This document shows, one piece after another, positions 1 through 64,000 of a stretch of 64,000 nucleotides of DNA. Below the pieces are notes generated by a model that saw nothing but the letters and a program-made list of their open reading frames with translations, made no database searches and was not told where the DNA came from. This stretch comes from Actinoplanes cyaneus (GTDB lineage Bacteria; Actinomycetota; Actinomycetes; Mycobacteriales; Micromonosporaceae): the NCBI RefSeq assembly GCF_016862095.1, contig NZ_BOMH01000041.1, positions 1 through 64,000 of the forward strand, in the 5' to 3' direction. The translations under genes were made by a program, and so were the position numbers. The stretch's first letter is position 1, and every line of letters starts with the position of its first letter.

Positions 1-28
1 GAAGAGGACGTTCGAGCGGAGGGCGCTC

Positions 29-670
29 TCACGCGCCAGCTGCCCGTTCCGACCGGCAGAGCCAGGTGCGGTACCAGTCAGCGAAGGTCATGCGGCTGCC
101 GTCCGGGTTCTGCAGCGGACGGAAGCCCTCCTCATCCGCCGTGTCATCGGCCCACATCTGACCGCGGGAGGGGCCACTTACCACCAGCGCTTCATATAGG
201 GCGCAGCCAAGGTGGCAAAGATAGAGCAAGCCGGTCGAATGGGCCGGATCGAAGAGAGTTTCGCTGCGCAATTCCCACCAGGCGTCCTCCTCCCGTCCGC
301 GCTCCGGCCGGGGAGGCAATTCGTCGGCTGGGTTGAAGGCTCGGATGTGAGCAAAGGGTCGGACAAGTGCTTCGCGGTCGTTGAGGGCGGCACCGCCGCC
401 TTCCCATGTCCAACGCTCATCCAACCGGTGCACAGGAAAGAGGCCGTATGCCGGGCCGGCACCGCCGCGGCTCACCTCGAGCAAAAACGAACGGTACTCA
501 ACCGGAAGCTCGACACCCAGCTGGCCTTCCAACTCGGCAAGCTCATCACGGGTCAACGATTCCGCCAGGTGCCAGCCGTGCGAGGTTGCGCCAAAGACCT
601 CAGCGGCACCGGTGAGTCCTGCCAAAGCGGCGATGCGGGGCCGGACGTCTGACCAGTCGATCTTTGTCAT
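29..670 (-). CDS. SMI1/KNR4 (SUKH) family protein
   Basis: A 213-aa soluble protein. The segment around residues 38-75, with LTRDELAELEGQLGVELP followed by YRSFLLEVSRGG, is the hallmark start of the SMI1/KNR4 fold: an acidic helix, a Leu-Pro turn, then a hydrophobic helix and a glycine-rich loop. SUKH proteins in bacteria are often immunity proteins for contact-dependent toxins, but many are orphans of unknown role. No toxin gene is visible next to it, though the window starts only 28 bases past its stop. It has no signal peptide or membrane segment. The family call is firm and the function is open. Confidence 0.8.
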   Translation of the reverse strand: MTKIDWSDVRPRIAALAGLTGAAEVFGATSHGWHLAESLTRDELAELEGQLGVELPVEYRSFLLEVSRGGAGPAYGLFPVHRLDERWTWEGGGAALNDREALVRPFAHIRAFNPADELPPRPERGREEDAWWELRSETLFDPAHSTGLLYLCHLGCALYEALVVSGPSRGQMWADDTADEEGFRPLQNPDGSRMTFADWYRTWLCRSERAAGA

Positions 671-747
671 GGCCGGACCCTAGCGCTACCCACCGACAAG
701 ATTAGGTTCAAGAAGGCGACGCTCAACGCCCTCTCATCGGCAGATCA

Positions 748-902
748 GTAAACGTGATCAGGCTTCGGCGAGCAACGGGCGAACCGCCGAGCAGGGGTGT
801 CCCAGCCGAGGACGTTGCGCGGCCGTTGTTTAGTTCGGTGGCCACGGCGGTCAGGTCCTTGGCGGCGTGCACGATGAGATCGCTCCCGATGGCGCGGGGT
901 GA
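748..902 (-). mobile_element. Remnant of an IS30-family transposase C-terminus
   Basis: Read on the minus strand, one frame gives GSDLIVHAAKDLTAVATELNN (about 902-825) and the next frame continues with RPRNVLGWDTPARRFA (about 825-770). Together they match the conserved IS30 transposase end, where an aspartate-serine-histidine stretch leads into LNxRPRKTLGWxTPAE. The frame change at about 820-827 and the missing N-terminus and catalytic core make it a dead fragment. I see no terminal inverted repeats. The rest of the gap 671-1147 holds no other gene I can support. Confidence 0.65.
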
Positions 903-1147
903 CGTCCCGGCAAATGCATCCGGGCCACGCAGGTATGGCGTTGTCCGGGGTGTGGCCGGCTGTGGGCCTTCTCGGGTCACAGCGACACCGCATCTGAATA
1001 CGTTCCCCAACTGGACGGTCACTGAAGGGCTTCGCCAGGTGTGAAGTTGTGACACCGCTGCCGTCCGAGCATCGATGTGCCCGGGACGGCAGCGGCCTGT
1101 TGGCCACCGAGCCTCCGGTCGGGGAGCGGCCGAGCGTCGAGAACGGC

Positions 1148-1702
1148 TCAGGCTGATCTGGACTGAAGGACGCGCAGCGCCAGCTCGCCCCAGGAGATGT
1201 TCTCGCGCTCGAAACTGATGCCGCGCTGGAGTGTCAGGTAGGGGCCGATCCGGTTCCCGGTCGCCAGGAACTCCTCGTGGCTCCGGTTGCCGAGGATCTC
1301 GGCGAGCTGGCGCTCGTACGCCTCCAGCCGTTGCTCGCTCTGCTTGATGCGGGCCTCGATCGAGGTCCGGACCGCGGCGGGGTCGGCCCAGGCCAACGCC
1401 TCGACCTGGACCAGCAGCTCGTCACGGACGGTGGTGGGTCTGGGCTCGCGCCGGGTGAACTCCAGCAGGGCGGCCCGGCCCGCGGCGGTGATCGAGAAGA
1501 GCCGCTTGTCAGGCCGTTTGTCCTGGTGCACGACGCGGGCCGTGAGCAGCCCCTCGGCCTCCATCTTGTCGAGCTCGCGGTAGAGCTGCTGCGGTGTCGC
1601 GGTCCAGAAGTTGGCGACCGACACCCGGAACCGTTTGGCCAGGTCGTACCCGGACGACTCGCTGTCGATCAGCGCCGCGAGCAGGGCGTTCCTCAGGGCC
1701 AC
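1148..1702 (-). CDS. PadR family transcriptional regulator
   Basis: A 184-aa protein with an N-terminal winged helix (residues 1-75: ALLAALIDSESSGYDLAKRF, then TPQQLYRELDKMEAEGLL, then the wing with DKRPDKRLFSIT) and a C-terminal helical Vir-like dimerisation region (90-180), the normal PadR layout. It starts with GTG and overlaps the end of the crotonase gene by 10 bases, so it is the last gene of the fadH-crotonase-padR operon. It probably represses its own operon; a palindrome over the predicted promoter at 4520-4541 is the likely target. PadR regulators often respond to aromatic or lipophilic ligands; the ligand here is unknown. Confidence 0.9.
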   Translation of the reverse strand: MALRNALLAALIDSESSGYDLAKRFRVSVANFWTATPQQLYRELDKMEAEGLLTARVVHQDKRPDKRLFSITAAGRAALLEFTRREPRPTTVRDELLVQVEALAWADPAAVRTSIEARIKQSEQRLEAYERQLAEILGNRSHEEFLATGNRIGPYLTLQRGISFERENISWGELALRVLQSRSA

Positions 1703-2505
1703 AGGCGCATCCTACGGGCGCGGGGGCCGAACTCCGGATCGCTCTTCTTCAGCACGGCGCGGCGCAGGGCACCGGTGTTCGGCAGGCGCAGCAGACGCAG
1801 CTGCTCCCAGCGCTCGCGGGCGAACGTGCGGCGGGCGCTGCCGGTCAGCGCGCCGTCGACCAGCCGTTTGGCGGCGGCGAGCGCGTCCGGTGACCTGCTC
1901 AGCAGGCTCTCGGCGAACGCGGTGGCGGCTTTGAGCGGCTCGGCGTCCAGCTCGGTGACCAGGCCCAGCCGGTGCGCCTCGGCGCCGCTGAACTGCTCGG
2001 CGGTCATCGTGAGCCGCTTGGCGACGTCCGGCCCGACGATCTCGGTGAGGCTGCGGACCCCGGTCATGTCCGGGATGATCCCCCACTTGCCCTCGAGGAC
2101 GGACCATTTCGAGTCGGGGGTGGCGAAGCGGAAGTCGGCGGCGAGCGCGATCTGGATGCCGCCGCCGTAGCAGTGACCGGTCACCGCGGCGATCACCGGG
2201 ACCGGGATGCGGCGCCATGCCCAGCAGGCCTCCTGGAACGTGTTCGTGCCGCGCCACGGCGCCGGGACGAATGCCTTCGCGACCCGGGCGGGCGTCTTCA
2301 GCGTGCCGGCGATGTCCAGGCCGGCGCAGAACGACGGGCCCTCGCCGGCGATCACGACGGCGCGCAGGGTCCGGTCCTTCTTGAGCTGGCGGGCGGTCCG
2401 GATCAGCTCGTCGAGGGTGTCCAGGGTGAGGGCGTTGAGCTTGTCGGGACGGTCCAGCCTGACCTGGGCTATGCCGTTCTCCACGCTCAGCGACAGATAC
2501 TTCAC
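1693..2505 (-). CDS. Enoyl-CoA hydratase/isomerase (crotonase) family protein
   Basis: A 270-aa crotonase. The first oxyanion-hole segment is GEGPSFCAGLDIAGTL (about 60-75) and the second is GHCYGGGIQIALAADFRFA (about 115-133), both typical of acyl-CoA hydratases and isomerases. The usual catalytic glutamate position carries the sequence KWGIIPDMTG, as in crotonases of unassigned substrate. The start is a GTG with AGGAGAC just upstream, 14 bases after the fadH stop, so the two are translated together. Beside a dienoyl-CoA reductase it most likely acts in breakdown of unsaturated or unusual acyl-CoAs. The exact substrate cannot be read from the sequence. Confidence 0.88.
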   Translation of the reverse strand: MKYLSLSVENGIAQVRLDRPDKLNALTLDTLDELIRTARQLKKDRTLRAVVIAGEGPSFCAGLDIAGTLKTPARVAKAFVPAPWRGTNTFQEACWAWRRIPVPVIAAVTGHCYGGGIQIALAADFRFATPDSKWSVLEGKWGIIPDMTGVRSLTEIVGPDVAKRLTMTAEQFSGAEAHRLGLVTELDAEPLKAATAFAESLLSRSPDALAAAKRLVDGALTGSARRTFARERWEQLRLLRLPNTGALRRAVLKKSDPEFGPRARRMRLWP

Positions 2506-2519
2506 GTTTGTCTCCTGAA

Positions 2520-4541
<2,022 letters not shown>

Positions 4542-4554
4542 AAAGAAAGTGACT

Positions 4555-4683
4555 ATGACAGCGCTCGAGCACTGGGCGCGAACGCTGCTGGACCTGAAGG
4601 CGGCGGTGCCGAGCCTGCGATGGCACGTGCACCTGGACGACGACGATCTGGATGACGAGGCGCTGCGTCAGCTGGCGGGCTGA
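4555..4683 (+). CDS. Small hypothetical protein (42 aa)
   Basis: A short reading frame that begins 43 bases from the divergent fadH start and encodes MTALEHWARTLLDL, then an Asp-rich stretch HLDDDDLDDEAL. The acidic run is flanked by amphipathic helices. It has only a weak ribosome site (AAGAAAG). It would share the control region, including the palindrome at 4520-4541, with fadH. I recognise no family; it may be a real small protein or chance. Confidence 0.35.
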   Translation: MTALEHWARTLLDLKAAVPSLRWHVHLDDDDLDDEALRQLAG

Positions 4684-4711
4684 CGCCGTACGCGCGAAGG
4701 GGTCTTGATCG

Positions 4712-6016
4712 TCAGCACTCGATGACGTTGACGGCGAGGCCGCCGCGGGACGTCTCCTTGTACTTGATCTTCATGTCGGCGCCGGTCTCCTTCATGGTCT
4801 TGATGACCTTGTCGAGGGAGACGTGGTGCTTCCCGTCGCCGCGCAATGCCATCTTCGCCGCGGTGACCGCCTTGACCGCCGCCATCCCGTTGCGCTCGAT
4901 GCACGGGATCTGCACTAGCCCGCCCACCGGATCGCAGGTCAGCCCGAGGTTGTGCTCCATGCCGATCTCGGCGGCGTTCTCCACCTGCTCGGGGGTGCCG
5001 CCGAGGACCTCGGCGAGCCCGGCCGCCGCCATCGCGCACGCCGAGCCGACCTCGCCCTGGCAGCCGACCTCGGCGCCGGAGATCGACGCGTTCTCCTTGA
5101 AGAGCAGCCCGATCGCACCGGCTGCCAGCAGGAACCGGACCACACCGTCGGCGTTGAAGCCGGGCACGAACGCCTGGCAGTAGCTGAGCACGGCCGGGAT
5201 GATCCCCGCGGCGCCGTTGGTGGGCGCGGTCACCACGCGACCTCCGGCCGCGTTCTGCTCGTTGACCGCCATCGCGTACGCCGTGAGCCACTCCATGGCG
5301 TGCACGGCAGGGTCACCCGCCGCCCGCAGTTGACGGGCTGTCGCCGCCGCGCGCCGGCGCACCTTGAGGCCGCCGGGCAGGACCCCTTCGGCGTCGAGTC
5401 CCGCGTTCACGCAGTCCTGCATGACCTGCCAGATGCCGAGCAGCCCGGCCTGGATGTCCGGAACTGATCGCCACGCGGTCTCGTTGGCCAGCATCACCCG
5501 CGAGATGGAGAGCCCGGTGGTGCGGGTCAGCTCCAGCAGTTCCGCGCCGGTGCTGAACGGGTGTGGGAGCACGGTGTCGTCCGCCCGTACGCGGGAGGGG
5601 GACATCTGGTCCACGACGAAGCCGCCGCCGACCGAGAAGTAGGTCTTGCGGAGCAGCTCGGAGCCGTCGGCGCCGAGCGCAGTGAAGGTCATCCCGTTGG
5701 GGTGCTCGGGCAGCGACCGCCGCCGGTGCAGCACCAGGTCGACGGCGATCTCGCGGCCGCCGAGCAGGATCGGCCCGGGTTCCAGGGACGTGTCGACCGT
5801 CTCCGGCTCCTCCCCCATCAGGCCGAGCAGCACCGCGCGCGGCGTGCCGTGGCCGTGACCGGTAGCGCCCAGCGAGCCGAAGAGCTCCGCGCGGATGCCG
5901 AGCACCCGCTCGTCGAGGAGGCGGGTGAACAGTCGCGCGGCTCGCATCGGGCCCACCGTGTGGGAGCTGGACGGGCCGATGCCGATCGAGAACAGGTCGA
6001 AGACGGAGACGGCCAT
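4712..6016 (-). CDS. sdaA: L-serine ammonia-lyase, iron-sulfur dependent
   Basis: A 434-aa L-serine dehydratase that converts L-serine to pyruvate and ammonia. It is the fused single-chain form: a beta domain starting [21 protein letters not shown] and an alpha domain with [17 protein letters not shown] near residue 330 and the tail [16 protein letters not shown]. The cysteines in the alpha domain and near the C-terminus bind the 4Fe-4S cluster. I chose the ATG at 6016, which has AAGG eight bases upstream, over a TTG six bases earlier. It lies 9 bases after gcvT, so the glycine riboswitch controls it too: excess glycine is turned to serine and then to pyruvate. Confidence 0.94.
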
Positions 6017-6025
6017 GATCAATCC

Positions 6026-7072
6026 TTACCGGGAGCGCTGGTAGAACGGGAGCGGGACGATCTCGACGTCTTCACGCTTGCCACGAACATCGACCGCCAG
6101 GCGGCGTGAGTCCAGACTTCTCGTGACATATGCGAGAGCGATCGGGTGGCCGAGCGTCGGCGACGGCGCGCCGCTGGTCACCTCGCCGACCGTCTCGCCC
6201 GTTTCTGCGTCGACCACGGCGTGTCCGGCCCGCGGTGAGCGGCGTCCCTTCGACACCAGCCCGACCAGTTCCCGCGACGACGAGTGGGACCGCAGCGCCT
6301 CGCCGCCGACGAAGTCCCGCTTGTCCAGCGCCACGATCCGGCCGAGCCCGGCGTCGAACGGGGTGGTGCGGATGGTCAGCTCGTGACCGTAGAGCGGCAT
6401 CCCGGCCTCGAGCCGCAGCGTGTCCCGGCAGGCCAGTCCGGCCGGCTGCGCGCCCGCCTCCTGCAGGAACGCCCAGATCGACGCCGCGTCCTCGTTCGCG
6501 CAGTAGATCTCGAACCCGTCCTCGCCGGTGTATCCGGTGCGGGCCAGCAGCACGTCCTTGCCGGCCACCCGGGACGGCTTGATCGCGTAGTACTTCAGAT
6601 CCGGGTGCTCGCCGGCGATCGTCACGGCGTCCGGGCCCTGCACCGCGATCAGCGCCCGGTCCACGGACTCGATCGTGACCGCGAAACCACCCGAGTGCTC
6701 ACCCAGCATCGCGCGGACCACCTGCGCGTTCGCGGCGTTCGCCACGACCAGGAACTCCTGCTCGGCGAGCCGGTAGACGACCAGGTCGTCGAGCACGCCG
6801 CCGGTGGTGTGGCACAGCATCGTGTACTTGGCGCGCCCCGGCTTCACCGCGGAGAGCCTGCCGACCAGGGCGTGATCCAGGAACGCGGCGGCGTCCGGCC
6901 CGGCGACAGCGATCTGCCCCATGTGGCCGAGATCGAAGAGCCCCGCCGATCGGCGTACGGCGTGATGCTCGGCCACATCACTGCCGTACCGCAGCGGCAT
7001 CTCCCAGCCGGCGAACCCGGTGAAGCTGGCGCCGAGGCGCTGGTGGACGTCGTAGAGCGCGGTGCGTCGCAA
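6026..7072 (-). CDS. gcvT: Aminomethyltransferase, glycine cleavage T protein
   Basis: A 348-aa T protein that takes the aminomethyl group from H protein, releasing ammonia and giving 5,10-methylene-tetrahydrofolate. The fold is shown by GWEMPLRYGSDVAEHHAVR near the N-terminus, DLGHMGQIAVAGPDA, then GYTGEDGFEIY and CRDTLRLEAGMPLYGHEL in the folate-binding part. The C-terminal barrel ends in LPFYQR. The start is TTG with AAGGAG seven bases upstream. It is the first gene after the glycine riboswitch and is followed by sdaA. gcvH and gcvP are not in the window. Confidence 0.94.
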   Translation of the reverse strand: MRRTALYDVHQRLGASFTGFAGWEMPLRYGSDVAEHHAVRRSAGLFDLGHMGQIAVAGPDAAAFLDHALVGRLSAVKPGRAKYTMLCHTTGGVLDDLVVYRLAEQEFLVVANAANAQVVRAMLGEHSGGFAVTIESVDRALIAVQGPDAVTIAGEHPDLKYYAIKPSRVAGKDVLLARTGYTGEDGFEIYCANEDAASIWAFLQEAGAQPAGLACRDTLRLEAGMPLYGHELTIRTTPFDAGLGRIVALDKRDFVGGEALRSHSSSRELVGLVSKGRRSPRAGHAVVDAETGETVGEVTSGAPSPTLGHPIALAYVTRSLDSRRLAVDVRGKREDVEIVPLPFYQRSR

Positions 7073-7103
7073 CGGGAGGCTCCTTGGATCGGTGCCTCCC
7101 TCG

Positions 7104-7285
7104 CTCTGTCATCTCTGCCTGAGAGGTTCACCGCCGTTGAGCGGTTTGCACCGTGGGCGCAGCGCCGTAGAAGCGCTGACTTTCCAGAGTCGCCTGACCG
7201 CTGCGGTACATGGGCCTGAGAGATTCTGAGGGAGAAGTTGCTCCTTCGGCGCCCTCGCCAGGTCGCGAGGGCTCTCCCGCAGCGG
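7104..7285 (-). promoter_or_regulatory. Tandem glycine riboswitch upstream of gcvT-sdaA
   Basis: On the minus strand two glycine aptamers follow each other. The first opens with GGGAGAGCC at 7278, has GCGCCGAAGGAGCAA and closes with CTCTCAGGCCCA. The second has GACTCTGGAAAG, then GCGCCCACGGTGCAAACC and GGTGAACCTCTCAGGCAGAG, ending near 7104. These are the conserved elements of the gcvT riboswitch. In this family glycine binding raises expression of glycine-consuming genes. It ends 31 bases before the TTG start of gcvT. Confidence 0.93.
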
Positions 7286-7324
7286 TCGTTGCGGCGAAGT
7301 CTTCACTTGTCGGCTCGGACCCTA

Positions 7325-7765
7325 TCAGCCGGCGCGTTCCTTCTGCCCCGCCTGGGCCAGGCGTTCCAACGCGGGCAAGGCCTGCACGATCGCGTCGCGG
7401 TCGGCCGGCTCCAGCTCGTCGAAGAGGTGGTCGAGCGTCGTGGCGTAGTGCGCCAGGGTCCGGATGACCACAGCCCGCCCCTCCTCGGTGACCTCGACCA
7501 GCACGCCACGCCCGTCGGTCGGGTCGGGCACGCGGCGGACCAGGGCGGACTTCTCCATCCGGCCGACCAGCTGGGTCATGCCGGGCTGCGACGCGCGGGT
7601 CATCCGGGCCAGGTCGGTGACCCGGGCCGGCCCCTCCTCGGAGAGCCGGCGCAGCACGGCCAGGGCCACCGAGCTCGGGTTGTCCGGCCCCTCCAACTGG
7701 CGCAGGAAGCGCACCAGCTGAGCCAGCACCGGCAACAACTGTGATCCACGACTCTCGCCGCTCAT
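7325..7765 (-). CDS. MarR family transcriptional regulator
   Basis: A 146-aa winged-helix protein: helices with LPVLAQLVRFLRQLEG, DNA-recognition helix ARVTDLARMTRASQPGMTQLVGRMEKSALV and wing VPDPTDGRGVLVEVTEEG, then the C-terminal dimer helix LDHLFDELEPADR. I prefer the ATG at 7765, which has GAGG at eight bases, over one two codons upstream. It is divergent from an MFS pump gene and probably represses it and itself through the palindrome in the 65-bp gap. The inducer is unknown. Confidence 0.9.
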   Translation of the reverse strand: MSGESRGSQLLPVLAQLVRFLRQLEGPDNPSSVALAVLRRLSEEGPARVTDLARMTRASQPGMTQLVGRMEKSALVRRVPDPTDGRGVLVEVTEEGRAVVIRTLAHYATTLDHLFDELEPADRDAIVQALPALERLAQAGQKERAG

Positions 7766-7768
7766 TTG

Positions 7769-7783
7769 CATAACCTCATTATG
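7769..7783. promoter_or_regulatory. MarR operator candidate
   Basis: A perfect palindrome, CATAA-CCTCA-TTATG, lies between the divergent marR and MFS genes, over the marR start region. MarR proteins typically bind AT-rich palindromes of about this size. Binding here by the adjacent MarR is an inference. Confidence 0.5.
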
Positions 7784-7830
7784 GACCTAGAGTGGAAAAC
7801 ATCCAGATCCTTTCGTACGGAGGTGGTCCG

Positions 7831-9089
7831 GTGAGCACGGCTACCGGTCAATCACTCTTCAAGCAGCCACGGGCCGTCTTCGCGGTCGCGTTCGCCTGCG
7901 TCGTCAGCTTCATGGGCATCGGCCTGGTCGACCCGATCCTCCCGGCGCTCTCCTCGAAACTCGACGCCACGCCCAGCCAGGTCAGCCTGCTGTTCACCAG
8001 CTCTTCACCGGCTGGATCGCCAGCCGCATCGGCGCCAAGCCCACACTGATCGCCGGGCTCTCGCTGATCGTCGTCTTCGCCGCGCTCGCCGGCCTGTCCG
8101 GCTCGATCAACGGCATCGTCGGCTTCCGGGCCGGCTGGGGCCTGGGCAACGCGCTGTTCATCGCCACCAGCCTCGCCGTCATCGTCGCGTCGGCCACCGG
8201 CGGTTTCGCCGGCGCGATCGTGCTCTACGAGGCGGCGCTCGGCCTGGGCATCGCGGCCGGCCCGCTGCTCGGCGGCTTCCTCGGCAACCTCAGCTGGCGC
8301 GGCCCGTTCTTCGGCGTGGCCGTCCTGATGGCGATCGCGCTGCTGGCCACGATCACCCTGGTCGAGCCCACCCCGAAGCCCGCGCGGCCGACCCCGCTGC
8401 TCGCACCGATCAAGGCGTTGCGGCACCGCAGCCTGCTCACGATGGGCATCACGGCGCTGCTGTACAACTGGGGCTTCTTCACGATGCTCGGCTACGCGCC
8501 GTACCCGATGGAGCTCAGCGCCACCCGGCTCGGCTTCGTCTTCTTCGCCTGGGGCCTGCTGCTCGCCTTCTTCTCCATCACCGGCGCAGCGTGGCTGCAG
8601 CGCAGGTTCGGCACCGCGCGGTCGCTCTACGGCGCGCTGACCGTCTTCGCCGTCCTGCTCCTGCTGATCGGCGTGTTCACCGACAATCGCTGGGCCGTGA
8701 TCGTCTGCGTGGTCGCGTCCGGCATCGTCGCCGGCATCAACAACACGCTCACCACCCAGGCCGTCATGCTGGTCTCACCGATCGAGCGCCCGGTCGCGTC
8801 CGCGGCCTACGGTTTCGTCCGCTTCATCGGCGGCGGCCTGGCCCCCTACGCGGCCGGCAAGATGGTCGACCACTGGAACATCCACGTCCCGTTCATCATC
8901 GGCGCGGTCGTCGTCCTGCTCGGCGTCGCCGTCCTGTCCACCGGACACCGGCCGCTCGCCGCCGCCGACGCCGCGATGGCCGCGGAGGGGCCGCACAGCG
9001 CTCCCGACGACGTGGCCGGCGAGATCGCCGACGAGTTTGGCGGTGCGCCCGACGCCATCGACCTCGAGAAAGAGATCAGAACCCACTGA
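7831..9089 (+). pseudogene. MFS multidrug-type transporter, interrupted by a deletion
   Basis: A 12-helix major facilitator gene read in two frames. The first part starts at GTG 7831 after GGAGGTGG and ends in PSQVSLLFTS near 8000; the second frame picks up with LFTGWIASRIGAKP at 8001 and runs to 9089. Family members have about nine more residues (the end of the second helix) between LFTS and LFTG. A deletion of about 28 bases would remove them and give exactly this frame change. The rest is well conserved, with no further stops. Divergent from marR, it looks like a drug efflux pump that was lost recently or was damaged in assembly. Confidence 0.75.
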
Positions 9090-9181
9090 CCCCGATTTCC
9101 CGTACGCCGTGAGCCCCCGCCCGTGACCCCGCGCCCGCCGGCCCCGCTCCCCTCCGGGCCGCTACGCGAGTCCCGCCCTCC

Positions 9182-9441
9182 GGCTGGTCCTCATGGACGT
9201 CATGAGGCACGAATAACGTCCATGAGGACCAGCCGAAACCCCGCCCCGCGCCGCGCGCCCACCCCCAGCACACCTCGCGGCCCCGGCTGGCGCTCATGGA
9301 CGTTATGAGGCACGAATAACGTCCATGAGCGCCAGCCGAAACCCCGGCACCGCGCCGCCGGCCCACCCCCAGCGCACCTCGCGGCCCGGGCTGGCGCTCA
9401 CGGTTGTTATGAGGCACGAGTAACGACCGTGAGCACCAGCC
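9182..9441. repeat. Three tandem 53-nt hairpin repeats, period 103-104 bp
   Basis: Copies lie at 9182-9234, 9285-9337 and 9389-9441. Each has 22-nt arms running from GGCTGG inward, a constant 9-nt loop GAGGCACGA, and the return arm ending CCAGCC. Paired positions are 21, 22 and 19 of 22; two of the three misses in copy 3 are G-U wobbles, and one pair changes from T-A to C-G on both arms. The 50-51 nt spacers between copies are also similar. The gap 9090-9571 holds no gene. Confidence 0.9.
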
Positions 9442-9473
9442 GAAACCCCGCGCCGCGCCGGGAGCGGGCGCCG

Positions 9474-9563
9474 GGCGGACGTCGCGGCTCCGGCGGACGT
9501 CGCAGCTCCGGCGGACGCCGCGGCTCCGGCGGACGTTGCGGCTCTGGCCGACGTTGCGGCTCT
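9474..9563. repeat. 18-bp minisatellite, five copies
   Basis: Five head-to-tail 18-bp units, consensus GGCGGACGTCGCGGCTCC, with one to three changes each, lie between the hairpin cluster and the stop codon of the histidine kinase gene at 9572. The units are a multiple of three but no frame here looks like a real gene. Confidence 0.85.
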
Positions 9564-9571
9564 GGCTGGGC

Positions 9572-11365
9572 TCACTGTGGTTGTGGAGCAGGCGGGTGCG
9601 GGTGTGCTGGTGGCAGGTCGATGGTGAAGGTGCTTCCGTGGCCGGGCGCGCTGGCGGCGGTTAGCGTGCCGCCGTGCGCCTCGGTGAGTTTGCGGGCGAT
9701 GGCCAGCCCGAGGCCGCTGCCGCCGGTGGCGCGGCTGCGGGACTCGTCGGCGCGCCAGAAACGGTCGAAGATGCGGGGCAGGTCGTCCGGTGCGATGCCG
9801 ACGCCGGTGTCCCGTACGCGGATCCGGTTCTGCGCGGCGGCGACGGTGACCGAGCCGCCCGCCGGGGTGTAGCGGATCCCGTTGGCGACCAGGTTGCCCA
9901 CCACCTGCCGCAACCGGACCGGGTCGGCGGACACCACGGGGTCACCGTCGATCTCGATCGTCAGCTCCACACCGGCGGCCCGCGCCGGCACGCGATGGCT
10001 CTCCGCGATCGGCGTCAGGACATCGCGGACGTACGTCGGTTCGGCGTGCACCCGCAGCGTCCCGGCGTCGGCCGCGGCCAGGTCGGTCAGGTCGTCGATG
10101 ATGTGCTGCAACTGCACCGCCTCGTCGTGCAGCAGGTCGAGCAGCTGGGAGTCGGTCGGCGCGAGGTCGTCCTGGGCGGCTTCCAGCCAGCTGCGGATGT
10201 TGGTGAGCGGGGTGCGCAGCTCGTGCGCCACGTCGATCACCATCGCCCGGCGCTGCGCCTCGGCCCGGTCCCGGCGGCTGGTGGAGTCGTTGAGCGCGCG
10301 GGCCAGCCGGCCGATCTCGTCCCGGGTGGTGACCGGCACGGGGCGGTGACCGTCGGCCGCATCGGTCAGCGCGCGCAGCGGCCGCACCAGCCGGTACCCG
10401 AGGAGCACGGTGACCAGGATCGTCGCGAGGAGCACGCCACCGGTCACGGTCACGATCCGGATCGTGTTCGCGCGGGACAGCGTGAACCGGGTCTGGTCGG
10501 CGCCCGAGCGCGGGTCGGTGACGAACAGCAGCGCGGGCGGGGCGACGTACGGCTGGAGCATGGTCCGCCGTGACTTCTCCACACAGCCGTCGACTCGCGG
10601 GGTGCTCAAGGCGGTGACCGGCTGGACCTCGGCGGGGCTCACGGCGGTCGCGTAGTACGCGGAGAAGTCCGGCCACACGCCGAGCCGGAACTTCGGGTCC
10701 AGCCCGGCACAGGCCGTCGCGAGCCGGCCCAGCCTGTTCAGCGGCCCGGCCTCGGCCTTGGTGACCGCATAGTCCAGTTTCGACGGGCAGGCTGCGGCGC
10801 TGTTCTCCGGGTCGTGACCGGTCACGGTGACCGACGGCCGGCCGTTGGGCAGGTTCACGATCCGGCCGTCGGCACCGGCATTGCGGAGGCAGACCAGGAC
10901 GTCCGAGGCGTACTTGTCGAGTTCCGCGCGCTGCGCCGCCGGGACCCGGAACGGCCCGGTCGCGCGGGGGTCGATCCGCTCCGTGCCGCCGGTCAGCGCG
11001 GTGTCGACGGTGAGCGGGTCGACGGTGGCCGAGGGCCGCGCGGTCGCCAGCGACGGTCCCGGGCCGGAGTCGGCGAGCACCGCGCGGTCCACGGTCGTCA
11101 GCGTGATCCGCCGGTTCAGTTTCGCGGCCCGCGCCTGGATCAGGGCCTGCGCGCCGGACCAGTCGCTGTGGGTCGCGGCGTAGCCGAGCAGCATGTCGTA
11201 GACGCCCTTGTCGTCGGTCAGCGACTGCCCCTGCTCCTGCGAGATCGCCCTGGTGGCGGTGCTCGCGGCCAGCCAGGCCGTGGCGGCGATCGCCGCGATC
11301 GCGATCAGCACCGAGGTGACCAGCAGCCGGGTGACCAGGCTGTGCCGCAGCCGGACGCGGCTCAC
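9572..11365 (-). CDS. Sensor histidine kinase with HAMP domain
   Basis: A 597-aa membrane kinase. It starts at GTG 11365, overlapping the response regulator stop by four bases. First membrane helix at about 8-32; a large extracytoplasmic sensor of about 260 residues with three or four cysteines; second helix IVTVTGGVLLATILVTVLLGY near 305-325; HAMP; phospho-acceptor DVAHELRTPLTN; ATP-binding motifs NLVANGIRYTP, DTGVGIAPDDL and GGSGLGLAIA. The tail is a proline-rich run. With the OmpR-type regulator it faces an adaptor/ABC exporter operon, the usual layout for a system sensing cell-envelope stress or an antimicrobial peptide. Confidence 0.93.
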   Translation of the reverse strand: MSRVRLRHSLVTRLLVTSVLIAIAAIAATAWLAASTATRAISQEQGQSLTDDKGVYDMLLGYAATHSDWSGAQALIQARAAKLNRRITLTTVDRAVLADSGPGPSLATARPSATVDPLTVDTALTGGTERIDPRATGPFRVPAAQRAELDKYASDVLVCLRNAGADGRIVNLPNGRPSVTVTGHDPENSAAACPSKLDYAVTKAEAGPLNRLGRLATACAGLDPKFRLGVWPDFSAYYATAVSPAEVQPVTALSTPRVDGCVEKSRRTMLQPYVAPPALLFVTDPRSGADQTRFTLSRANTIRIVTVTGGVLLATILVTVLLGYRLVRPLRALTDAADGHRPVPVTTRDEIGRLARALNDSTSRRDRAEAQRRAMVIDVAHELRTPLTNIRSWLEAAQDDLAPTDSQLLDLLHDEAVQLQHIIDDLTDLAAADAGTLRVHAEPTYVRDVLTPIAESHRVPARAAGVELTIEIDGDPVVSADPVRLRQVVGNLVANGIRYTPAGGSVTVAAAQNRIRVRDTGVGIAPDDLPRIFDRFWRADESRSRATGGSGLGLAIARKLTEAHGGTLTAASAPGHGSTFTIDLPPAHPHPPAPQPQ

Positions 11366-12051
11366 GCCGATCCCGCGGCGATCTTGTAACCGACGCCGTA
11401 GACGGTGATCAGCTGCGCGGGGCGCTGCGGGTCCGCCTCGATCTTGCGGCGCAGATTCATCACGTGTACGTCGATGGTCCGTTCCGTCGAGCTGCGATCG
11501 ATCCCCCGGGTGTGGTGCAGCAGCTGCGCGCGGGTGAACACTCGGTCCGGCTGCTCGGACATCGCGGCCAGGATCGCGAACTCGCCCCGGGTGCACTCGA
11601 CCTCGACACCGTCGACGGTGACGTGTCGGGCGGCGAGGTCGACGCCGATGCGCCCGATCCGGCGTACGTCCGCCCGGGTCTCACCGCGTGGCGCCCGGCG
11701 CAGCAGGGTGCGGACCCGGGCCATCAGCTCGCGCGGACTGTACGGCTTGGTCAGGTAGTCGTCGGCGCCCAGCTCCAGCCCGAGCAGCAGGTCCTCCTCG
11801 CCGGCCCGTGCGGTCAGCATCAACACCAGCAGGTCCGACTCCTGGCGCAGGGTCCGGCACACGTGCAGCCCGTCGAGGCCGGGCATCATCACGTCCAGCA
11901 CCAGCAGGTCCGGCCGGCGGCGCCGCGCCTGGTCGAGCGCGGCCCGGCCGTCGTGCACGACGAACGCCTCGTGCCCCTCCGCGGTCAGGTACCGCCGGAT
12001 CACCTCGGCCTGCCGCGGGTCGTCGTCGGCGACCAGCACCTTCGCACACAT
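11362..12051 (-). CDS. OmpR/PhoB family response regulator
   Basis: About 229 aa. Receiver domain at the N-terminus: acidic pocket VLVADDDPR, phospho-acceptor Asp in LLVLDVMMPGLDG, conserved Lys in YLTKPYSP. The C-terminal winged helix has FTRAQLLHHTRG, then STERTIDVHVMNLRRKI and TVYGVGYKI. I chose the ATG at 12051 because the receiver begins there; a GTG at 12078 is possible. Its stop overlaps the kinase start (GTGA). It likely activates the divergent exporter operon starting at 12143. Confidence 0.93.
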   Translation of the reverse strand: MCAKVLVADDDPRQAEVIRRYLTAEGHEAFVVHDGRAALDQARRRRPDLLVLDVMMPGLDGLHVCRTLRQESDLLVLMLTARAGEEDLLLGLELGADDYLTKPYSPRELMARVRTLLRRAPRGETRADVRRIGRIGVDLAARHVTVDGVEVECTRGEFAILAAMSEQPDRVFTRAQLLHHTRGIDRSSTERTIDVHVMNLRRKIEADPQRPAQLITVYGVGYKIAAGSA

Positions 12052-12233
12052 GGCGGCGATGATAGGCAGGCGTCGCACGGGCGCGGGGAACCTGTTCGCA
12101 TACCTGACAGCTTTCTAACGATCTCCGTCCACGCTCGTCGCCATGCAATCGAAGGCTGACGCCCCGACCGAAGTGCTCACCCCGGCGCCGGAGCCGCCAC
12201 CACGCCGGCGCGGCCGGGGGCCTGGTCCTGATC

Positions 12234-13280
12234 GTGGCAGTGGGCGGCACGACGGTCGCGGTCCTGCGGCACCGCCCGGACGGCGAGCCGGTCGCGCAGC
12301 AGAGCACGCGGGTGGCGACCGTGAAGCTGGAACGGCGGGACCTGTCGACGACGAAGAAGCTCGACGGCAGCATCGGGTTCGGGACGGCCCGGCCGCTCGA
12401 CGGGCACGCGACCGGAACGGTGACGTGGTTGCCGGCGGCCGGTGCGACGATCAGACGCGGTCAGCAACTGTTCCGCGTGGACGACAAACCGGTGGCCTTG
12501 TTCTACGGGAGCATGCCGCTGTTCCGGACCATCGGGGTCGCCGGGACGGCCGGTCGCGACGTCCGCATCGTCGTGGACAACTTGAAGGCGCTCGGCTACC
12601 ACGTCGGCCCCCAGCCGGCACCGGGCGAGAAGGCGGCCCCCACGCAGGTGAAGGTCAGGGACGGCGAGGGCGTCCTGACTCCCGGGCTGGTCAAGGCGAT
12701 CAAGAAGTGGCAGGAGGATGCCGGCCGCCCGCCCACCGGTGAGATCGCGGTCGGTGACGTCGAGGTGCTGGCCGGCGCCGTCCGGGTCGACTCGACCGCC
12801 GTGCAGCCCGGATCCCCGGCGAACGTCCCGCTCATGTCGGTCACCCCGACCCGCAAGGTGATCACCGTGGCGGCGGGGCTGAGCGAGGCCGCCGGCCTGC
12901 GCCGCGGTGACAGGGTCACCGTGACGCTGCCCGACGACCGTACCGTCAAAGCCCGGATCCTGGCGGTCAGCCGCACCCCGGTGGCGCAGGACGGTGTCGC
13001 CGGCGCCGAGCCGAAGCTGACCGTCTCGGTGACCGTCGACGACGCGAAGGCGATCGACCGCCTCGACGGGGGCGACGTGGCCGTCCACGTCACCGGCAGG
13101 ACGGCCCGGGACGTGCTGGCGGCGCCGATCGAGGCGTTGATCGCGCTGAGCGAGGGCGGTTACGCGGTGCAGGGCCCGTCCGGGCTGGTCGCGGTCACCA
13201 CCGGCATGTTCGCCGACGGCTTCGTGGAAATCAGCGGCGCCGGGCTCGCCGAGGGCATGGATCTGGTGGTGGCGTCGTGA
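12234..13280 (+). CDS. Efflux adaptor (HlyD-like) with peptidoglycan-binding-like segment; N-terminus frameshifted
   Basis: A periplasmic-adaptor type protein, 348 aa in the open frame. It has a barrel-sandwich start ([21 protein letters not shown], later [29 protein letters not shown]), an inserted peptidoglycan-binding-like segment ([19 protein letters not shown]) and beta-barrel strands ([21 protein letters not shown]). The natural start appears to be ATG 12143, giving a Pro/Arg-rich leader that should run into the membrane anchor [10 protein letters not shown]. That anchor is in the next frame; one extra G in the run at 12216-12220 explains it. Its stop overlaps the ATPase start (GTGA). 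It links an ABC exporter to the cell envelope. Confidence 0.82.
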
Positions 13281-13936
13281 GCGTGCTGTCCGTACGCGAT
13301 GCGGGAATGTCCTATCCGGGCGGCGTGACCGCCCTGGCCGGCGTGAGTGTGGACATCGCCCGCGGCGAGCTGGTGGCGATCGTCGGCCCGTCCGGCTCCG
13401 GCAAGTCGACCCTGCTCAACATCATCGGCACGCTGGACCGCCCGACGACCGGCACGGTCCTGATCAACGGTCAGGACGTGGCGACCCTCAGCGACCGCCG
13501 GCTGTCCGCGCTGCGGGCCCGCGAGATCGGCTTCGTCTTCCAGCAGTTCCACCTGACCGACGGCCTGACCGCTGTGGAGAACGTCGCCACCGGCCTGCTC
13601 TACGCCGGGGTCCCCCGTCGCCGGCGGCGCGAGCGGGCCCTGTCCGCCCTCGCCCGCGTCGGCCTGGCACATCGGGCCGGGCACCAGCCGCACCAGCTCT
13701 CCGGCGGTGAACGGCAGCGGGTCGCGATCGCCCGCGCCCTGGTCAACCGGCCGTCGCTGGTGCTGGCCGACGAGCCGACCGGAGCCCTGGACACCGCCAA
13801 CGGTCAAGCGGTGCTGGCCCTGCTGCGCCGGCTCAACGAGGAGGGCAGCACGATCGCGCTGATCACCCACGACCGGGACATCGCCGCCTCACTGCCGCGC
13901 CGCATCGAGATCCGCGACGGGCGGCTGGTCCCGTGA
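13277..13936 (+). CDS. ABC transporter ATPase, MacB/LolD type
   Basis: A 219-aa ATPase: Walker [11 protein letters not shown]-loop FVFQQFHL, signature LSGGERQR, Walker [13 protein letters not shown] and switch His in LITHD. Such ATPases drive mechanotransmission-type exporters with FtsX-like permeases that move lipoproteins, peptides or antibiotics. It sits between the adaptor gene (4-base overlap) and the permease gene (46 bases after the stop), so the three form one exporter. Confidence 0.95.
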
Positions 13937-13982
13937 GCGAGCTTGCGAGCGAATCGATGAGCCGAGTCCCGGAGGCGGCACA

Positions 13983-15152
13983 GTGAGCCCGCTGGATCTG
14001 CTGGATCTGGGGCTGATCGGGCTGCGGACCCGGCCGGGCCGCGCCGCGCTCTCCGGGCTCGGCATCGCGATCGGCATCGCCACGATGATCGTCGTGACCG
14101 GCATCCCGGCGTCCAGCCAGGCCGCGCTGGTCGCCCGGCTGAGCGCGCTGGGCACGAACACGCTGCAGGCCATGGCGGTTCCGGACCTGAATCCGCCGGC
14201 CACGTTGCCCGAGTCCACGGTGGAGATGGTCCGCCGGATCGGCCCGGTCACCAGCGGGAGCGCGGTCGCCAACACCCATGCCGTGGTACGCCGCAACGAC
14301 CGTCTCGACCCTCGCGACGGCTCCGGCCTGACCGTGCTCGCCACCCGCCGGGACCTGCTGCCGGTGATCAACGCGCACGTCCGTACCGGAGCCTGGCTCT
14401 CCTCCGCGACGGAGAGGTTCCCCGCCGTGGTGCTGGGGTCGGTCGCCGCGGAACGTCTCGGCGTCACCGACGTGTCCGGCAAGCCGCAGGTCATGATCGC
14501 CGACCGGGCGTTCACCGTCGCCGGCATTCTCGCCACCACGCCGCTGACCCCTGACATCGACCGTTCCGTCCTGGTGGGCTGGCCGGCCGCGAAGTCCGAA
14601 CTCGGCTTCGACGGGCACCCGACGGTCCTCTACGTGCAGGCCGAGGAGGACCGGATCGAGGCGGTCCGCGGGGTGCTGGCCGCGACGATCTCCCCCGAGC
14701 GGCCGGGCGCCGTCATGATCACGCGTCCGTCGGACGCCCTGACCGCGAAACGCGCCGCCGAGAGCAGCTTCTCGGTGCTGTTCCTGGCGCTGGCCGGGGT
14801 GGCCCTGGTGGTCGGCGGGATCGGCGTCGCCAACACGATGGTCGTCTCGGTTCTCGAACGCCGCTCGGAGATCGGGCTGCGCCGTGCGCTGGGCGCCACC
14901 CGCGGCCAGATCCGTGGCCAGTTCCTGACCGAGTCGGTGATCCTGGCCGCGGCCGGCGGTCTGATCGGCGCCGCGCTGGGCGTGCTCGCGACGGTCGGCT
15001 ACGCGAGCTGGCAGGGCTGGCCGGTGGTGCTGCCGGCGCAGTCGGCGGCGCTCGCAGCGGGCGGCGCCGTGGTGATCGGCGTGCTCGCCGGGGTGTATCC
15101 CTGTGTCCGCGCGGCGCGGCTGACCCCGACCCAGGCGCTGGCGGCGGTCTGA
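13983..15152 (+). CDS. ABC transporter permease, MacB/FtsX family
   Basis: A 389-aa permease: one N-terminal membrane helix (about 20-45, RAALSGLGIAIGIATMIVVTG), a large extracytoplasmic MacB-like domain (to about 260), then three helices in the FtsX domain, with the signature VLERRSEIGLRRALGATRGQIRGQFLTESV between the second and third from the end. GTG start with GGAGG upstream. With the preceding ATPase and adaptor it forms a MacAB-like exporter, probably controlled by the divergent two-component system. Confidence 0.93.
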   Translation: MSPLDLLDLGLIGLRTRPGRAALSGLGIAIGIATMIVVTGIPASSQAALVARLSALGTNTLQAMAVPDLNPPATLPESTVEMVRRIGPVTSGSAVANTHAVVRRNDRLDPRDGSGLTVLATRRDLLPVINAHVRTGAWLSSATERFPAVVLGSVAAERLGVTDVSGKPQVMIADRAFTVAGILATTPLTPDIDRSVLVGWPAAKSELGFDGHPTVLYVQAEEDRIEAVRGVLAATISPERPGAVMITRPSDALTAKRAAESSFSVLFLALAGVALVVGGIGVANTMVVSVLERRSEIGLRRALGATRGQIRGQFLTESVILAAAGGLIGAALGVLATVGYASWQGWPVVLPAQSAALAAGGAVVIGVLAGVYPCVRAARLTPTQALAAV

Positions 15153-15161
15153 CCCGAGCCC

Positions 15162-16187
15162 TCAGCCGAGCAGGTCTCCCAGCGTCAGCCCACCGACCTC
15201 CGACGGCGCGGGCAGCCCGCGGAACCGGACGAGGTCGGCCACGGAGCCCACCTCGTCGCGGGCGGCGGCGCCCCACCCTGCGTCCTCCAGTTCCCGCCGC
15301 ATCCCCGCGGCCACCCGCTTCTGGTCGGCGTGGGTCAGCCCGGGGTGGGTGAAGATGGCGACCAGCAGGTCCTGCCGCAGCCTGTCGAAGCGGCCGGTCT
15401 CGTTGCGCAACTGGGCCTCCTTGGCCTCCCGCACCAGCTCGTCCAGCTCGGGAAAGGTCCAGTCGTCGCGTTCCCGGGTCGTCTGCAGCTCCAGGACGAG
15501 GTAGTCGGTGCCGTCCAGCGGACCTCCGTCGAGGCGCAGCTGCCCGCCGGCCAGATCCAGCCGGCTCACGTCGAAGTCACGGGCCGGCCGGTTGATCACC
15601 GCGAGGTGGCCGGGGGTGAGCCGGTCGGACGTGCCGCCGGTCAGCGCGTACTCCTTGTCCAGCACCAGCCGGGGGCCGTCACCCACCTCGTCGATCGCGG
15701 ACTCCACCTTGTCGATGCCCTTGGCCACCTGTTCGCCGAGTTGCGCCAGGGCCGGGATCGTCGGCGCGGCCACCGAGGCGAAGACGCCGAGCACGTCGAG
15801 GGCCAGGCGCAGCGAGTCGTTGGCCTTCACCGCGTACAGGCAGGCCTGGATGCCGACACTGCCGCCGGTGTACGGCACCCAGCCGGTCAGGCTGCCCGAG
15901 CGCGGACCGGGTGCCTCCTGCCCGGGCGGGGCCTGTACGACGGCCGACGTGGTCACCCGCGTGCCGTCGAGGTCCATCGTGACCGAGCAGCGCAGCGCCG
16001 GGAACACGTCGGCGGCCCGGACCCGGGCGTCGGCCAGGAACATGTCGGTCAGCCAGACCCGGACGTAGGAGTCCCGGACGATCGGCGCCGTCGTGCCCGG
16101 CGCCGCGGCGAAGTGGTAGACCAGGTGTTCCGAGGCGCGGCCCCACCAGCGGCTGACGCGGCGTCCCAGGTCGTCGAGCGCGGTCAT
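15162..16187 (-). CDS. Hypothetical protein, last gene of the protease/NTPase operon
   Basis: A 341-aa soluble protein that I do not recognise. It starts at ATG 16187 inside a four-base overlap with the stop of the 1551-aa NTPase gene. The first 120 residues are beta-rich (DSYVRVWLTDMFLADARV, then CSVTMDLDGTRVTTSAVVQAPP); the middle has a hydrophobic stretch LRLALDVLGVFASVAAPTIPALAQL that could be a buried helix or one membrane segment; the C-terminal 120 residues are charged and helical. There is no signal peptide. Strict coupling with the three upstream genes implies a subunit or substrate of the same system. Confidence 0.8.
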   Translation of the reverse strand: MTALDDLGRRVSRWWGRASEHLVYHFAAAPGTTAPIVRDSYVRVWLTDMFLADARVRAADVFPALRCSVTMDLDGTRVTTSAVVQAPPGQEAPGPRSGSLTGWVPYTGGSVGIQACLYAVKANDSLRLALDVLGVFASVAAPTIPALAQLGEQVAKGIDKVESAIDEVGDGPRLVLDKEYALTGGTSDRLTPGHLAVINRPARDFDVSRLDLAGGQLRLDGGPLDGTDYLVLELQTTRERDDWTFPELDELVREAKEAQLRNETGRFDRLRQDLLVAIFTHPGLTHADQKRVAAGMRRELEDAGWGAAARDEVGSVADLVRFRGLPAPSEVGGLTLGDLLG

Positions 16188-19100
16188 GCGTCCTCTCCTT
16201 CGGTCAGGAACAGCACGGCGTGCTGAGCGGAGTCGCCGGCCAGCTCGCACCTCAGGTCGCGAGCCAGGTCGACGAGTTCGAGCGGCGTCGGCGCCGTGCC
16301 GCGGGCGTCCAGTGCGGCGCTGCGCTCGGCGATCCACTGCTGGACGGTCGCGGTGGACTCGGTCGCCAGCAGCACGTTGCGGGTTCCGGCGTCCATGCAG
16401 CGGACGGCGAAGCGCAGGGCATCGACGTCGCGTACCGGTGCACCGCCGGCCGATTCGGCGGTGACCGCCACCTGGAGGACGATCAGGTCCGCGCCCAGGG
16501 CGGCGATCTCCTCCGGGGTGCGGCGGGTCACCTCGGGCGGTCCGGTCTGGAACACCGCCCGGGTCCGCACCGGCTCGCCGACCAGCCGGACCACCCGCTG
16601 GGGGCCGGGCCGGTGCGGTGGCTCGCCGGTCCGGTTCCACGGCCGGTACCAGCCGGCGGCGGTCTCCCGGGGCGCAACGCCGAGCCGGTCCATGATCTCG
16701 GCCTCCCAGAAGCGGACCTGATCGCTCGGGTTGACCAGCAACCGGGTGACCAGCCGGGATTTGCCGGGCGCCCGGAACGCCTCGCGCATCGACGGGGGCA
16801 GGTCCGGGACCTCGTCGCCGGGGCCCAGCTCCACGGTCCCGCTGGCCCGCGGCGTCAGGATCCTGCGGCGGAGCGATCCGTCGCCGGTTCCGCCGCCGGT
16901 GGCCAGCCAGTCGGCCGGCACGCCGTCCACCGAGATGGTCAGCTGGCGGGACCGGGGCGTGATCCGGAAGGTGATGCGGGGGTTCACCGCCGCCCGCACG
17001 GCCTTCCTGACCCAGGCCAGCTGCACGCGCCAGCCGACTCGTGGCACCGGGGTCAGCTCGGTGGCGGCCGTCTCGGTCAGCTCCCGCGGGGCGTGCACCC
17101 CGAAGGCCGCCGGATACAGCTCCACGGAACCGTCCGCTCGCGCCGGCGCCACCGGCCCCGGCAGGCCCCGTGCCCGGGCCAGGCCGGCGACGGCGACCCG
17201 GATCCGCGCCAGCCAGCCGGCCCAGGCCGGTGGCGACGTGTCGGCCTCCACCAGGCTTGCCCACTCGGGAAGCTCCTCCGGCGCCGGCAGGTGCTCCCGC
17301 ATCCGCTCGTACGCCGTGTTGAGGCTGAGCACGGCCGCCTTGGCCGCCGCGCGGGCCGGCGGTTCGCCGGTGTGGACCAGGGCGAGTGCCCGCAGCGTCA
17401 CCGCCTGCAGGGCGAGCACGGGGTTGCGGGCCTCGGCGCAAGCGGCGGCGAGTTCCAGCAACGCGTACGCGCCCCGCGGGTCGCGCAGCGCTCGCTGCTC
17501 ACCGAGCTCCAGGGCGATCAGGGCGACACACAGCGGCGGCACCCGGTCCAGGAGAGCCTTGCCCAGCCGGCCCAGTTCCTCCGGTCGCGCGGCGGCGAGC
17601 AGGGGCCGCACCGTGGTGAGCACGTCGTCGCCGGACGGCTGCGGCAGGCCGCGCTCGTGCGTCAGCGACCAGGCCGTCAGCCGTGCCGTGCCCGGCCCGC
17701 CGCCGACCGCGGCGACCTCCGCGGCATCACCGCTGAGCAGGCCGGCCAGCAGTGGATCGTCGCCGGCCGCGGTCAGGTCGGGCGGCTCGGGGACGAGCGC
17801 GAGGCCGCTGCCGGGGTTGACGCTGGTGGCCTGCCAGCGCCGGTGCCAGCGCCACGGCGAGGCGCCGTCCTCCGGGGTGTCCCGCGGCGGCGGGTCGCCG
17901 TCGATCAGGGCGGCCGCGATCCACGCCCGTCCGGCCCGGTCCTCGTCGGCCACCGCGTACATCACCGCCCGGTCGCGCATCCGCCGGGCCAGATCGATCA
18001 GGGCCGCACGCGCGGCGCCGGCCTCGATCCGCCAGCCCGCGGCCCGCGCCTGCCGGATCGCGGCGAGCCGCTGCTCGAGAAGCAGGCGAGCCCGGTGCGG
18101 GGCGCCGAGCATGAACAGTCCGTGGCTGACGGTCACGAACAGCGGCCGGATGCTCGTATGCAGGCGCAGGCGTGCCGGGTCGCGCAGCCGGGCCGTGGCG
18201 TACGACAGCATCCGCTCCAGATGTTCGGCCGGGACCGTTCCGTGGCCCAGGCGCAGCGCCAGGCATTGCGACAGCAGCCGGTCCGCGTCGACCCAGCCGC
18301 GGTGTGCTTGCGCCTCCGCCTCCCAGGCCGGCAGCGGCAGGGCGAGCAGGGGTCCGCCGTTCTCGTGCGCCTGCCTGGCCTGGAACAGGTAGAGGCGCAG
18401 CAGCCCGCTGGGCGGGGCGAGCCAGTCCGCCCACCTGGACCGGTGGGTGGCGGTCCGCCGGACGGCCCGTTCGTCGGTGGTCCGCAGCGGACACCGGTCG
18501 CCGTCGAGCCGGGCCAGGCAGACTCGCAGCGTGGCGTCGACGACCGGGTCCGCGGTGATGGTCTGCCACTCCCGCACCGAGGCCACCAGCTCGGACCGGC
18601 CGGCCTCGGCGGGGTTGCCGTCGGCGACCGCCTCGATCGCCGCCGCGACACCGCCGTCGAGCTTGCCCGGGAACCGCGCGGCACGCCGCAGCAGAACGGT
18701 CACGTCGCCGAGCCGCTCCGGCAGCTCCCCGGCCGCGATCTCGCCCAGGCCGGCCCGGATGTCCAGCCGGTCGGCGACGTCACCGGCCCGCCCGCTCAGG
18801 CTCGCCCGGATCGCCCGCCACTCGCCGGCCCGGTCCAGCTCCCGGCCGGTCCGTGCCGCGGCGGCCAGAGCCGTGGCTCGCACGGCCGCGCCGAGCAGGA
18901 CGTTGCCGGCCAGCCCGTCGTCGCCCTCCGGGACGCCCGGCGGCTCGGCGATCACGCCGAGCAGCCGCGGGCACACCCGCTCGATCCATCGCCAGTCGGC
19001 GGGCTCGGTCGTGCGGCCCTCGACCTGCTCCCAGAGCACCACGGCGCCGGCCGGGCGGGCGAGCCGGAGCGTGCAGAGCAGCTGTGCCGTGCTGATCTCG

Positions 19101-20839
19101 CCGAGCTCCCGGGTGCGGATCTGTTCGGCGAGCTCGACGACCAGCGTCTCCCGTGCCCGCCACAGCCGGGTCTCCTCGTGGCTGCGGCACCAGTCCAGCA
19201 GCGCGCGGCGCAATTCCTCGTCGACGTCGAGGATCAGTGAGCCGCTCGCCGGGTCGGTGTCGGTGTCGGTCCAGTCCTGCCGGGCCAGCTCGGCCAGCAC
19301 CGCCGCCGCGTCGGTGCCCGCCGGCAGCGCGGGCGCGAGCATGAACTCGTCGAACCGGCCGAGCAGTGCCACGGCCGGCAGGCAGGCGAGCAGCTCGGGG
19401 CTGAGCCGCTTGACGATGCGCGCCTCGACGTAGGCGAGCCGGCCGGAATCGCGCAGCGCGTCGGCGGTGATGCTCTTCTCGGCCACCCACCACTGCCGGT
19501 AGAGGGCCAGGTCGTACGGGCTGAAGCGGCGCTCCCGCGGGTCCGGCTCGCCCCGCTCCGGTGACAGCTCGAGCACCAGCTCGACCAGGTCCGGCGTCAT
19601 CCGGTCGGAGCCGTCCGGGCGGGTGAGGAAGGTCAGCGCCTCGGCCTGCCGGAAGCCTCGCGCCGGTAGGATGGTCATACCGTGCCACTCGGGCTGCCGC
19701 GGGTGCAGGCGGCGGCGGCCGGACAGCAGCACCCGCACCCCGGGCACCGCCGCGTGCACCCGGCCGAGCAGGTCGAACATCATGTCCACCGCGGCGTCCG
19801 GAGCATCCGCCGGGTCCAGGCGTGACAGTTCCTCGCAGGTGTCGAGCATCAGCAGTACGGGCCGGCCGAGCGCCGTGAGCAGCGCGGCGAAGCATCGCAC
19901 CGCCTCGTCGACCGGGCCGCCCGACGCGTTCGCCGAGCGGGCCGCGGCGTAGCAGTCCATCAGCGCCTGTTCGCCGGCCGCGTCGTCCGCCTCGGCGGCC
20001 AGCTCGTCGGCCAGCTCGACCAGCAGCTGCGCCGGGCTGCCCGCCGGGTACGCCGGGCTGACGTGGTCGAAGTCGACCCGCGCGGCGGCGATCCGGGTCA
20101 GGCCGTTCTCCCGGGTGAAGCCGCCCGCGGTCACGTACCTGATGAACGAGGTCTTCCCGGTTCCGCCGGGACCGACCAGATGCATGGCCCAGGCGGTGCC
20201 GTCGTCGCGGCGCAGCAGGTCACGCAGGGCCGCGGCCCACTCCGGGCGCGGCTGGAAGTCACGGAGTGCCTTCGCGTCGTCGCTGCGGCGATTCGCCAGG
20301 TGCAGCAACCGGTGGGCGGCGTCGATGGCGTCCCGCAGCGGGACGGCCGCGATCGGTTCGGCGGTCTCCGCCGCCGTGATCAGATCGGCCGCCGCGGTTC
20401 GTTGATCGGTCCGGCACAGGCTGCGAACCATACCGAGGAAGGCCAGGTCGGGTCGGTGCTCCCGGTCCGCGCGGGCGATCTCGACCCAGTACTCCATCAC
20501 CGGGGCGAACGGCAGGTCGAGGACCGCCTCGGCGAGCCGGTCCGCGATCAGCCTGGCCTGCGCGACGACCGCCGGCCCGCCGAGCTCGGCCACGGCCGCC
20601 CGCAGCTCGTCCGCCTGCCGGTCGGGCGGGGACCAGAACTCCACCATGGCCATGCGCTCGGGGCGCAGCGCACCGCTGCGCTGAGCACGTCGCTGCTGTT
20701 CCGCGTCGGCGATGAACGTGCTGAGCCGTTCGCCGAACGGCGTGGCCGGCGAACCCGGCACCGGGAAGCCGGCCACCTCCGCCGCCTCGCCCGTCCAGTA
20801 CGGCAGCAGGGCGAGCCAGAGCATGGCCGGGTCGCTCAC
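16184..20839 (-). CDS. Large P-loop NTPase (1551 aa) of the protease-associated operon
   Basis: Starts at GTG 20839, overlapping the CHAT gene stop by four bases. Residues 1-215 are helical and unassigned. A STAND-like ATPase follows: Walker A GPGGTGKTS (223-231), Walker B PVLLMLDTCEEL (327-338), sensor strand VRVLLSGRRRL. Residues from about 560 to 1180 are a long run of helical repeats, as in TPR or similar superhelices. After a beta-rich region, the last 110 residues (ADLIVLQV, then LRFAVRCMDAGTRNVLLATES and a helix) resemble the end of a CHAT-type domain without catalytic residues; that likeness is weak. It probably acts as the sensor or switch of the operon. Confidence 0.85.
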   Translation of the reverse strand: MSDPAMLWLALLPYWTGEAAEVAGFPVPGSPATPFGERLSTFIADAEQQRRAQRSGALRPERMAMVEFWSPPDRQADELRAAVAELGGPAVVAQARLIADRLAEAVLDLPFAPVMEYWVEIARADREHRPDLAFLGMVRSLCRTDQRTAAADLITAAETAEPIAAVPLRDAIDAAHRLLHLANRRSDDAKALRDFQPRPEWAAALRDLLRRDDGTAWAMHLVGPGGTGKTSFIRYVTAGGFTRENGLTRIAAARVDFDHVSPAYPAGSPAQLLVELADELAAEADDAAGEQALMDCYAAARSANASGGPVDEAVRCFAALLTALGRPVLLMLDTCEELSRLDPADAPDAAVDMMFDLLGRVHAAVPGVRVLLSGRRRLHPRQPEWHGMTILPARGFRQAEALTFLTRPDGSDRMTPDLVELVLELSPERGEPDPRERRFSPYDLALYRQWWVAEKSITADALRDSGRLAYVEARIVKRLSPELLACLPAVALLGRFDEFMLAPALPAGTDAAAVLAELARQDWTDTDTDPASGSLILDVDEELRRALLDWCRSHEETRLWRARETLVVELAEQIRTRELGEISTAQLLCTLRLARPAGAVVLWEQVEGRTTEPADWRWIERVCPRLLGVIAEPPGVPEGDDGLAGNVLLGAAVRATALAAAARTGRELDRAGEWRAIRASLSGRAGDVADRLDIRAGLGEIAAGELPERLGDVTVLLRRAARFPGKLDGGVAAAIEAVADGNPAEAGRSELVASVREWQTITADPVVDATLRVCLARLDGDRCPLRTTDERAVRRTATHRSRWADWLAPPSGLLRLYLFQARQAHENGGPLLALPLPAWEAEAQAHRGWVDADRLLSQCLALRLGHGTVPAEHLERMLSYATARLRDPARLRLHTSIRPLFVTVSHGLFMLGAPHRARLLLEQRLAAIRQARAAGWRIEAGAARAALIDLARRMRDRAVMYAVADEDRAGRAWIAAALIDGDPPPRDTPEDGASPWRWHRRWQATSVNPGSGLALVPEPPDLTAAGDDPLLAGLLSGDAAEVAAVGGGPGTARLTAWSLTHERGLPQPSGDDVLTTVRPLLAAARPEELGRLGKALLDRVPPLCVALIALELGEQRALRDPRGAYALLELAAACAEARNPVLALQAVTLRALALVHTGEPPARAAAKAAVLSLNTAYERMREHLPAPEELPEWASLVEADTSPPAWAGWLARIRVAVAGLARARGLPGPVAPARADGSVELYPAAFGVHAPRELTETAATELTPVPRVGWRVQLAWVRKAVRAAVNPRITFRITPRSRQLTISVDGVPADWLATGGGTGDGSLRRRILTPRASGTVELGPGDEVPDLPPSMREAFRAPGKSRLVTRLLVNPSDQVRFWEAEIMDRLGVAPRETAAGWYRPWNRTGEPPHRPGPQRVVRLVGEPVRTRAVFQTGPPEVTRRTPEEIAALGADLIVLQVAVTAESAGGAPVRDVDALRFAVRCMDAGTRNVLLATESTATVQQWIAERSAALDARGTAPTPLELVDLARDLRCELAGDSAQHAVLFLTEGEDA

Positions 20840-23163
20840 GATCGGCTCCACACGCCGCTGCACCACTCGGCCAGCAGCGCCTCGTCGTTGTCGGCCTCCA
20901 GGACGTGCTCACCGTTCTTGACGATGCGGCGCAGCAACTCGAGGGAGAAGATCTTCTCCTTCTCCTCGTCGCCGATGTCGTCGTACTGGCGCTGTGCGAG
21001 CGCCCGCCATTGCTCCTCGGCCTGGGCGTGGGCCCGTACCGTCCACGCCTTGGCCAGTTCGCCGGTGCTCTCCGTCGGGCTCATCAGCAGGGTCCGCCAC
21101 GCCGCGAGGTGACAACCGTCGCCCCGGCGTTCGGCCATCTCCGGAAACAGCAGCAGCTCGGCGGTGGTCGCGTACCGGCTGCCGAGAAACGCTCGGGTCA
21201 GCCGGGACTCCCCGCAGGTGGAACGCTGCGCGGGGTCCTTCGTGAACATCACCACCGGGATCTTGTACGTGTTCTCCGACGCCCTCTGCTGCATCGCCCG
21301 CAGCCCCGCCGCGTCCAGCATGGCGCTCAGATAGTCGAAGGGGGCGTCGAAGCGATGGAGGTTGTCGATCAGGATCATCGGCCCCAGGTCGTCGGGGAAC
21401 ATGTCCGGGTGCTCCCGGTGGACGTCCCGCAGCAGGGCCAGCAGGTCCTCGCGCAGGTAATCACCGAGGTCCTCGGCGCTGAGATCGTCCGGGTCGGCGT
21501 CGCCGGCCAGGTTGCGCAGCCGCCGGGCCAGCGAATCGGTCTTCGAGCGGACCCGTTCGGTGATGGTGTCCCGCTGGGGCTGGGGCACCTCCTCCCACAA
21601 CGCCTCGACCACGGTGCTGCGGAACCCGGCGCCGAGGCCCAGGCACGCCCGGGTCTTCGCGATGGCGGTGACGATCTCCAGGGCGAACTGGGCCGCGTTG
21701 CGCGGCTCGCGTCCGCGGGCGAACGGGCCGACGACACACGGGATCCGCCCCGCCCGCAGGCCGGCCGCGGCGAACTCGTCCAGCAGCCGGGTGCCGCCCG
21801 GCCGTTCCCGGCCGCGTGCGGCTTCGGCCAGCAGGATCGCCAGGTCCCGGCGGGGATCGAGCAGATCCGTGAGCAGGTCGAAGAACTCGTCACGACCGTA
21901 GAAGACCGGCCGGAGCATGAACCCGAACCTGGTCATGAACTGCCGCAGCTTCTCCGTCCGGCTGACGTCGACGACCTGGAAGCCCACGCCGACGGAGGGG
22001 CCGACGAAGACCGCCGGCAGAGCCCAGTCGAGCGGGCGGTCCTCCGCGCTGCCCAGCCGGTAGGCCGCCGCCATGCGCGCCGCGGCCGTCGCCCGGGCCA
22101 GCGGGCGCCCTTCGAGGACGGCCTGGGCCAGCGCCCGCGCGAAGTCACGGCACGCGAGATGCGAGATCCGGCCGGTCATCGCCACGACGACGGGAATGCC
22201 AGCAGCCACCAGCTCCGCCGCCATCGGGTTCGCACCCTCGCCCTCGGACGGCTCGCGGCGGTGCCGGGCCGGCTCCGTGTAGCCGAGCTCGCAGGCGCTC
22301 AGGATCACCATCAGCGGTGGCCGCTCACCCTGCCGCAGCGCCCACGCCAGCTGCGAGCCGTCGACCGCCTCGGCGCCGTCGGCCCCGGCCCGCTGCCCAC
22401 GTTCGGCGCGCAGATCGACGGTGCTGCGGCCCAGTTCCGGACGCCAGCTGCCGTGCCCGATCAGGTGCACCACGTGCGGCGTGAACTGCCGGCACTGATC
22501 GGCGAGCGTGTTGAGGGTCAGCTCCGGTCTCACCCGTACGTCGAGCAGGCCGTTGCCCTGGTGATGGCCGCGGATCACCCCCATCACCTCGGTGCCGGCC
22601 CGGATCTGCGCGTCGTGCAGCCGGCTGCCGACACCGAAGAGCAGGCGCGGCACCTCGACGATCGGCTCGGCCGCCCGGGTGGACCCGGATGCCGCCACCT
22701 GCCGCAGGATCAGGACCGGCCGGGCGGTGTCCAGCGCCAGGAAGGTGCGCGCCTCCCCCCGCTCGTGCAGCAACTCCCAGTGGTGCCGGTGCAGATCGGT
22801 GTCGTCCGCGGCGAAGTCCAGGACGATCTCGGGGAACTCCGCGGTGTCGAGCAGCGCCCGCAGTGCGTCCCATTCGTCCTCGCCGTCGCCGAGCAGGGAG
22901 TCGAGCAGATGACAGCCGTAGGTGATGGCATCGGAGGCGTCCGGTGAACGGTCACCGCAGCCGAGGACCAGGTCGGTCAGGGAGACGAAGGTAGCGGTGT
23001 CGGTCCGCGGGTCGCTGTCCGCGGGAATCGGCCACCACCGGTCCCCTGCCACGCCCGCCGGCATCGTGCGCTCGTAGAGCGTCCCGGAGTCGGCGCCCAC
23101 CACGACCGTCCAGCCCGGATCCTCCGGTGACCGCGTGCGCCGGGCCGTGACCACGATCCTCAC
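20836..23163 (-). CDS. CHAT-domain caspase-like protease fused to a degenerate NTPase-like domain
   Basis: 775 aa, GTG start overlapping the metalloprotease stop. Residues about 110-400 are a CHAT domain: the WELL strand (HHWELLHERG), the catalytic His in HLIGHG (H237) and catalytic Cys in VILSACELG (C291), then AGIPVVVAM and the closing AYRLGSAEDRPLDWALPAVFVG. Residues 420-640 look like an AAA/STAND ATPase (FYGRDEFFDLL to the Walker B strand PMILIDNL), but the Walker A equivalent GRERPGGT has Gly in place of Lys. So protease residues are intact and nucleotide hydrolysis is doubtful. CHAT proteases are known from gasdermin and CRISPR-linked (Craspase) defences; the target here is unknown. Confidence 0.88.
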   Translation of the reverse strand: MRIVVTARRTRSPEDPGWTVVVGADSGTLYERTMPAGVAGDRWWPIPADSDPRTDTATFVSLTDLVLGCGDRSPDASDAITYGCHLLDSLLGDGEDEWDALRALLDTAEFPEIVLDFAADDTDLHRHHWELLHERGEARTFLALDTARPVLILRQVAASGSTRAAEPIVEVPRLLFGVGSRLHDAQIRAGTEVMGVIRGHHQGNGLLDVRVRPELTLNTLADQCRQFTPHVVHLIGHGSWRPELGRSTVDLRAERGQRAGADGAEAVDGSQLAWALRQGERPPLMVILSACELGYTEPARHRREPSEGEGANPMAAELVAAGIPVVVAMTGRISHLACRDFARALAQAVLEGRPLARATAAARMAAAYRLGSAEDRPLDWALPAVFVGPSVGVGFQVVDVSRTEKLRQFMTRFGFMLRPVFYGRDEFFDLLTDLLDPRRDLAILLAEAARGRERPGGTRLLDEFAAAGLRAGRIPCVVGPFARGREPRNAAQFALEIVTAIAKTRACLGLGAGFRSTVVEALWEEVPQPQRDTITERVRSKTDSLARRLRNLAGDADPDDLSAEDLGDYLREDLLALLRDVHREHPDMFPDDLGPMILIDNLHRFDAPFDYLSAMLDAAGLRAMQQRASENTYKIPVVMFTKDPAQRSTCGESRLTRAFLGSRYATTAELLLFPEMAERRGDGCHLAAWRTLLMSPTESTGELAKAWTVRAHAQAEEQWRALAQRQYDDIGDEEKEKIFSLELLRRIVKNGEHVLEADNDEALLAEWCSGVWSRS

Positions 23164-24527
23164 CAGCTGTCACTTCGCAGGTCGGCAAGGACGGACTCGG
23201 CCGCCGCGGCGATGCCCTTGGCGATGGCGGCCGGCGCCGAGGTGCGTACGCGGGTGGGCCCGCACCGGGGCACCAGCTCCAGCATCCGGCGGTTCACGGT
23301 GGCGATCCGGTCCGGCGCCGGCCCCTCGGGGTCGGCGGCCAGGACGAACCAGGCCAGCGTCCCCCCGGCTGCGCAGAGCCGCGCGGACTCGGGGCGGCGC
23401 CGTGGCAGCGGCTCGGCCCGCGCCAGCAGGGCCTGCCGCCAGGAGAGTGCCGTCTGCTGCCAGCCGGCCGTGGCGAGGCCGATGCGGCGCAGGCAGGTCG
23501 TGCCCAGCGGCAGGTCGAGCAGGGCCTCGGCCACGCCGGTTCCCAGCGAGACCAGGTCCCGGGCCCGTGGATGGCGGTCGAGCAGCCTGGCACGCGTTCC
23601 GGTGACCGGGTCGGCGACACCGAGCCGGCTCGCCACCGCGTCGGCGAGCAGCCAGCGCACCAGCGGCGGCGGGTACCGGCCGGTCGACGGCCCGGGCGCG
23701 AGCAGGGTGTCGTCATCGGCCAGCTCGAGCTCGGCCACCGACCACGCCGGCGCGCTGCCGGCCAGCACGACGGCGAACGCGTCCGCGAACAGCTCCGCCG
23801 ACCAGCGCGCCCAGCGCGTGCGCTCCTCGCGGCCGGCGCCGGCCCGGTCCACCGCCTGCTCTGCCGCCGTGACCAGGCTGTCCACGGCGTCGCCGGCCCG
23901 GAACAGCTCCGCGTGCACGTGGTGGCCGGCCTCGTGGACGGCCAGGATCAGCCACCACGGCCGGGTCAGCACGGCGACCGGCAGGGTGATCGTGGCGATC
24001 GGCATCCGGGCGGTCCAGGTCGCGACCATCTCGTCGGCGGGGGCCTTGAGCTCCCACGGCACCTCGGCGCGGGCGAGGGCGGTGGGCACGTCGACGTCGG
24101 CGACGGCGGTCAGCGGCACCGGCGGCACGTCCGCGCCGCCGGCGGCGGTGAACACCTCGTGCCAGCTGCTGCGGACGATCTCGTCCGCCGCGGCGAGGGT
24201 ACCGGCGTGCGGGCTGCGCGCGTACTGGTCCAGGCGGTCGGCGTACCAGCGCCAGAACCGGCGGATCCGGACGACGCGCAGGTCGGCCCGGCGGCACTCG
24301 GTGTAGACCTCGCCCTGCGCCCGTCCGGTCGTCTGGTCCAGCAGCCACTCCCGGACGCCGAGCAGGGCGGCCGTGGTGACCTCCTCGATCGCCTGGAGGT
24401 GGTCGCCGTGCCGGTCGTCGGCGTCATGCCGGCGTGTTGCCGACACCCAGGTCAGAATCTCGTTGCGCAGGCCGTCGAGTTCCCCGAGGGAATCGTCCAG
24501 CCGAATTCGCGTCATGGTGTCCCGCAC
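23160..24527 (-). CDS. Predicted zinc metalloprotease (HEAGH), first gene of the operon
   Basis: A 455-aa soluble protein. The motif AVHEAGHHVH (His198, Glu199, His202) is a gluzincin/HExxH zinc site, and Glu245 in WSAELFADAFAVVL, 43 residues on, is a good third ligand. Around it the sequence is helical and fits no peptidase family I can name. The start is probably GTG 24527, because a -10-like TATGGT ends six bases upstream (leaderless); an ATG four codons in is possible. Its stop overlaps the CHAT gene. With two predicted proteases in one operon, a proteolytic relay is possible (inference). Confidence 0.8.
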   Translation of the reverse strand: MRDTMTRIRLDDSLGELDGLRNEILTWVSATRRHDADDRHGDHLQAIEEVTTAALLGVREWLLDQTTGRAQGEVYTECRRADLRVVRIRRFWRWYADRLDQYARSPHAGTLAAADEIVRSSWHEVFTAAGGADVPPVPLTAVADVDVPTALARAEVPWELKAPADEMVATWTARMPIATITLPVAVLTRPWWLILAVHEAGHHVHAELFRAGDAVDSLVTAAEQAVDRAGAGREERTRWARWSAELFADAFAVVLAGSAPAWSVAELELADDDTLLAPGPSTGRYPPPLVRWLLADAVASRLGVADPVTGTRARLLDRHPRARDLVSLGTGVAEALLDLPLGTTCLRRIGLATAGWQQTALSWRQALLARAEPLPRRRPESARLCAAGGTLAWFVLAADPEGPAPDRIATVNRRMLELVPRCGPTRVRTSAPAAIAKGIAAAAESVLADLRSDSW

Positions 24528-24846
24528 GCCGCGACCATAGGGTCACCCGGACAGGGGAATGACGTCCTGTTTGTGCGTTGCCCAGTCCCCCGACAATCAG
24601 TTCCGCACTTCAGTGGTCGCCATTTCGGGCCATCCGTGACGACTATGAGACAGCAATTGCCTCGTCATCCCGGTAAAACACAGGTCCCATGCAATTGCGG
24701 CCCGTCCGCCGGGTCGCCGATGACCTTGCGGGCACGACGGAATGGACGAACTATGGCCACATGCGGCTCGTATACGCCATCATGAAGACCCACGGGACCG
24801 GCGGGGCGCCATCCGGCATCGTCGATCGGCCGAGCGGAGGGCATTC
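24528..24846. promoter_or_regulatory. Divergent promoter region of the protease/NTPase block
   Basis: A 319-bp gap between oppositely directed genes, clearly richer in A and T than its surroundings. Minus strand: TATGGT at 24534-24539 is a likely -10 for the metalloprotease gene. Plus strand: TATACG at 24771-24776 is a possible -10 for the STAND genes, giving a leader of about 65 bases. I see no strong palindrome and no credible gene inside. Confidence 0.45.
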
Positions 24847-27201
24847 ATGATCCGACGACTCGAAAGCCGCTCGATCATCGATCTTCGCGCCAGACATGGA
24901 GTTTTCTCACGACGTCTCGTGGACGTGGTCATTGCAATTTGCATGGTCACCGGATTTGTTCTCACGATGATCCGGATGGTGCACGCGCCGAGCCTGGCCC
25001 GGTGGTCGATGGCGGCGATGGTCGTCTCGACGACCGCAATGATCCTCATCATGGTCGGGCCCGAGCGGAAACGGTTACGGCGATCGTGGCGGGGACGTGC
25101 GCGCCGCGATTACCTGGCGCCCTCCGAGCTGGCCGCCCTGCCCCCGATCTTCGTGGGTCGCGCCAGGGAGAAGCAGGACCTGATCGATTTCCTCACCACG
25201 CGCACCGGGGACGCCCCGCCCGTCGCCGTCCTGGTCGGCCCGTACGGGATCGGCAAGTCGTCCCTCGCCGCGGTGGTCGCGACCGAACTCGCCCAGCGGT
25301 CGATCGGCGGCACCCTGGTCGCGGACCTGAGCCGGCGGCGCGGCCCGGACGGAGCCGACCGCAGCGACGACGACATCGTCGACGACGCGCTCAAGGTGCT
25401 GATCACGGGTTTGAAGTCGGCGCGGGAGCAGGTCGCCCCGACCGTCGACGCCCGCGTCGGGCAGTATCACGCGCTCACCCGCAAACACGGCGCGATCATC
25501 GTGCTCGACGACGCGGACACTGCCGAGGTGATCGCCCGGCTGCTGCCGGCCTCGCCCCGGTGCCCGGTCATCGTGACGACCGCCGACCCGGGGTTGACCG
25601 AGAACAGGTCGTGGCGATCGTTCCCGCTCAAGCCGCTCGGCGAGGAGCAGTCGATGGAGTTGCTGCGCAAGCTGATCTCGGCGACCTGGACCAATGACGA
25701 CGAGACCTGCCGCCGCATCGCCACCGGCCTGTTCGGCCACCCCAACGCCATCCGGCTCACCGCCACGCAACTGGCCTGCCGTGAGGACTCCGGGGTGGAC
25801 GCGTTGAGCCGGATCTACGCCGACCCGGCCACCGAGCTGTCGGCCCGGCGGCTGCGCCGGCGCGAGCAGCCGGTCACCACGCCGTGGGCGCCGACCTTCA
25901 ACGTGGCCCTGCAGGTCAGCTACAACCTGCTCGGCGACGAGGAGAAGCTGGGCCTGCGCATGATCGGCTACCTGGACCGACCGGCCTTCCCGGCCTGGAT
26001 GCTGTCGAGCCTGCTGGACGCCGACAGTGCGCAGGCCACCCGGGTGCTGGACCGGCTCTCGGTGGCCGGCTTCCTGACCCGGACCAGCGCCGACGCGGTG
26101 GGCGTGCCGGTGCTGCGGGTCAACGAGGACGTGCTGCACTTCGCGCGCAGCAAGTTCGAGGAGGACAGTCGCGCCTCGGATCGCAGCCGCCTCGACGACC
26201 GGATCCGCACCCGCAAGGCCGACCGCAAGCAGACCGACGTCCAGGCATGCGTGGCCACCGCCCGCCGGCAGATCGCCAGGGGGGACGTCGACGGGGCGCT
26301 CGGCACCGCCCGGCGCGCGGTGGATCTGGCACGCGAGGACGACCGGGAGAGCCATCACGCCGACGAGGGTCTCGCCCTCGCCACCCTGGCGGAACTGCAC
26401 ATGGAACTGGGCGCGGCGGGGCCCACCCACGACCTGGCCACCGCGGTGCTCGACCGGCGGGAACGCAACGGCGCCGTCGCGTGGCAACGGGCCCAGCGCT
26501 GCGCTGCCCGCCTGGCCCGCCGTACCCGTCGGCGCCAGGACGCCCTCGACCTGCTCGTGCCGATCGTGGACACCGCGAACGCCGCCGACCCGGGCGAGGC
26601 CGAGGAGTTGGTGCTGGCCCTGCTGGAGATGGTGGTGCTGGACAGCCAGGGCGGCCCCGAGGACCAGAGCCGGGCCTGGCGGAACCTGAAGTGGGCCACC
26701 CGGGTCTGCGCCGGGCTGCCGGACGAGGGAGTGGTCCTGCAGACCTATCTGTGCCGCACCCGCAGTTACATCCTGCAGGCCGCCGGGAAGCTGGACGCGG
26801 CGGAGCAGGCGCTGGTGGAAGCCGAGCGGTGGGCGCTGCGGCGCGCCGAGCGGCTGAGCCTGGCCTGGACCGCGTACCGGCGGGCCATGCTGTTGCGGGC
26901 CGGTGACGACCCGGCGACGGCGACCCGGCACGCCCGGGAGGCACTGCACGCCTTCGGCGACATGGGACATCGGTACGGCCGTGCTCGCGCCGCCCGGCTG
27001 CTGGGTGACATCCATGCCGACGCGCTGAACGCGGAGACCGAACCGGCGGCCGAGCCACATCGGCAGCGCGCGGTCATGTGCTGGATCGAGGCCCGCGACG
27101 GCTTCACCGCCTGTGGCGACCTCGCCGAGGCGGCCGAGGTGAAAGCGCTGCTGGACAGCATGGTCCCGGATCGCAGGCCGACCCTCGCCGGGCAGGCATG
27201 A
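24847..27201 (+). CDS. Membrane-anchored STAND NTPase with helical repeats (784 aa)
   Basis: Starts at ATG 24847 after GCGGAGGGC. Two membrane helices (about 25-44 and 53-70) are followed by an Arg-rich linker and an NB-ARC-type ATPase: FVGRAREKQDL, Walker A GPYGIGKSS (131-139), Walker B GAIIVLDDAD, then a winged-helix-like section (QVSYNLLGDEEKLGLRMIG). Residues from about 440 on are helical TPR-like repeats. The layout, membrane anchor then STAND switch then repeat sensor, fits a receptor whose oligomerisation is triggered by a ligand. It overlaps the next gene by four bases and is divergent from the protease operon. Confidence 0.86.
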   Translation: MIRRLESRSIIDLRARHGVFSRRLVDVVIAICMVTGFVLTMIRMVHAPSLARWSMAAMVVSTTAMILIMVGPERKRLRRSWRGRARRDYLAPSELAALPPIFVGRAREKQDLIDFLTTRTGDAPPVAVLVGPYGIGKSSLAAVVATELAQRSIGGTLVADLSRRRGPDGADRSDDDIVDDALKVLITGLKSAREQVAPTVDARVGQYHALTRKHGAIIVLDDADTAEVIARLLPASPRCPVIVTTADPGLTENRSWRSFPLKPLGEEQSMELLRKLISATWTNDDETCRRIATGLFGHPNAIRLTATQLACREDSGVDALSRIYADPATELSARRLRRREQPVTTPWAPTFNVALQVSYNLLGDEEKLGLRMIGYLDRPAFPAWMLSSLLDADSAQATRVLDRLSVAGFLTRTSADAVGVPVLRVNEDVLHFARSKFEEDSRASDRSRLDDRIRTRKADRKQTDVQACVATARRQIARGDVDGALGTARRAVDLAREDDRESHHADEGLALATLAELHMELGAAGPTHDLATAVLDRRERNGAVAWQRAQRCAARLARRTRRRQDALDLLVPIVDTANAADPGEAEELVLALLEMVVLDSQGGPEDQSRAWRNLKWATRVCAGLPDEGVVLQTYLCRTRSYILQAAGKLDAAEQALVEAERWALRRAERLSLAWTAYRRAMLLRAGDDPATATRHAREALHAFGDMGHRYGRARAARLLGDIHADALNAETEPAAEPHRQRAVMCWIEARDGFTACGDLAEAAEVKALLDSMVPDRRPTLAGQA

Positions 27202-29288
27202 GCAGCGCAACGGTCTCCTCGCGGCAGCGCCGGACTGTCACCCTGGTCCTTCTCACCCTGCTGTTCGCCACCGCGTTCTGGCCTGGACGCCTGCACTGGA
27301 CCCTCGTGCTGTCGTTGCAGGCGCTGCTCGCCGTCGTCACCCTGACCCTCCTGGTGCTGTCCCATCTGCGCTCCGGCCGGCCGGCCGGGACGGTCACGCG
27401 GGCCGTCACCCCGGTGTTCGTGGGGCGCGAGGACGCCATCCGCGACATCCGGAAGCAGTTGTGCGATCGCCCGGCCGAGGCGGTCAACGCGATGCCCGCG
27501 TCGGTGCTGATCCACGGCATGCCCGGGGTGGGCAAGTCGGCGCTGGCCGAAGCGGTCGCCCACCGCCTCGAGCGTGACTACCCCGACGGGCTGGTCGTCG
27601 TCAGCCTCGACGACTCCACCGGGCCGGTGGCCGGCCGGGACGCGCTGACCACGGCGCTGCGCCTGCTGGGCTGGGACGAGCGGGAGCTGCCACCGGGGAC
27701 CCCCGAACGGGTCAGCATCTTCCGGGCCTTCACCGCCACCAGACGCATCCTCTTCGTCTTCGACGCCGCCCGGGACCCCGCCCAGCTGGCCGAGGTCCTG
27801 CCCAAGACCGGCGGGTGCGCGGTGATCATCACCAGCCGCCGCAACCTCGGCCCGCAGCTGGGCATCCGATCGTACGGATTGCCGCCGCCACCGCCGGCCG
27901 AGGCGCTGGCCATGTTCCACGCGATCGCCTCACCCGGCGGCGGCCTGCCGAGCATGGAGGCGACCACGCGCCTGGTCGAGGCCTGCGGACGGCTGCCCGC
28001 GGCGATCCAGACGCTGGCCACCCGGGTCGTCTACGACGAGCTGGACCTGGACGAGATCACGGAGCAGGCTCAGGCCACGGCGTTGCTGGGGTGTGCCGGA
28101 TCCGACCCGGCCGCCGCCGTGCCGGCGGGCATAGCCGCGGAGTTCGGCCGGCTCAGCCCGCTCGAGCGCCGAGCGATCTGCCTGCTCACGCTCGTGCCCA
28201 CGGCGTCGTTCGGCTCCTGGGTGCTCGGCCCGCTGGCCGGCACGAGCGCGTCGGCCGGCGATGTGGTCGCGACCGAGCTCGCCGGGGTCAGGCTGCTCGA
28301 GCCCGCCGGGCGTGACGACCACCTCGGCCTGGCCCGCTACCGTTTCCACCCGCTCGTGCGGGCCTACGCCGAGGCGCAACTGGCCCAGGATCCCAGCCTG
28401 GTGGTCGACGGCCATGCGGCGCTCGATCGGCTCGCCGCGGCCTACCGGGAGCTCGCCGTGGAGAAGGAGAACAGCGGCGAGCCGGTCCTCGCCGACGATC
28501 ACGACCCGGAGCTGGACTGGCGGCTGACCGCGATGCTCGCCGAGCCGGTGCCGGACATCCGCGTCGAGCGGATCCGGATCCATCTGATCACCGGACGGTA
28601 CGACGCCGCCGAGACGCTGCTCACCGAGCTCGCCGGGACCGTGCCGGCCGTCCCCGACGATCCGCGTCAGGACCTGCTCGCGCACCTGACCGCGGCCGAG
28701 ATCTACGCCGAGTTGCGCTGGCCGAAACGCGCGGCGAAACACCTGGGCCGCTGTCGTGCCCTGCTCGCCCACGAACCGGACGCGGCGCTCTTCGCCCGGG
28801 TGGACGTGGCAGCGCAACTCACCGACTCGGACGTGCTCGGCGGGGAGGCCACCGACGAGTACCGCAAGACGCTGATCGTCGCCTCCCGGCTGCTGGCCGC
28901 CGACGACCCCGGCGAGGCGATCATGATCCTGGCCCGTTCCGCCCGGCGGGAACAGGACGATCACCGCCAGGTGGTGACGCACGAGCGGCTGGCGCACGCC
29001 TACCTCGCACTGTGCGAGGCAGGGCACGACAACGACGTCCGGCCGCTGGATCGGGCCGGACATCACGCGATGCTGGCCGTGCTGGCCGCCGAACGGCTCG
29101 GGGACCGGTGGCGCCAGCAACTGGGCCGGCTGGCACTGGCCCGGGCGCTCGCCATGGCCGGCCACCGGCAGGAGGCGACCCGCCAGGCGACCCTGGCCCT
29201 GGCCACCGCGCCCGACGCGGCGACGCCGGTCCCGCCGTACCTGGACGAGGGGCGGGGCTGGGTCAGGGAGGCCAAACTGACCGGCTGA
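27198..29288 (+). CDS. Membrane-anchored STAND NTPase with helical repeats (696 aa)
   Basis: Starts at ATG 27198 in an ATGA overlap with the previous gene. Two membrane helices (about 13-30 and 34-55), then an NB-ARC domain: VFVGREDAIRDI, Walker A GMPGVGKSAL (107-116), Walker B RRILFVFDAARD, sensor GCAVIITSRRNLG, GLPLA-like motif as GRLPAAIQTLA. A winged-helix-like part (LSPLERRAICLLTLVP) leads into TPR-like repeats. It has the same architecture as its neighbour but low similarity outside the motifs, so the two are an old duplication and may form a mixed complex. No effector domain is visible. Confidence 0.86.
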   Translation: MSSATVSSRQRRTVTLVLLTLLFATAFWPGRLHWTLVLSLQALLAVVTLTLLVLSHLRSGRPAGTVTRAVTPVFVGREDAIRDIRKQLCDRPAEAVNAMPASVLIHGMPGVGKSALAEAVAHRLERDYPDGLVVVSLDDSTGPVAGRDALTTALRLLGWDERELPPGTPERVSIFRAFTATRRILFVFDAARDPAQLAEVLPKTGGCAVIITSRRNLGPQLGIRSYGLPPPPPAEALAMFHAIASPGGGLPSMEATTRLVEACGRLPAAIQTLATRVVYDELDLDEITEQAQATALLGCAGSDPAAAVPAGIAAEFGRLSPLERRAICLLTLVPTASFGSWVLGPLAGTSASAGDVVATELAGVRLLEPAGRDDHLGLARYRFHPLVRAYAEAQLAQDPSLVVDGHAALDRLAAAYRELAVEKENSGEPVLADDHDPELDWRLTAMLAEPVPDIRVERIRIHLITGRYDAAETLLTELAGTVPAVPDDPRQDLLAHLTAAEIYAELRWPKRAAKHLGRCRALLAHEPDAALFARVDVAAQLTDSDVLGGEATDEYRKTLIVASRLLAADDPGEAIMILARSARREQDDHRQVVTHERLAHAYLALCEAGHDNDVRPLDRAGHHAMLAVLAAERLGDRWRQQLGRLALARALAMAGHRQEATRQATLALATAPDAATPVPPYLDEGRGWVREAKLTG

Positions 29289-29313
29289 GCCTCCGATTCA
29301 CTGGGTACGGCGC

Positions 29314-29862
29314 TCACTTCCTCGTCGCCGCGGTCGCCCGCTCGCAGCCTGGGATCAGGTCCATGCCCATCGAGATGGATCGCGCGTCGTTGTCGTCGCC
29401 GCCGAGCGCGATGCTGATCCCGTCGTCGCTGACCTCGACGTACTTCACGCCCTTGCCTTTCAGGCACTTCACCACGTCCCTCGCGAAGTCCTTGGCCTCC
29501 GGGTTCGCCGGGTCCTTCTCCCACGGCGGCAGCGGGAAGTACTGCGGTTCGCAGATCCGGTTCGCCTCGTCGAACTTCGCCACCTCCTTCTCCGACGCGG
29601 GTTTGGGCGCGCCGCCCGCGGCGGCCGCGGATCTCGACATCCCGCCGTGCTCGGCAATGCATTTGTTGTACGGCGCGAGCATCGCCTCGTACTCCTCGGG
29701 CGTGGTGTCCAGGCGCTCGCGCGGGCGATGCGACTGCGGTGAGGCGGACACCGCCGCCGACGGGCCGGCCAGCGTCGCCACCTCCGGCGCGGTGGCCTCC
29801 TTCGCCGGGCTGCACGCGGACAGCGCCAGCATTGCCACCACCAGAACCAGAGTTTTCCGCAT
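29314..29862 (-). CDS. Secreted lipoprotein, hypothetical
   Basis: A 182-aa protein with a lipoprotein signal: MRKTLVLVVAMLALSAC, with lipobox LSAC. The ATG at 29862 has AGAGGAAA upstream. The mature part has four cysteines besides the lipidated one (CIAEHGG, ICEPQYFPLPPWE, VVKCLKGKG, GCERAT), probably two disulfides. I recognise no family. It is anchored on the outer face of the membrane. It is divergent from the diguanylate cyclase gene and converges on the STAND genes. Confidence 0.78.
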   Translation of the reverse strand: MRKTLVLVVAMLALSACSPAKEATAPEVATLAGPSAAVSASPQSHRPRERLDTTPEEYEAMLAPYNKCIAEHGGMSRSAAAAGGAPKPASEKEVAKFDEANRICEPQYFPLPPWEKDPANPEAKDFARDVVKCLKGKGVKYVEVSDDGISIALGGDDNDARSISMGMDLIPGCERATAATRK

Positions 29863-29989
29863 CGATGTGTTTCCTCTCATCTGCCGACGGGTCGAGGAGG
29901 AAGCATTCCGAGCGGTCGTTTGGAAATGGTCAGGATTCGGCGACGGCTGCCGATCGGTGGGTTACGTGCCCGCGGACACCGGAAGGCCC

Positions 29990-31402
29990 ATGCTCCTGAG
30001 CTCCCCGTGGATCCGATACGTCGCCGTCGCGGTGACGATTTCCGTCGCGTACGTCATCGCGACGGTCACCGGCGCCCCGGAAGCGGTCACGGCCGGCCTG
30101 TCCGCGGTGTCCGTCGCGGCCGGCGTCACGGCGGTTCTGCTGGGCATCCGGCGGTACCGGCCGGGCGCCGTCTGGCCGTGGTTGCTGGCCGGTTCCCTGG
30201 TGCTGGCAACGGTCGGCACCCTGCTGCCGCCCGGTGTCCTCCAGGGCCGCCCACCCAGCGTGGCCGACGTGTGCTTCCTGAGCGTGACCGCCGGTGGAGC
30301 GGTGACCCTGCTGCTCATCCTGCGCAAACGCAACCCGGGACGGGACCTGGCCGGGCTGCTCGACGCGGCGATCATCACGGTCTCGGCGGGGCTGTTCTGG
30401 TGGATCTTCCTGATCGACCCGATCGTCGCCGGCACGGACGTCGAGCTCGCCACTCGTCTGGTCGCGGCCGCGTACCCGCTCGGCGATCTGATGCTGGCCG
30501 CGCTCGGCGCACGCCTGCTGCTGGACACCGGCCGCAAGTCCGTCGCCGTCCACAGCATCACCGGCTACCTCGGGCTGACCGTCGTGCCGGACACCATCAG
30601 CACCCTCGGCACGCTCTCCGGCAGCACGCACGGGCACGCGCTGGCCGCCGCGCTCTGGGTGATCTCGCCGCTCATGCTCGGCCTCAGCTGCATGCACCCG
30701 TCGATGCGGGAGCTGGACGCGCCGAGCCCGGTGCCGACCCCGGACATGGGCCCGCTGCGACTCACCACGCTCGCGCTCGCCTCGCTGCTGGCGCCGGCGA
30801 CGCTGCTGGCGCAGTACGTACGTGGCGCTGCCCTGCACGTGCCGCTGATCTGCGCCATCTGCGGCGTGCTGTTCCTGCTGGTCATCGGGCGGCTTGCCGG
30901 TCTGGTCGCGGACATGCGGCGGATGGCGACGACCGACGGGCTGACCGGGTTGCGGACCAGGCGGTACTTCCAGGAGGCGCTCGTCCACGCCGGGCACCGC
31001 GACCACGCCGTGATCCTGTTCGACATCGACCACTTCAAGCAGGTCAACGACACGTACGGGCACGACGCCGGCGACCGGGTGCTGCGCGAGGTCGGCGCCC
31101 GGCTCAACGGCGCGGTCCGGGCGCAGGACGTGATCGCCCGGTACGGCGGGGAGGAGTTCGCCGTCCTGCTGCCGCACACCTCCCCCGCCGAGGCCCGCGC
31201 GGTCGCCGCCCGGATCCACGCCACCGTCCGGGCCGCGCCGATCCCGGTCACCGCGACCGAGTCGGTGACGGTGACGGTGTCGGTCGGGGTCGCGTGCACG
31301 CCGACCGACGTGACCGAGTCGGCCCGCCTTCCCCTGCTCGCCGACCAGCTCCTCTACCGGGCCAAGGAGGCCGGGCGGGACCAGGTCGCGGTGGCCGCCT
31401 GA
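29990..31402 (+). CDS. Membrane diguanylate cyclase (GGEEF)
   Basis: A 470-aa protein: about eight membrane helices in residues 1-300, then a GGDEF domain with active site RYGGEEFAVLL and substrate-binding ILFDIDHFKQVNDTYGHDAGD. RAQD, five residues before GGEEF, is an intact inhibitory (I) site. It makes cyclic di-GMP and is limited by its own product. Start ATG 29990 follows GGAAGG. The membrane part resembles that of the second cyclase at 59100 in order and length, so they are paralogues. The signal sensed is unknown. Confidence 0.92.
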   Translation: MLLSSPWIRYVAVAVTISVAYVIATVTGAPEAVTAGLSAVSVAAGVTAVLLGIRRYRPGAVWPWLLAGSLVLATVGTLLPPGVLQGRPPSVADVCFLSVTAGGAVTLLLILRKRNPGRDLAGLLDAAIITVSAGLFWWIFLIDPIVAGTDVELATRLVAAAYPLGDLMLAALGARLLLDTGRKSVAVHSITGYLGLTVVPDTISTLGTLSGSTHGHALAAALWVISPLMLGLSCMHPSMRELDAPSPVPTPDMGPLRLTTLALASLLAPATLLAQYVRGAALHVPLICAICGVLFLLVIGRLAGLVADMRRMATTDGLTGLRTRRYFQEALVHAGHRDHAVILFDIDHFKQVNDTYGHDAGDRVLREVGARLNGAVRAQDVIARYGGEEFAVLLPHTSPAEARAVAARIHATVRAAPIPVTATESVTVTVSVGVACTPTDVTESARLPLLADQLLYRAKEAGRDQVAVAA

Positions 31403-31563
31403 TCAGAGGCCGGACGGCCCGATCCCGGCCAGCGACCCGCGGACCGCACGTTTGGTCAGGTAGACGAAGCAGCGTGCCCGGCGCTCGCCCGCCTCCCACT
31501 CACGGTCCGTCGGGGTGTACCAGATCGCGCTGATCCCTCCGTCGAACTTTCTCTCTGGGAAAA

Positions 31564-31607
31564 CTTGCCCTTTGAGCAAGTCTGTGAAGATACTTGGCTG
31601 TAGCAAG
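31564..31607 (+). promoter_or_regulatory. Promoter with two MarR-type palindromes
   Basis: TTGCCC (31566-31571), 17 bases, GATACT (31589-31594) form a promoter for marR. Two palindromes with the same CTTG/CAAG ends overlap it: CTTGC-N7-GCAAG at 31564-31580 on the -35 and CTTG-N7-CAAG at 31593-31607 at the start of transcription. The MarR encoded next is the likely binder. Confidence 0.5.
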
Positions 31608-31634
31608 CATTGAACGGCCTGGAAGGTTCCGCCC

Positions 31635-32102
31635 ATGCACGGTGCACCGCCCGAGATCGGCATGCGCCTGCACGATCTGCTCAAGGCCATCCGCCTGATC
31701 AAGCAGCATCGGTCCGCAGCGCAGCCGGCCATCCCTACCGGCCTGCTCGGACTCCTCACGGAGATCGACCGGCTGCCCACCGGCTGCCGGAGCCGTGACC
31801 TGGCGGAGCACGCCGGGCTCGACCCGTCCACCGTCAGCCGGGGCGTCGCCACCCTGGTCCGCCAGGGCATGGTGGCGCGCGAGGCCGACCCGCACGACGG
31901 CCGCGCGACGATCCTCGTGGTCACGCCCGCGGGCCGGGCCGCGCTCAGCGATGCCCTGCGATGGCACGCCGAGCTCATCACGAGCGCCCTCGACGGCTGG
32001 AGCGCCGACGACATCGAATCCCTTCAGCGGGGCATCGACCGGTTCGTCGGTGACATCCACAGAGCACTGAACATCCACGAAACCACGGAGGCCGCGCCAT
32101 GA
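31635..32102 (+). CDS. MarR family transcriptional regulator
   Basis: A 155-aa winged-helix protein: LGLLTEIDRL, recognition region CRSRDLAEHAGLDPSTVSRGVATLVRQGMV, wing EADPHDGRATILVVTPAG, C-terminal dimer helices. ATG 31635 has GGAAGG eight bases upstream. Its stop overlaps the start of the DHA2 pump gene (ATGA), so regulator and pump are one operon and the regulator probably represses both. Confidence 0.92.
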   Translation: MHGAPPEIGMRLHDLLKAIRLIKQHRSAAQPAIPTGLLGLLTEIDRLPTGCRSRDLAEHAGLDPSTVSRGVATLVRQGMVAREADPHDGRATILVVTPAGRAALSDALRWHAELITSALDGWSADDIESLQRGIDRFVGDIHRALNIHETTEAAP

Positions 32103-33727
32103 GCGCACCCACCCCACCGGCGGCAACCGCGGCGAGCGAGACGAAGACGCACCGGCAGCTCCTGGAGGCCCTCTCCGGGCTGCTGCTGGTGCTCTTCGTC
32201 GCGATGCTGAGCAGCACGGTCGTCTCCACCGCGCTGCCGAAGATCATCGGCGCGCTGAACGGCTCGCAGACCCAGTACACCTGGGTGGTCACCGCCACCC
32301 TGCTGACCGCGACCGCCACCACCCCGATCTGGGGCAAGCTCGCCGACCTGTTCAACAAGAAGGCCCTGATCCAGATCTCGATCGTGATCTTCGTCATCGG
32401 GTCGGCCGTGGCCGGCGCCGCGCAGAACGCCGGTGAGCTGATCGCCGCCCGCGCCTTCCAGGGCATCGGCGTCGGCGGTCTGCAGGCCCTGGTCCAGGTC
32501 GCGATCGCCGCCATGATCCCGCCGCGCGAGCGGGGACGCTACAACGGATACCTCGGCGGCGTGATGGCCCTGGCCACGGTCGGCGGCCCGCTGCTCGGCG
32601 GCCTGATCGTCGACACCAGCTGGCTGGGCTGGCGCTGGTGCTTCTACATCGGCGTCCCGGTCGCCGTCGTCGCCCTGGTCCTGCTGCAGATGACCCTGCA
32701 CCTGCCGACCAACCGGCGCGACAACGTGAAGATCGACTACCTGGGCGCGACCCTGATCGCCGCCGGCGTGAGCCTGCTGCTGATCTGGATCTCCTTCGTC
32801 GACGACACCTTCGCCTGGCTGTCCTGGCAGACCTACGCCATGGTCGGCGGCACCATCGTGCTGCTCGCCCTCGCCGTCCTCGTGGAGTCGAGGGCCGCCG
32901 AGCCGATCATCCCGCTGCCCATCGTCAGGCAGCGCAACACCGCCCTGGCCATCCTCGCCAGCCTCGCGGTCGGCATGGCGATGTTCGGCGGCGCGGTCTT
33001 CCTCGGTCAGTACTTCCAGATCGGCCGTGGCTACAGCCCGACCGAGGCCGGCCTGCTCACCATTCCGCTGATGGCCGGCGTGCTCGTCACCTCGATCGTC
33101 TCCGGCCGGCTGATCACGAAGACCGGGCGGATCAAGCCGTACATCATCGCGGGCTCGATCGTTCTCGTCGCCGGATTCGCGGTGCTCAGCACCATCGATC
33201 ACCAGACCGCGCTGTGGTTCGTCGGGATCGGCATGTTCCTGGTCGGCGCCGGCGTCGGCATGTCGATGCAGAACCTGGTCCTGGCGGTGCAGAACACCGT
33301 GGCCCTCAGGGACATCGGCGCGGCCAGCTCCACCGTCGCGTTCTTCCGGTCGCTCGGCGGCACGATCGGCGTCTCCGTCCTGGGAGCGGTCCTGGCCCGG
33401 CGGGTCACCGACCAGATCACCCACGACCTGGCCGCGGCCGGCGTGCCCGCCTCCGGCAGCGGCGGCGGCACCAGCGCGCTCAACCTGACCGCGCTGCCGG
33501 AGCCGATCGTGCACATCATCCGCGCTGCCTACGGCGACGCGACCGGGCACATCTTCCTGATCTCGGCGTTCATCGGGATCATCGGCATCGTCGCGGCGGT
33601 CGCCATGCGGCCGGTCATGCTGCGCGACAGCCTCGACCTGCCCGGCGAGATGAAAGCGGCGGCGGTCGGCGCCGACGCCGTCGACGGCGCCCCGGCCATC
33701 GACCAGGTGGACACCACCCGCCGCTAG
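32099..33727 (+). CDS. MFS transporter, DHA2 (EmrB/QacA) family
   Basis: A 542-aa, 14-helix drug:proton antiporter. The family motifs are there: LDxT-like start as VVSTALPKIIGAL, motif A GKLADLFNKKALI, and motif C in ALATVGGPLLGGLIVD. The C-terminal part ends with a helix and a charged tail. It is translationally coupled to marR and followed by strong hairpins at 33738-33838. It likely exports a toxic hydrophobic compound. Confidence 0.94.
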   Translation: MSAPTPPAATAASETKTHRQLLEALSGLLLVLFVAMLSSTVVSTALPKIIGALNGSQTQYTWVVTATLLTATATTPIWGKLADLFNKKALIQISIVIFVIGSAVAGAAQNAGELIAARAFQGIGVGGLQALVQVAIAAMIPPRERGRYNGYLGGVMALATVGGPLLGGLIVDTSWLGWRWCFYIGVPVAVVALVLLQMTLHLPTNRRDNVKIDYLGATLIAAGVSLLLIWISFVDDTFAWLSWQTYAMVGGTIVLLALAVLVESRAAEPIIPLPIVRQRNTALAILASLAVGMAMFGGAVFLGQYFQIGRGYSPTEAGLLTIPLMAGVLVTSIVSGRLITKTGRIKPYIIAGSIVLVAGFAVLSTIDHQTALWFVGIGMFLVGAGVGMSMQNLVLAVQNTVALRDIGAASSTVAFFRSLGGTIGVSVLGAVLARRVTDQITHDLAAAGVPASGSGGGTSALNLTALPEPIVHIIRAAYGDATGHIFLISAFIGIIGIVAAVAMRPVMLRDSLDLPGEMKAAAVGADAVDGAPAIDQVDTTRR

Positions 33728-33737
33728 GTGTCACGTC

Positions 33738-33770
33738 CTGCCGATCGCCCCAGTACGCGGCGATCGGCAG
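33738..33770 (+). terminator. Hairpin after the DHA2 pump gene
   Basis: A perfect 12-bp stem CTGCCGATCGCC / GGCGATCGGCAG with a 9-nt loop begins 11 bases after the stop codon. There is no T run, which is usual for actinomycete terminators. Confidence 0.7.
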
Positions 33771-33786
33771 AACCTGAACCCCGCCT

Positions 33787-33838
33787 CCCGTTCCGGCGCG
33801 CATGCACAGGCCGACACAACCTCGCGCGCCGGAACGGG
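33787..33838. repeat. Second long hairpin, 14-bp stem and 24-nt loop
   Basis: Arms CCCGTTCCGGCGCG and CGCGCCGGAACGGG pair perfectly around a 24-nt loop, 16 bases after the first hairpin. It could be a second terminator or a protein-binding palindrome. The remainder of the gap 33728-34004 shows nothing else I can name. Confidence 0.6.
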
Positions 33839-34004
33839 TTCTCCCGCCGGCCACGCTGCTGAGGCCGCGCGGGACCAGCCGCCGCCATGATCCTTATCAC
33901 CCCCTCTACCAGGGAATTCATGGCTCGACTCGACTGTTGATCTCCACGCGGCGGCAACTCCGGCGCCGGTCGAACCACTCCGTCACACCCGCCAGGAGCC
34001 AGCG

Positions 34005-35063
34005 GTGATCCCCACCCTGCAGCGGCCCACCGTGCCCGCGATCACCACCCCACACCCCGAGACCCAAGATCCGGCCCCTTCCTGGGTACGGCGTAACCGG
34101 CTCCGCCTGGCCGCCGCCGCCACGGTTCTGGTCCTGGTCACCGTCGAGTTGGTCCTGGGATGGAGCTCCCTGGTCGACGCCTTGCACCACCTGCGCCGCC
34201 CCCACCTGGGATGGCTGCTCCTGGCCGTGGCCGCCGAGATCGTCTCGATGCACGCCTACGCCCGGATGCAGCGCCGCCTGCTGCAGTCCGCCGGCGTGCA
34301 CGCGCCCCTCATGGACAACGTCCGGCTCGCCTACGCCGCGCACTCGCTGAACGAGACCCTGCCCGGCGGCCCGGCGTTCTCCACCCGGCTCAACTTCCAG
34401 CAGATGCGCCGCTTCGGCGCCACCCCCGCGGTGGCCTCCTGGGTCATCGCCCTCAGCGGCATCCTCTCCGCCTGCGCGCTCGCCGCGATCACCGTGGCCG
34501 GCGCCCTCGCGGCCGGCGGCAACGCCGACTGGCGGCACCTGACCGGCCTGCTCACCGCCACGATCCTGCTCATCGCCGGCGCCCGCCGGATCGCCCGGCG
34601 CCCGGACCTCTTCCACGCCCCGCTCGCCGCCGTGAACCGCCTGCGCCGCCGCCCCGCCGACCACGGCCACGACCGCGTCCAGGACTTCCTCACCCAGCTG
34701 CGGGCAGCCCGGCTGCGCCCCGCCCTGGGCCTGTCCGCGGCGCTGCTGGCCGTGCTCAACTGGCTGCTCGACGCCACCGGCCTGTGGCTCTGCTTCCTGG
34801 CCATCGGCGAACCCGCGCCCGGCGTGACCGCGACCCTGCTGGCATTCTGCGCCGCGATGGCCGCCGGGACCGTGACGATCGTCCCCGGTGGCCTGGGCAT
34901 CATCGACAGCGCGCTGATCCTGGGACTGATCACCGGCGGGGTGGCGGGTCCCGCGGCGGTGGCCACGGTCGTCCTCTACCGCCTGATCAGTTTCGGTTTC
35001 ATCATCGGACTGGGCTGGCTCTCCTGGCTGCGCCTGCGGCGCCGGAGCACGACGCCGGCATAG
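34005..35063 (+). CDS. Lysylphosphatidylglycerol synthase-type membrane protein (UPF0104)
   Basis: A 352-aa membrane protein with about eight helices, matching the flippase-like domain of LPG synthases (UPF0104/AglD2 family): ARMQRRLL, AYAAHSLNETLPGGPAFSTRL and the late conserved GGLGIIDSALILGL followed by YRLISFG. No C-terminal aminoacyl-transferase domain is present, so it is the transporter half only. Its role in lipid or glycan flipping is inferred from the family. GTG start with AGGAG upstream. Confidence 0.88.
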   Translation: MIPTLQRPTVPAITTPHPETQDPAPSWVRRNRLRLAAAATVLVLVTVELVLGWSSLVDALHHLRRPHLGWLLLAVAAEIVSMHAYARMQRRLLQSAGVHAPLMDNVRLAYAAHSLNETLPGGPAFSTRLNFQQMRRFGATPAVASWVIALSGILSACALAAITVAGALAAGGNADWRHLTGLLTATILLIAGARRIARRPDLFHAPLAAVNRLRRRPADHGHDRVQDFLTQLRAARLRPALGLSAALLAVLNWLLDATGLWLCFLAIGEPAPGVTATLLAFCAAMAAGTVTIVPGGLGIIDSALILGLITGGVAGPAAVATVVLYRLISFGFIIGLGWLSWLRLRRRSTTPA

Positions 35064-35208
35064 CGCGGCCTCCGCCCTCCGGCCTGGCGCGACCCACGCC
35101 CTGCCGGACCCCCGCCCCGGCGCGGCCCTCGCCCTGCGGCAACCCGAGCTCGCCGCTCCAGGCACTGTGCCGTTCGCTCCTTCCCGCCGTCCTACCTAGA
35201 CTGGCCGC

Positions 35209-35412
35209 ATGCGGCAGACGCTGAAGGATCTGGCCTTCTCCGAGCACTCCGAGTGGTTCGGCCTGGGTCCGCTCGCACTCGCCGTCCTGGCCGGCGTCCG
35301 CGCCTTCGCGGCCGACGAGCCCTTCGCCCGCTGGGCGTGGAGCTCCATCGCCGTCCTCATGCTGATCCTCTGCACCGCCTACGTCGTCTGGACGAGGAAG
35401 AAGCGCTCCTGA
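35209..35412 (+). CDS. Small membrane protein (67 aa)
   Basis: Two hydrophobic helices (about 18-34, GLGPLALAVLAGVRAFA, and 43-61, WSSIAVLMLILCTAYVVW) with a basic tail RKKRS. Both ends should be cytoplasmic. I know no family. ATG 35209 has no clear ribosome site. The gap before it (35064-35208) is C-rich and empty. Confidence 0.65.
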   Translation: MRQTLKDLAFSEHSEWFGLGPLALAVLAGVRAFAADEPFARWAWSSIAVLMLILCTAYVVWTRKKRS

Positions 35413-35558
35413 GCCAGCGCGCACCGGCGTGCGGAGAGGCCCTCGATGCTGTTGACCAGCCTGTCCCGGCACCGCGCGGTGAGGGCGATGACCCACCCGG
35501 AGGCCACGCGTTCTCCGCGCAGCATGAAGGAATCCCCGTCTTCAGGACGGAGAGGAGG

Positions 35559-36107
35559 TCAACGGAGAGCGCGCGTGCGCCGCGAGTACGAGTGGGTCGC
35601 GACGGCCAGCGCGACGACCCAGACGATGAAGTGCGGAATCCCGTAGACCCCGGTCCACGGGCTGAAGATCGCCTCGGGCGCGCCCCACTGCACGAACGTC
35701 AGGACCAGCGCGAACACCGTGTACGCGGAGAGCGCCACCACCAGTCCGTACCCCGGGACGATCAGCAGCAGGCGCGGCACCCGCCGGCCCGCGAGGCCCG
35801 GAACCCAGCGCGGGAGCACCAGCCCCCAGGGCCGGATCAGCGCGAACGCCAGCACCGCCGGGAGCAACGCCAGCGCGTTCAGCGTCCACAGATAGGTGCC
35901 GCCCCCGTCGGCGTGCCACACCTCGAACCGCTCCCTGTCGGCGAACAGCGGGATTCCCGCGGCCCACGCCACGTGCAACGGCATGAACCCCACCGTCGCC
36001 GCCAGGGCCGCGACCCACCCCGCCAGCACGGCCCGCCGTGACGGAGGCGGCACCGCCTGCTCCGCGGCGCCGGCCGACCGGTTCGTGACGTCCCCGTTCA
36101 GACTCAT
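35559..36107 (-). CDS. Integral membrane protein, hypothetical
   Basis: A 182-aa protein with four or five predicted membrane helices (for example AVLAGWVAALAATVGFMPLHVAWAA, YLWTLNALALLPAVLAFALI, LLLIVPGYGLVVALSAYTVFALVL, YGIPHFIVWVVALAVATHSY), in a layout common to actinomycete membrane proteins of unknown role. N-terminus charged and cytoplasmic. It stands alone between an XRE regulator and an empty 146-bp gap. Confidence 0.78.
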   Translation of the reverse strand: MSLNGDVTNRSAGAAEQAVPPPSRRAVLAGWVAALAATVGFMPLHVAWAAGIPLFADRERFEVWHADGGGTYLWTLNALALLPAVLAFALIRPWGLVLPRWVPGLAGRRVPRLLLIVPGYGLVVALSAYTVFALVLTFVQWGAPEAIFSPWTGVYGIPHFIVWVVALAVATHSYSRRTRALR

Positions 36108-36167
36108 CGACCCAGTCTGATGGAGAGCGCCGCGGCCCGTTGCCCCGTGATGCCGGGGCGAACGAGC

Positions 36168-36992
36168 TCATCCGACCGGCTGGGAGACCAGGGCGCGCAC
36201 CTGCTGGAAGCGCGCGGCGTCCACGCTGCCGGGCACCGCCGTGTACGCCAGGATGCGCAGATCCGTGCCGACCACGGTGAACACGTCGCAGTCGAGGGTG
36301 ATCGGGCCGACGACCGGGTGCGTGAACGTCTTCAGCCTGGGGCGCTCGCCGACCATCACGCTTTCCGCCCACATCCTGGCGAACGGCGCGCTGACCTGCT
36401 CCAGCCTCGCCACGAGCGAGCGCACCTCCGGATCCCGCGGGTAGCGCACGTGTGTCGCCCGCAGGTCCGACACGAGACCGCGCCGCAGCTGATCCCGCTC
36501 GGCCGGGGTGCGCACGGCACAGAGCTCGGAACCGGTGAACTCCTCGAAGATCAGATTCCGGGACGGGTCCACCTCGCCGAGCAGCGCGACCCATGTCGGA
36601 TTCGCCGTCAACAACTTCCAGTACGACGTGTAGACGCCGACCGCCGCGTCGGGCATGCGGGCGACCAGACGCTGCACGCTGCCCGGGATGTCGGTCGGCA
36701 CTGTCCTCGGCAGGGGCGCGGGCAGGCCGGCCGCGACGTAGAGCTGGTCACGCTCGAGGGCGGTCAGCTGCAGCACCCGGGCGAGGGCGGCGACGACCTG
36801 CTCCGACGGGCGGTCGGCCCGGCCCTGCTCGAGCTGGGTCACGTAGTCGGCGGACAGGCCGGCCAAGATCGCCACCTCCTCCCGGCGCAGGCCGGGTGTC
36901 CGGCGACGGCCGGCGGGAAGGCCCGCGGCGGCCGGTTGGAGACGGGCTCGCCACGCTCGCAGAAGGGCGGAGAAGCCGCCGGGTTGGCTCAC
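36168..36992 (-). CDS. Helix-turn-helix regulator with MmyB-like ligand domain
   Basis: A 274-aa XRE protein. The N-terminal helix-turn-helix has the typical RRTPGLRREEVAILAGLSADYVTQLEQGR followed by PSEQVVAALARVLQL. Residues 105-270 are the MmyB-like PAS-type domain (SYWKLLTANPTWVALLGEVD to HPVVGPITLDCDVFTVVGTDLRI), believed to bind a fatty acid. The neighbouring divergent SDR gene is the usual target in this arrangement. Confidence 0.92.
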   Translation of the reverse strand: MSQPGGFSALLRAWRARLQPAAAGLPAGRRRTPGLRREEVAILAGLSADYVTQLEQGRADRPSEQVVAALARVLQLTALERDQLYVAAGLPAPLPRTVPTDIPGSVQRLVARMPDAAVGVYTSYWKLLTANPTWVALLGEVDPSRNLIFEEFTGSELCAVRTPAERDQLRRGLVSDLRATHVRYPRDPEVRSLVARLEQVSAPFARMWAESVMVGERPRLKTFTHPVVGPITLDCDVFTVVGTDLRILAYTAVPGSVDAARFQQVRALVSQPVG

Positions 36993-37093
36993 CGCGCAAC
37001 CTTAGTCCGGGTTCTGCGGCCCTGGGTGGTACTGCTGGTCATAGGGAGAACGGTCTTACGACGCCCCGCCGGAATCGTGTGAGGGTTACCGGC

Positions 37094-37789
37094 ATGACGA
37101 CGACATTCATCACCGGCGGTAACAAGGGACTCGGCTACGAGACGGCTCGGCGGCTCAAGGAGCTCGGTCACCAGGTGGTTATCGGTGGCCGCGACGCCGG
37201 CCGGACGCGGGAGGCCGCGGAGACCCTCGGCGTCGACTGGGTCGCGATCGACGTGACCTCCGACGAGTCGGTGGCCGCGGCCGCCGAGCAGGTGCGGGCC
37301 CGGTTCGGCGGCCTGGACGTGCTCATCAACAACGCCGGGGTCTCCGGTTTCATCGGTGACATGGCGAAGTTCGACGGCCCCGAGGTCCTCTCCGTCCTGG
37401 ACACCAACACGGTCGGCCCGGTCCGCACGATGCACTCCTTCCTCCCCCTGCTGCAGGAGTCGTCGGCGCCCGTCGTCGTCAACGTCAGCAGCGGTCTCGG
37501 CTCGTTCGGCGTGCGGGCCGACGAGTCCAAGGTCGAGCACTCGGTTCCCTGCCTGGGGTATTCGGCGAGCAAGGCCGCCCTCACCATGCTGACCACGGTC
37601 TACGCGCGCTTCCTCCCGGCTCTGCGGATCAACGCGGTCGACCCGGGCTACACCGCGACCGACCTCAACGGCCACTCCGGCCCGCAGACCGTCACGGAGG
37701 GCACCGACGCCATCGTCGCGCTCGCCACGATCGGCCCGGACGGCCCGACCGGCACGTTCAGCGACCGGCACGGCGTGCTCCCCTGGTGA
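37094..37789 (+). CDS. Short-chain dehydrogenase/reductase
   Basis: A 231-aa SDR. NADP-binding TGGNKGLGYE near the start, GGRDAGR after strand 2 (an Arg that favours NADPH), NNAGVSG, catalytic Ser in VNVSSGLGSFG and YSASK. The ATG at 37094 has GAGGG upstream. Substrate unknown. It is divergent from the XRE/MmyB-type regulator at 36168. Confidence 0.92.
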   Translation: MTTTFITGGNKGLGYETARRLKELGHQVVIGGRDAGRTREAAETLGVDWVAIDVTSDESVAAAAEQVRARFGGLDVLINNAGVSGFIGDMAKFDGPEVLSVLDTNTVGPVRTMHSFLPLLQESSAPVVVNVSSGLGSFGVRADESKVEHSVPCLGYSASKAALTMLTTVYARFLPALRINAVDPGYTATDLNGHSGPQTVTEGTDAIVALATIGPDGPTGTFSDRHGVLPW

Positions 37790-37800
37790 GCCGGTAAGGG

Positions 37801-37930
37801 CCGGCCCATCAAGGGCCGGCCGCCCGCAAGTCGACCCGCCAGAGGCCGGCCGCCTGCAACCCGACCATCAGGGGCTGGCCGCAAGCCGGCCCATCAGGGG
37901 TCAGCCGCCCGCGAGCCGGCCCATCATGCG
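37801..37930. repeat. 30-bp tandem repeat, 4.5 units, running into a gene end
   Basis: Units at 37801-37830, 37831-37860, 37861-37885 (five bases short), 37886-37915 and half a unit at 37916-37930. The unit runs CCGGCCCATCAGGGGCCGGC, then CGCCCGCAAG. The last one and a half units form the stop codon and final residues (MMGRLAGG) of the flavin monooxygenase on the minus strand. Confidence 0.8.
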
Positions 37931-38983
37931 CACCGAGTTCTCGACGGTGTCAAAGCCGCGCGGGAGCATGACCCTCTCATAGTCGGCGACCGCGTCGAGC
38001 AGATCCTTTCCGGACAGCAGCTCGGCGGCGAGGGTCGCGGCGTCCTGCAGGGCGGCGTTGGCGCCGACGCCCCCGGCCGGCGGCATCGCGTGAACCGCGT
38101 CGCCGAGCATCGTCACGGGACCGGATCGCCACGGCTCGATGCGGTCGCTGGCACGCAGGGTGATCGGGAAGAAGGAGGTGCTGTCGCCGTACGCGACAAG
38201 GCTCTTGATCGTCGGGTGCCAGCCGCTCGTCGCCTCGATCACCATGGCGTGCAGGTCGCCGCCGACTCGGTCCGGTGTCGTGACGAGGGCGATCATCAGG
38301 TATCCACCGGGGCGATCGCGGTAGCGCACCGGGGCGAAGCCGGCGCCGGCGCCGTTGTCGCCGGCGACCCAGCAGAACCCGCGGTTGAAGTCGGCCGGGA
38401 TCAGGGGCTCGGTCGCGGCGTCGATCGGCATCCTTCCGTAGACACAGCGCAGACCGAGATCCCGGGGACCGGGGCCCGGAGCCAACTGCCGCCGGACGGC
38501 CGAGCCCACCCCGTCCGCGCCCACGAGCAGGTCGCCCTCGTCGGAGCCGCCCTCGGCGAACTCGACGCGGACCCGCCCCGCATCGGTCACCTGGTAGGCG
38601 GCGACCGTCCGCCCGAAGAACACCCGGTCGTCGAGCCCGGTCAGGAGCCCACGCCGGAACGTGTCCCGGTCCACGTTGCTGAGGTCGCTCGGCGGGATGC
38701 CGGGGAACTCCTGCGCGAAGACCCGTTCGAGCCGCTGTGTGAAGGTCGCGACCAGGTCCCCGTTCACGCCGCTGGTGTCACGGACCCGGTCGAGGACCGC
38801 GGGCGGCAGGCAGGCGCGCAGAGCGGCGTTCCCGTTCGCGTCGATGTGGATGCGATACCCCTGGTCGCGGGTCTGCGGCGTCGGGTCCTGCTCGTGGACG
38901 ACGACGTCGACGCCGCCCTGTCGCAGCGCTTGCGCGAGGGCGAGACCGCCGATGCCCGCCCCGCTGATCAGTACTCGTGTCAT
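37901..38983 (-). CDS. FAD-dependent monooxygenase (PHBH/TetX-like)
   Basis: A 360-aa group A flavoprotein monooxygenase: FAD-binding GAGIGGLALAQALRQ (8-22) with the ribose-binding Glu in VVHEQDP, the DG motif in LLVGADGVGSAVR, and the late GDAVHAMPPAGGVGANAALQDA. It likely hydroxylates an aromatic or polyketide substrate. The ATG at 38983 fits the domain start. It is divergent from a TetR gene that probably controls it. Its 3' end is made of the 30-bp tandem repeat. Confidence 0.9.
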   Translation of the reverse strand: MTRVLISGAGIGGLALAQALRQGGVDVVVHEQDPTPQTRDQGYRIHIDANGNAALRACLPPAVLDRVRDTSGVNGDLVATFTQRLERVFAQEFPGIPPSDLSNVDRDTFRRGLLTGLDDRVFFGRTVAAYQVTDAGRVRVEFAEGGSDEGDLLVGADGVGSAVRRQLAPGPGPRDLGLRCVYGRMPIDAATEPLIPADFNRGFCWVAGDNGAGAGFAPVRYRDRPGGYLMIALVTTPDRVGGDLHAMVIEATSGWHPTIKSLVAYGDSTSFFPITLRASDRIEPWRSGPVTMLGDAVHAMPPAGGVGANAALQDAATLAAELLSGKDLLDAVADYERVMLPRGFDTVENSVRMMGRLAGG

Positions 38984-39018
38984 GCCGGGCAGGCTATCAA
39001 CCATATGCATGCTCGTGT

Positions 39019-39059
39019 CAATCAGATGATTACTTGATTGTGTCAGGTGGGCGTATGAT
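39019..39059 (+). promoter_or_regulatory. TetR operator and leaderless tetR promoter
   Basis: CAATCA-N10-TGATTG (39019-39040) is a palindrome centred in the gap between the monooxygenase and tetR genes. TATGAT at 39054-39059 ends six bases before the GTG start of tetR, so the tetR mRNA is probably leaderless. TetR binding here would shut off both genes. Confidence 0.55.
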
Positions 39060-39065
39060 CGACGC

Positions 39066-39698
39066 GTGACATCACCACGTCCGCGCAGGTCACCAGCACC
39101 GCAGAACCGGCAGCGCGACCCCGAGCGCACCCGCCAGAAGATTCTGGAGGCGGCCGCCGCGGAGTTCGCTGAGCACGGCTACGCCGGCGCCCGCACCAGG
39201 GCGATCGCGTCCCGGGCGGGAGTGAACCAACAGCTCGTGTCGTACTACTTCGGCGGCAAGGAGGGCCTCTACCGCGCGATGTCGGAGCGGTGGGCGCAGC
39301 GCCGCGAGGAGTTGGCGCCGCCCGGGTCGTCGATGCCGGAGCAGTTGCGCGGCTACGCGATGGAGACGCTGCGCGACCCCGCCGGGGTGCGCATGTTCGC
39401 CTGGAGCGGCCTGCAGTGGACCGGCCCGGACGACGACCCGGACCGCGACACCCGCACCGAGATGCTCGGCGGCAGCGTCACCCAGCTGCGGGCCCTGCAG
39501 GCGGCGGGCCGGCTGCCGGCCGAGCTCGACCCGGTCTGCCTGGAGATCATGCTGATGGCCGCGTGCATGGCGACGACCACCCTGCCGCACGTCATCGAAG
39601 GGCTGGTCGGTGCCGACCCGCGCTCCCCCGAGTTCGTCGAGCACTACGCCAGACAGGTGGCACTGCTCGCCGAGCACATCGGCCTCGGCGACACCTGA
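39066..39698 (+). CDS. TetR family transcriptional regulator
   Basis: A 210-aa protein with a Pro/Arg-rich leader, the TetR DNA-binding domain (TRQKILEAAAAEFAEHGYAGA, recognition helix RAIASRAGVNQQLVSYYFGGKEGLY) and a helical ligand-binding domain (80-205). GTG start right after a -10 element. It is divergent from the FAD monooxygenase and ends back to back with the AraC gene. Confidence 0.93.
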   Translation: MTSPRPRRSPAPQNRQRDPERTRQKILEAAAAEFAEHGYAGARTRAIASRAGVNQQLVSYYFGGKEGLYRAMSERWAQRREELAPPGSSMPEQLRGYAMETLRDPAGVRMFAWSGLQWTGPDDDPDRDTRTEMLGGSVTQLRALQAAGRLPAELDPVCLEIMLMAACMATTTLPHVIEGLVGADPRSPEFVEHYARQVALLAEHIGLGDT

Positions 39699-40535
39699 TC
39701 AGTCGCGGACAGCCTCGGGTTCGGCCTCCTGCCGGTAACCGCTCAGGGTCAGGCCGAGGACCGAGCGGAACTCGTTGGCCAGGTGAGCGTGGTCGCTGTA
39801 ACCGAGGTCGGCGGCAACGTCGGCCAGGCTGGTGCCCGGCTCGGCCCGTACACGTGCGGCAGCCTCCTGCAGGCGACGGCGCCGGATCATCGTGAGCGGG
39901 GACAGGCCGACATAGCGCGACGCGAGCCGTTGCAACGAGCGGGCCGAGAGGTTCAGCCGCTCGGTGGCGTCCTTGACCGTCCGGATCGAGGGATCCGTAT
40001 CGATGACGTCGGCCATCCGGTTGGCCAGCAGCGCCTCCTGATCCGGCGCCGGGATCTCCGCGGCCAGCCAGGTGCTGAAGGCCTCGATCGCGTCGCGGTG
40101 CCGGGCCGGCGCGTCACCCGGGCCGGACATCGCCCGGCACACCACCTCGTGCAGGACCGGGAAATCCATCTTCTGGTACGTGTCCCGCAGCGCCGCCGGA
40201 TCCGCGACCAGGTGCGGCACCGCCGCCGGGCGCAGCAGCGCGCCGACGCCCCACCCGGTTCCGGTGAGGTCGCGGTAGGAGCTGCGCGTCGTCGGCCCGG
40301 AGAACCCGACCAGGTCCGGCTCGACGACGAGGTTGCTGGCGGGAAAGGCGATCAGGTGCTGGCGGGAGGTGCGGCCGGGCTGGAGCTGCCACTCCGGGAT
40401 CCAGAACCACCGCACGAGCTGGGCCACCGCCTCGGGTGGCGGGAACCGGTCGAACGTCGGCAGCCGCGCGGGGTAGAGAATGCCACGCGGCGCGGTCTTC
40501 TGTCGCGAATCTTCAAGCCGCTCCACTCCGGGCAT
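39699..40535 (-). CDS. AraC family transcriptional regulator
   Basis: A 278-aa regulator. The N-terminal 160 residues are a DUF6597-like sensor (VRWFWIPEWQLQPGRTSRQHLIAFPASNLVVEP). The C-terminus has the two AraC helix-turn-helix units (VKDATERLNLSARSLQRLASRYVG, then SLADVAADLGYSDHAHLANEFRSVLGLTLSGYR). It is divergent, 17 bp apart, from the VOC protein gene, its probable target. Confidence 0.92.
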   Translation of the reverse strand: MPGVERLEDSRQKTAPRGILYPARLPTFDRFPPPEAVAQLVRWFWIPEWQLQPGRTSRQHLIAFPASNLVVEPDLVGFSGPTTRSSYRDLTGTGWGVGALLRPAAVPHLVADPAALRDTYQKMDFPVLHEVVCRAMSGPGDAPARHRDAIEAFSTWLAAEIPAPDQEALLANRMADVIDTDPSIRTVKDATERLNLSARSLQRLASRYVGLSPLTMIRRRRLQEAAARVRAEPGTSLADVAADLGYSDHAHLANEFRSVLGLTLSGYRQEAEPEAVRD

Positions 40536-40552
40536 ACCTACGATCCTGACCT

Positions 40553-41059
40553 ATGAGTGAGACGACCAAGGCCGCGGACGGCCAGTACACCACGAACGGC
40601 ACCCCGCACGGCGCGACGGCACTGACCCCTTTCCTGGTCATCCCGGACTCCCGCGGGGCCATCGACTTCTACACCAGGATCTTCGGCGCGCGGGTGGTCG
40701 ACGTGACCGAGTTCGGCGACGTGGTCGCGCACGCCGTGCTCGACTTCGGCAACGGCCTGCTGCAGCTGGGTGAGCCGCAGCCGGACTACGGACTGATCGC
40801 GCCGCCCGGCGGTGACCAGGACTGCTACTCCATGGGCCTGTACTGCCCGGACGTCGACGACGTGGTGGCCCGGGCCGAGGCGGCCGGCGCCGTGGTGCGG
40901 GAGGCGCCGGCCACCTTCGTCTCCGGTGACCGATTCGCGAGCATCCGGGATCCGTACGGCATCCGCTGGTCGGTCATGACCCGGGTCGAGGACCTCTCCG
41001 AGCAGGAGAGCGCCCGCCGGGTCGCCGAGTGGGCCGCTCAGCAGAGCCAGCCGGCGTGA
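40553..41059 (+). CDS. VOC family protein (glyoxalase/PhnB-like)
   Basis: A 168-aa protein with two beta-alpha-beta-beta-beta units: TPFLVIPDSRGAIDFYTRIFGARVVD and GLYCPDVDDVVARAEAAGAVVREAP, ending in the strand FASIRDPYGIRWSVMTRVE. It could be a lyase, dioxygenase or a binding protein for a small hydrophobic compound. TACGAT at 40539-40544 lies eight bases before the ATG, so the mRNA may be leaderless. The divergent AraC probably regulates it. Confidence 0.88.
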   Translation: MSETTKAADGQYTTNGTPHGATALTPFLVIPDSRGAIDFYTRIFGARVVDVTEFGDVVAHAVLDFGNGLLQLGEPQPDYGLIAPPGGDQDCYSMGLYCPDVDDVVARAEAAGAVVREAPATFVSGDRFASIRDPYGIRWSVMTRVEDLSEQESARRVAEWAAQQSQPA

Positions 41060-41078
41060 CCCGCCGGCAGCCGGGGCG

Positions 41079-42248
41079 TCACGGAAGGAAGACCGCGCGG
41101 ACGCAGCCGTCCTCCTTCTCCTTGAACATGCGGTAGCCCTCCGGCGCCCGGTCCAGCGGCAGCACGTGGGTGGCCAGGTGCTCGGTCTTCAGCTCGTCCT
41201 TCGCCATCCGGTCCAGGAGCATCGGGATGTAGCGCTGGCCGTGCATCTGCGCGCCCCGCACCGTCAGGCCCTTGTTCATCAGGGCGCCGAGCGGGAACTT
41301 GTCGACGAAGCCGGCGTAGACGCCGAGCACGAACACCGAGCCGCCCTTGCGGCAGGCGTGGATGGCCTCGCGGACCGCGATCGGGCGGTCGGTCTGCAGG
41401 CGCAGTTGCTGCTTGATCTGGTCGTACCCGAAGTGCGGCCCGGGCGCGTGCGCCTCCATGCCGACCGCCTCGATGCACACGTCCGGGCCCCGGCCGCCGC
41501 TGCGTTCGCGCAGCTCGGCGGAGACGTCGGTCTTCTCGTAGTTGATCGTCTCCGCGCCGATGTGCCGGTCCACCTGCTGCAGCCGGTTGTCGAGGCGGTC
41601 GATCACGATCACCCGCTCGGCGCCGAGGAGCACCGCCGCGCGGGCCGCCATCTGGCCGACCGCGCCCGCACCCCACACCGCGACGACGTCGCCGGGCTTG
41701 ACCCCGCCCAGGTCGGCGCCCATCCAGCCGGTCGAGGCGGAGTCGGAGGCGAACAGGGCGCGCTCGTCGCTGACGGCCTCCGGCACGGTGAACGCGCCGA
41801 CGTCGGCGAACGGCACCCGGATGTACTCGGCGTGACTGCCGGCGTTGCCACCCATCGCGTGCGAGTAACCGAAGCAGCCGCTCGGCGCGTGCCCCCACAG
41901 CGACTCGGTGATCGCCGGGTTGGTGTTGCCGTTGTCGCAGAGCGAGAAGAGCTTCTGGTCGCAGTACCAGCAGTTGCCGCACGAGATGAACGACGACACG
42001 ACGACCCGGTCGCCGACCCGGTGGTTACGCACGTCCGGCCCGACCTCGACGACCTCGCCGAGGAACTCGTGCCCGAGCACGTCACCCTTCTCCATGAACG
42101 GGATGTACCCGCCCAGCAGGTGCAGGTCGGAACCGCAGGTCACGCTCTTGGTGACCCGCACGATCATGTCACCGGGGTTGCGCAGCTCCGGGTCCGGCAC
42201 GGTGCCGACGGCGAGCTTGTTGACCCCCTGCCACTGCAGCGCCTTCAC
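41079..42248 (-). CDS. Zinc-dependent alcohol dehydrogenase, formaldehyde-dehydrogenase-like
   Basis: A 389-aa medium-chain dehydrogenase: catalytic zinc ligands CGSDLHLLGG and GHEFLGEVVEVG, structural zinc cysteines in CGNCWYCDQKLFSLC, and NAD-binding VWGAGAVGQMAARAAVLLGAERVIVIDR. Length and the ending fit the glutathione-independent aldehyde/formaldehyde dehydrogenase group. GTG start in a four-base overlap with the 142-aa membrane protein gene. Confidence 0.92.
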   Translation of the reverse strand: MKALQWQGVNKLAVGTVPDPELRNPGDMIVRVTKSVTCGSDLHLLGGYIPFMEKGDVLGHEFLGEVVEVGPDVRNHRVGDRVVVSSFISCGNCWYCDQKLFSLCDNGNTNPAITESLWGHAPSGCFGYSHAMGGNAGSHAEYIRVPFADVGAFTVPEAVSDERALFASDSASTGWMGADLGGVKPGDVVAVWGAGAVGQMAARAAVLLGAERVIVIDRLDNRLQQVDRHIGAETINYEKTDVSAELRERSGGRGPDVCIEAVGMEAHAPGPHFGYDQIKQQLRLQTDRPIAVREAIHACRKGGSVFVLGVYAGFVDKFPLGALMNKGLTVRGAQMHGQRYIPMLLDRMAKDELKTEHLATHVLPLDRAPEGYRMFKEKEDGCVRAVFLP

Positions 42249-42673
42249 AGCAGACCTCCCTCGCGGCCCTTGCGGGTGGCCGTCTGCAACGGCCGGTTCA
42301 GCAACGTCGGCGTCGTCGTGGCGGGGCCCGACGGCAGCAGCACGTCGCCGGTCTCGATCAGCGAACGGGTCTCCCGCAAGGCGCGACGCACGTCACCGTC
42401 GGTCACCGAGGAGCCGTCGGGAATGCGTACGGCAATCTCCGTTCCCCGATCTCCCGGAGCGGCCCGCAGGCTGATCTCGACGCCGTCGGCGATCTCGCGC
42501 AGCGAGCCGGGCAGCTGGGTGGCCTGCAGTTCGTCGATAGGCTTGTAAACGGTCAGAACATGAGTGCGATGTGCCGCGGGCCCGCGGGCGGCGCGGCGCC
42601 GTGCGGCAGCCACCGCGACGGTGCCGGCGGCCAGCGGCGCGGCGATCAGAAGCGCTTTTCCGGTACGTCCCAT
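42245..42673 (-). CDS. Hypothetical protein with N-terminal membrane helix
   Basis: A 142-aa protein starting at ATG 42673 (GGAGCG upstream). One membrane helix (about 6-24, GKALLIAAPLAAGTVAVAA) then Arg-rich residues and a folded region with VYKPIDELQATQLPGSL, a charged strand VEISLRAAPGDRGTEIAVRI and a C-terminal helix VRRALRETRSLIETGDVL. Similar proteins occur beside SRPBCC-type and dehydrogenase genes in actinomycetes; the role is unknown. It overlaps the dehydrogenase start. Confidence 0.75.
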   Translation of the reverse strand: MGRTGKALLIAAPLAAGTVAVAAARRRAARGPAAHRTHVLTVYKPIDELQATQLPGSLREIADGVEISLRAAPGDRGTEIAVRIPDGSSVTDGDVRRALRETRSLIETGDVLLPSGPATTTPTLLNRPLQTATRKGREGGLL

Positions 42674-42856
42674 GCGCTCCCCGATTCCACAGGAACCGGC
42701 ACCTAAACCCTCGCCCCCCGACCAGCCCGCCACCGCCGCTGTCAGCAGTCGTCAGAACTCACATCAGGCTGCACCGACGCCCGCACAGCTCGACCACCGT
42801 TGTTGATGGTGATCAACGCTTCGAGGCGGCTCGGGAAGGCACTGGATCGTCCGGCT

Positions 42857-43060
42857 TCACAAGAGCCTGGAGCCGACGGTGTCCGGATTCGCTTCCGAGG
42901 CGTCGGGGAGGACAATGCCGTGGTCGACCAGGAACTGCCGGATGGTCCTGGCGAGCGGTTCGATCTCGTGTTCCTCAATAGAGGCATAGTGGTCGGCGAG
43001 CAGTAGGTCGGCGACGTTGCCGGCGGCACGCCACAACGGTTGGTCGATCAGCATCGACAT
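42857..43060 (-). CDS. Small hypothetical protein (67 aa)
   Basis: A 67-aa helical protein (LWRAAGNVADLLLADHYASIEEHEIEPLARTIRQFL). Its ATG follows the stop of the AlpA-like gene directly (TGAATG), with AGGAG as ribosome site, so both are made from one mRNA. No family recognised. The gap on its far side (42674-42856) is empty. Confidence 0.6.
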   Translation of the reverse strand: MSMLIDQPLWRAAGNVADLLLADHYASIEEHEIEPLARTIRQFLVDHGIVLPDASEANPDTVGSRLL

Positions 43061-43267
43061 TCATCTCCTCTCACCGGGGTCGCGGTAGGTGCGTAGCCAG
43101 GACTCGATCTCGGTGGTTCGCCAGACCCGCCCCATGCGCAGCGACGCCACCGGTGCGGGGAAGTCGGGGCGTTCGGCGAGTTGCTGAATGCGCTGGCGCG
43201 ACAGGCCCATCCGGACCGCGATCTCCCGGGCGCCCATCAACGAAGAATCGGCTGCCGCGTCGGTCAT
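43061..43267 (-). CDS. AlpA/excisionase-like helix-turn-helix protein (68 aa)
   Basis: A 68-aa winged-helix protein: MGAREIAVRMGLSRQRIQQLAERPDFPAPVASLRMGRVWRTTEIESWL, the layout of AlpA and other excisionase-type DNA binders. Such proteins act in excision of elements or as small regulators. No integrase is in the window. It lies 97 bases after the XRE gene and next to a palindrome. Confidence 0.8.
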   Translation of the reverse strand: MTDAAADSSLMGAREIAVRMGLSRQRIQQLAERPDFPAPVASLRMGRVWRTTEIESWLRTYRDPGERR

Positions 43268-43347
43268 CGTCGACAGCCGTCGCGCAGAACATCCTGTCCG
43301 TGCTCCGAGGCCATGGCAGGACGCTATGTCGACCGACCATTCCGAAC

Positions 43348-43363
43348 GGACAGGAAACTGTCC
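43348..43363. promoter_or_regulatory. Palindrome between XRE and AlpA-like genes
   Basis: GGACAG-GAAA-CTGTCC lies directly after the XRE stop codon and upstream of the AlpA-like gene. A second palindrome, CTGATC-GGCCA-GATCAG (43383-43399), covers the end of the XRE coding region. Either could be an operator or a terminator. Confidence 0.4.
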
Positions 43364-43364
43364 C

Positions 43365-44600
43365 CTATATGAGCAACCCGATCTGATCGGCCAGATCAGT
43401 TGCGTCTCGGCGCAAGCTGTCCGGTTCCTTGGTGAATTCCAACGTCATCCGGCGCGCGTGCCCGTTGTAGCGGATGGTCTCCGGCGCGGCCACATACGCA
43501 TCCTTGAGCGTGCGGAGCGCTGCTGCCTTGTCTCCCACCAGTTCCCACGCACGCGCAACCTCGATCAGGTGCCGGCCGCGGCGAGGCTGGGATGGAATCG
43601 CCAAGTTGCTCGCCTTTGTTGCCTGCCTGCGAGCCTCGGCGCCTTGTCGCGCCTCGACCGCGATCGTCACGGCGTGGGCTGACATGATCACCCGGCTGAA
43701 GCTCGTCATCGGCTCGTAGAAGCTGATCGGGAGTGTTCGCGCGATTCTGTCGGCCTGTTCCCACCACCACCACGCGGTGCCGTACTGGCCCGCGCGGGCC
43801 GCCGTGTAAGCCAACTCGTGATGAAGCGCTCCCCAGACAGCCCGAAGATCGTCATTCTCGGTGTTTGCCATGCGAGGCTTCAACGCTTCCATGCCTTCAC
43901 GGTTCACCGCCTCTGCCGCATCGAAGTCGCCGGCGTCTCGATGTGCCTGGGTGGCGAGCCAGATGGCACCGGCCAGTGCGCGGGCGTCGTCGGACTCCTC
44001 GGCCGCCATGAACGACCGCTCGACGAGGCGCCAGAGCAGGCTGGCATCGGGTTGGTAAGCAACGAAGAACTGCGTCAGGTTGTAGACCTGTGCCAGAAGA
44101 GCAAGTGCTCGCCGGCGATCTGCACCGTCAAACTCCCGCGCAGCAAGCCGGGCATCCCGGATGAGGTCGGGCAGCAAGGAGCCCAAGACGGTGCGGTGAT
44201 CAGGTGAGGCGTGCCTGGCCCTCCAGGCTGCGACGAGCCGCTTCTGAAGATCGTCCAGCGACGGCGGCGCCTCAGCATTCCGCAGGCCGACGGCATTGAC
44301 AGCGGCACGGACGGCAGGAAGGGCCGGGTGTCCTGGTCCGCGGAACGTCGTCACGGGCATCGGCTCACCGCCGGTCAGCTGAGCCAGATCCCGCACCCTG
44401 AGGACCTCCGCCAAGCTGATCACGGTGGGGAGCTTGAGCTGCTGAATCTCGCCTCGCTCAACAGCTTTCACCCACCGCCCGCTCTTACCCACGAGGCCGC
44501 CGAGAACATCACGAGTGAGGCCGCGTCGCTGCCGATGGAACATGATCCTCTGCCCCGTACTCAGCGCCGGGTCTTCCGGATCCGGTTCAGCTTCTCGCAT
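43365..44600 (-). CDS. XRE regulator with TPR-like C-terminus
   Basis: A 411-aa protein. ATG 44600 has GAGGAGG nine bases upstream. N-terminal helix-turn-helix (GQRIMFHRQRRGLTRDVLGGLVGKSGRWVKAVERGE) followed by a helical-repeat region of about 320 residues (ALAGAIWLATQAHRDAGDFDAAEAVNREG, WWWWEQADRIA), as in the large actinomycete XRE-TPR family. Such proteins often control development or neighbouring small genes through peptide or protein signals. The two small genes downstream are candidate partners. Confidence 0.88.
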   Translation of the reverse strand: MREAEPDPEDPALSTGQRIMFHRQRRGLTRDVLGGLVGKSGRWVKAVERGEIQQLKLPTVISLAEVLRVRDLAQLTGGEPMPVTTFRGPGHPALPAVRAAVNAVGLRNAEAPPSLDDLQKRLVAAWRARHASPDHRTVLGSLLPDLIRDARLAAREFDGADRRRALALLAQVYNLTQFFVAYQPDASLLWRLVERSFMAAEESDDARALAGAIWLATQAHRDAGDFDAAEAVNREGMEALKPRMANTENDDLRAVWGALHHELAYTAARAGQYGTAWWWWEQADRIARTLPISFYEPMTSFSRVIMSAHAVTIAVEARQGAEARRQATKASNLAIPSQPRRGRHLIEVARAWELVGDKAAALRTLKDAYVAAPETIRYNGHARRMTLEFTKEPDSLRRDATDLADQIGLLI

Positions 44601-44701
44601 CAGGAACAGCCTCCTCGGGCGTCGCTGTTTCCAGGCTACGGCCTGGCGCTTGCGGGCCGCCCAACGAGTTATCGCCGATCGAGAACAGGACATCGGGGCC
44701 C

Positions 44702-44878
44702 GGCTGGTGCTCATCGTGGTAATGCGCCCCCGGCAACACCACTGTGGCGACCAGCCCGCGCCTCACGGCTGGTGTCCACGGTGGTTGTCGCGGCCGATGA
44801 CCACGGTCAGAACCAGCGCGCTTTCGGCTGGCGTTCACCGTGGTTGTCCGGGCGCCAGAACCACGGTGGCGGCCAGCC
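44702..44878. repeat. Three hairpin repeats with GGCTGG/CCAGCC ends
   Basis: Imperfect hairpins at 44702-44756, 44767-44817 and 44826-44878, each starting GGCTGG and ending CCAGC(C), with a GTGGT/ACCAC inner stem and variable loops. They share ends and some inner bases with the cluster at 9182-9441, notably its third copy, but differ in loop and spacing. They fill most of the gap 44601-44903, which holds no gene. Confidence 0.75.
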
Positions 44879-44903
44879 TGCGGCAGGCTGGAACCGCGTC
44901 GGC

Positions 44904-46067
44904 CTACGGCTCCCGGCGCAGGTTGCGGACGGCCGGGAAGCACAGCAACGCGACGCAGCCGAGGACCCCGACCACTGCGGAAGCGCCGAGCACGCGTTCG
45001 GCCCCGACAGCGGCGGCGACCGGCCCGGCCAGCGACTGGCCGATCGGGAGGCTGCCGTCCGAGCCGAACACCTCGTAGGACGTGACCCGGTTCAGCATCG
45101 CCGGGGGGACCCGGGTCTGCACGGTGGTCTGCCACATGATCGACCAGAACGCCCAGCCGAACCCGCTGACCGCGGCAGCGAGCAGCAGCAGCGGCAGAAC
45201 CGTGTGCAGGGCGATCGCCAGCGGCAGCAGCGCGTACCCGAACATCATCGCGGCGCCGGCGACGAGTGGGCGCCGTGGCCTGGCGCGCAGCGCGACGAGA
45301 CCGCCGAGGATGGTGCCGGCGCCGACCGCGGACTGCATCCAGCCATAATCGGCGGGCTTCACCACGACGGCGGCCAGCGGCACCAGCGGGCCGAACAGGA
45401 AGATGCCGAACACGACCCAGACCAGGATCACGCTCCACAGCCAGGCGCGCGACCGGAACTCGCGCCAGCCGGCGACGAGGTCCTTGGCGGTCGAGGTGCC
45501 GGTGCCGCGGACCCGCTCGATGCGCAGCCCGGCCAGGCAGACGGCGCTGATCGCGAACGTGGCGGCGTCCACGGTGTAGACCGGGCCGGCTCCGAAGAGG
45601 GCGAACAGAACACCCGCCGCGGCCGGTCCGAGCAGTTCGGCGATCGCGTTGGCGACCCGGATGGTGCCGTTCGCCCGCTGCGGGTCGGAGGTCACCAGCG
45701 GCACGATGCCGTTCACCCCGGGCTGGAACATCGCCGTGGCCGAGCCGGTGACCGCCGAGCACGTGACCAGCAGCCACAGCGGCGGTGTGCCGGTGAAGAA
45801 CGCCACCGCGACGACGCCCTGGCTGATCACCCGGACCAGGTCGGCGCCGAGCATCAGCGGGCGGGCGCCGATCCGGTCGGCGAACACGCCGCCGAACAGG
45901 ATGAGGCCCAGGAACGGGACCATCCAGGCGGCCAGCACGACCCCGACCCCGGTGGCACCGTAGACCTGGCCGATCGCCAGGGCCGCGGCCACCATCAGCA
46001 TGGCGTCGCCGAACACCGAGACCGCTCGGGCGACGAAGTAGCGGGTGAAGGTGCCGGTCCACAACAT
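44904..46067 (-). CDS. MFS transporter, enterobactin-exporter (EntS)-like
   Basis: A 12-helix transporter of about 387 aa (ATG 46067; a GTG at 46106 is possible). FTRYFVARAVSVFGDAMLMVAAALAIG and the short loop motif GGVFADRIGARPLMLGADLVR are typical of the MFS_3 group, which includes exporters of siderophores and macrolides. It stands alone between the hairpin cluster and a phosphoesterase remnant. Confidence 0.88.
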   Translation of the reverse strand: MLWTGTFTRYFVARAVSVFGDAMLMVAAALAIGQVYGATGVGVVLAAWMVPFLGLILFGGVFADRIGARPLMLGADLVRVISQGVVAVAFFTGTPPLWLLVTCSAVTGSATAMFQPGVNGIVPLVTSDPQRANGTIRVANAIAELLGPAAAGVLFALFGAGPVYTVDAATFAISAVCLAGLRIERVRGTGTSTAKDLVAGWREFRSRAWLWSVILVWVVFGIFLFGPLVPLAAVVVKPADYGWMQSAVGAGTILGGLVALRARPRRPLVAGAAMMFGYALLPLAIALHTVLPLLLLAAAVSGFGWAFWSIMWQTTVQTRVPPAMLNRVTSYEVFGSDGSLPIGQSLAGPVAAAVGAERVLGASAVVGVLGCVALLCFPAVRNLRREP

Positions 46068-46136
46068 CGGCCCGATCGTTACCCCGGGACCTCGCCGGTT
46101 ACGCACAGCAGACGGTCAGCCGGTCCGGTGGGTTGA

Positions 46137-46544
46137 TCACGCTCCTTGGGCGCCGGTCTCGTAGGCGACTCGCCCCGTCTCCGGGTCACGCGTGTGCAGC
46201 GTGTGCAGCACCGGCGAGTGCGGGCCGCCGAGGTCGACCAGACTCGCCGACGCGCCCCGGACCGCCCGGACGGTGCTCAGCGGGGCGGTCGGGTCGATCC
46301 GGGTGACCACGCCGGGCGTCGCCCACACCGCGCGCGCGAAGCCCCCGATCAACTGCCAGGCTTGCGCGTACGCCTCGGAAGTCCCGTCGTCGGCCACGTC
46401 CCCGGTGACCACGACCGCGTCCAGCTCGCGCAGCTCACCGCAGTCGCGCAGCATCAGCCGCAGCGACGCCGCGGGGTCGACGCCGTAGTGATTGGGCCCG
46501 GCGTCCCGGGTCAGATGGGTGTCGGACAGGTGAAGTATCCGCAT
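46137..46544 (-). pseudogene. Calcineurin-like phosphoesterase with internal deletion
   Basis: A 135-aa open frame. The start MRILHLSDTHL and VVVTGDVADDGT are the first two metal-binding motifs of CpdA-type cyclic nucleotide phosphodiesterases. The end TPGVVTRIDPTAPLSTVRAVRGASASLVDL matches the family C-terminus. The middle, with GNHD and the later His motifs (about 130 residues), is missing and the halves are joined in frame after GGFARAVWA. Without those metal ligands it should be inactive. Confidence 0.7.
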
Positions 46545-46615
46545 ACCGGCACGCTACGGGCCGGCCGGCAGCACGGTGAAGCACCAATCGATCGGCGGTG
46601 GCCCTTCGGCCCCGC

Positions 46616-48349
<1,734 letters not shown>

Positions 48350-48547
48350 CTAGCGGGACCGTTCGTACCCGGAAATCGGCGTGCTGGTCAGGCGAGGCGT
48401 TTGTGCGGGCACTGACGCGAGAAGTTTTCATTCCAGCGCATTGTGATCTGGGCCACCCCGGACCTACCATCCAGTAACGTCAATGGGAACACCGCGGGGT
48501 TTCGCATTCCGGGCATCGTCCTGCTCACCCAGCCACCGGGAGAACAC

Positions 48548-49834
48548 ATGCGCTCCACCACCACCGCGGCCGGAGGGGCCGCCACCGGCCACCTCTGGCG
48601 GCTGCTGGGCGCGGCTGCCGCAGCCGTCGCGCTCGGCGCCACCGCCACCACCTCGATCGCCTCCGCAAGCCCGGCGTCCACCGCCGCCGCGCTGCGCGAG
48701 GTCATGTTCGTCGGCAACAACTGGGAGGGCACCGCCGACGTCATCAACTCCCGCGGCGACTTCGCCAAGATCGGGCGGATCAACGTCGTGCCCGACAAGA
48801 GCCAGCGACTCGCCGAGATCTACCTGAACCCGATCAAGCTGATCTACTTCCTGGGCATCCGCTCCGGGCCCGGCGAAGGCCACGACCAGCTCGTCGACGA
48901 CCTCTACTCCACTCCGGACGGCACCGCCCTGGTGGCGTCGCGACCCAGCTTCGCCGACGTCGTCTCGGTCGACCTGGCCACCGGAAAGCTCAAGTGGCGG
49001 TTCCCGGTCTCCGGCTACCGCGCCGACCACATGGCCGTCTCGCCCGACGGCACCAAGGTCGCGGTCTCCGCCTCCACCGCCAACACCGTGCACGTGCTCG
49101 ACATCAACACCGGCGCCCAGGTCGGCTCGTTCGCCACCGGTGACAAGCCGCACGAGAACGTCTACACCGACGGCGGCCGGTACCTGTGGAACATGTCGAT
49201 CGGCAACGTCGAGACCGACCTGGACAGCCCGGGGTGGGACTGGACCAAGGGCGACCGGCACATCACCGTGGTCGACACCAGCACCTACCGGGTGGTCAAG
49301 ACCATCGACATGCGCGCGCGGCTCGACGCGTTCGGCCGCTCGGACCTGTCCAACGCCGTACGGCCCGCGGTCTTCAGCCCCGACTCCGGCAAGCTCTACT
49401 TCCAGGTGTCGTTCTTCAACGGCCTCGTCGAGTACGACGTCGCCACCGACAAGGTCACCCGGGTCAAGACGCTGCCGAAGAACCCGGCCACCAGCGACGA
49501 CCGGACCACCTACGTCAACGACTCACGCCACCACGGCCTGTCCATGAGCCCCGACGGCAGCAAGCTGTGCGTGGCCGGGACGATGGACGACTACGCCACC
49601 GTCGTCGACCGCGCGAGTCTGCAGGAGGGGCCGCAGGTGCCGGCGTCCAAGCCGTACTGGGCCACGGTCAGCGGCGACGGGCGCAACTGCGTCATCTCCG
49701 AGAGCGGCGCCGACCAGGTCACCGCCATCGACTTCGCCACCGGGCGCAAGGTCGTCTCGGTGCCGGTCGGTGACCACCCGCAGCGGGTACGCCTCGCCCA
49801 CGTCCCGGCCGGCTGGACCGGCCCGGCCGCCTGA
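48548..49834 (+). CDS. Secreted YVTN/YncE-like beta-propeller protein
   Basis: A 428-aa protein with a long signal peptide (helix AAAAAVALGATATTSIASA, cleavage after ASA). The mature part has seven-bladed-propeller repeats with the recurring SPDGTKVAVS, DINTGAQVGSFATG, VDTSTYRVVKTIDM and FATGRKVVSVPVGDHP pattern. ATG 48548 follows GGGAG. It may bind a ligand or partner outside the cell. It sits just upstream of an ECF sigma operon, in the same direction. Confidence 0.88.
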   Translation: MRSTTTAAGGAATGHLWRLLGAAAAAVALGATATTSIASASPASTAAALREVMFVGNNWEGTADVINSRGDFAKIGRINVVPDKSQRLAEIYLNPIKLIYFLGIRSGPGEGHDQLVDDLYSTPDGTALVASRPSFADVVSVDLATGKLKWRFPVSGYRADHMAVSPDGTKVAVSASTANTVHVLDINTGAQVGSFATGDKPHENVYTDGGRYLWNMSIGNVETDLDSPGWDWTKGDRHITVVDTSTYRVVKTIDMRARLDAFGRSDLSNAVRPAVFSPDSGKLYFQVSFFNGLVEYDVATDKVTRVKTLPKNPATSDDRTTYVNDSRHHGLSMSPDGSKLCVAGTMDDYATVVDRASLQEGPQVPASKPYWATVSGDGRNCVISESGADQVTAIDFATGRKVVSVPVGDHPQRVRLAHVPAGWTGPAA

Positions 49835-49837
49835 CAG

Positions 49838-49868
49838 TGAACGCTTTCGCGCGCCGGGCGCGATAGTC
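49838..49868 (+). promoter_or_regulatory. Candidate promoter of the ECF sigma operon
   Basis: TGAACG at 49838-49843 and GATAGT at 49862-49867 (spacer 18) lie so that transcription would start at or next to the GTG at 49874, giving a leaderless mRNA. The GAAC -35 is of the type used by ECF sigma factors, so autoregulation is possible. Confidence 0.4.
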
Positions 49869-49873
49869 CGAGT

Positions 49874-50446
49874 GTGCGCGGGAAGAGAACGAGACCGGAA
49901 GAGGCGGCCACCGCCCGCAGCAGCGACACCGAGCTGCTGCGGGCGGTGGCCGCTGGGCAGGTCGAGGCGCTGCGAATGCTGCACGGCCGGCACGCGCCCT
50001 GGCTGCGCGCGCGGCTGGCCCGCCGCTGCGCCGACCCGGACGTCGTCGACGCGGCCGTCCAGGACACGTTCCTGGCACTGTGGAAGGACGCGCACCGCTA
50101 TCGCGACACCGGCCGGGACCCGGCCGCCTGGATCTGGACGATCGCCGTACGCCGGCTGATCTCCGCCCTGCGCGGGCCGGGGCACCGCTGGCTGGGCGCG
50201 GCCACAACGCCCGGCGACGAGAGGGTCTCACCGTCGCCGGAGGAGCTGGTGCTGCTGCGCGTCGAGCACGGCGATCTCGGCGACGCCCTGAACCGGTTGC
50301 CGCCCGAGCTGCGCGCGGTCATCCAGGCCACCGCTCTGGACGGGCTGACCGTCCGGGAGGCCGCGCGCCTGCTCGGCGTGCCGGAGGGCACCGCGAAGAC
50401 CCGGCTGATGCGGGCCCGCGCGCGACTGCGGGAGCTGCTGGCATGA
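49874..50446 (+). CDS. ECF-type RNA polymerase sigma factor
   Basis: A 190-aa sigma factor. Region 2: LRMLHGRHAPWLRARL, then DVVDAAVQDTFLALWKDAHRYRDTG and PAAWIWTIAVRRLI. Region 4: LNRLPPELRAVIQATALDGLTVREAARLLGVPEGTAKTRLMRARARLRE. Start GTG 49874. Its stop overlaps the next gene, an anti-sigma-type membrane protein, by four bases, the usual sigma/anti-sigma pair. Confidence 0.94.
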   Translation: MRGKRTRPEEAATARSSDTELLRAVAAGQVEALRMLHGRHAPWLRARLARRCADPDVVDAAVQDTFLALWKDAHRYRDTGRDPAAWIWTIAVRRLISALRGPGHRWLGAATTPGDERVSPSPEELVLLRVEHGDLGDALNRLPPELRAVIQATALDGLTVREAARLLGVPEGTAKTRLMRARARLRELLA

Positions 50447-51278
50447 CGGCGCGAGGAGAGGCCATGCCCTGGCACGTGGACGAGCCCCTGCTCGAGGCCT
50501 ACCAGCAGGGACGGCTCGACCCGAGCCGGGTGATGGCGGTCGACGCCCACCTGCAGGCCTGCCCGGCGTGCCGGAGCGCGGTGCCGGCCGACGCCGAATG
50601 GCTCGACCGCAGCTGGGAGGCGGTCCTGGACCTGATCCGGACGCCGGCGCCCGGTCCGGTCGAACGCGCGGCGGAACGCGCCGGCCTGCCCGGGCACCGG
50701 CTGCGACTGCTGGCCGCCACCCCCGCGTTGCGATGGTCCTGGCTCGCGGCGACCGTCGCGGTGCTGACGTTCGGCGTGGTGGCGGCGTACGCCGGGGATG
50801 CCCGGACGTCCCTGACGTGGTTCCTGGTCGCCGCTCCGCTGCTGCCCGTGCTGGCGGTGGCGACCGCGTACGGGCCGCCGTTCGATCCGATGCACGAGAT
50901 CACCTCGATGACCCCGTCGGCCGGACCGGCGCTCGTGCTCTGGCGCGCGACCGCCGTGGTCGGGGTCTCCATGGCGCTCGGCCTGGTCGCCGCCGCCCTG
51001 CTGCCGGGCCCCGGCTGGTACGCGGCGGCCTGGCTGCTGCCCGCGTTCCTGCTGAGCGTCGGCACCCTGGCGCTGGCGACGGTTCTGCCGTTGCCGGTGG
51101 CGGCGGGACTCCTGGCCACGGGCTGGGTGATCGTGGCCGGCGGAGTGTCGATCGCCGGGGAGGCGGACCTGCCGGTGGTCTTCGGCCCGGCCGCCCAGTC
51201 CGGATACCTGCTGGCGGCGGCACTGGCCGCCGGCGTTCTGACCCGGCGACGCCGTCGCCTCGACCCCGGAGAGTCGCG

Positions 51279-51282
<4 letters not shown>
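50443..51282 (+). CDS. Anti-sigma factor-like zinc-finger membrane protein
   Basis: A 279-aa protein: N-terminal zinc-binding anti-sigma motif (DAHLQACPACRSAV, His-x3-Cys-x2-Cys), then a linker and about six membrane helices from residue 95. It most likely holds the ECF sigma factor at the membrane. It overlaps both the sigma gene and the ABC ATPase gene by four bases (ATGA), so the signal and the exporter are made together. Confidence 0.88.
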
Positions 51283-52132
<850 letters not shown>

Positions 52133-52136
<4 letters not shown>

Positions 52137-53255
52137 CGGCGACCCTGCAGCGGCCGGGGACCCGGACCCTGGCGTGGACCGAGGTGAAACTGCTGCTGCG
52201 CGACCCCGTCCTCTGGGCGGGAGTGGCCGTCACGACAGGCCTGTGCACCACCTGGCTGTGGAGCACCGAGCCGGCCGGAGCCTCGGTGCGCACCGACACC
52301 GGCCTGGCGGCGCTCGTGCTCGCGGGCTTCCTGATCGTTCTCGGACATCTCGCGGCGTCACGCGATCACCGGCACGGCGCGCGGGAGGCCGCGGCGGCGC
52401 TACCGGTGCGGCCCGCCCGGCGGACGGTGGCGCTGCTGACGCTCGTACCGGCGGGTGGCCTCGCGGGTGCGCTCTGCCTCGGCCTCGAGCTGCTGACGCT
52501 CACCCCGGCGTGGCCGGCCGGCACGGTGCGGGCCGGGTCGGCGCTGGTGGCGGTGATCGTGCCGATGGCCGGTGCGGCGATCGGCGTCGCGGCCGGCACC
52601 TGGCTGCCGTCGGCGGCAGGCGGTGCGCTGACCCTGTTCACGGCGGCGGCCGGGCTTGCTGGCGCCGCTGATCCGGGCGGTGCCCGGGCTGCCACTGCTG
52701 GCGGCGATCGCACTGGCCGCGACGGGGATGCTGCCCGCGCTGCTGGGCGCCGCCGTCCCGGCCGCCCAGGTGTGGGGGTTGCGGATCGCGGCTCTCCTGC
52801 TCGGCGCCGGGGCCAGTTTCGCGATGGTCGACCCGATGGCGCCGGTGACCGTCACCGCCACGCCGCGGTGGCTGCGGCAATGGCTGCGGTTCACAATCGT
52901 GGCGGTCCCGGCGGGGCTCGTCTGGGCCGGCCTGTGCCTGCTGGCGGTGGCCGCGATGCCACTGGACCGGCCGCCCCTGCCGGTGGCCGGCCTGGCGATC
53001 GAGGCGGCGGTGTGCGTGCTCGGCGGGCTGACCGGCGCTGCCGTCGCGAGCCGCGCCGGTAGCTCGGCCACGACGGCGCCGGCCGGTCCGGCGTTCCAGG
53101 CGGCCCTGGTGGTCGCAACGTTCTTCCTGCCGGGCCGCTGGTCACCGTGGGCGCTGCCGGGAGCGGCGACCTGGACCGCCGTGCACCTCGGCTGGTGGGC
53201 GGCGCTGCCGGTGCTCGTCGCGGTGCTGGCAGCGGCGAATCGCGAGGCACGGTGA
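52133..53255 (+). pseudogene. ABC transporter permease, frameshifted
   Basis: A membrane permease of about 374 aa read in two frames. The first runs from ATG 52133 (four-base overlap with the ATPase) to about 52655, with several helices (LAALVLAGFLIVLGHLAA, VALLTLVPAGGLAGALCLGLELLTL). The second runs from there to 53255, starting LLAPLIRAVPGLPLLAAIALAATG. One extra T at 52656-52657 (CTTG for CTG) explains the break. Apart from that it is intact, so an assembly error is as likely as a true mutation. With the ATPase it would form an exporter under ECF control. Confidence 0.8.
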
Positions 53256-53276
53256 CGGCGCGGGCGGCCCCGTCGC

Positions 53277-54368
53277 TCAGAGCGGCTGACCCGACCTGCC
53301 ACTGAGGAGCTGCGGGCTCGGCGGCAACTCGCCCGAGCCGCGGCGGATGAGCTCGGTAGGAATCCAGAACGTGCCGGGCTCGCCGGTGTCCCCGTCGAGA
53401 CGGCGGAACAGTGCCGCGGCGGCGGTGCGACCCATCAGTGCGGGATTCTGCGCCACCACGGTGACAGCGGGCTCGAGCAGGTCGGCGAGCGGGAAGTCAT
53501 CGAAGCCGATGAGCGCGACGGCGCGGTGCAGCCCGAGCCGGCGCAGAGCCCGCACCGCTCCGATGGTGACGAGGTTCTGGCTGCTGAACAGGGCGGTGGG
53601 CGGGTCCGGCCGGTGGAACAGGCTCATGACCGCCGTTTCCGCGAGCGCCGCTGTGTGCAGGCCGTGGGTCACGAGGGTCGGGTCCACAGTGAGGCCGGCC
53701 TCGGTCACGGCGGCACGATAGCCCTCGTAACGGTGCTGAGCCGTCGAGATGTGGAAGTGGTCGCCGAGATAGGCGATGCTGCGATGCCCGTGGGCGAGCA
53801 GATGCCTGGTGGCCTCGCCGGCCCCGGTCACGTTGGTGGTCAGGACGGTGTCCGCGGCGAAGCCCTGCCCGGGCCGGTCGACGAAGACCACCGGGGTTCC
53901 CGGCGGGAGCTCGGCGCCCAGGTAGCTGTGGTCGGCGCTGACCGGAGCGATGATCACGCCGTCGGCGCGACGCATGGCGAAGGTCTGGACGAGCTCGCGC
54001 TCCCGTTGCGGGTCCTCGTCGAGGCTGCCGGTGAGGACCTGCATCTTCCGGGCCCGCGCCTCGTCCTCGATGACCCGGTGCAGGGCGGAGGAGAACGGGT
54101 TTCCCACGTCCTCCAGCAGGAGGGCGATCGTGTCCGTGCGGCGATCACTGCGCCGGAGCGTGCTGGCGCCGATGTCGTGGTGGTAGTTGAGAGCCGCGAT
54201 GGCGGTCTGCACCTGAGCGGCCAGATCCGGGGAGACGCTGCGCACCCCGTTGACGACCCGCGAGACCGTTTTGAGGCTGACTCCCGCGGCGCGGGCGACG
54301 TCGTTCATGGTCGGCCGGGCCTTGCCGGGCTGTTCACCGCCGGATGCCGGCTCGCCGAGGGCTTGCAC
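53277..54368 (-). CDS. LacI family transcriptional regulator
   Basis: A 363-aa repressor. GTG 54368 follows AAGGAGG, which decides the start. DNA-binding helices MNDVARAAGVSLKTVSRVVNGVRSVS, then a periplasmic-binding-protein-like sugar domain (TIALLLEDVGNPFSSALHRVIEDEA to ALIGFDDFPLADLLEPAVTVVAQNP). It is divergent from a sugar ABC transport and kinase operon. Two copies of the same perfect palindrome, one before each transcription unit, are its likely sites; the effector is probably the imported sugar. Confidence 0.93.
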   Translation of the reverse strand: MQALGEPASGGEQPGKARPTMNDVARAAGVSLKTVSRVVNGVRSVSPDLAAQVQTAIAALNYHHDIGASTLRRSDRRTDTIALLLEDVGNPFSSALHRVIEDEARARKMQVLTGSLDEDPQRERELVQTFAMRRADGVIIAPVSADHSYLGAELPPGTPVVFVDRPGQGFAADTVLTTNVTGAGEATRHLLAHGHRSIAYLGDHFHISTAQHRYEGYRAAVTEAGLTVDPTLVTHGLHTAALAETAVMSLFHRPDPPTALFSSQNLVTIGAVRALRRLGLHRAVALIGFDDFPLADLLEPAVTVVAQNPALMGRTAAAALFRRLDGDTGEPGTFWIPTELIRRGSGELPPSPQLLSGRSGQPL

Positions 54369-54422
54369 GTTGTTCCTCCTTGACGACGGCCGACGCCGAA
54401 GCCTATCCGGGGACCCTAATGA

Positions 54423-54434
54423 GACAACGTTGTC
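54423..54434. promoter_or_regulatory. LacI operator, copy 1
   Basis: The perfect palindrome GACAACGTTGTC, with the CG centre usual for LacI-family sites, 54 bases upstream of the lacI-type gene start. It would allow autoregulation. Confidence 0.75.
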
Positions 54435-54585
54435 CGACGCCAGACCCGCGCGTCCGGCAGTCTCCGGATGATCCAGCGCGCCGACAATCAGGCCGCCCGG
54501 CGGTTGCACCAGGTGACGAGCTGCTGATGGAAACCGATCAGACTTGTGGTGTTGACAACATCGGAACTCATCGCGTGTACTCGCA

Positions 54586-54597
54586 GACAACGTTGTC
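54586..54597. promoter_or_regulatory. LacI operator, copy 2, before the sugar transport operon
   Basis: A second identical GACAACGTTGTC, 65 bases upstream of the sugar-binding protein gene. TTGACA at 54552-54557 is a good -35; with GTGTAC at 54575-54580 as -10, the operator lies just at the start of transcription, where repressor would block it. Confidence 0.75.
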
Positions 54598-54662
54598 CCG
54601 GCCGGTCGTCGATGGCCGGACATCTCCCCTCAAGCCCTTTCCACTCCGAACCAGGAGCCGTC

Positions 54663-55721
54663 ATGACCCATGTCCTGAACAGCCGCCGCCGGCGCCTCGC
54701 CGTCGCCGCCGCAGCCGTGTGCGCGCTGACGAGCACCGCCTGCAGCACGCCGCAGAGCTCGGCGAGCGGCGGAAAGCCGATCGTCGGGCTGATCACCAAG
54801 ACGGACACCAACCCGTTCTTCGTGAAGATGAAGCAGGGCGCTCAGGACGCGGCCGGTCAGCAGGGCGTCGACCTGCAGTCGTTCGCCGGCAAACAGGACG
54901 GTGACAACGAGGCGCAGGTCCAGGCGATCGAGAACCTGATCTCCGCGGGCGCGAAGGGCTTCCTGATCACGCCCAACGACTCGAAGGCCATCGTCCCGTC
55001 GATCGACAAGGCACGGCAGGCCGGCATGGTGGTGATCGCCCTGGACACCCCGACCGACCCGGCCAGTGCCGTCGACGCGACGTACGCGACCGACAACTAC
55101 CGGGCCGGTCTGCTCATCGGCCAGTGGGCCAAGGCCAAGTTCACCAAGGAGGGCAAGCAGGCCAGGATCGCGCTGCTGGACCTCAACGCCAACCAGATCT
55201 CCGTCGACGTGCAGCGCGACCAGGGCTTCCTGGAGGGCTTCGGCGTCGACGTGAAGGACAAGGCGAAGATCGGCGACGAGGCCGACCCGCGGATCGCCGG
55301 CCACGACGTCACCGACGGCGCCGAGGACGGCGGGCGCACCGCGATGGAGAACCTTCTGCAGAAGGATCCGTCCATCAACCTGGTCTACACCATCAACGAA
55401 CCCGCCGCCGCCGGGGCTTTCCAGGCGCTCAAGGCCGCGGGCAAGGAGAAGGACGTGACCATCGTGTCCGTCGACGGTGGCTGCCCGGGCGTGAACAACG
55501 TCGGCTCGGGAGTCATCGGCGCCACCTCCATGCAGTTCCCGCTCAAGATGGCGTCGATGGGCGTGGAAGCCATCACGAAGTTCGCCAAGGACGGCACGAA
55601 GCCCGCGGCCTCGGCCGGCAAGGACTTCGTCGACACCGGGGTCCAGCTCATCACCGACCAGCCGCAGGACGGCGTCGAGGCCAAGGACTCCACCTGGGCC
55701 AAGCAGAACTGCTGGGGCTGA
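54663..55721 (+). CDS. frcB: Sugar ABC transporter substrate-binding lipoprotein
   Basis: A 352-aa binding protein of the ribose/fructose class: lipoprotein signal with lipobox STAC, then [64 protein letters not shown] and [31 protein letters not shown] lies before ATG 54663. Gene order B-C-A-K with a single-domain ATPase and a PfkB kinase matches the frcBCAK fructose system of Sinorhizobium meliloti; fructose is the likely but unproven sugar. Confidence 0.85.
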
Positions 55722-55779
55722 TCTCGCTGCTCGCGCCCCGAGTTCCCGTCCACCCCACAAGGCATGAGGAGTGCCGACC

Positions 55780-56847
55780 ATGACCACACCCTCGTCCACC
55801 GCAAGCGCGCCGGCGCCCGTACCCGCGAAGAGCGACGCCGCGGCCAGACCGGACTTCGACGACAACCGCACGACCTCGGCCCGGGCACGCGTTCAACAGC
55901 TGCTGCACGCCAACCCGACCCTGGGGCCGCTGGCCGTCCTGGTCCTGGCAGTCATCGCGTTCACCGTCTCGAACCCGCGATTCTTCTCCGCCCCCAACCT
56001 GTCACTGGTGCTGGCTCAGGTCACCGTGATCGCCGTCCTGGCGCTGGGGCAGACGCTGATCATCCTCACCGCCGGCATCGACCTGTCGGTGGGAGCCATC
56101 GCGGTCTTCTCCTCCATCCTGATGGCCTCTCTCGCCGTCAAGGCCGGGCTGCCCGGGCCGGCTGCCCTCGTGGCGGGCCTCGTACTCGGCACGGCGATGG
56201 GCGCGCTCAACGGCTTCCTGGTCACCCGGATCAAGCTGCCACCGTTCATCGTCACCCTCGGCACGCTGACCATCTTCTTCTCGCTGAACTCCGTGGTCAG
56301 CAACAGCGAGACGATTCGCGGCGCCGACATGCCGGGGCTGCTGACCTGGACCGGCACGGCGATCCCGATCGGTGGCTTCCGGCTCACCTACGGTTCGATC
56401 ATCATGCTGCTGCTGTTCGCACTCGTGCTCTTCGCGTTGCGCAACACCGCCTGGGGCCGGCACGTCTACGCCACCGGCGACGACGGGGAAGCTGCCCGGC
56501 TCGCCGGCATCCGGACCAGCCGCGTGCTGCTCTCGGTCTACACCGTCGCCGGCGCGCTGTACGCCGTGGGCGCCTGGATCCTGATCGGGCGACTCGCCTC
56601 GGCCAGCCCGAACGTCGGCACCGACTACAACCTCGACTCCATCACCGCGGTCGTCCTCGGTGGCGCCAGCCTGTTCGGCGGTCGCGGGGGTGTGCTCGGC
56701 ACGCTGATCGGAGCGCTCATCGTCGGCGTCTTCCGCAACGGCCTGCAGCTCGCCGGCGTCGAGGTGGTCTGGCAGGGCTTCGCCATCGGCCTGCTCGTCC
56801 TGGTCGCGGTCTCCCTCGACCAGTGGATCCGGAAGGTCAAGGCGTGA
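55780..56847 (+). CDS. frcC: Sugar ABC transporter permease
   Basis: A 355-aa permease with about ten helices of the ribose-type (BPD_transp_2) family: LGQTLIILTAGIDLSVGAIA, then NGFLVTRIKLPPFIVTLGTL and AVVLGGASLFGGRGGVLGTLIGALI. I chose ATG 55780, eight bases after AGGAG, over the GTG nine bases earlier. The N-terminal 45 residues are hydrophilic. It forms the channel with the ATPase encoded next. Confidence 0.88.
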   Translation: MTTPSSTASAPAPVPAKSDAAARPDFDDNRTTSARARVQQLLHANPTLGPLAVLVLAVIAFTVSNPRFFSAPNLSLVLAQVTVIAVLALGQTLIILTAGIDLSVGAIAVFSSILMASLAVKAGLPGPAALVAGLVLGTAMGALNGFLVTRIKLPPFIVTLGTLTIFFSLNSVVSNSETIRGADMPGLLTWTGTAIPIGGFRLTYGSIIMLLLFALVLFALRNTAWGRHVYATGDDGEAARLAGIRTSRVLLSVYTVAGALYAVGAWILIGRLASASPNVGTDYNLDSITAVVLGGASLFGGRGGVLGTLIGALIVGVFRNGLQLAGVEVVWQGFAIGLLVLVAVSLDQWIRKVKA

Positions 56848-56899
56848 CAGGGCTCGCCGCGAACGCCATCACCAGGCCGTCAGGAAGAGGAGGAAGACG

Positions 56900-57715
56900 A
56901 TGACCGCTCCCGAGACCACCCAGGAGCACGGGTCACCCGGGCCCACCGCGCCCGTGCTGCAGGCCAAGGGACTGATCAAGAGGTACGGGCGGGTCGTCGC
57001 GCTCGGAGGCAGCGACCTGGAGCTCTACCCCGGCGAGATCCTGGCCGTCATCGGCGACAACGGGGCCGGCAAGTCGAGCCTGATCAAGGCGCTGTCCGGC
57101 GCGCTGGTCCCGGACGAGGGCGAGATCCACCTCGACGGTCAGCGGGTGCGCTTCGGCAACCCGATGGACGCCCGCAAGGCCGGCATCGAGACCGTCTACC
57201 AGACCCTCGCCGTCGCCCCTGGCCTGGACATCGCCGACAATCTGTTCCTCGGGCGCGAGCAACGCCGCCCCGGCCTGCTCGGCTCGGTCCTGCGGATGCT
57301 CGACCACAAGCACATGCGTTCCGAGGCCCGGCGGCACATGAACGAGCTCGGGGTGGCCACCCTGCAGAACATCGGCCAGCCCGTCGAATCGCTGTCCGGC
57401 GGCCAGCGCCAAGCCGTCGCGGTGGCCCGCGCCGCCGCCTTCGGCAGCAGGGTCGTCATCCTCGACGAGCCCACCGCCGCTCTCGGCGTCAAGGAGGGCA
57501 ACCGGGTGCTGCAACTGATCCGCGAGGTCCGCGACCGTGGTCTGCCGGTCATCCTGATCAGCCACAACATGCCGCACGTCTTCGAGGTCGCCGATCGCAT
57601 CCACATCCAGCGGCTCGGCCGCCGGGCCACCGTGATCACGCCGCGGTCCCACTCGATGGCCGAGGCGGTCGCCATCATGACCGGCGCCGTTCCCCCGCCA
57701 CCGGCGGTCGCATGA
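56900..57715 (+). CDS. frcA: Sugar ABC transporter ATPase, single domain
   Basis: A 271-aa ATPase: Walker A GDNGAGKSS, Q-loop ETVYQTLAV, signature LSGGQRQA, Walker B VVILDEPTAALG, switch His in ILISHNMPHVF. Ribose-type systems usually have a double ATPase of about 500 aa; the single domain is a trait of the Frc group. AGGAGG before the ATG. Its stop overlaps the kinase start (ATGA). Confidence 0.9.
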   Translation: MTAPETTQEHGSPGPTAPVLQAKGLIKRYGRVVALGGSDLELYPGEILAVIGDNGAGKSSLIKALSGALVPDEGEIHLDGQRVRFGNPMDARKAGIETVYQTLAVAPGLDIADNLFLGREQRRPGLLGSVLRMLDHKHMRSEARRHMNELGVATLQNIGQPVESLSGGQRQAVAVARAAAFGSRVVILDEPTAALGVKEGNRVLQLIREVRDRGLPVILISHNMPHVFEVADRIHIQRLGRRATVITPRSHSMAEAVAIMTGAVPPPPAVA

Positions 57716-58674
57716 GCAGCCCCGGGCGGTACGCCGCCGTCCTGGGCGAGGCACTGGTCGACCTGCTCGACACCACCGTCGGCGGCGAGCGCGTGTACCG
57801 CCCGGCGATCGGCGGTGGCCCGCTCAACGTGGCCGTCGGGGTGACCCGCCTCGGCGGTGCCGCGCAGTTCGTCGGCACCCTGAGCGAGGACGTGTGGGGC
57901 GACCGGATCGAGGCTTTCCTCACCGGCGCCGGCGTCGGGATCGACGGGGTGCGCAAGGTCGGGGCGCCGAGCAGCCTGGCGATCACCACCCACGCCGGAG
58001 CAGAGCCCGAGTTCCGCTTCTACGGCACACCCCCGTCGTACGCCCTGTTGCGGCCCGTCGACCTGGACCTGCCCCTGCTGCGGGGCGCCGCGGTGCTCTA
58101 CACGGGATCGATCAGCCTGCTCAGCGAGCCTTTCCTCGACGCCGCCCGGCAGGCCTGGGCGCTGCCGGGCCCGCTGAGGGTCTTCGACCCGAACGTCCGT
58201 CCGGCGCTGGTGCCCGACCGGGAGGCCGCCGCCGCGCTCCGTGACCTCGTCGAGCAGTTCGCCGCCACCGCGGACCTGGTCAAGCTGAGCGAGGCCGACG
58301 CGCGGCTGCTGTACGAGGGCGCCACGGTCCGCGAGGCCGCCGACCGGCTCCGCGAGGCCGGCGCCGCGGTGGTGGTCGTCACCCGTGGACCGCAGGGCGC
58401 CTGGGTGGCCACCGCCTCGGGAACCGTCGCCGTTCCCGCGCCCGCGGTGACCGCCGTCGACGCCACGGGCGCCGGTGACTCGGTGATGGCAGCGCTCGTG
58501 TCACGTCTGCTCACCGACGGGCCCGCCACCGATCTGGCCGGCTGGGAGAACGACGTCACGTTCGCCCTCGCGGTCGCCGGACTGGTCTGCGAACGGCCGG
58601 GAGGCGCCGCGGCGATGCCCACCCTTGACGAGGTCGCCGCCCGCTGGACCACCGCGTCATCCCTCCTGCACTGA
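57712..58674 (+). CDS. frcK: PfkB family carbohydrate kinase (fructokinase-like)
   Basis: A 320-aa ribokinase-fold kinase: GEALVDLLD at the start, GGGPLNVAVGVTRLGG, and the ATP/catalytic motif VDATGAGDSVMAAL with the general-base Asp. It phosphorylates the sugar brought in by the coupled transporter, most likely fructose to fructose-6-phosphate or fructose-1-phosphate. Confidence 0.88.
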   Translation: MSSPGRYAAVLGEALVDLLDTTVGGERVYRPAIGGGPLNVAVGVTRLGGAAQFVGTLSEDVWGDRIEAFLTGAGVGIDGVRKVGAPSSLAITTHAGAEPEFRFYGTPPSYALLRPVDLDLPLLRGAAVLYTGSISLLSEPFLDAARQAWALPGPLRVFDPNVRPALVPDREAAAALRDLVEQFAATADLVKLSEADARLLYEGATVREAADRLREAGAAVVVVTRGPQGAWVATASGTVAVPAPAVTAVDATGAGDSVMAALVSRLLTDGPATDLAGWENDVTFALAVAGLVCERPGGAAAMPTLDEVAARWTTASSLLH

Positions 58675-59099
58675 CCCGTCCACACCCGCCATGCGTCATG
58701 CCGTTCGGGCGAGATCGGTGCCGCTGGCGGCGAGGCCGAGCGCGGTCAGCACGAGTGCTGGAACGGTCATGTCGGATCGTCGTAGCCGGGCGAGTGACGA
58801 GAAGGGGCCTTCGATGGCGGATGGGCCCCGGCCAAGGTCGAGCGCGTCGTAGCGGCGGGTCAGCGCCCGGTGCAGCCCGGACTGGCCGTCCGCGGCGAGG
58901 TCGGGCTCATGGCGGGCGCCCCGGAACAGCCGCACCAGCAGCGGGGCGCCCTCCCGCTCGTCCTCCCGGGACCGGCAACTTCAGCGGCACCCCGAAGCAC
59001 GACGGGACCGGACAGGGCGATGGCGACTGATCACCTGCGCGACTTCGGGTGCAGCGGCACATGGTGTTGATGCGTTCGAGTCAGGGCGAGGTCGCCGCG
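58675..59099. other. Gap without a supported gene
   Basis: 425 bp between the kinase and the second diguanylate cyclase. A minus-strand frame (58696-58935) is open for 79 codons but shows no recognisable domain or ribosome site. I see no repeat or clear hairpin. Confidence 0.5.
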
Positions 59100-60668
59100 A
59101 TGGTTAACGAGTCGCACACCACTGCCGATGGGAAGCCCATGAAGCACTGGTCCCCTCGTGCGTTGCCGGTGATGGCAGCTGTCATGGGCGTGCCGACGCT
59201 AGTGGTTCCGGGGTCGCTGACGGCTCAGCTGACGTACACGCTCGCCTTCTGCGTCATCGTGGGGTCGGCGTGGCTGGCGGTGCGTGCGAGTACCGATTCG
59301 CGGTGGCCGCGGTCGCTGATGGCCGGCGCGCTCACCGTGTGGCTTGCCGGTGATCTGCTGTCCTCGGTACTGACCTGGCGGTTCGGCGGACTGGGTGCTT
59401 TGTCGGCGGCCGACGTGTTCTGGGTTCTGGGCTATCCGCTTCTGGCCTGCGGGCTGATCGTCATGGTCCGCCGGCGGGCACCCGGCCGGCTGCGCGAGGC
59501 CACGCTCGACGGGCTGGCCATGGCGACGGTCGTCGGGGTCCTGTTCTGGCAGTTCCTCGTGCTGCCGGAGATCAGCGGCAGCACCATGTCACCGGCAGTG
59601 GTCCTGGGCGTCTTCTACCCGTTCGGTGACGTGCTGCTGTTCGTCGCCGGTACGCTGCTGGTCCTCGCACCGGGCAACCGGCACGGTTCGACCGGATACC
59701 TCGTGAGCGGGCTGGCCATCACCTTCGCCGGGGATGTGGTGATCGCCGTGCTGGCAGCGGTCCTCCCCGATCTCGACACCGGACGGCTCGACGCGCTGCT
59801 GCTGCTGGCGAACAGCATGATCGCCGCGGCGCTCTGGGACCGCAGCTCACCATGCCCGGCCGGCGCACGAGCTGATGGCGAACGGCTCCATCCCGCCCGT
59901 CTGGTCTTCCTGGGTATCGCGCTGATCGCGCTGCCGGTATTGACGCAGACACGCGTCCGCGACGACCTGCTCGGCCGCACCGTCTCGTTGAGTGCCACCG
60001 TCTTGCTCACGATCATCATCCTCGTTCGGTTCGTCCTGGTGGTCCGGAGCCAGGAACGGGCCACATCGGCGCTGGCGCACCGGGCGACCCACGATGACCT
60101 GACCGGACTGGTCAATCGCCAGGAACTGCACGCCCGGCTTACCGCGGCGCTCCAGCAGCACCGCGATGGCGGACCGACCCTCCACTTCCTGGACCTCAAC
60201 GGCTTCAAAGCGATCAACGACCGATACGGCCACGCCGCCGGCGATTTCGTCCTCACCGAGGTGGCCCGGCGCCTGCGGCGCGAGACCCGCGCCGCGGACA
60301 CCGTCGCCCGGCTCGGCGGAGACGAGTTCGTCGTCGTCACCGACGACACGGCCGGCGCCGCCGACCTGTCCCATCGGCTCCGCACCGCGGTACGGGCCAC
60401 GATGACCTTCCGCGAGCACCAGCTCACGGTAGATGTCAGCATCGGCGTAGTCTCGGCGGCCGACCTGCACCGTCCCGACTCCGACCTGCTCCTCGCGACC
60501 GCCGACGACCAGATGTACCGAGACAAACGCCGCCGCCGAGATGACACCGCGGACGAGGCGACGGACGGGAACAGCGGCCGGCTCAGGCTCACGGCACCGC
60601 CGGCGGTGGTATCGACCCCGAGACCGGCACGGATGGAAACGACAGTGGGCCGGGGATCCGTACCGTAA
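59100..60668 (+). CDS. Membrane diguanylate cyclase (GGDEF)
   Basis: A 522-aa cyclase. ATG 59100 has GAGG upstream; earlier in-frame starts are possible. Eight to ten membrane helices (about 20-320), then the GGDEF domain: TLHFLDLNGFKAINDRYGHAAGD and active site RLGGDEFVVV, with an intact I-site RAAD five residues before. It makes cyclic di-GMP. The membrane part is similar in plan to that of the cyclase at 29990. The C-terminal 50 residues are disordered and basic. Confidence 0.92.
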   Translation: MVNESHTTADGKPMKHWSPRALPVMAAVMGVPTLVVPGSLTAQLTYTLAFCVIVGSAWLAVRASTDSRWPRSLMAGALTVWLAGDLLSSVLTWRFGGLGALSAADVFWVLGYPLLACGLIVMVRRRAPGRLREATLDGLAMATVVGVLFWQFLVLPEISGSTMSPAVVLGVFYPFGDVLLFVAGTLLVLAPGNRHGSTGYLVSGLAITFAGDVVIAVLAAVLPDLDTGRLDALLLLANSMIAAALWDRSSPCPAGARADGERLHPARLVFLGIALIALPVLTQTRVRDDLLGRTVSLSATVLLTIIILVRFVLVVRSQERATSALAHRATHDDLTGLVNRQELHARLTAALQQHRDGGPTLHFLDLNGFKAINDRYGHAAGDFVLTEVARRLRRETRAADTVARLGGDEFVVVTDDTAGAADLSHRLRTAVRATMTFREHQLTVDVSIGVVSAADLHRPDSDLLLATADDQMYRDKRRRRDDTADEATDGNSGRLRLTAPPAVVSTPRPARMETTVGRGSVP

Positions 60669-60802
60669 CCGGTGTTTCCGGCCCTTCGGTCAGAGGGTTC
60701 CGGCAGCCGGGCCGGCGCTGGTCAGTCCTCTCCTCGGCCTCGTCGGCCCGTGCGGCGGCCGACAACATCGGCGGGTGGTCCGGCTCGAGCGGCTCACCGG
60801 CG

Positions 60803-61603
60803 TCACGAGGTCGTGACCCGCAGACCCCGGCCGGTGAAGTGTTCGGCCGCGGCGGCCAACTGCTGCGCGGTCGGCGGCAGCGTGCCGGCCAGGGGGTATC
60901 GCAGACCCAGCTCGCGGTACTTGGCGACCCCCAGCCGGTGGTAGCCGAGGATGTCCACCTGCTCGACGACGTCACCCCAGCCGGCGGCGATCTCGGCGAC
61001 ACCGTCGACGTTGGCCGGGTCGTCGGTCAGGCCGGGAACCAGGACGAACCGGATCCGCATCCGGTTGCCGCGCTCGGCGAGCCGGTGCCCGAACTCGATC
61101 GTCGGGCGCAGCTCCACGCCGGTCACCCTGCGGTAGGTGGCCGGGTCGCTGGACTTGACGTCGAGCAGGACCAGGTCGGTGTCGTCGAGCAGCCGGTCGG
61201 TGGCCCGGGCGCCGAGGTATCCGGAGGTGTCGAGCGCGGTGTGCAGGCCTTCCTGCTTGCAGCGGCGCAGGTACGCCTCGACGAAGTGCTCCTGCAGCAG
61301 CGGCTCCCCGCCGGAGACAGTCACCCCGCCGCCGGACGCCTTGATGAACGCCTTGAACGTCAGCATCTTCGCCACGAGCGCGTCGAGGGTGACGTGCCGG
61401 CCGTTGCGTCCCTCCCAGGTGTCCGGGTTGTGGCAGTACAGGCAGCGCAGGTGGCAGCCGGCCAGGAACGTGACGAACCGGGTGCCCGGGCCGTCCGCGG
61501 CGGTCACCACGTCCCACGAGTGCACCGAGGCGACCAGGTCCCCCGGGTGCGCCCCGGCCGGGGTGATGCCCAGGTCGGGACGCTGGAGGAAGGCGCCGTT
61601 CAC
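60803..61603 (-). CDS. pflA: Pyruvate formate-lyase activating enzyme
   Basis: A 266-aa radical SAM enzyme: [12 protein letters not shown] carries the CxxxCxxC cluster site, followed by [14 protein letters not shown] and DTSGY. It makes the glycyl radical on PflB. GTG start in a four-base overlap with the pflB stop, so the pair is co-translated. Length (usual 245-265 aa) is complete. Confidence 0.93.
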
Positions 61604-63841
61604 AGTGTGCCGTGGAACGTGCGGGAGATGACGTCGAGCTGCTGTGCCCGGGTGAGCCGGACGAAGTTGACAGCGTATCCGGAGACCCGGATGGTCAGCT
61701 GCGGATAGTTCTCCGGGTGGGCCATCGCGTCCTCGAGGGTGGCCCGGTCGAGCACGTTGACGTTCAGGTGGAAGCCGCCCGTCGCGGTGTAGCCGTCGAG
61801 GACCCCGACCAGGTTGCGCACCTGCTCGTCACGGCTGTTGCCGAGGCCGTTCGGGGTGACCGTGGTGGTCAGCGAGATGCCGTCCTGGGCATGCTCGTAC
61901 GGCAGTTTCGCCACCGACAGCGCCGCCGCGACCATGCCGTGCCGGTCCCGGCCGTTCATCGGGTTGGCGCCCGGTGCGAACGGCGCCCCGGCACGACGGC
62001 CGTCCGGGGTGTTCCCGGTGTGCTTGCCGTAGACCACGTTGGACGTGATCGTCAGCACCGACTGCGTGTGCACCGCCCCGCGGTACGCCGGGTGCTTACG
62101 GATCTTGGCCATGAACGTCTCGACCAGCCCGGTGGCGATCGTGTCGGCCCGGTCGTCGTTGTTGCCGTAGGCCGGGAGCTCCCCCTCCACGACGTAGTCC
62201 ACGACCAGCCCGCGGTCGTCACGCACCGGCCGTACCGTGGCGTGCTTGATCGCCGACAGCGAGTCGGCCGCCACCGACAGCCCGGCGATGCCGCACGCCA
62301 TCGTGCGCAGCACGTCGGTGTCGTGCAGGGCCATCTCGATCCGCTCGTAGGCGTACCGGTCGTGCATGTAGTGGATGATGTTCAGCGCGTTCACGTACGT
62401 GCCGGCCAGCCACTCCATCATCGTGTCGAACCGCTGCGCGACCTGCGCGTAGTCGAGCACGTCGCCGTCGAGCGGCGGCAGCTGCGGGCCGACCTGGGCG
62501 CCGGAGATCTCGTCGCGGCCGCCGTTGATCGCGTACAGCAGCGTCTTGGCGAGGTTGACCCTGGCCCCGAAGAACTGCATCTGCTTGCCGACCGTCATCG
62601 CCGACACGCAGCACGCGATCGCGGTGTCGTCGCCGAAACGCGGGCGCATCAACTCGTCCGACTCGTACTGGATCGCGCTGGTGTCGATCGAGACCCGGGC
62701 GCAGAAGTCCTTGAAGCCCTGCGGCAGCCGTGACGACCAGAAGACGGTCAGGTTCGGCTCCGGCGCCGGCCCCAGGTTGTAGAGGGTCTGCAGGTAGCGG
62801 AAGCTGCTCCGGGTGACCAGCGGACGACCGTCGTCGCCGATCCCGCCGATCGACTCGGTCACCCAGGTCGGGTCGCCGGAGAACAACTCGTCGTACTCCG
62901 GGGTCCGCAGGAAGCGCACGATCCGCAGTTTGATCACGAAGTCGTCGACCAGTTCCTGCGCCTGCTCCTCGGTCAGGCGGCCCTCGTCGAGGTCACGCTG
63001 CAGGTAGATGTCGATGAACGTCGACGTGCGGCCCAGTGACATCGCGGCGCCGTTCTGCTCCTTGACCGCGGCCAGGTAGGCGAAGTACAGCCATTGGATC
63101 GCCTCCCGCCCGGTGCGGGCCGGCCCGGAGATGTCGTAGCCGTAGCCGGCGGCCATCTCGATCAGCTCGCGCAGCGCCCGGATCTGCTCGGACAGCTCCT
63201 CGCGGCGGCGGATCACGTCCTCGGTCATCGGCACGTCCGCGCAGGCCACCAGGTCCGCCTTCTTCGCCGCGATCAGCGCGTCGACGCCGTAGAGCGCCAC
63301 CCGCCGGTAGTCGCCGATGATCCGGCCCCGGCCGTACGCGTCGGGCAGGCCGGTGATGATGTGCGACTTGCGCGCCGCCAGGATGTTTGGGGGTGTACGC
63401 GTCGAACACGCCGGCGTTGTGGGTCTTGCGGTACCGGGTGAAGATCTCCGCGACCCGCGGGTCGGGCGTGTACCCGTACGCCTTCAGGCCGCCCTCGACC
63501 ATCCGCCAGCCGCCGTTCGGGATGATCGCGCGGCGCAGCGGCGCGTCGGTCTGCAACCCGACGATCAACTCGTTCGGCTCGTCGATGTAGCCCGGCTTGT
63601 GACTGGTGATCGTCGACGGGGTGACCGCGTCGACGTCGTAGATGCCGCGTTCGCGTTCCGCCGGGAACATCGCCGACAGCCGGGCCCAGATGCCTCTGGT
63701 CCGCTCGGTCGGGCCGGTCAGGAACGCCGCGTCCCCGGTATACGGGAGGTAGTTCGCCTGGAGGAAGTCACGAACCGCGATCCCGTCGCGCCATCCGTCA
63801 CCGATGAACCCACGCCACGGATCCAGACCGATTGTGCTCAT
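61600..63841 (-). pseudogene. pflB: Formate C-acetyltransferase (pyruvate formate-lyase), frameshifted
   Basis: PflB splits pyruvate and CoA into acetyl-CoA and formate without oxygen. The gene starts at ATG 63841 (GGGGAG upstream) and reads correctly to YTPK near 63386, then shifts; the remaining frame runs to 61600. One extra T (A on the coding strand) in 63386-63388 explains the break: with it removed the sequence reads [13 protein letters not shown] as in the family. The catalytic Cys pair in CCVSAM and the glycyl-radical site RVSGYAV are intact. Total about 746 aa, normal for PflB. The shift may be an assembly error. Confidence 0.85.
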
Positions 63842-63911
63842 CTCGTTCTCCCCTGCGGCGACGTGTCGAAGCCTTCCTCCTCACGGTCGTCCGCGGGCGC
63901 CGCGCATTCCA

Positions 63912-63947
63912 GGGACTTTGGTCCCGACCGGCTCGGGACCACGTCCC
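63912..63947. promoter_or_regulatory. DosR/DevR-like boxes upstream of pflB
   Basis: GGGAC-TTTG-GTCCC (63912-63925) matches the DosR box core GGGACTTTAGTCCC in 13 of 14 positions. A second, weaker one, GGGAC-CAC-GTCCC (63935-63947), follows with centres 22-23 bp apart. They lie 71-106 bp before the pflB start, on its promoter side. Confidence 0.75.
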
Positions 63948-64000
63948 CCTGATCTCGGCGGGCCGGACGACCAGGCTGGGTGCCGGAGAAGAAGGAGGGA

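What the first reader, a model, noticed from the sequence alone, without database searches (positions are those of the whole stretch)
15162..29288. Possible undescribed protease/NTPase module: metalloprotease, CHAT protease, giant NTPase, unknown subunit, and two divergent membrane STANDs
Seen: four minus-strand genes joined by 4-bp stop/start overlaps, encoding an HEAGH metalloprotease, a CHAT protein with His237/Cys291, a 1551-aa GPGGTGKTS NTPase and a 341-aa unknown. Opposite lie two genes, also overlapping, each with two membrane helices, an intact P-loop and TPR-like repeats. Known: CHAT proteases and STAND switches are recurrent parts of conflict and programmed-death systems. Inference: a sensor at the membrane triggers a two-protease response. 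I cannot match the full gene set to a system I know.
Basis: partly seen in the sequence, partly recalled or inferred. Interest (0 to 1): 0.85.

Follow-up and report, generated by a model that had tools for sequence, protein, structure and literature searches.

The report
Two-protease gene module in Actinoplanes
A block of six neighbouring genes in a soil bacterium looks like a self-contained protein-cutting alarm system; one of its parts belongs to a widespread, unnamed protein family that sits beside different cutting enzymes in several distant bacteria and may act at the cell membrane.

Summary
Four minus-strand genes (metalloprotease MP, CHAT protease, giant NTPase, unknown U) overlap by 4 bp; opposite lie two overlapping membrane NB-ARC/STAND genes. 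The six genes behave as one unit: two other Actinoplanes carry all six, and the six relatives with the best-matching left-flank gene lack the ~14.2-kb block at this site. The core CHAT–NTPase–MP was found at 13 loci in six actinomycete genera, U at 10 of 13, once fused to the NTPase. The STAND pair was seen only in the three Actinoplanes carriers. CHAT His/Cys, zincin HExxH…E and the NTPase P-loop are invariant in the alignments made; the CHAT protein's STAND-like half mostly lost its Walker-A lysine. U belongs to a family without a Pfam model that reaches cyanobacteria and archaea, with a tentative C2-like fold; relatives lie beside a TPR-CHAT, a caspase and a papain-like protease. Best reading: a membrane-sensed, NTP-switched, protease-executed conflict system with U as CHAT's membrane-directed target or partner. 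Sensing, cleavage and phage defence are untested. No family model searched names the set, and ten searches of an open-licence library listed no paper recognisably describing it.

The parts
15162..16187 (-). U, 341 aa: predicted C2-like beta-sandwich (~36-238) with an inserted amphipathic helical hairpin (~125-168) and a helical C-terminal region
   Evidence: a cyanobacterial member finds 284 proteins at E<=1e-3, none of the 120 listed with a Pfam domain
16184..20839 (-). giant NTPase, 1551 aa from the GTG at 20839: AAA_16/NACHT-like P-loop domain, long middle, C-terminal region of unpredicted fold
20836..23163 (-). CHAT protease domain (~117-383, H237/C291) plus C-terminal STAND-like half with lost Walker-A lysine, 775 aa
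23160..24527 (-). MP, zincin-like metalloprotease, 455 aa, HEAGH 198-202 with conserved downstream WxxWxxExxAD-type motif (E245)
24528..24741 (.). divergent promoter region; element CCTGTTTGTsCGT on the + strand shared with the two other Actinoplanes; no FxSxx-type small ORF
24742..27201 (+). STAND1, 819 aa: two membrane segments, NB-ARC NTPase (start chosen because residues 3-20 are conserved in A. flavus; the GC-based caller put it at 24967)
27198..29288 (+). STAND2, 696 aa from the ATG at 27198: two membrane segments, NB-ARC NTPase
15153..29316 (.). inserted block: absent between the FtsX-type permease gene and the lipoprotein gene in six related genomes

Best explanation
A six-gene conflict (defence / programmed-death) module. 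Shown: the genes form one conserved, gained-or-lost unit, and the catalytic residues are conserved. Inferred: the two membrane NB-ARC proteins sense a disturbance at the membrane and switch on the giant NTPase; the NTPase assembles with the CHAT protein through the latter's inactive STAND-like half; CHAT is thereby activated and cuts U (and/or MP) or releases it from the complex; freed U acts at the membrane through its C2-like domain and amphipathic hairpin, while MP is a second protease that matures U or CHAT or adds damage. The net effect would be growth arrest or death of the affected cell.
For: Unit: empty site in 6 relatives; all six genes together in A. flavus and G208; STAND1 orthologue only in the 2 module carriers of 12 genomes tested, STAND2 likewise at E<1e-90. 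Core: CHAT-giant-MP at 13 loci, U at 10 of them; of 394 actinomycete genomes 8 carry MP at E<1e-90 and all 8 also carry U, which is in 10 genomes in all. U fused to the giant in G122. Active sites invariant; Walker-A Lys of the CHAT protein's STAND-like half lost in 10 of 12. U beside other cysteine proteases: TPR-CHAT (L040), caspase inside a VMAP/MoxR island of Pseudanabaena, C1 peptidase in Sporomusa. C2-like fold for U, tentative. Patchy: in 250 family genomes MP hits in 15, of which 7 belong to this module, and U in 7.
Confidence: 0.45

Rival explanations
1. U is not cut: it is the membrane-recruiting subunit (C2-like adaptor) that holds the CHAT-NTPase complex at the membrane, and the proteases cut other targets.
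For: C2 domains often bind lipids (recalled); U is fused to the giant in G122; 4 of 11 giants have a pair of membrane segments near the C-terminus and a fifth has one, the three Actinoplanes giants have none, so anchoring may be supplied in different ways.
Against: U relatives occur beside protease genes of other kinds, with no protein annotated or recognised there as this giant, which fits a substrate at least as well.
Confidence: 0.25
2. A regulated-proteolysis signalling system for development or stress (AfsR-like STAND regulators), not defence.
For: STAND1/2 resemble the NB-ARC part of AfsR (2.5e-33 for STAND2, though 115 bits against a cut-off of 1430); hosts are actinomycetes, many of which differentiate (recalled).
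Against: Patchy presence, insertion as a block, MP and U fragments in G152, and a U relative inside a VMAP/MoxR island point to conflict.
Confidence: 0.2
3. A variant of an already described system (VMAP/MoxR ternary, CATRA, FxSxx peptide-processing).
For: Shares zincin plus NB-ARC-type NTPase components with the peptide-processing systems of PMC7159879 section 24.
Against: No VMAP, MoxR, vWA, radical-SAM or CATRA domain in the six proteins; none of the 10 ORFs of 20 aa or more in the only gap ends in FxSxx (judged by eye); NCBIfam FxSxx hit only to the NTPase part, far under the cut-off.
Confidence: 0.06
4. Chance neighbours, two unrelated operons.
For: The core occurs without the STAND pair elsewhere.
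Against: Same divergent arrangement in three Actinoplanes and joint absence at the empty sites.
Confidence: 0.04

Closest known systems
TPR-CHAT (Csx29) / Csx30 of type III-E CRISPR (Craspase)
   Same: a CHAT protease tied to a large sensor complex, with a partner protein (PMC9729208 and PMC10028731: start of abstract seen in listing; cleavage of Csx30 recalled)
   Different: here no CRISPR parts were recognised; the switch is a giant STAND-type NTPase, and a zinc protease gene lies beside it at all 13 loci counted
Bacterial gasdermins with adjacent proteases (recalled; no call)
   Same: logic: one partner family paired with several unrelated proteases, predicted to act at the membrane
   Different: U has a predicted C2-like fold with a helical hairpin; gasdermin did not appear in the fold lists, which excludes nothing
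VMAP / MoxR ternary conflict systems and their peptide-processing add-on (PMC7159879, passages and section 24 read; PMC8195603, passages)
   Same: actinomycete conflict systems with NB-ARC-type NTPases, peptidases and zincins
   Different: no VMAP, MoxR or vWA, no FxSxx-type precursor found; the whole word CHAT does not occur in PMC7159879
AfsR / HaaT / FxSxx TPR NTPases (NCBIfam)
   Same: NB-ARC NTPase core of STAND1 and STAND2
   Different: N-terminal pair of membrane segments instead of a DNA-binding part; scores far below the curated cut-offs

Membership tests
CHAT protease family (PF12770) | CHAT domain above the curated cut-off | tested here: met
   75.2 bits against a cut-off of 24
CHAT protease family (PF12770) | catalytic His and Cys | tested here: met
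   H237 and C291 invariant in 12 of 12 aligned; the L079 CHAT, found later, was not aligned
CHAT protease family (PF12770) | proteolytic activity | not testable with these tools
   needs biochemistry
Zincin metalloproteases, gluzincin-like | HExxH with a conserved downstream Glu | tested here: met
   H198, E199, H202, E245, D249 invariant in 11 of 11 aligned, 11 of the 14 MP genes or fragments then in hand
Zincin metalloproteases, gluzincin-like | match to a named zincin family | tested here: inconclusive
   no Pfam or NCBIfam hit for MP; a distant relative hits Zn_peptidase and YpfJ models weakly
STAND NTPases (giant) | P-loop, Walker B, conserved Arg motif | tested here: met
   GxGKT, DTxEEL and GR invariant in 11 of 11 aligned; AAA_16 33.5 bits against 32.6
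STAND / NB-ARC NTPases (STAND1, STAND2) | NB-ARC above the curated cut-off | tested here: met
   25.7 and 29.0 bits against 23.5
C2 domain (U) | C2 beta-sandwich fold | tested here: inconclusive
Bacterial gasdermin (U) | gasdermin fold | tested here: inconclusive
   not listed in the fold results; absence from the list excludes nothing
FxSxx-type peptide-processing systems | small FxSxx or similar precursor gene | tested here: inconclusive
   none of 10 ORFs of 20 aa or more in the only intergenic gap ends in FxSxx, by eye; a precursor elsewhere was not searched for
VMAP/MoxR ternary systems | VMAP, MoxR and vWA components | tested here: not met
   no such domain in the six proteins
Catalogued antiphage systems (PADLOC 2.0.0) | convincing match of system proteins | tested here: not met
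   only SAVED_CHAT 2.2e-4 to the CHAT domain and weak generic ATPase hits

The most novel reading that the evidence does not exclude
U defines a cross-phylum family (members seen in Actinomycetota, Cyanobacteriota, Chlorobiota and Bacillota, and in records named Hodarchaeota and others) of protease-triggered membrane effectors with a C2-like fold, used interchangeably with CHAT, caspase and papain-type proteases: a class of prokaryotic death executor separate from gasdermins, here wired to a two-protease, three-NTPase switch.
Probability: 0.27. Interest if true: 0.88.

Novelty: new variant of a known kind. Interest (0 to 1): 0.7.

Why it matters
CHAT proteases recur as executioners in prokaryotic immunity, but few of their partners are known (recalled). 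A family with no Pfam model whose members sit beside CHAT, caspase and papain-like proteases in distant phyla gives a concrete, testable candidate for a shared target or partner, and the Actinoplanes module is a compact unit in which to test it.

Tried and rejected
Giant C-terminus as a second, dead CHAT domain: motifs look alike by eye, but profile comparison gave no support (hhalign probability 0.42%); left open. The CHAT protein's STAND-like half versus the giant's NTPase: also weak (4.5%), although the P-loop stretches align; that it is a STAND domain rests on the P-loop and Walker-B motifs read from the alignment.

U as a membrane-spanning pore: hydropathy does not support it across the family. 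Gasdermin did not appear in the fold lists; this excludes nothing.

Phage or plasmid carriage of the module: no match of MP or the giant in the plasmid collection; U-type queries in phages and viral contigs gave nothing. A class-wide search with the TPR-CHAT-type U profile gave 0 of 296, with no known positive in the sample; in the family it gave 2 of 250, one of them the G208 module's own U, so the U/TPR-CHAT pairing rests on one neighbourhood (L040). Two further U queries against plasmids found only the same records. A profile search with mixed U rows listed only 16 proteins; the candidates scored were capped.

Terminal repeats at the block ends: nothing longer than a 9-bp match in the stretches compared. 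tRNA: none in the window.

Rows dropped: L029 and L033 from the giant C-terminal comparison; L052, L053 and L054 giants from A5 (truncated gene calls or contig ends); L030 (broken), L035 and the L037 fragment from the MP alignment. G555 and G429 are not counted among the 13 loci because their contigs end. MP carriers in the class sample were counted at E<1e-90; G466, G637, G499, G305 and G522 fall below it, and of these only G522 has CHAT and giant beside MP. Only the six best of the 59 other FtsX-positive genomes were fetched for the empty-site test. The deep U alignment A12 used 82 of the 120 listed hits. Gene calls used a GC-based script with an 80-aa minimum, so shorter genes would be missed.

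Full report
What is there. The window (GC about 0.72; genus Actinoplanes, because G236, in the same genus, has its MP at the same place as the named A. flavus NEAU-H7 record) holds four minus-strand genes with 4-bp overlaps, in transcription order MP (23160-24527), CHAT (20836-23163), giant NTPase (16184-20839) and U (15162-16187), and on the plus strand STAND1 (24742-27201) and STAND2 (27198-29288), also with a 4-bp overlap. Pfam places a CHAT domain in the second gene (7.7e-21), AAA_16 in the giant and NB-ARC in both STANDs; MP and U have no acceptable match. PADLOC, NCBIfam and PHROGs name none of them as part of a known system.

Is it a unit? Two other Actinoplanes, A. flavus (L002) and G208 (L027), have all six genes in the same arrangement at about 40-57% protein identity over the best segments. 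There the module lies next to a 311-aa gene (95% identical between the two), and neither of these stretches (about 20 kb each) holds the window's flanking FtsX or lipoprotein gene, so it sits at another site. The window's flanking genes are an FtsX-type permease (13983-15152) and a lipoprotein (29314-29880, minus strand). FtsX was found at E<=1e-60 in 60 of 67 genomes of the genus, the window's own included. In the six others with the best match (83-88% identity) none has the block at this site: in five the matched FtsX and lipoprotein stretches lie 23 to 100 bases apart, and in the sixth (L152) about 1.43 kb apart. So a segment of about 14.2 kb, holding the six genes and no other gene of 80 aa or more in the gene calls, was gained or lost as one. 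A STAND1 orthologue was found in 2 of 12 Actinoplanes genomes tested, exactly the two that carry the module; for STAND2 the same two stand out (E<1e-90, next best 5.5e-34).

The wider core. Searches with MP (15 of 250 family genomes at E<=1e-3; 13 of 394 class genomes at E<=1e-8) and U (7 of 250; 10 of 394), followed by reading the neighbourhoods, gave 13 loci in six genera with CHAT and the giant adjacent and MP beside them: window, L002, L027, L028, L029, L030, L033, L052, L055, L056, L057, L058 and L079. In L029 MP and a U lie convergent to CHAT-giant. For G287, G454, G410 and G480 the MP places come; for G454 alone, as the gene caller missed it. U is present at 10 of 13: in the operon, convergent at the giant's 3' side, or (G122) once in an MP-U pair and once fused to the giant as a single 1820-aa protein. 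L030, L033 and L079 lack U; L030's MP is broken by a frame change. Of the 15 family genomes with MP hits, 7 carry this core, G152 keeps only MP and U fragments in the stretch fetched, and the other 7 hits lie elsewhere. Further against a strict unit: G644 has a lone MP with no module gene recognised near it, and a separate MP clade sits in other operons, one with trypsin, M20 peptidase and ParA-like genes. Of 394 class genomes 8 have MP at E<1e-90 and all 8 have U (Fisher 3e-15), but 7 of the 8 are one genus, so the p-value overstates the evidence.

Active sites. CHAT H237 and C291 are invariant in 12 of 12; the C-terminal STAND-like half keeps its Walker-B Asp (D600, 12 of 12) but has lost the Walker-A Lys in 10 of 12, so it looks like an adaptor derived from a switch. 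The giant keeps P-loop, DTxEEL and GR motifs in 11 of 11. MP keeps HExxH, a downstream Glu and several other residues in 11 of 11, a set that includes the other-operon clade. Four of 11 giants have a pair of membrane segments near the C-terminus and a fifth has one; the three Actinoplanes giants have none but come with the membrane STAND pair. The hint that anchoring is supplied in cis or in trans is inference.

Mechanism. The best-supported reading is a membrane-sensed, NTP-switched protease cascade with U as CHAT's target or partner at the membrane. Shown: unit, conservation, active-site integrity, fusion of U to the giant, U beside several cysteine proteases. Inferred: sensing by the STANDs, activation order, cleavage of U, membrane action, death or defence. 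The adaptor reading for U and a non-immune signalling role remain open.

Known systems. Ten searches of the open-licence library listed no paper recognisably describing this set by title, abstract start or the passages read; subscription papers were mostly not covered. PMC7159879 (passages and section 24), PMC8195603 (passages) and PMC10907252 (passages; it names a CHAT-TIR protein as a diversified target) describe the nearest conflict systems; the VMAP, MoxR and vWA parts are not in the block, and no FxSxx-type precursor was seen in its only gap. Gasdermin and Csx30 comparisons are recalled, apart from abstract starts in listings.

Noticed in passing
L031 3807-12132; related MP genes in L034, L035, L036, L038, L076, L077, L078: A related HExxH protein family sits in other operons; in L031 the operon has a trypsin-like peptidase, an M20 peptidase and a ParA-like ATPase, with several genes that have no Pfam match.
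   Followed up: partly
L088 1649-14085: Pseudanabaena plasmid island combining VMAP-C, MoxR, an AAA-caspase protein, a U relative, a second caspase and an EAD10 NTPase.
   Followed up: partly
window 29314-29880 (-): Lipoprotein gene at the right border of the block; L151, L154 and L155 have a second, diverged copy beside it.
   Followed up: partly
window 24528-24741: Short element CCTGTTTGTsCGT conserved in the divergent promoter region of three Actinoplanes; possible operator or promoter.
   Followed up: no
L158 3303-15032 (G644): Intact-looking lone MP gene near genes resembling STAND2's NTPase part.
   Followed up: no
window 9572-13936: Two-component pair (histidine kinase, response regulator), a gene without Pfam match and an ABC ATPase in front of the FtsX-type permease; DNA matches this stretch in the six empty-site relatives.
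   Followed up: no
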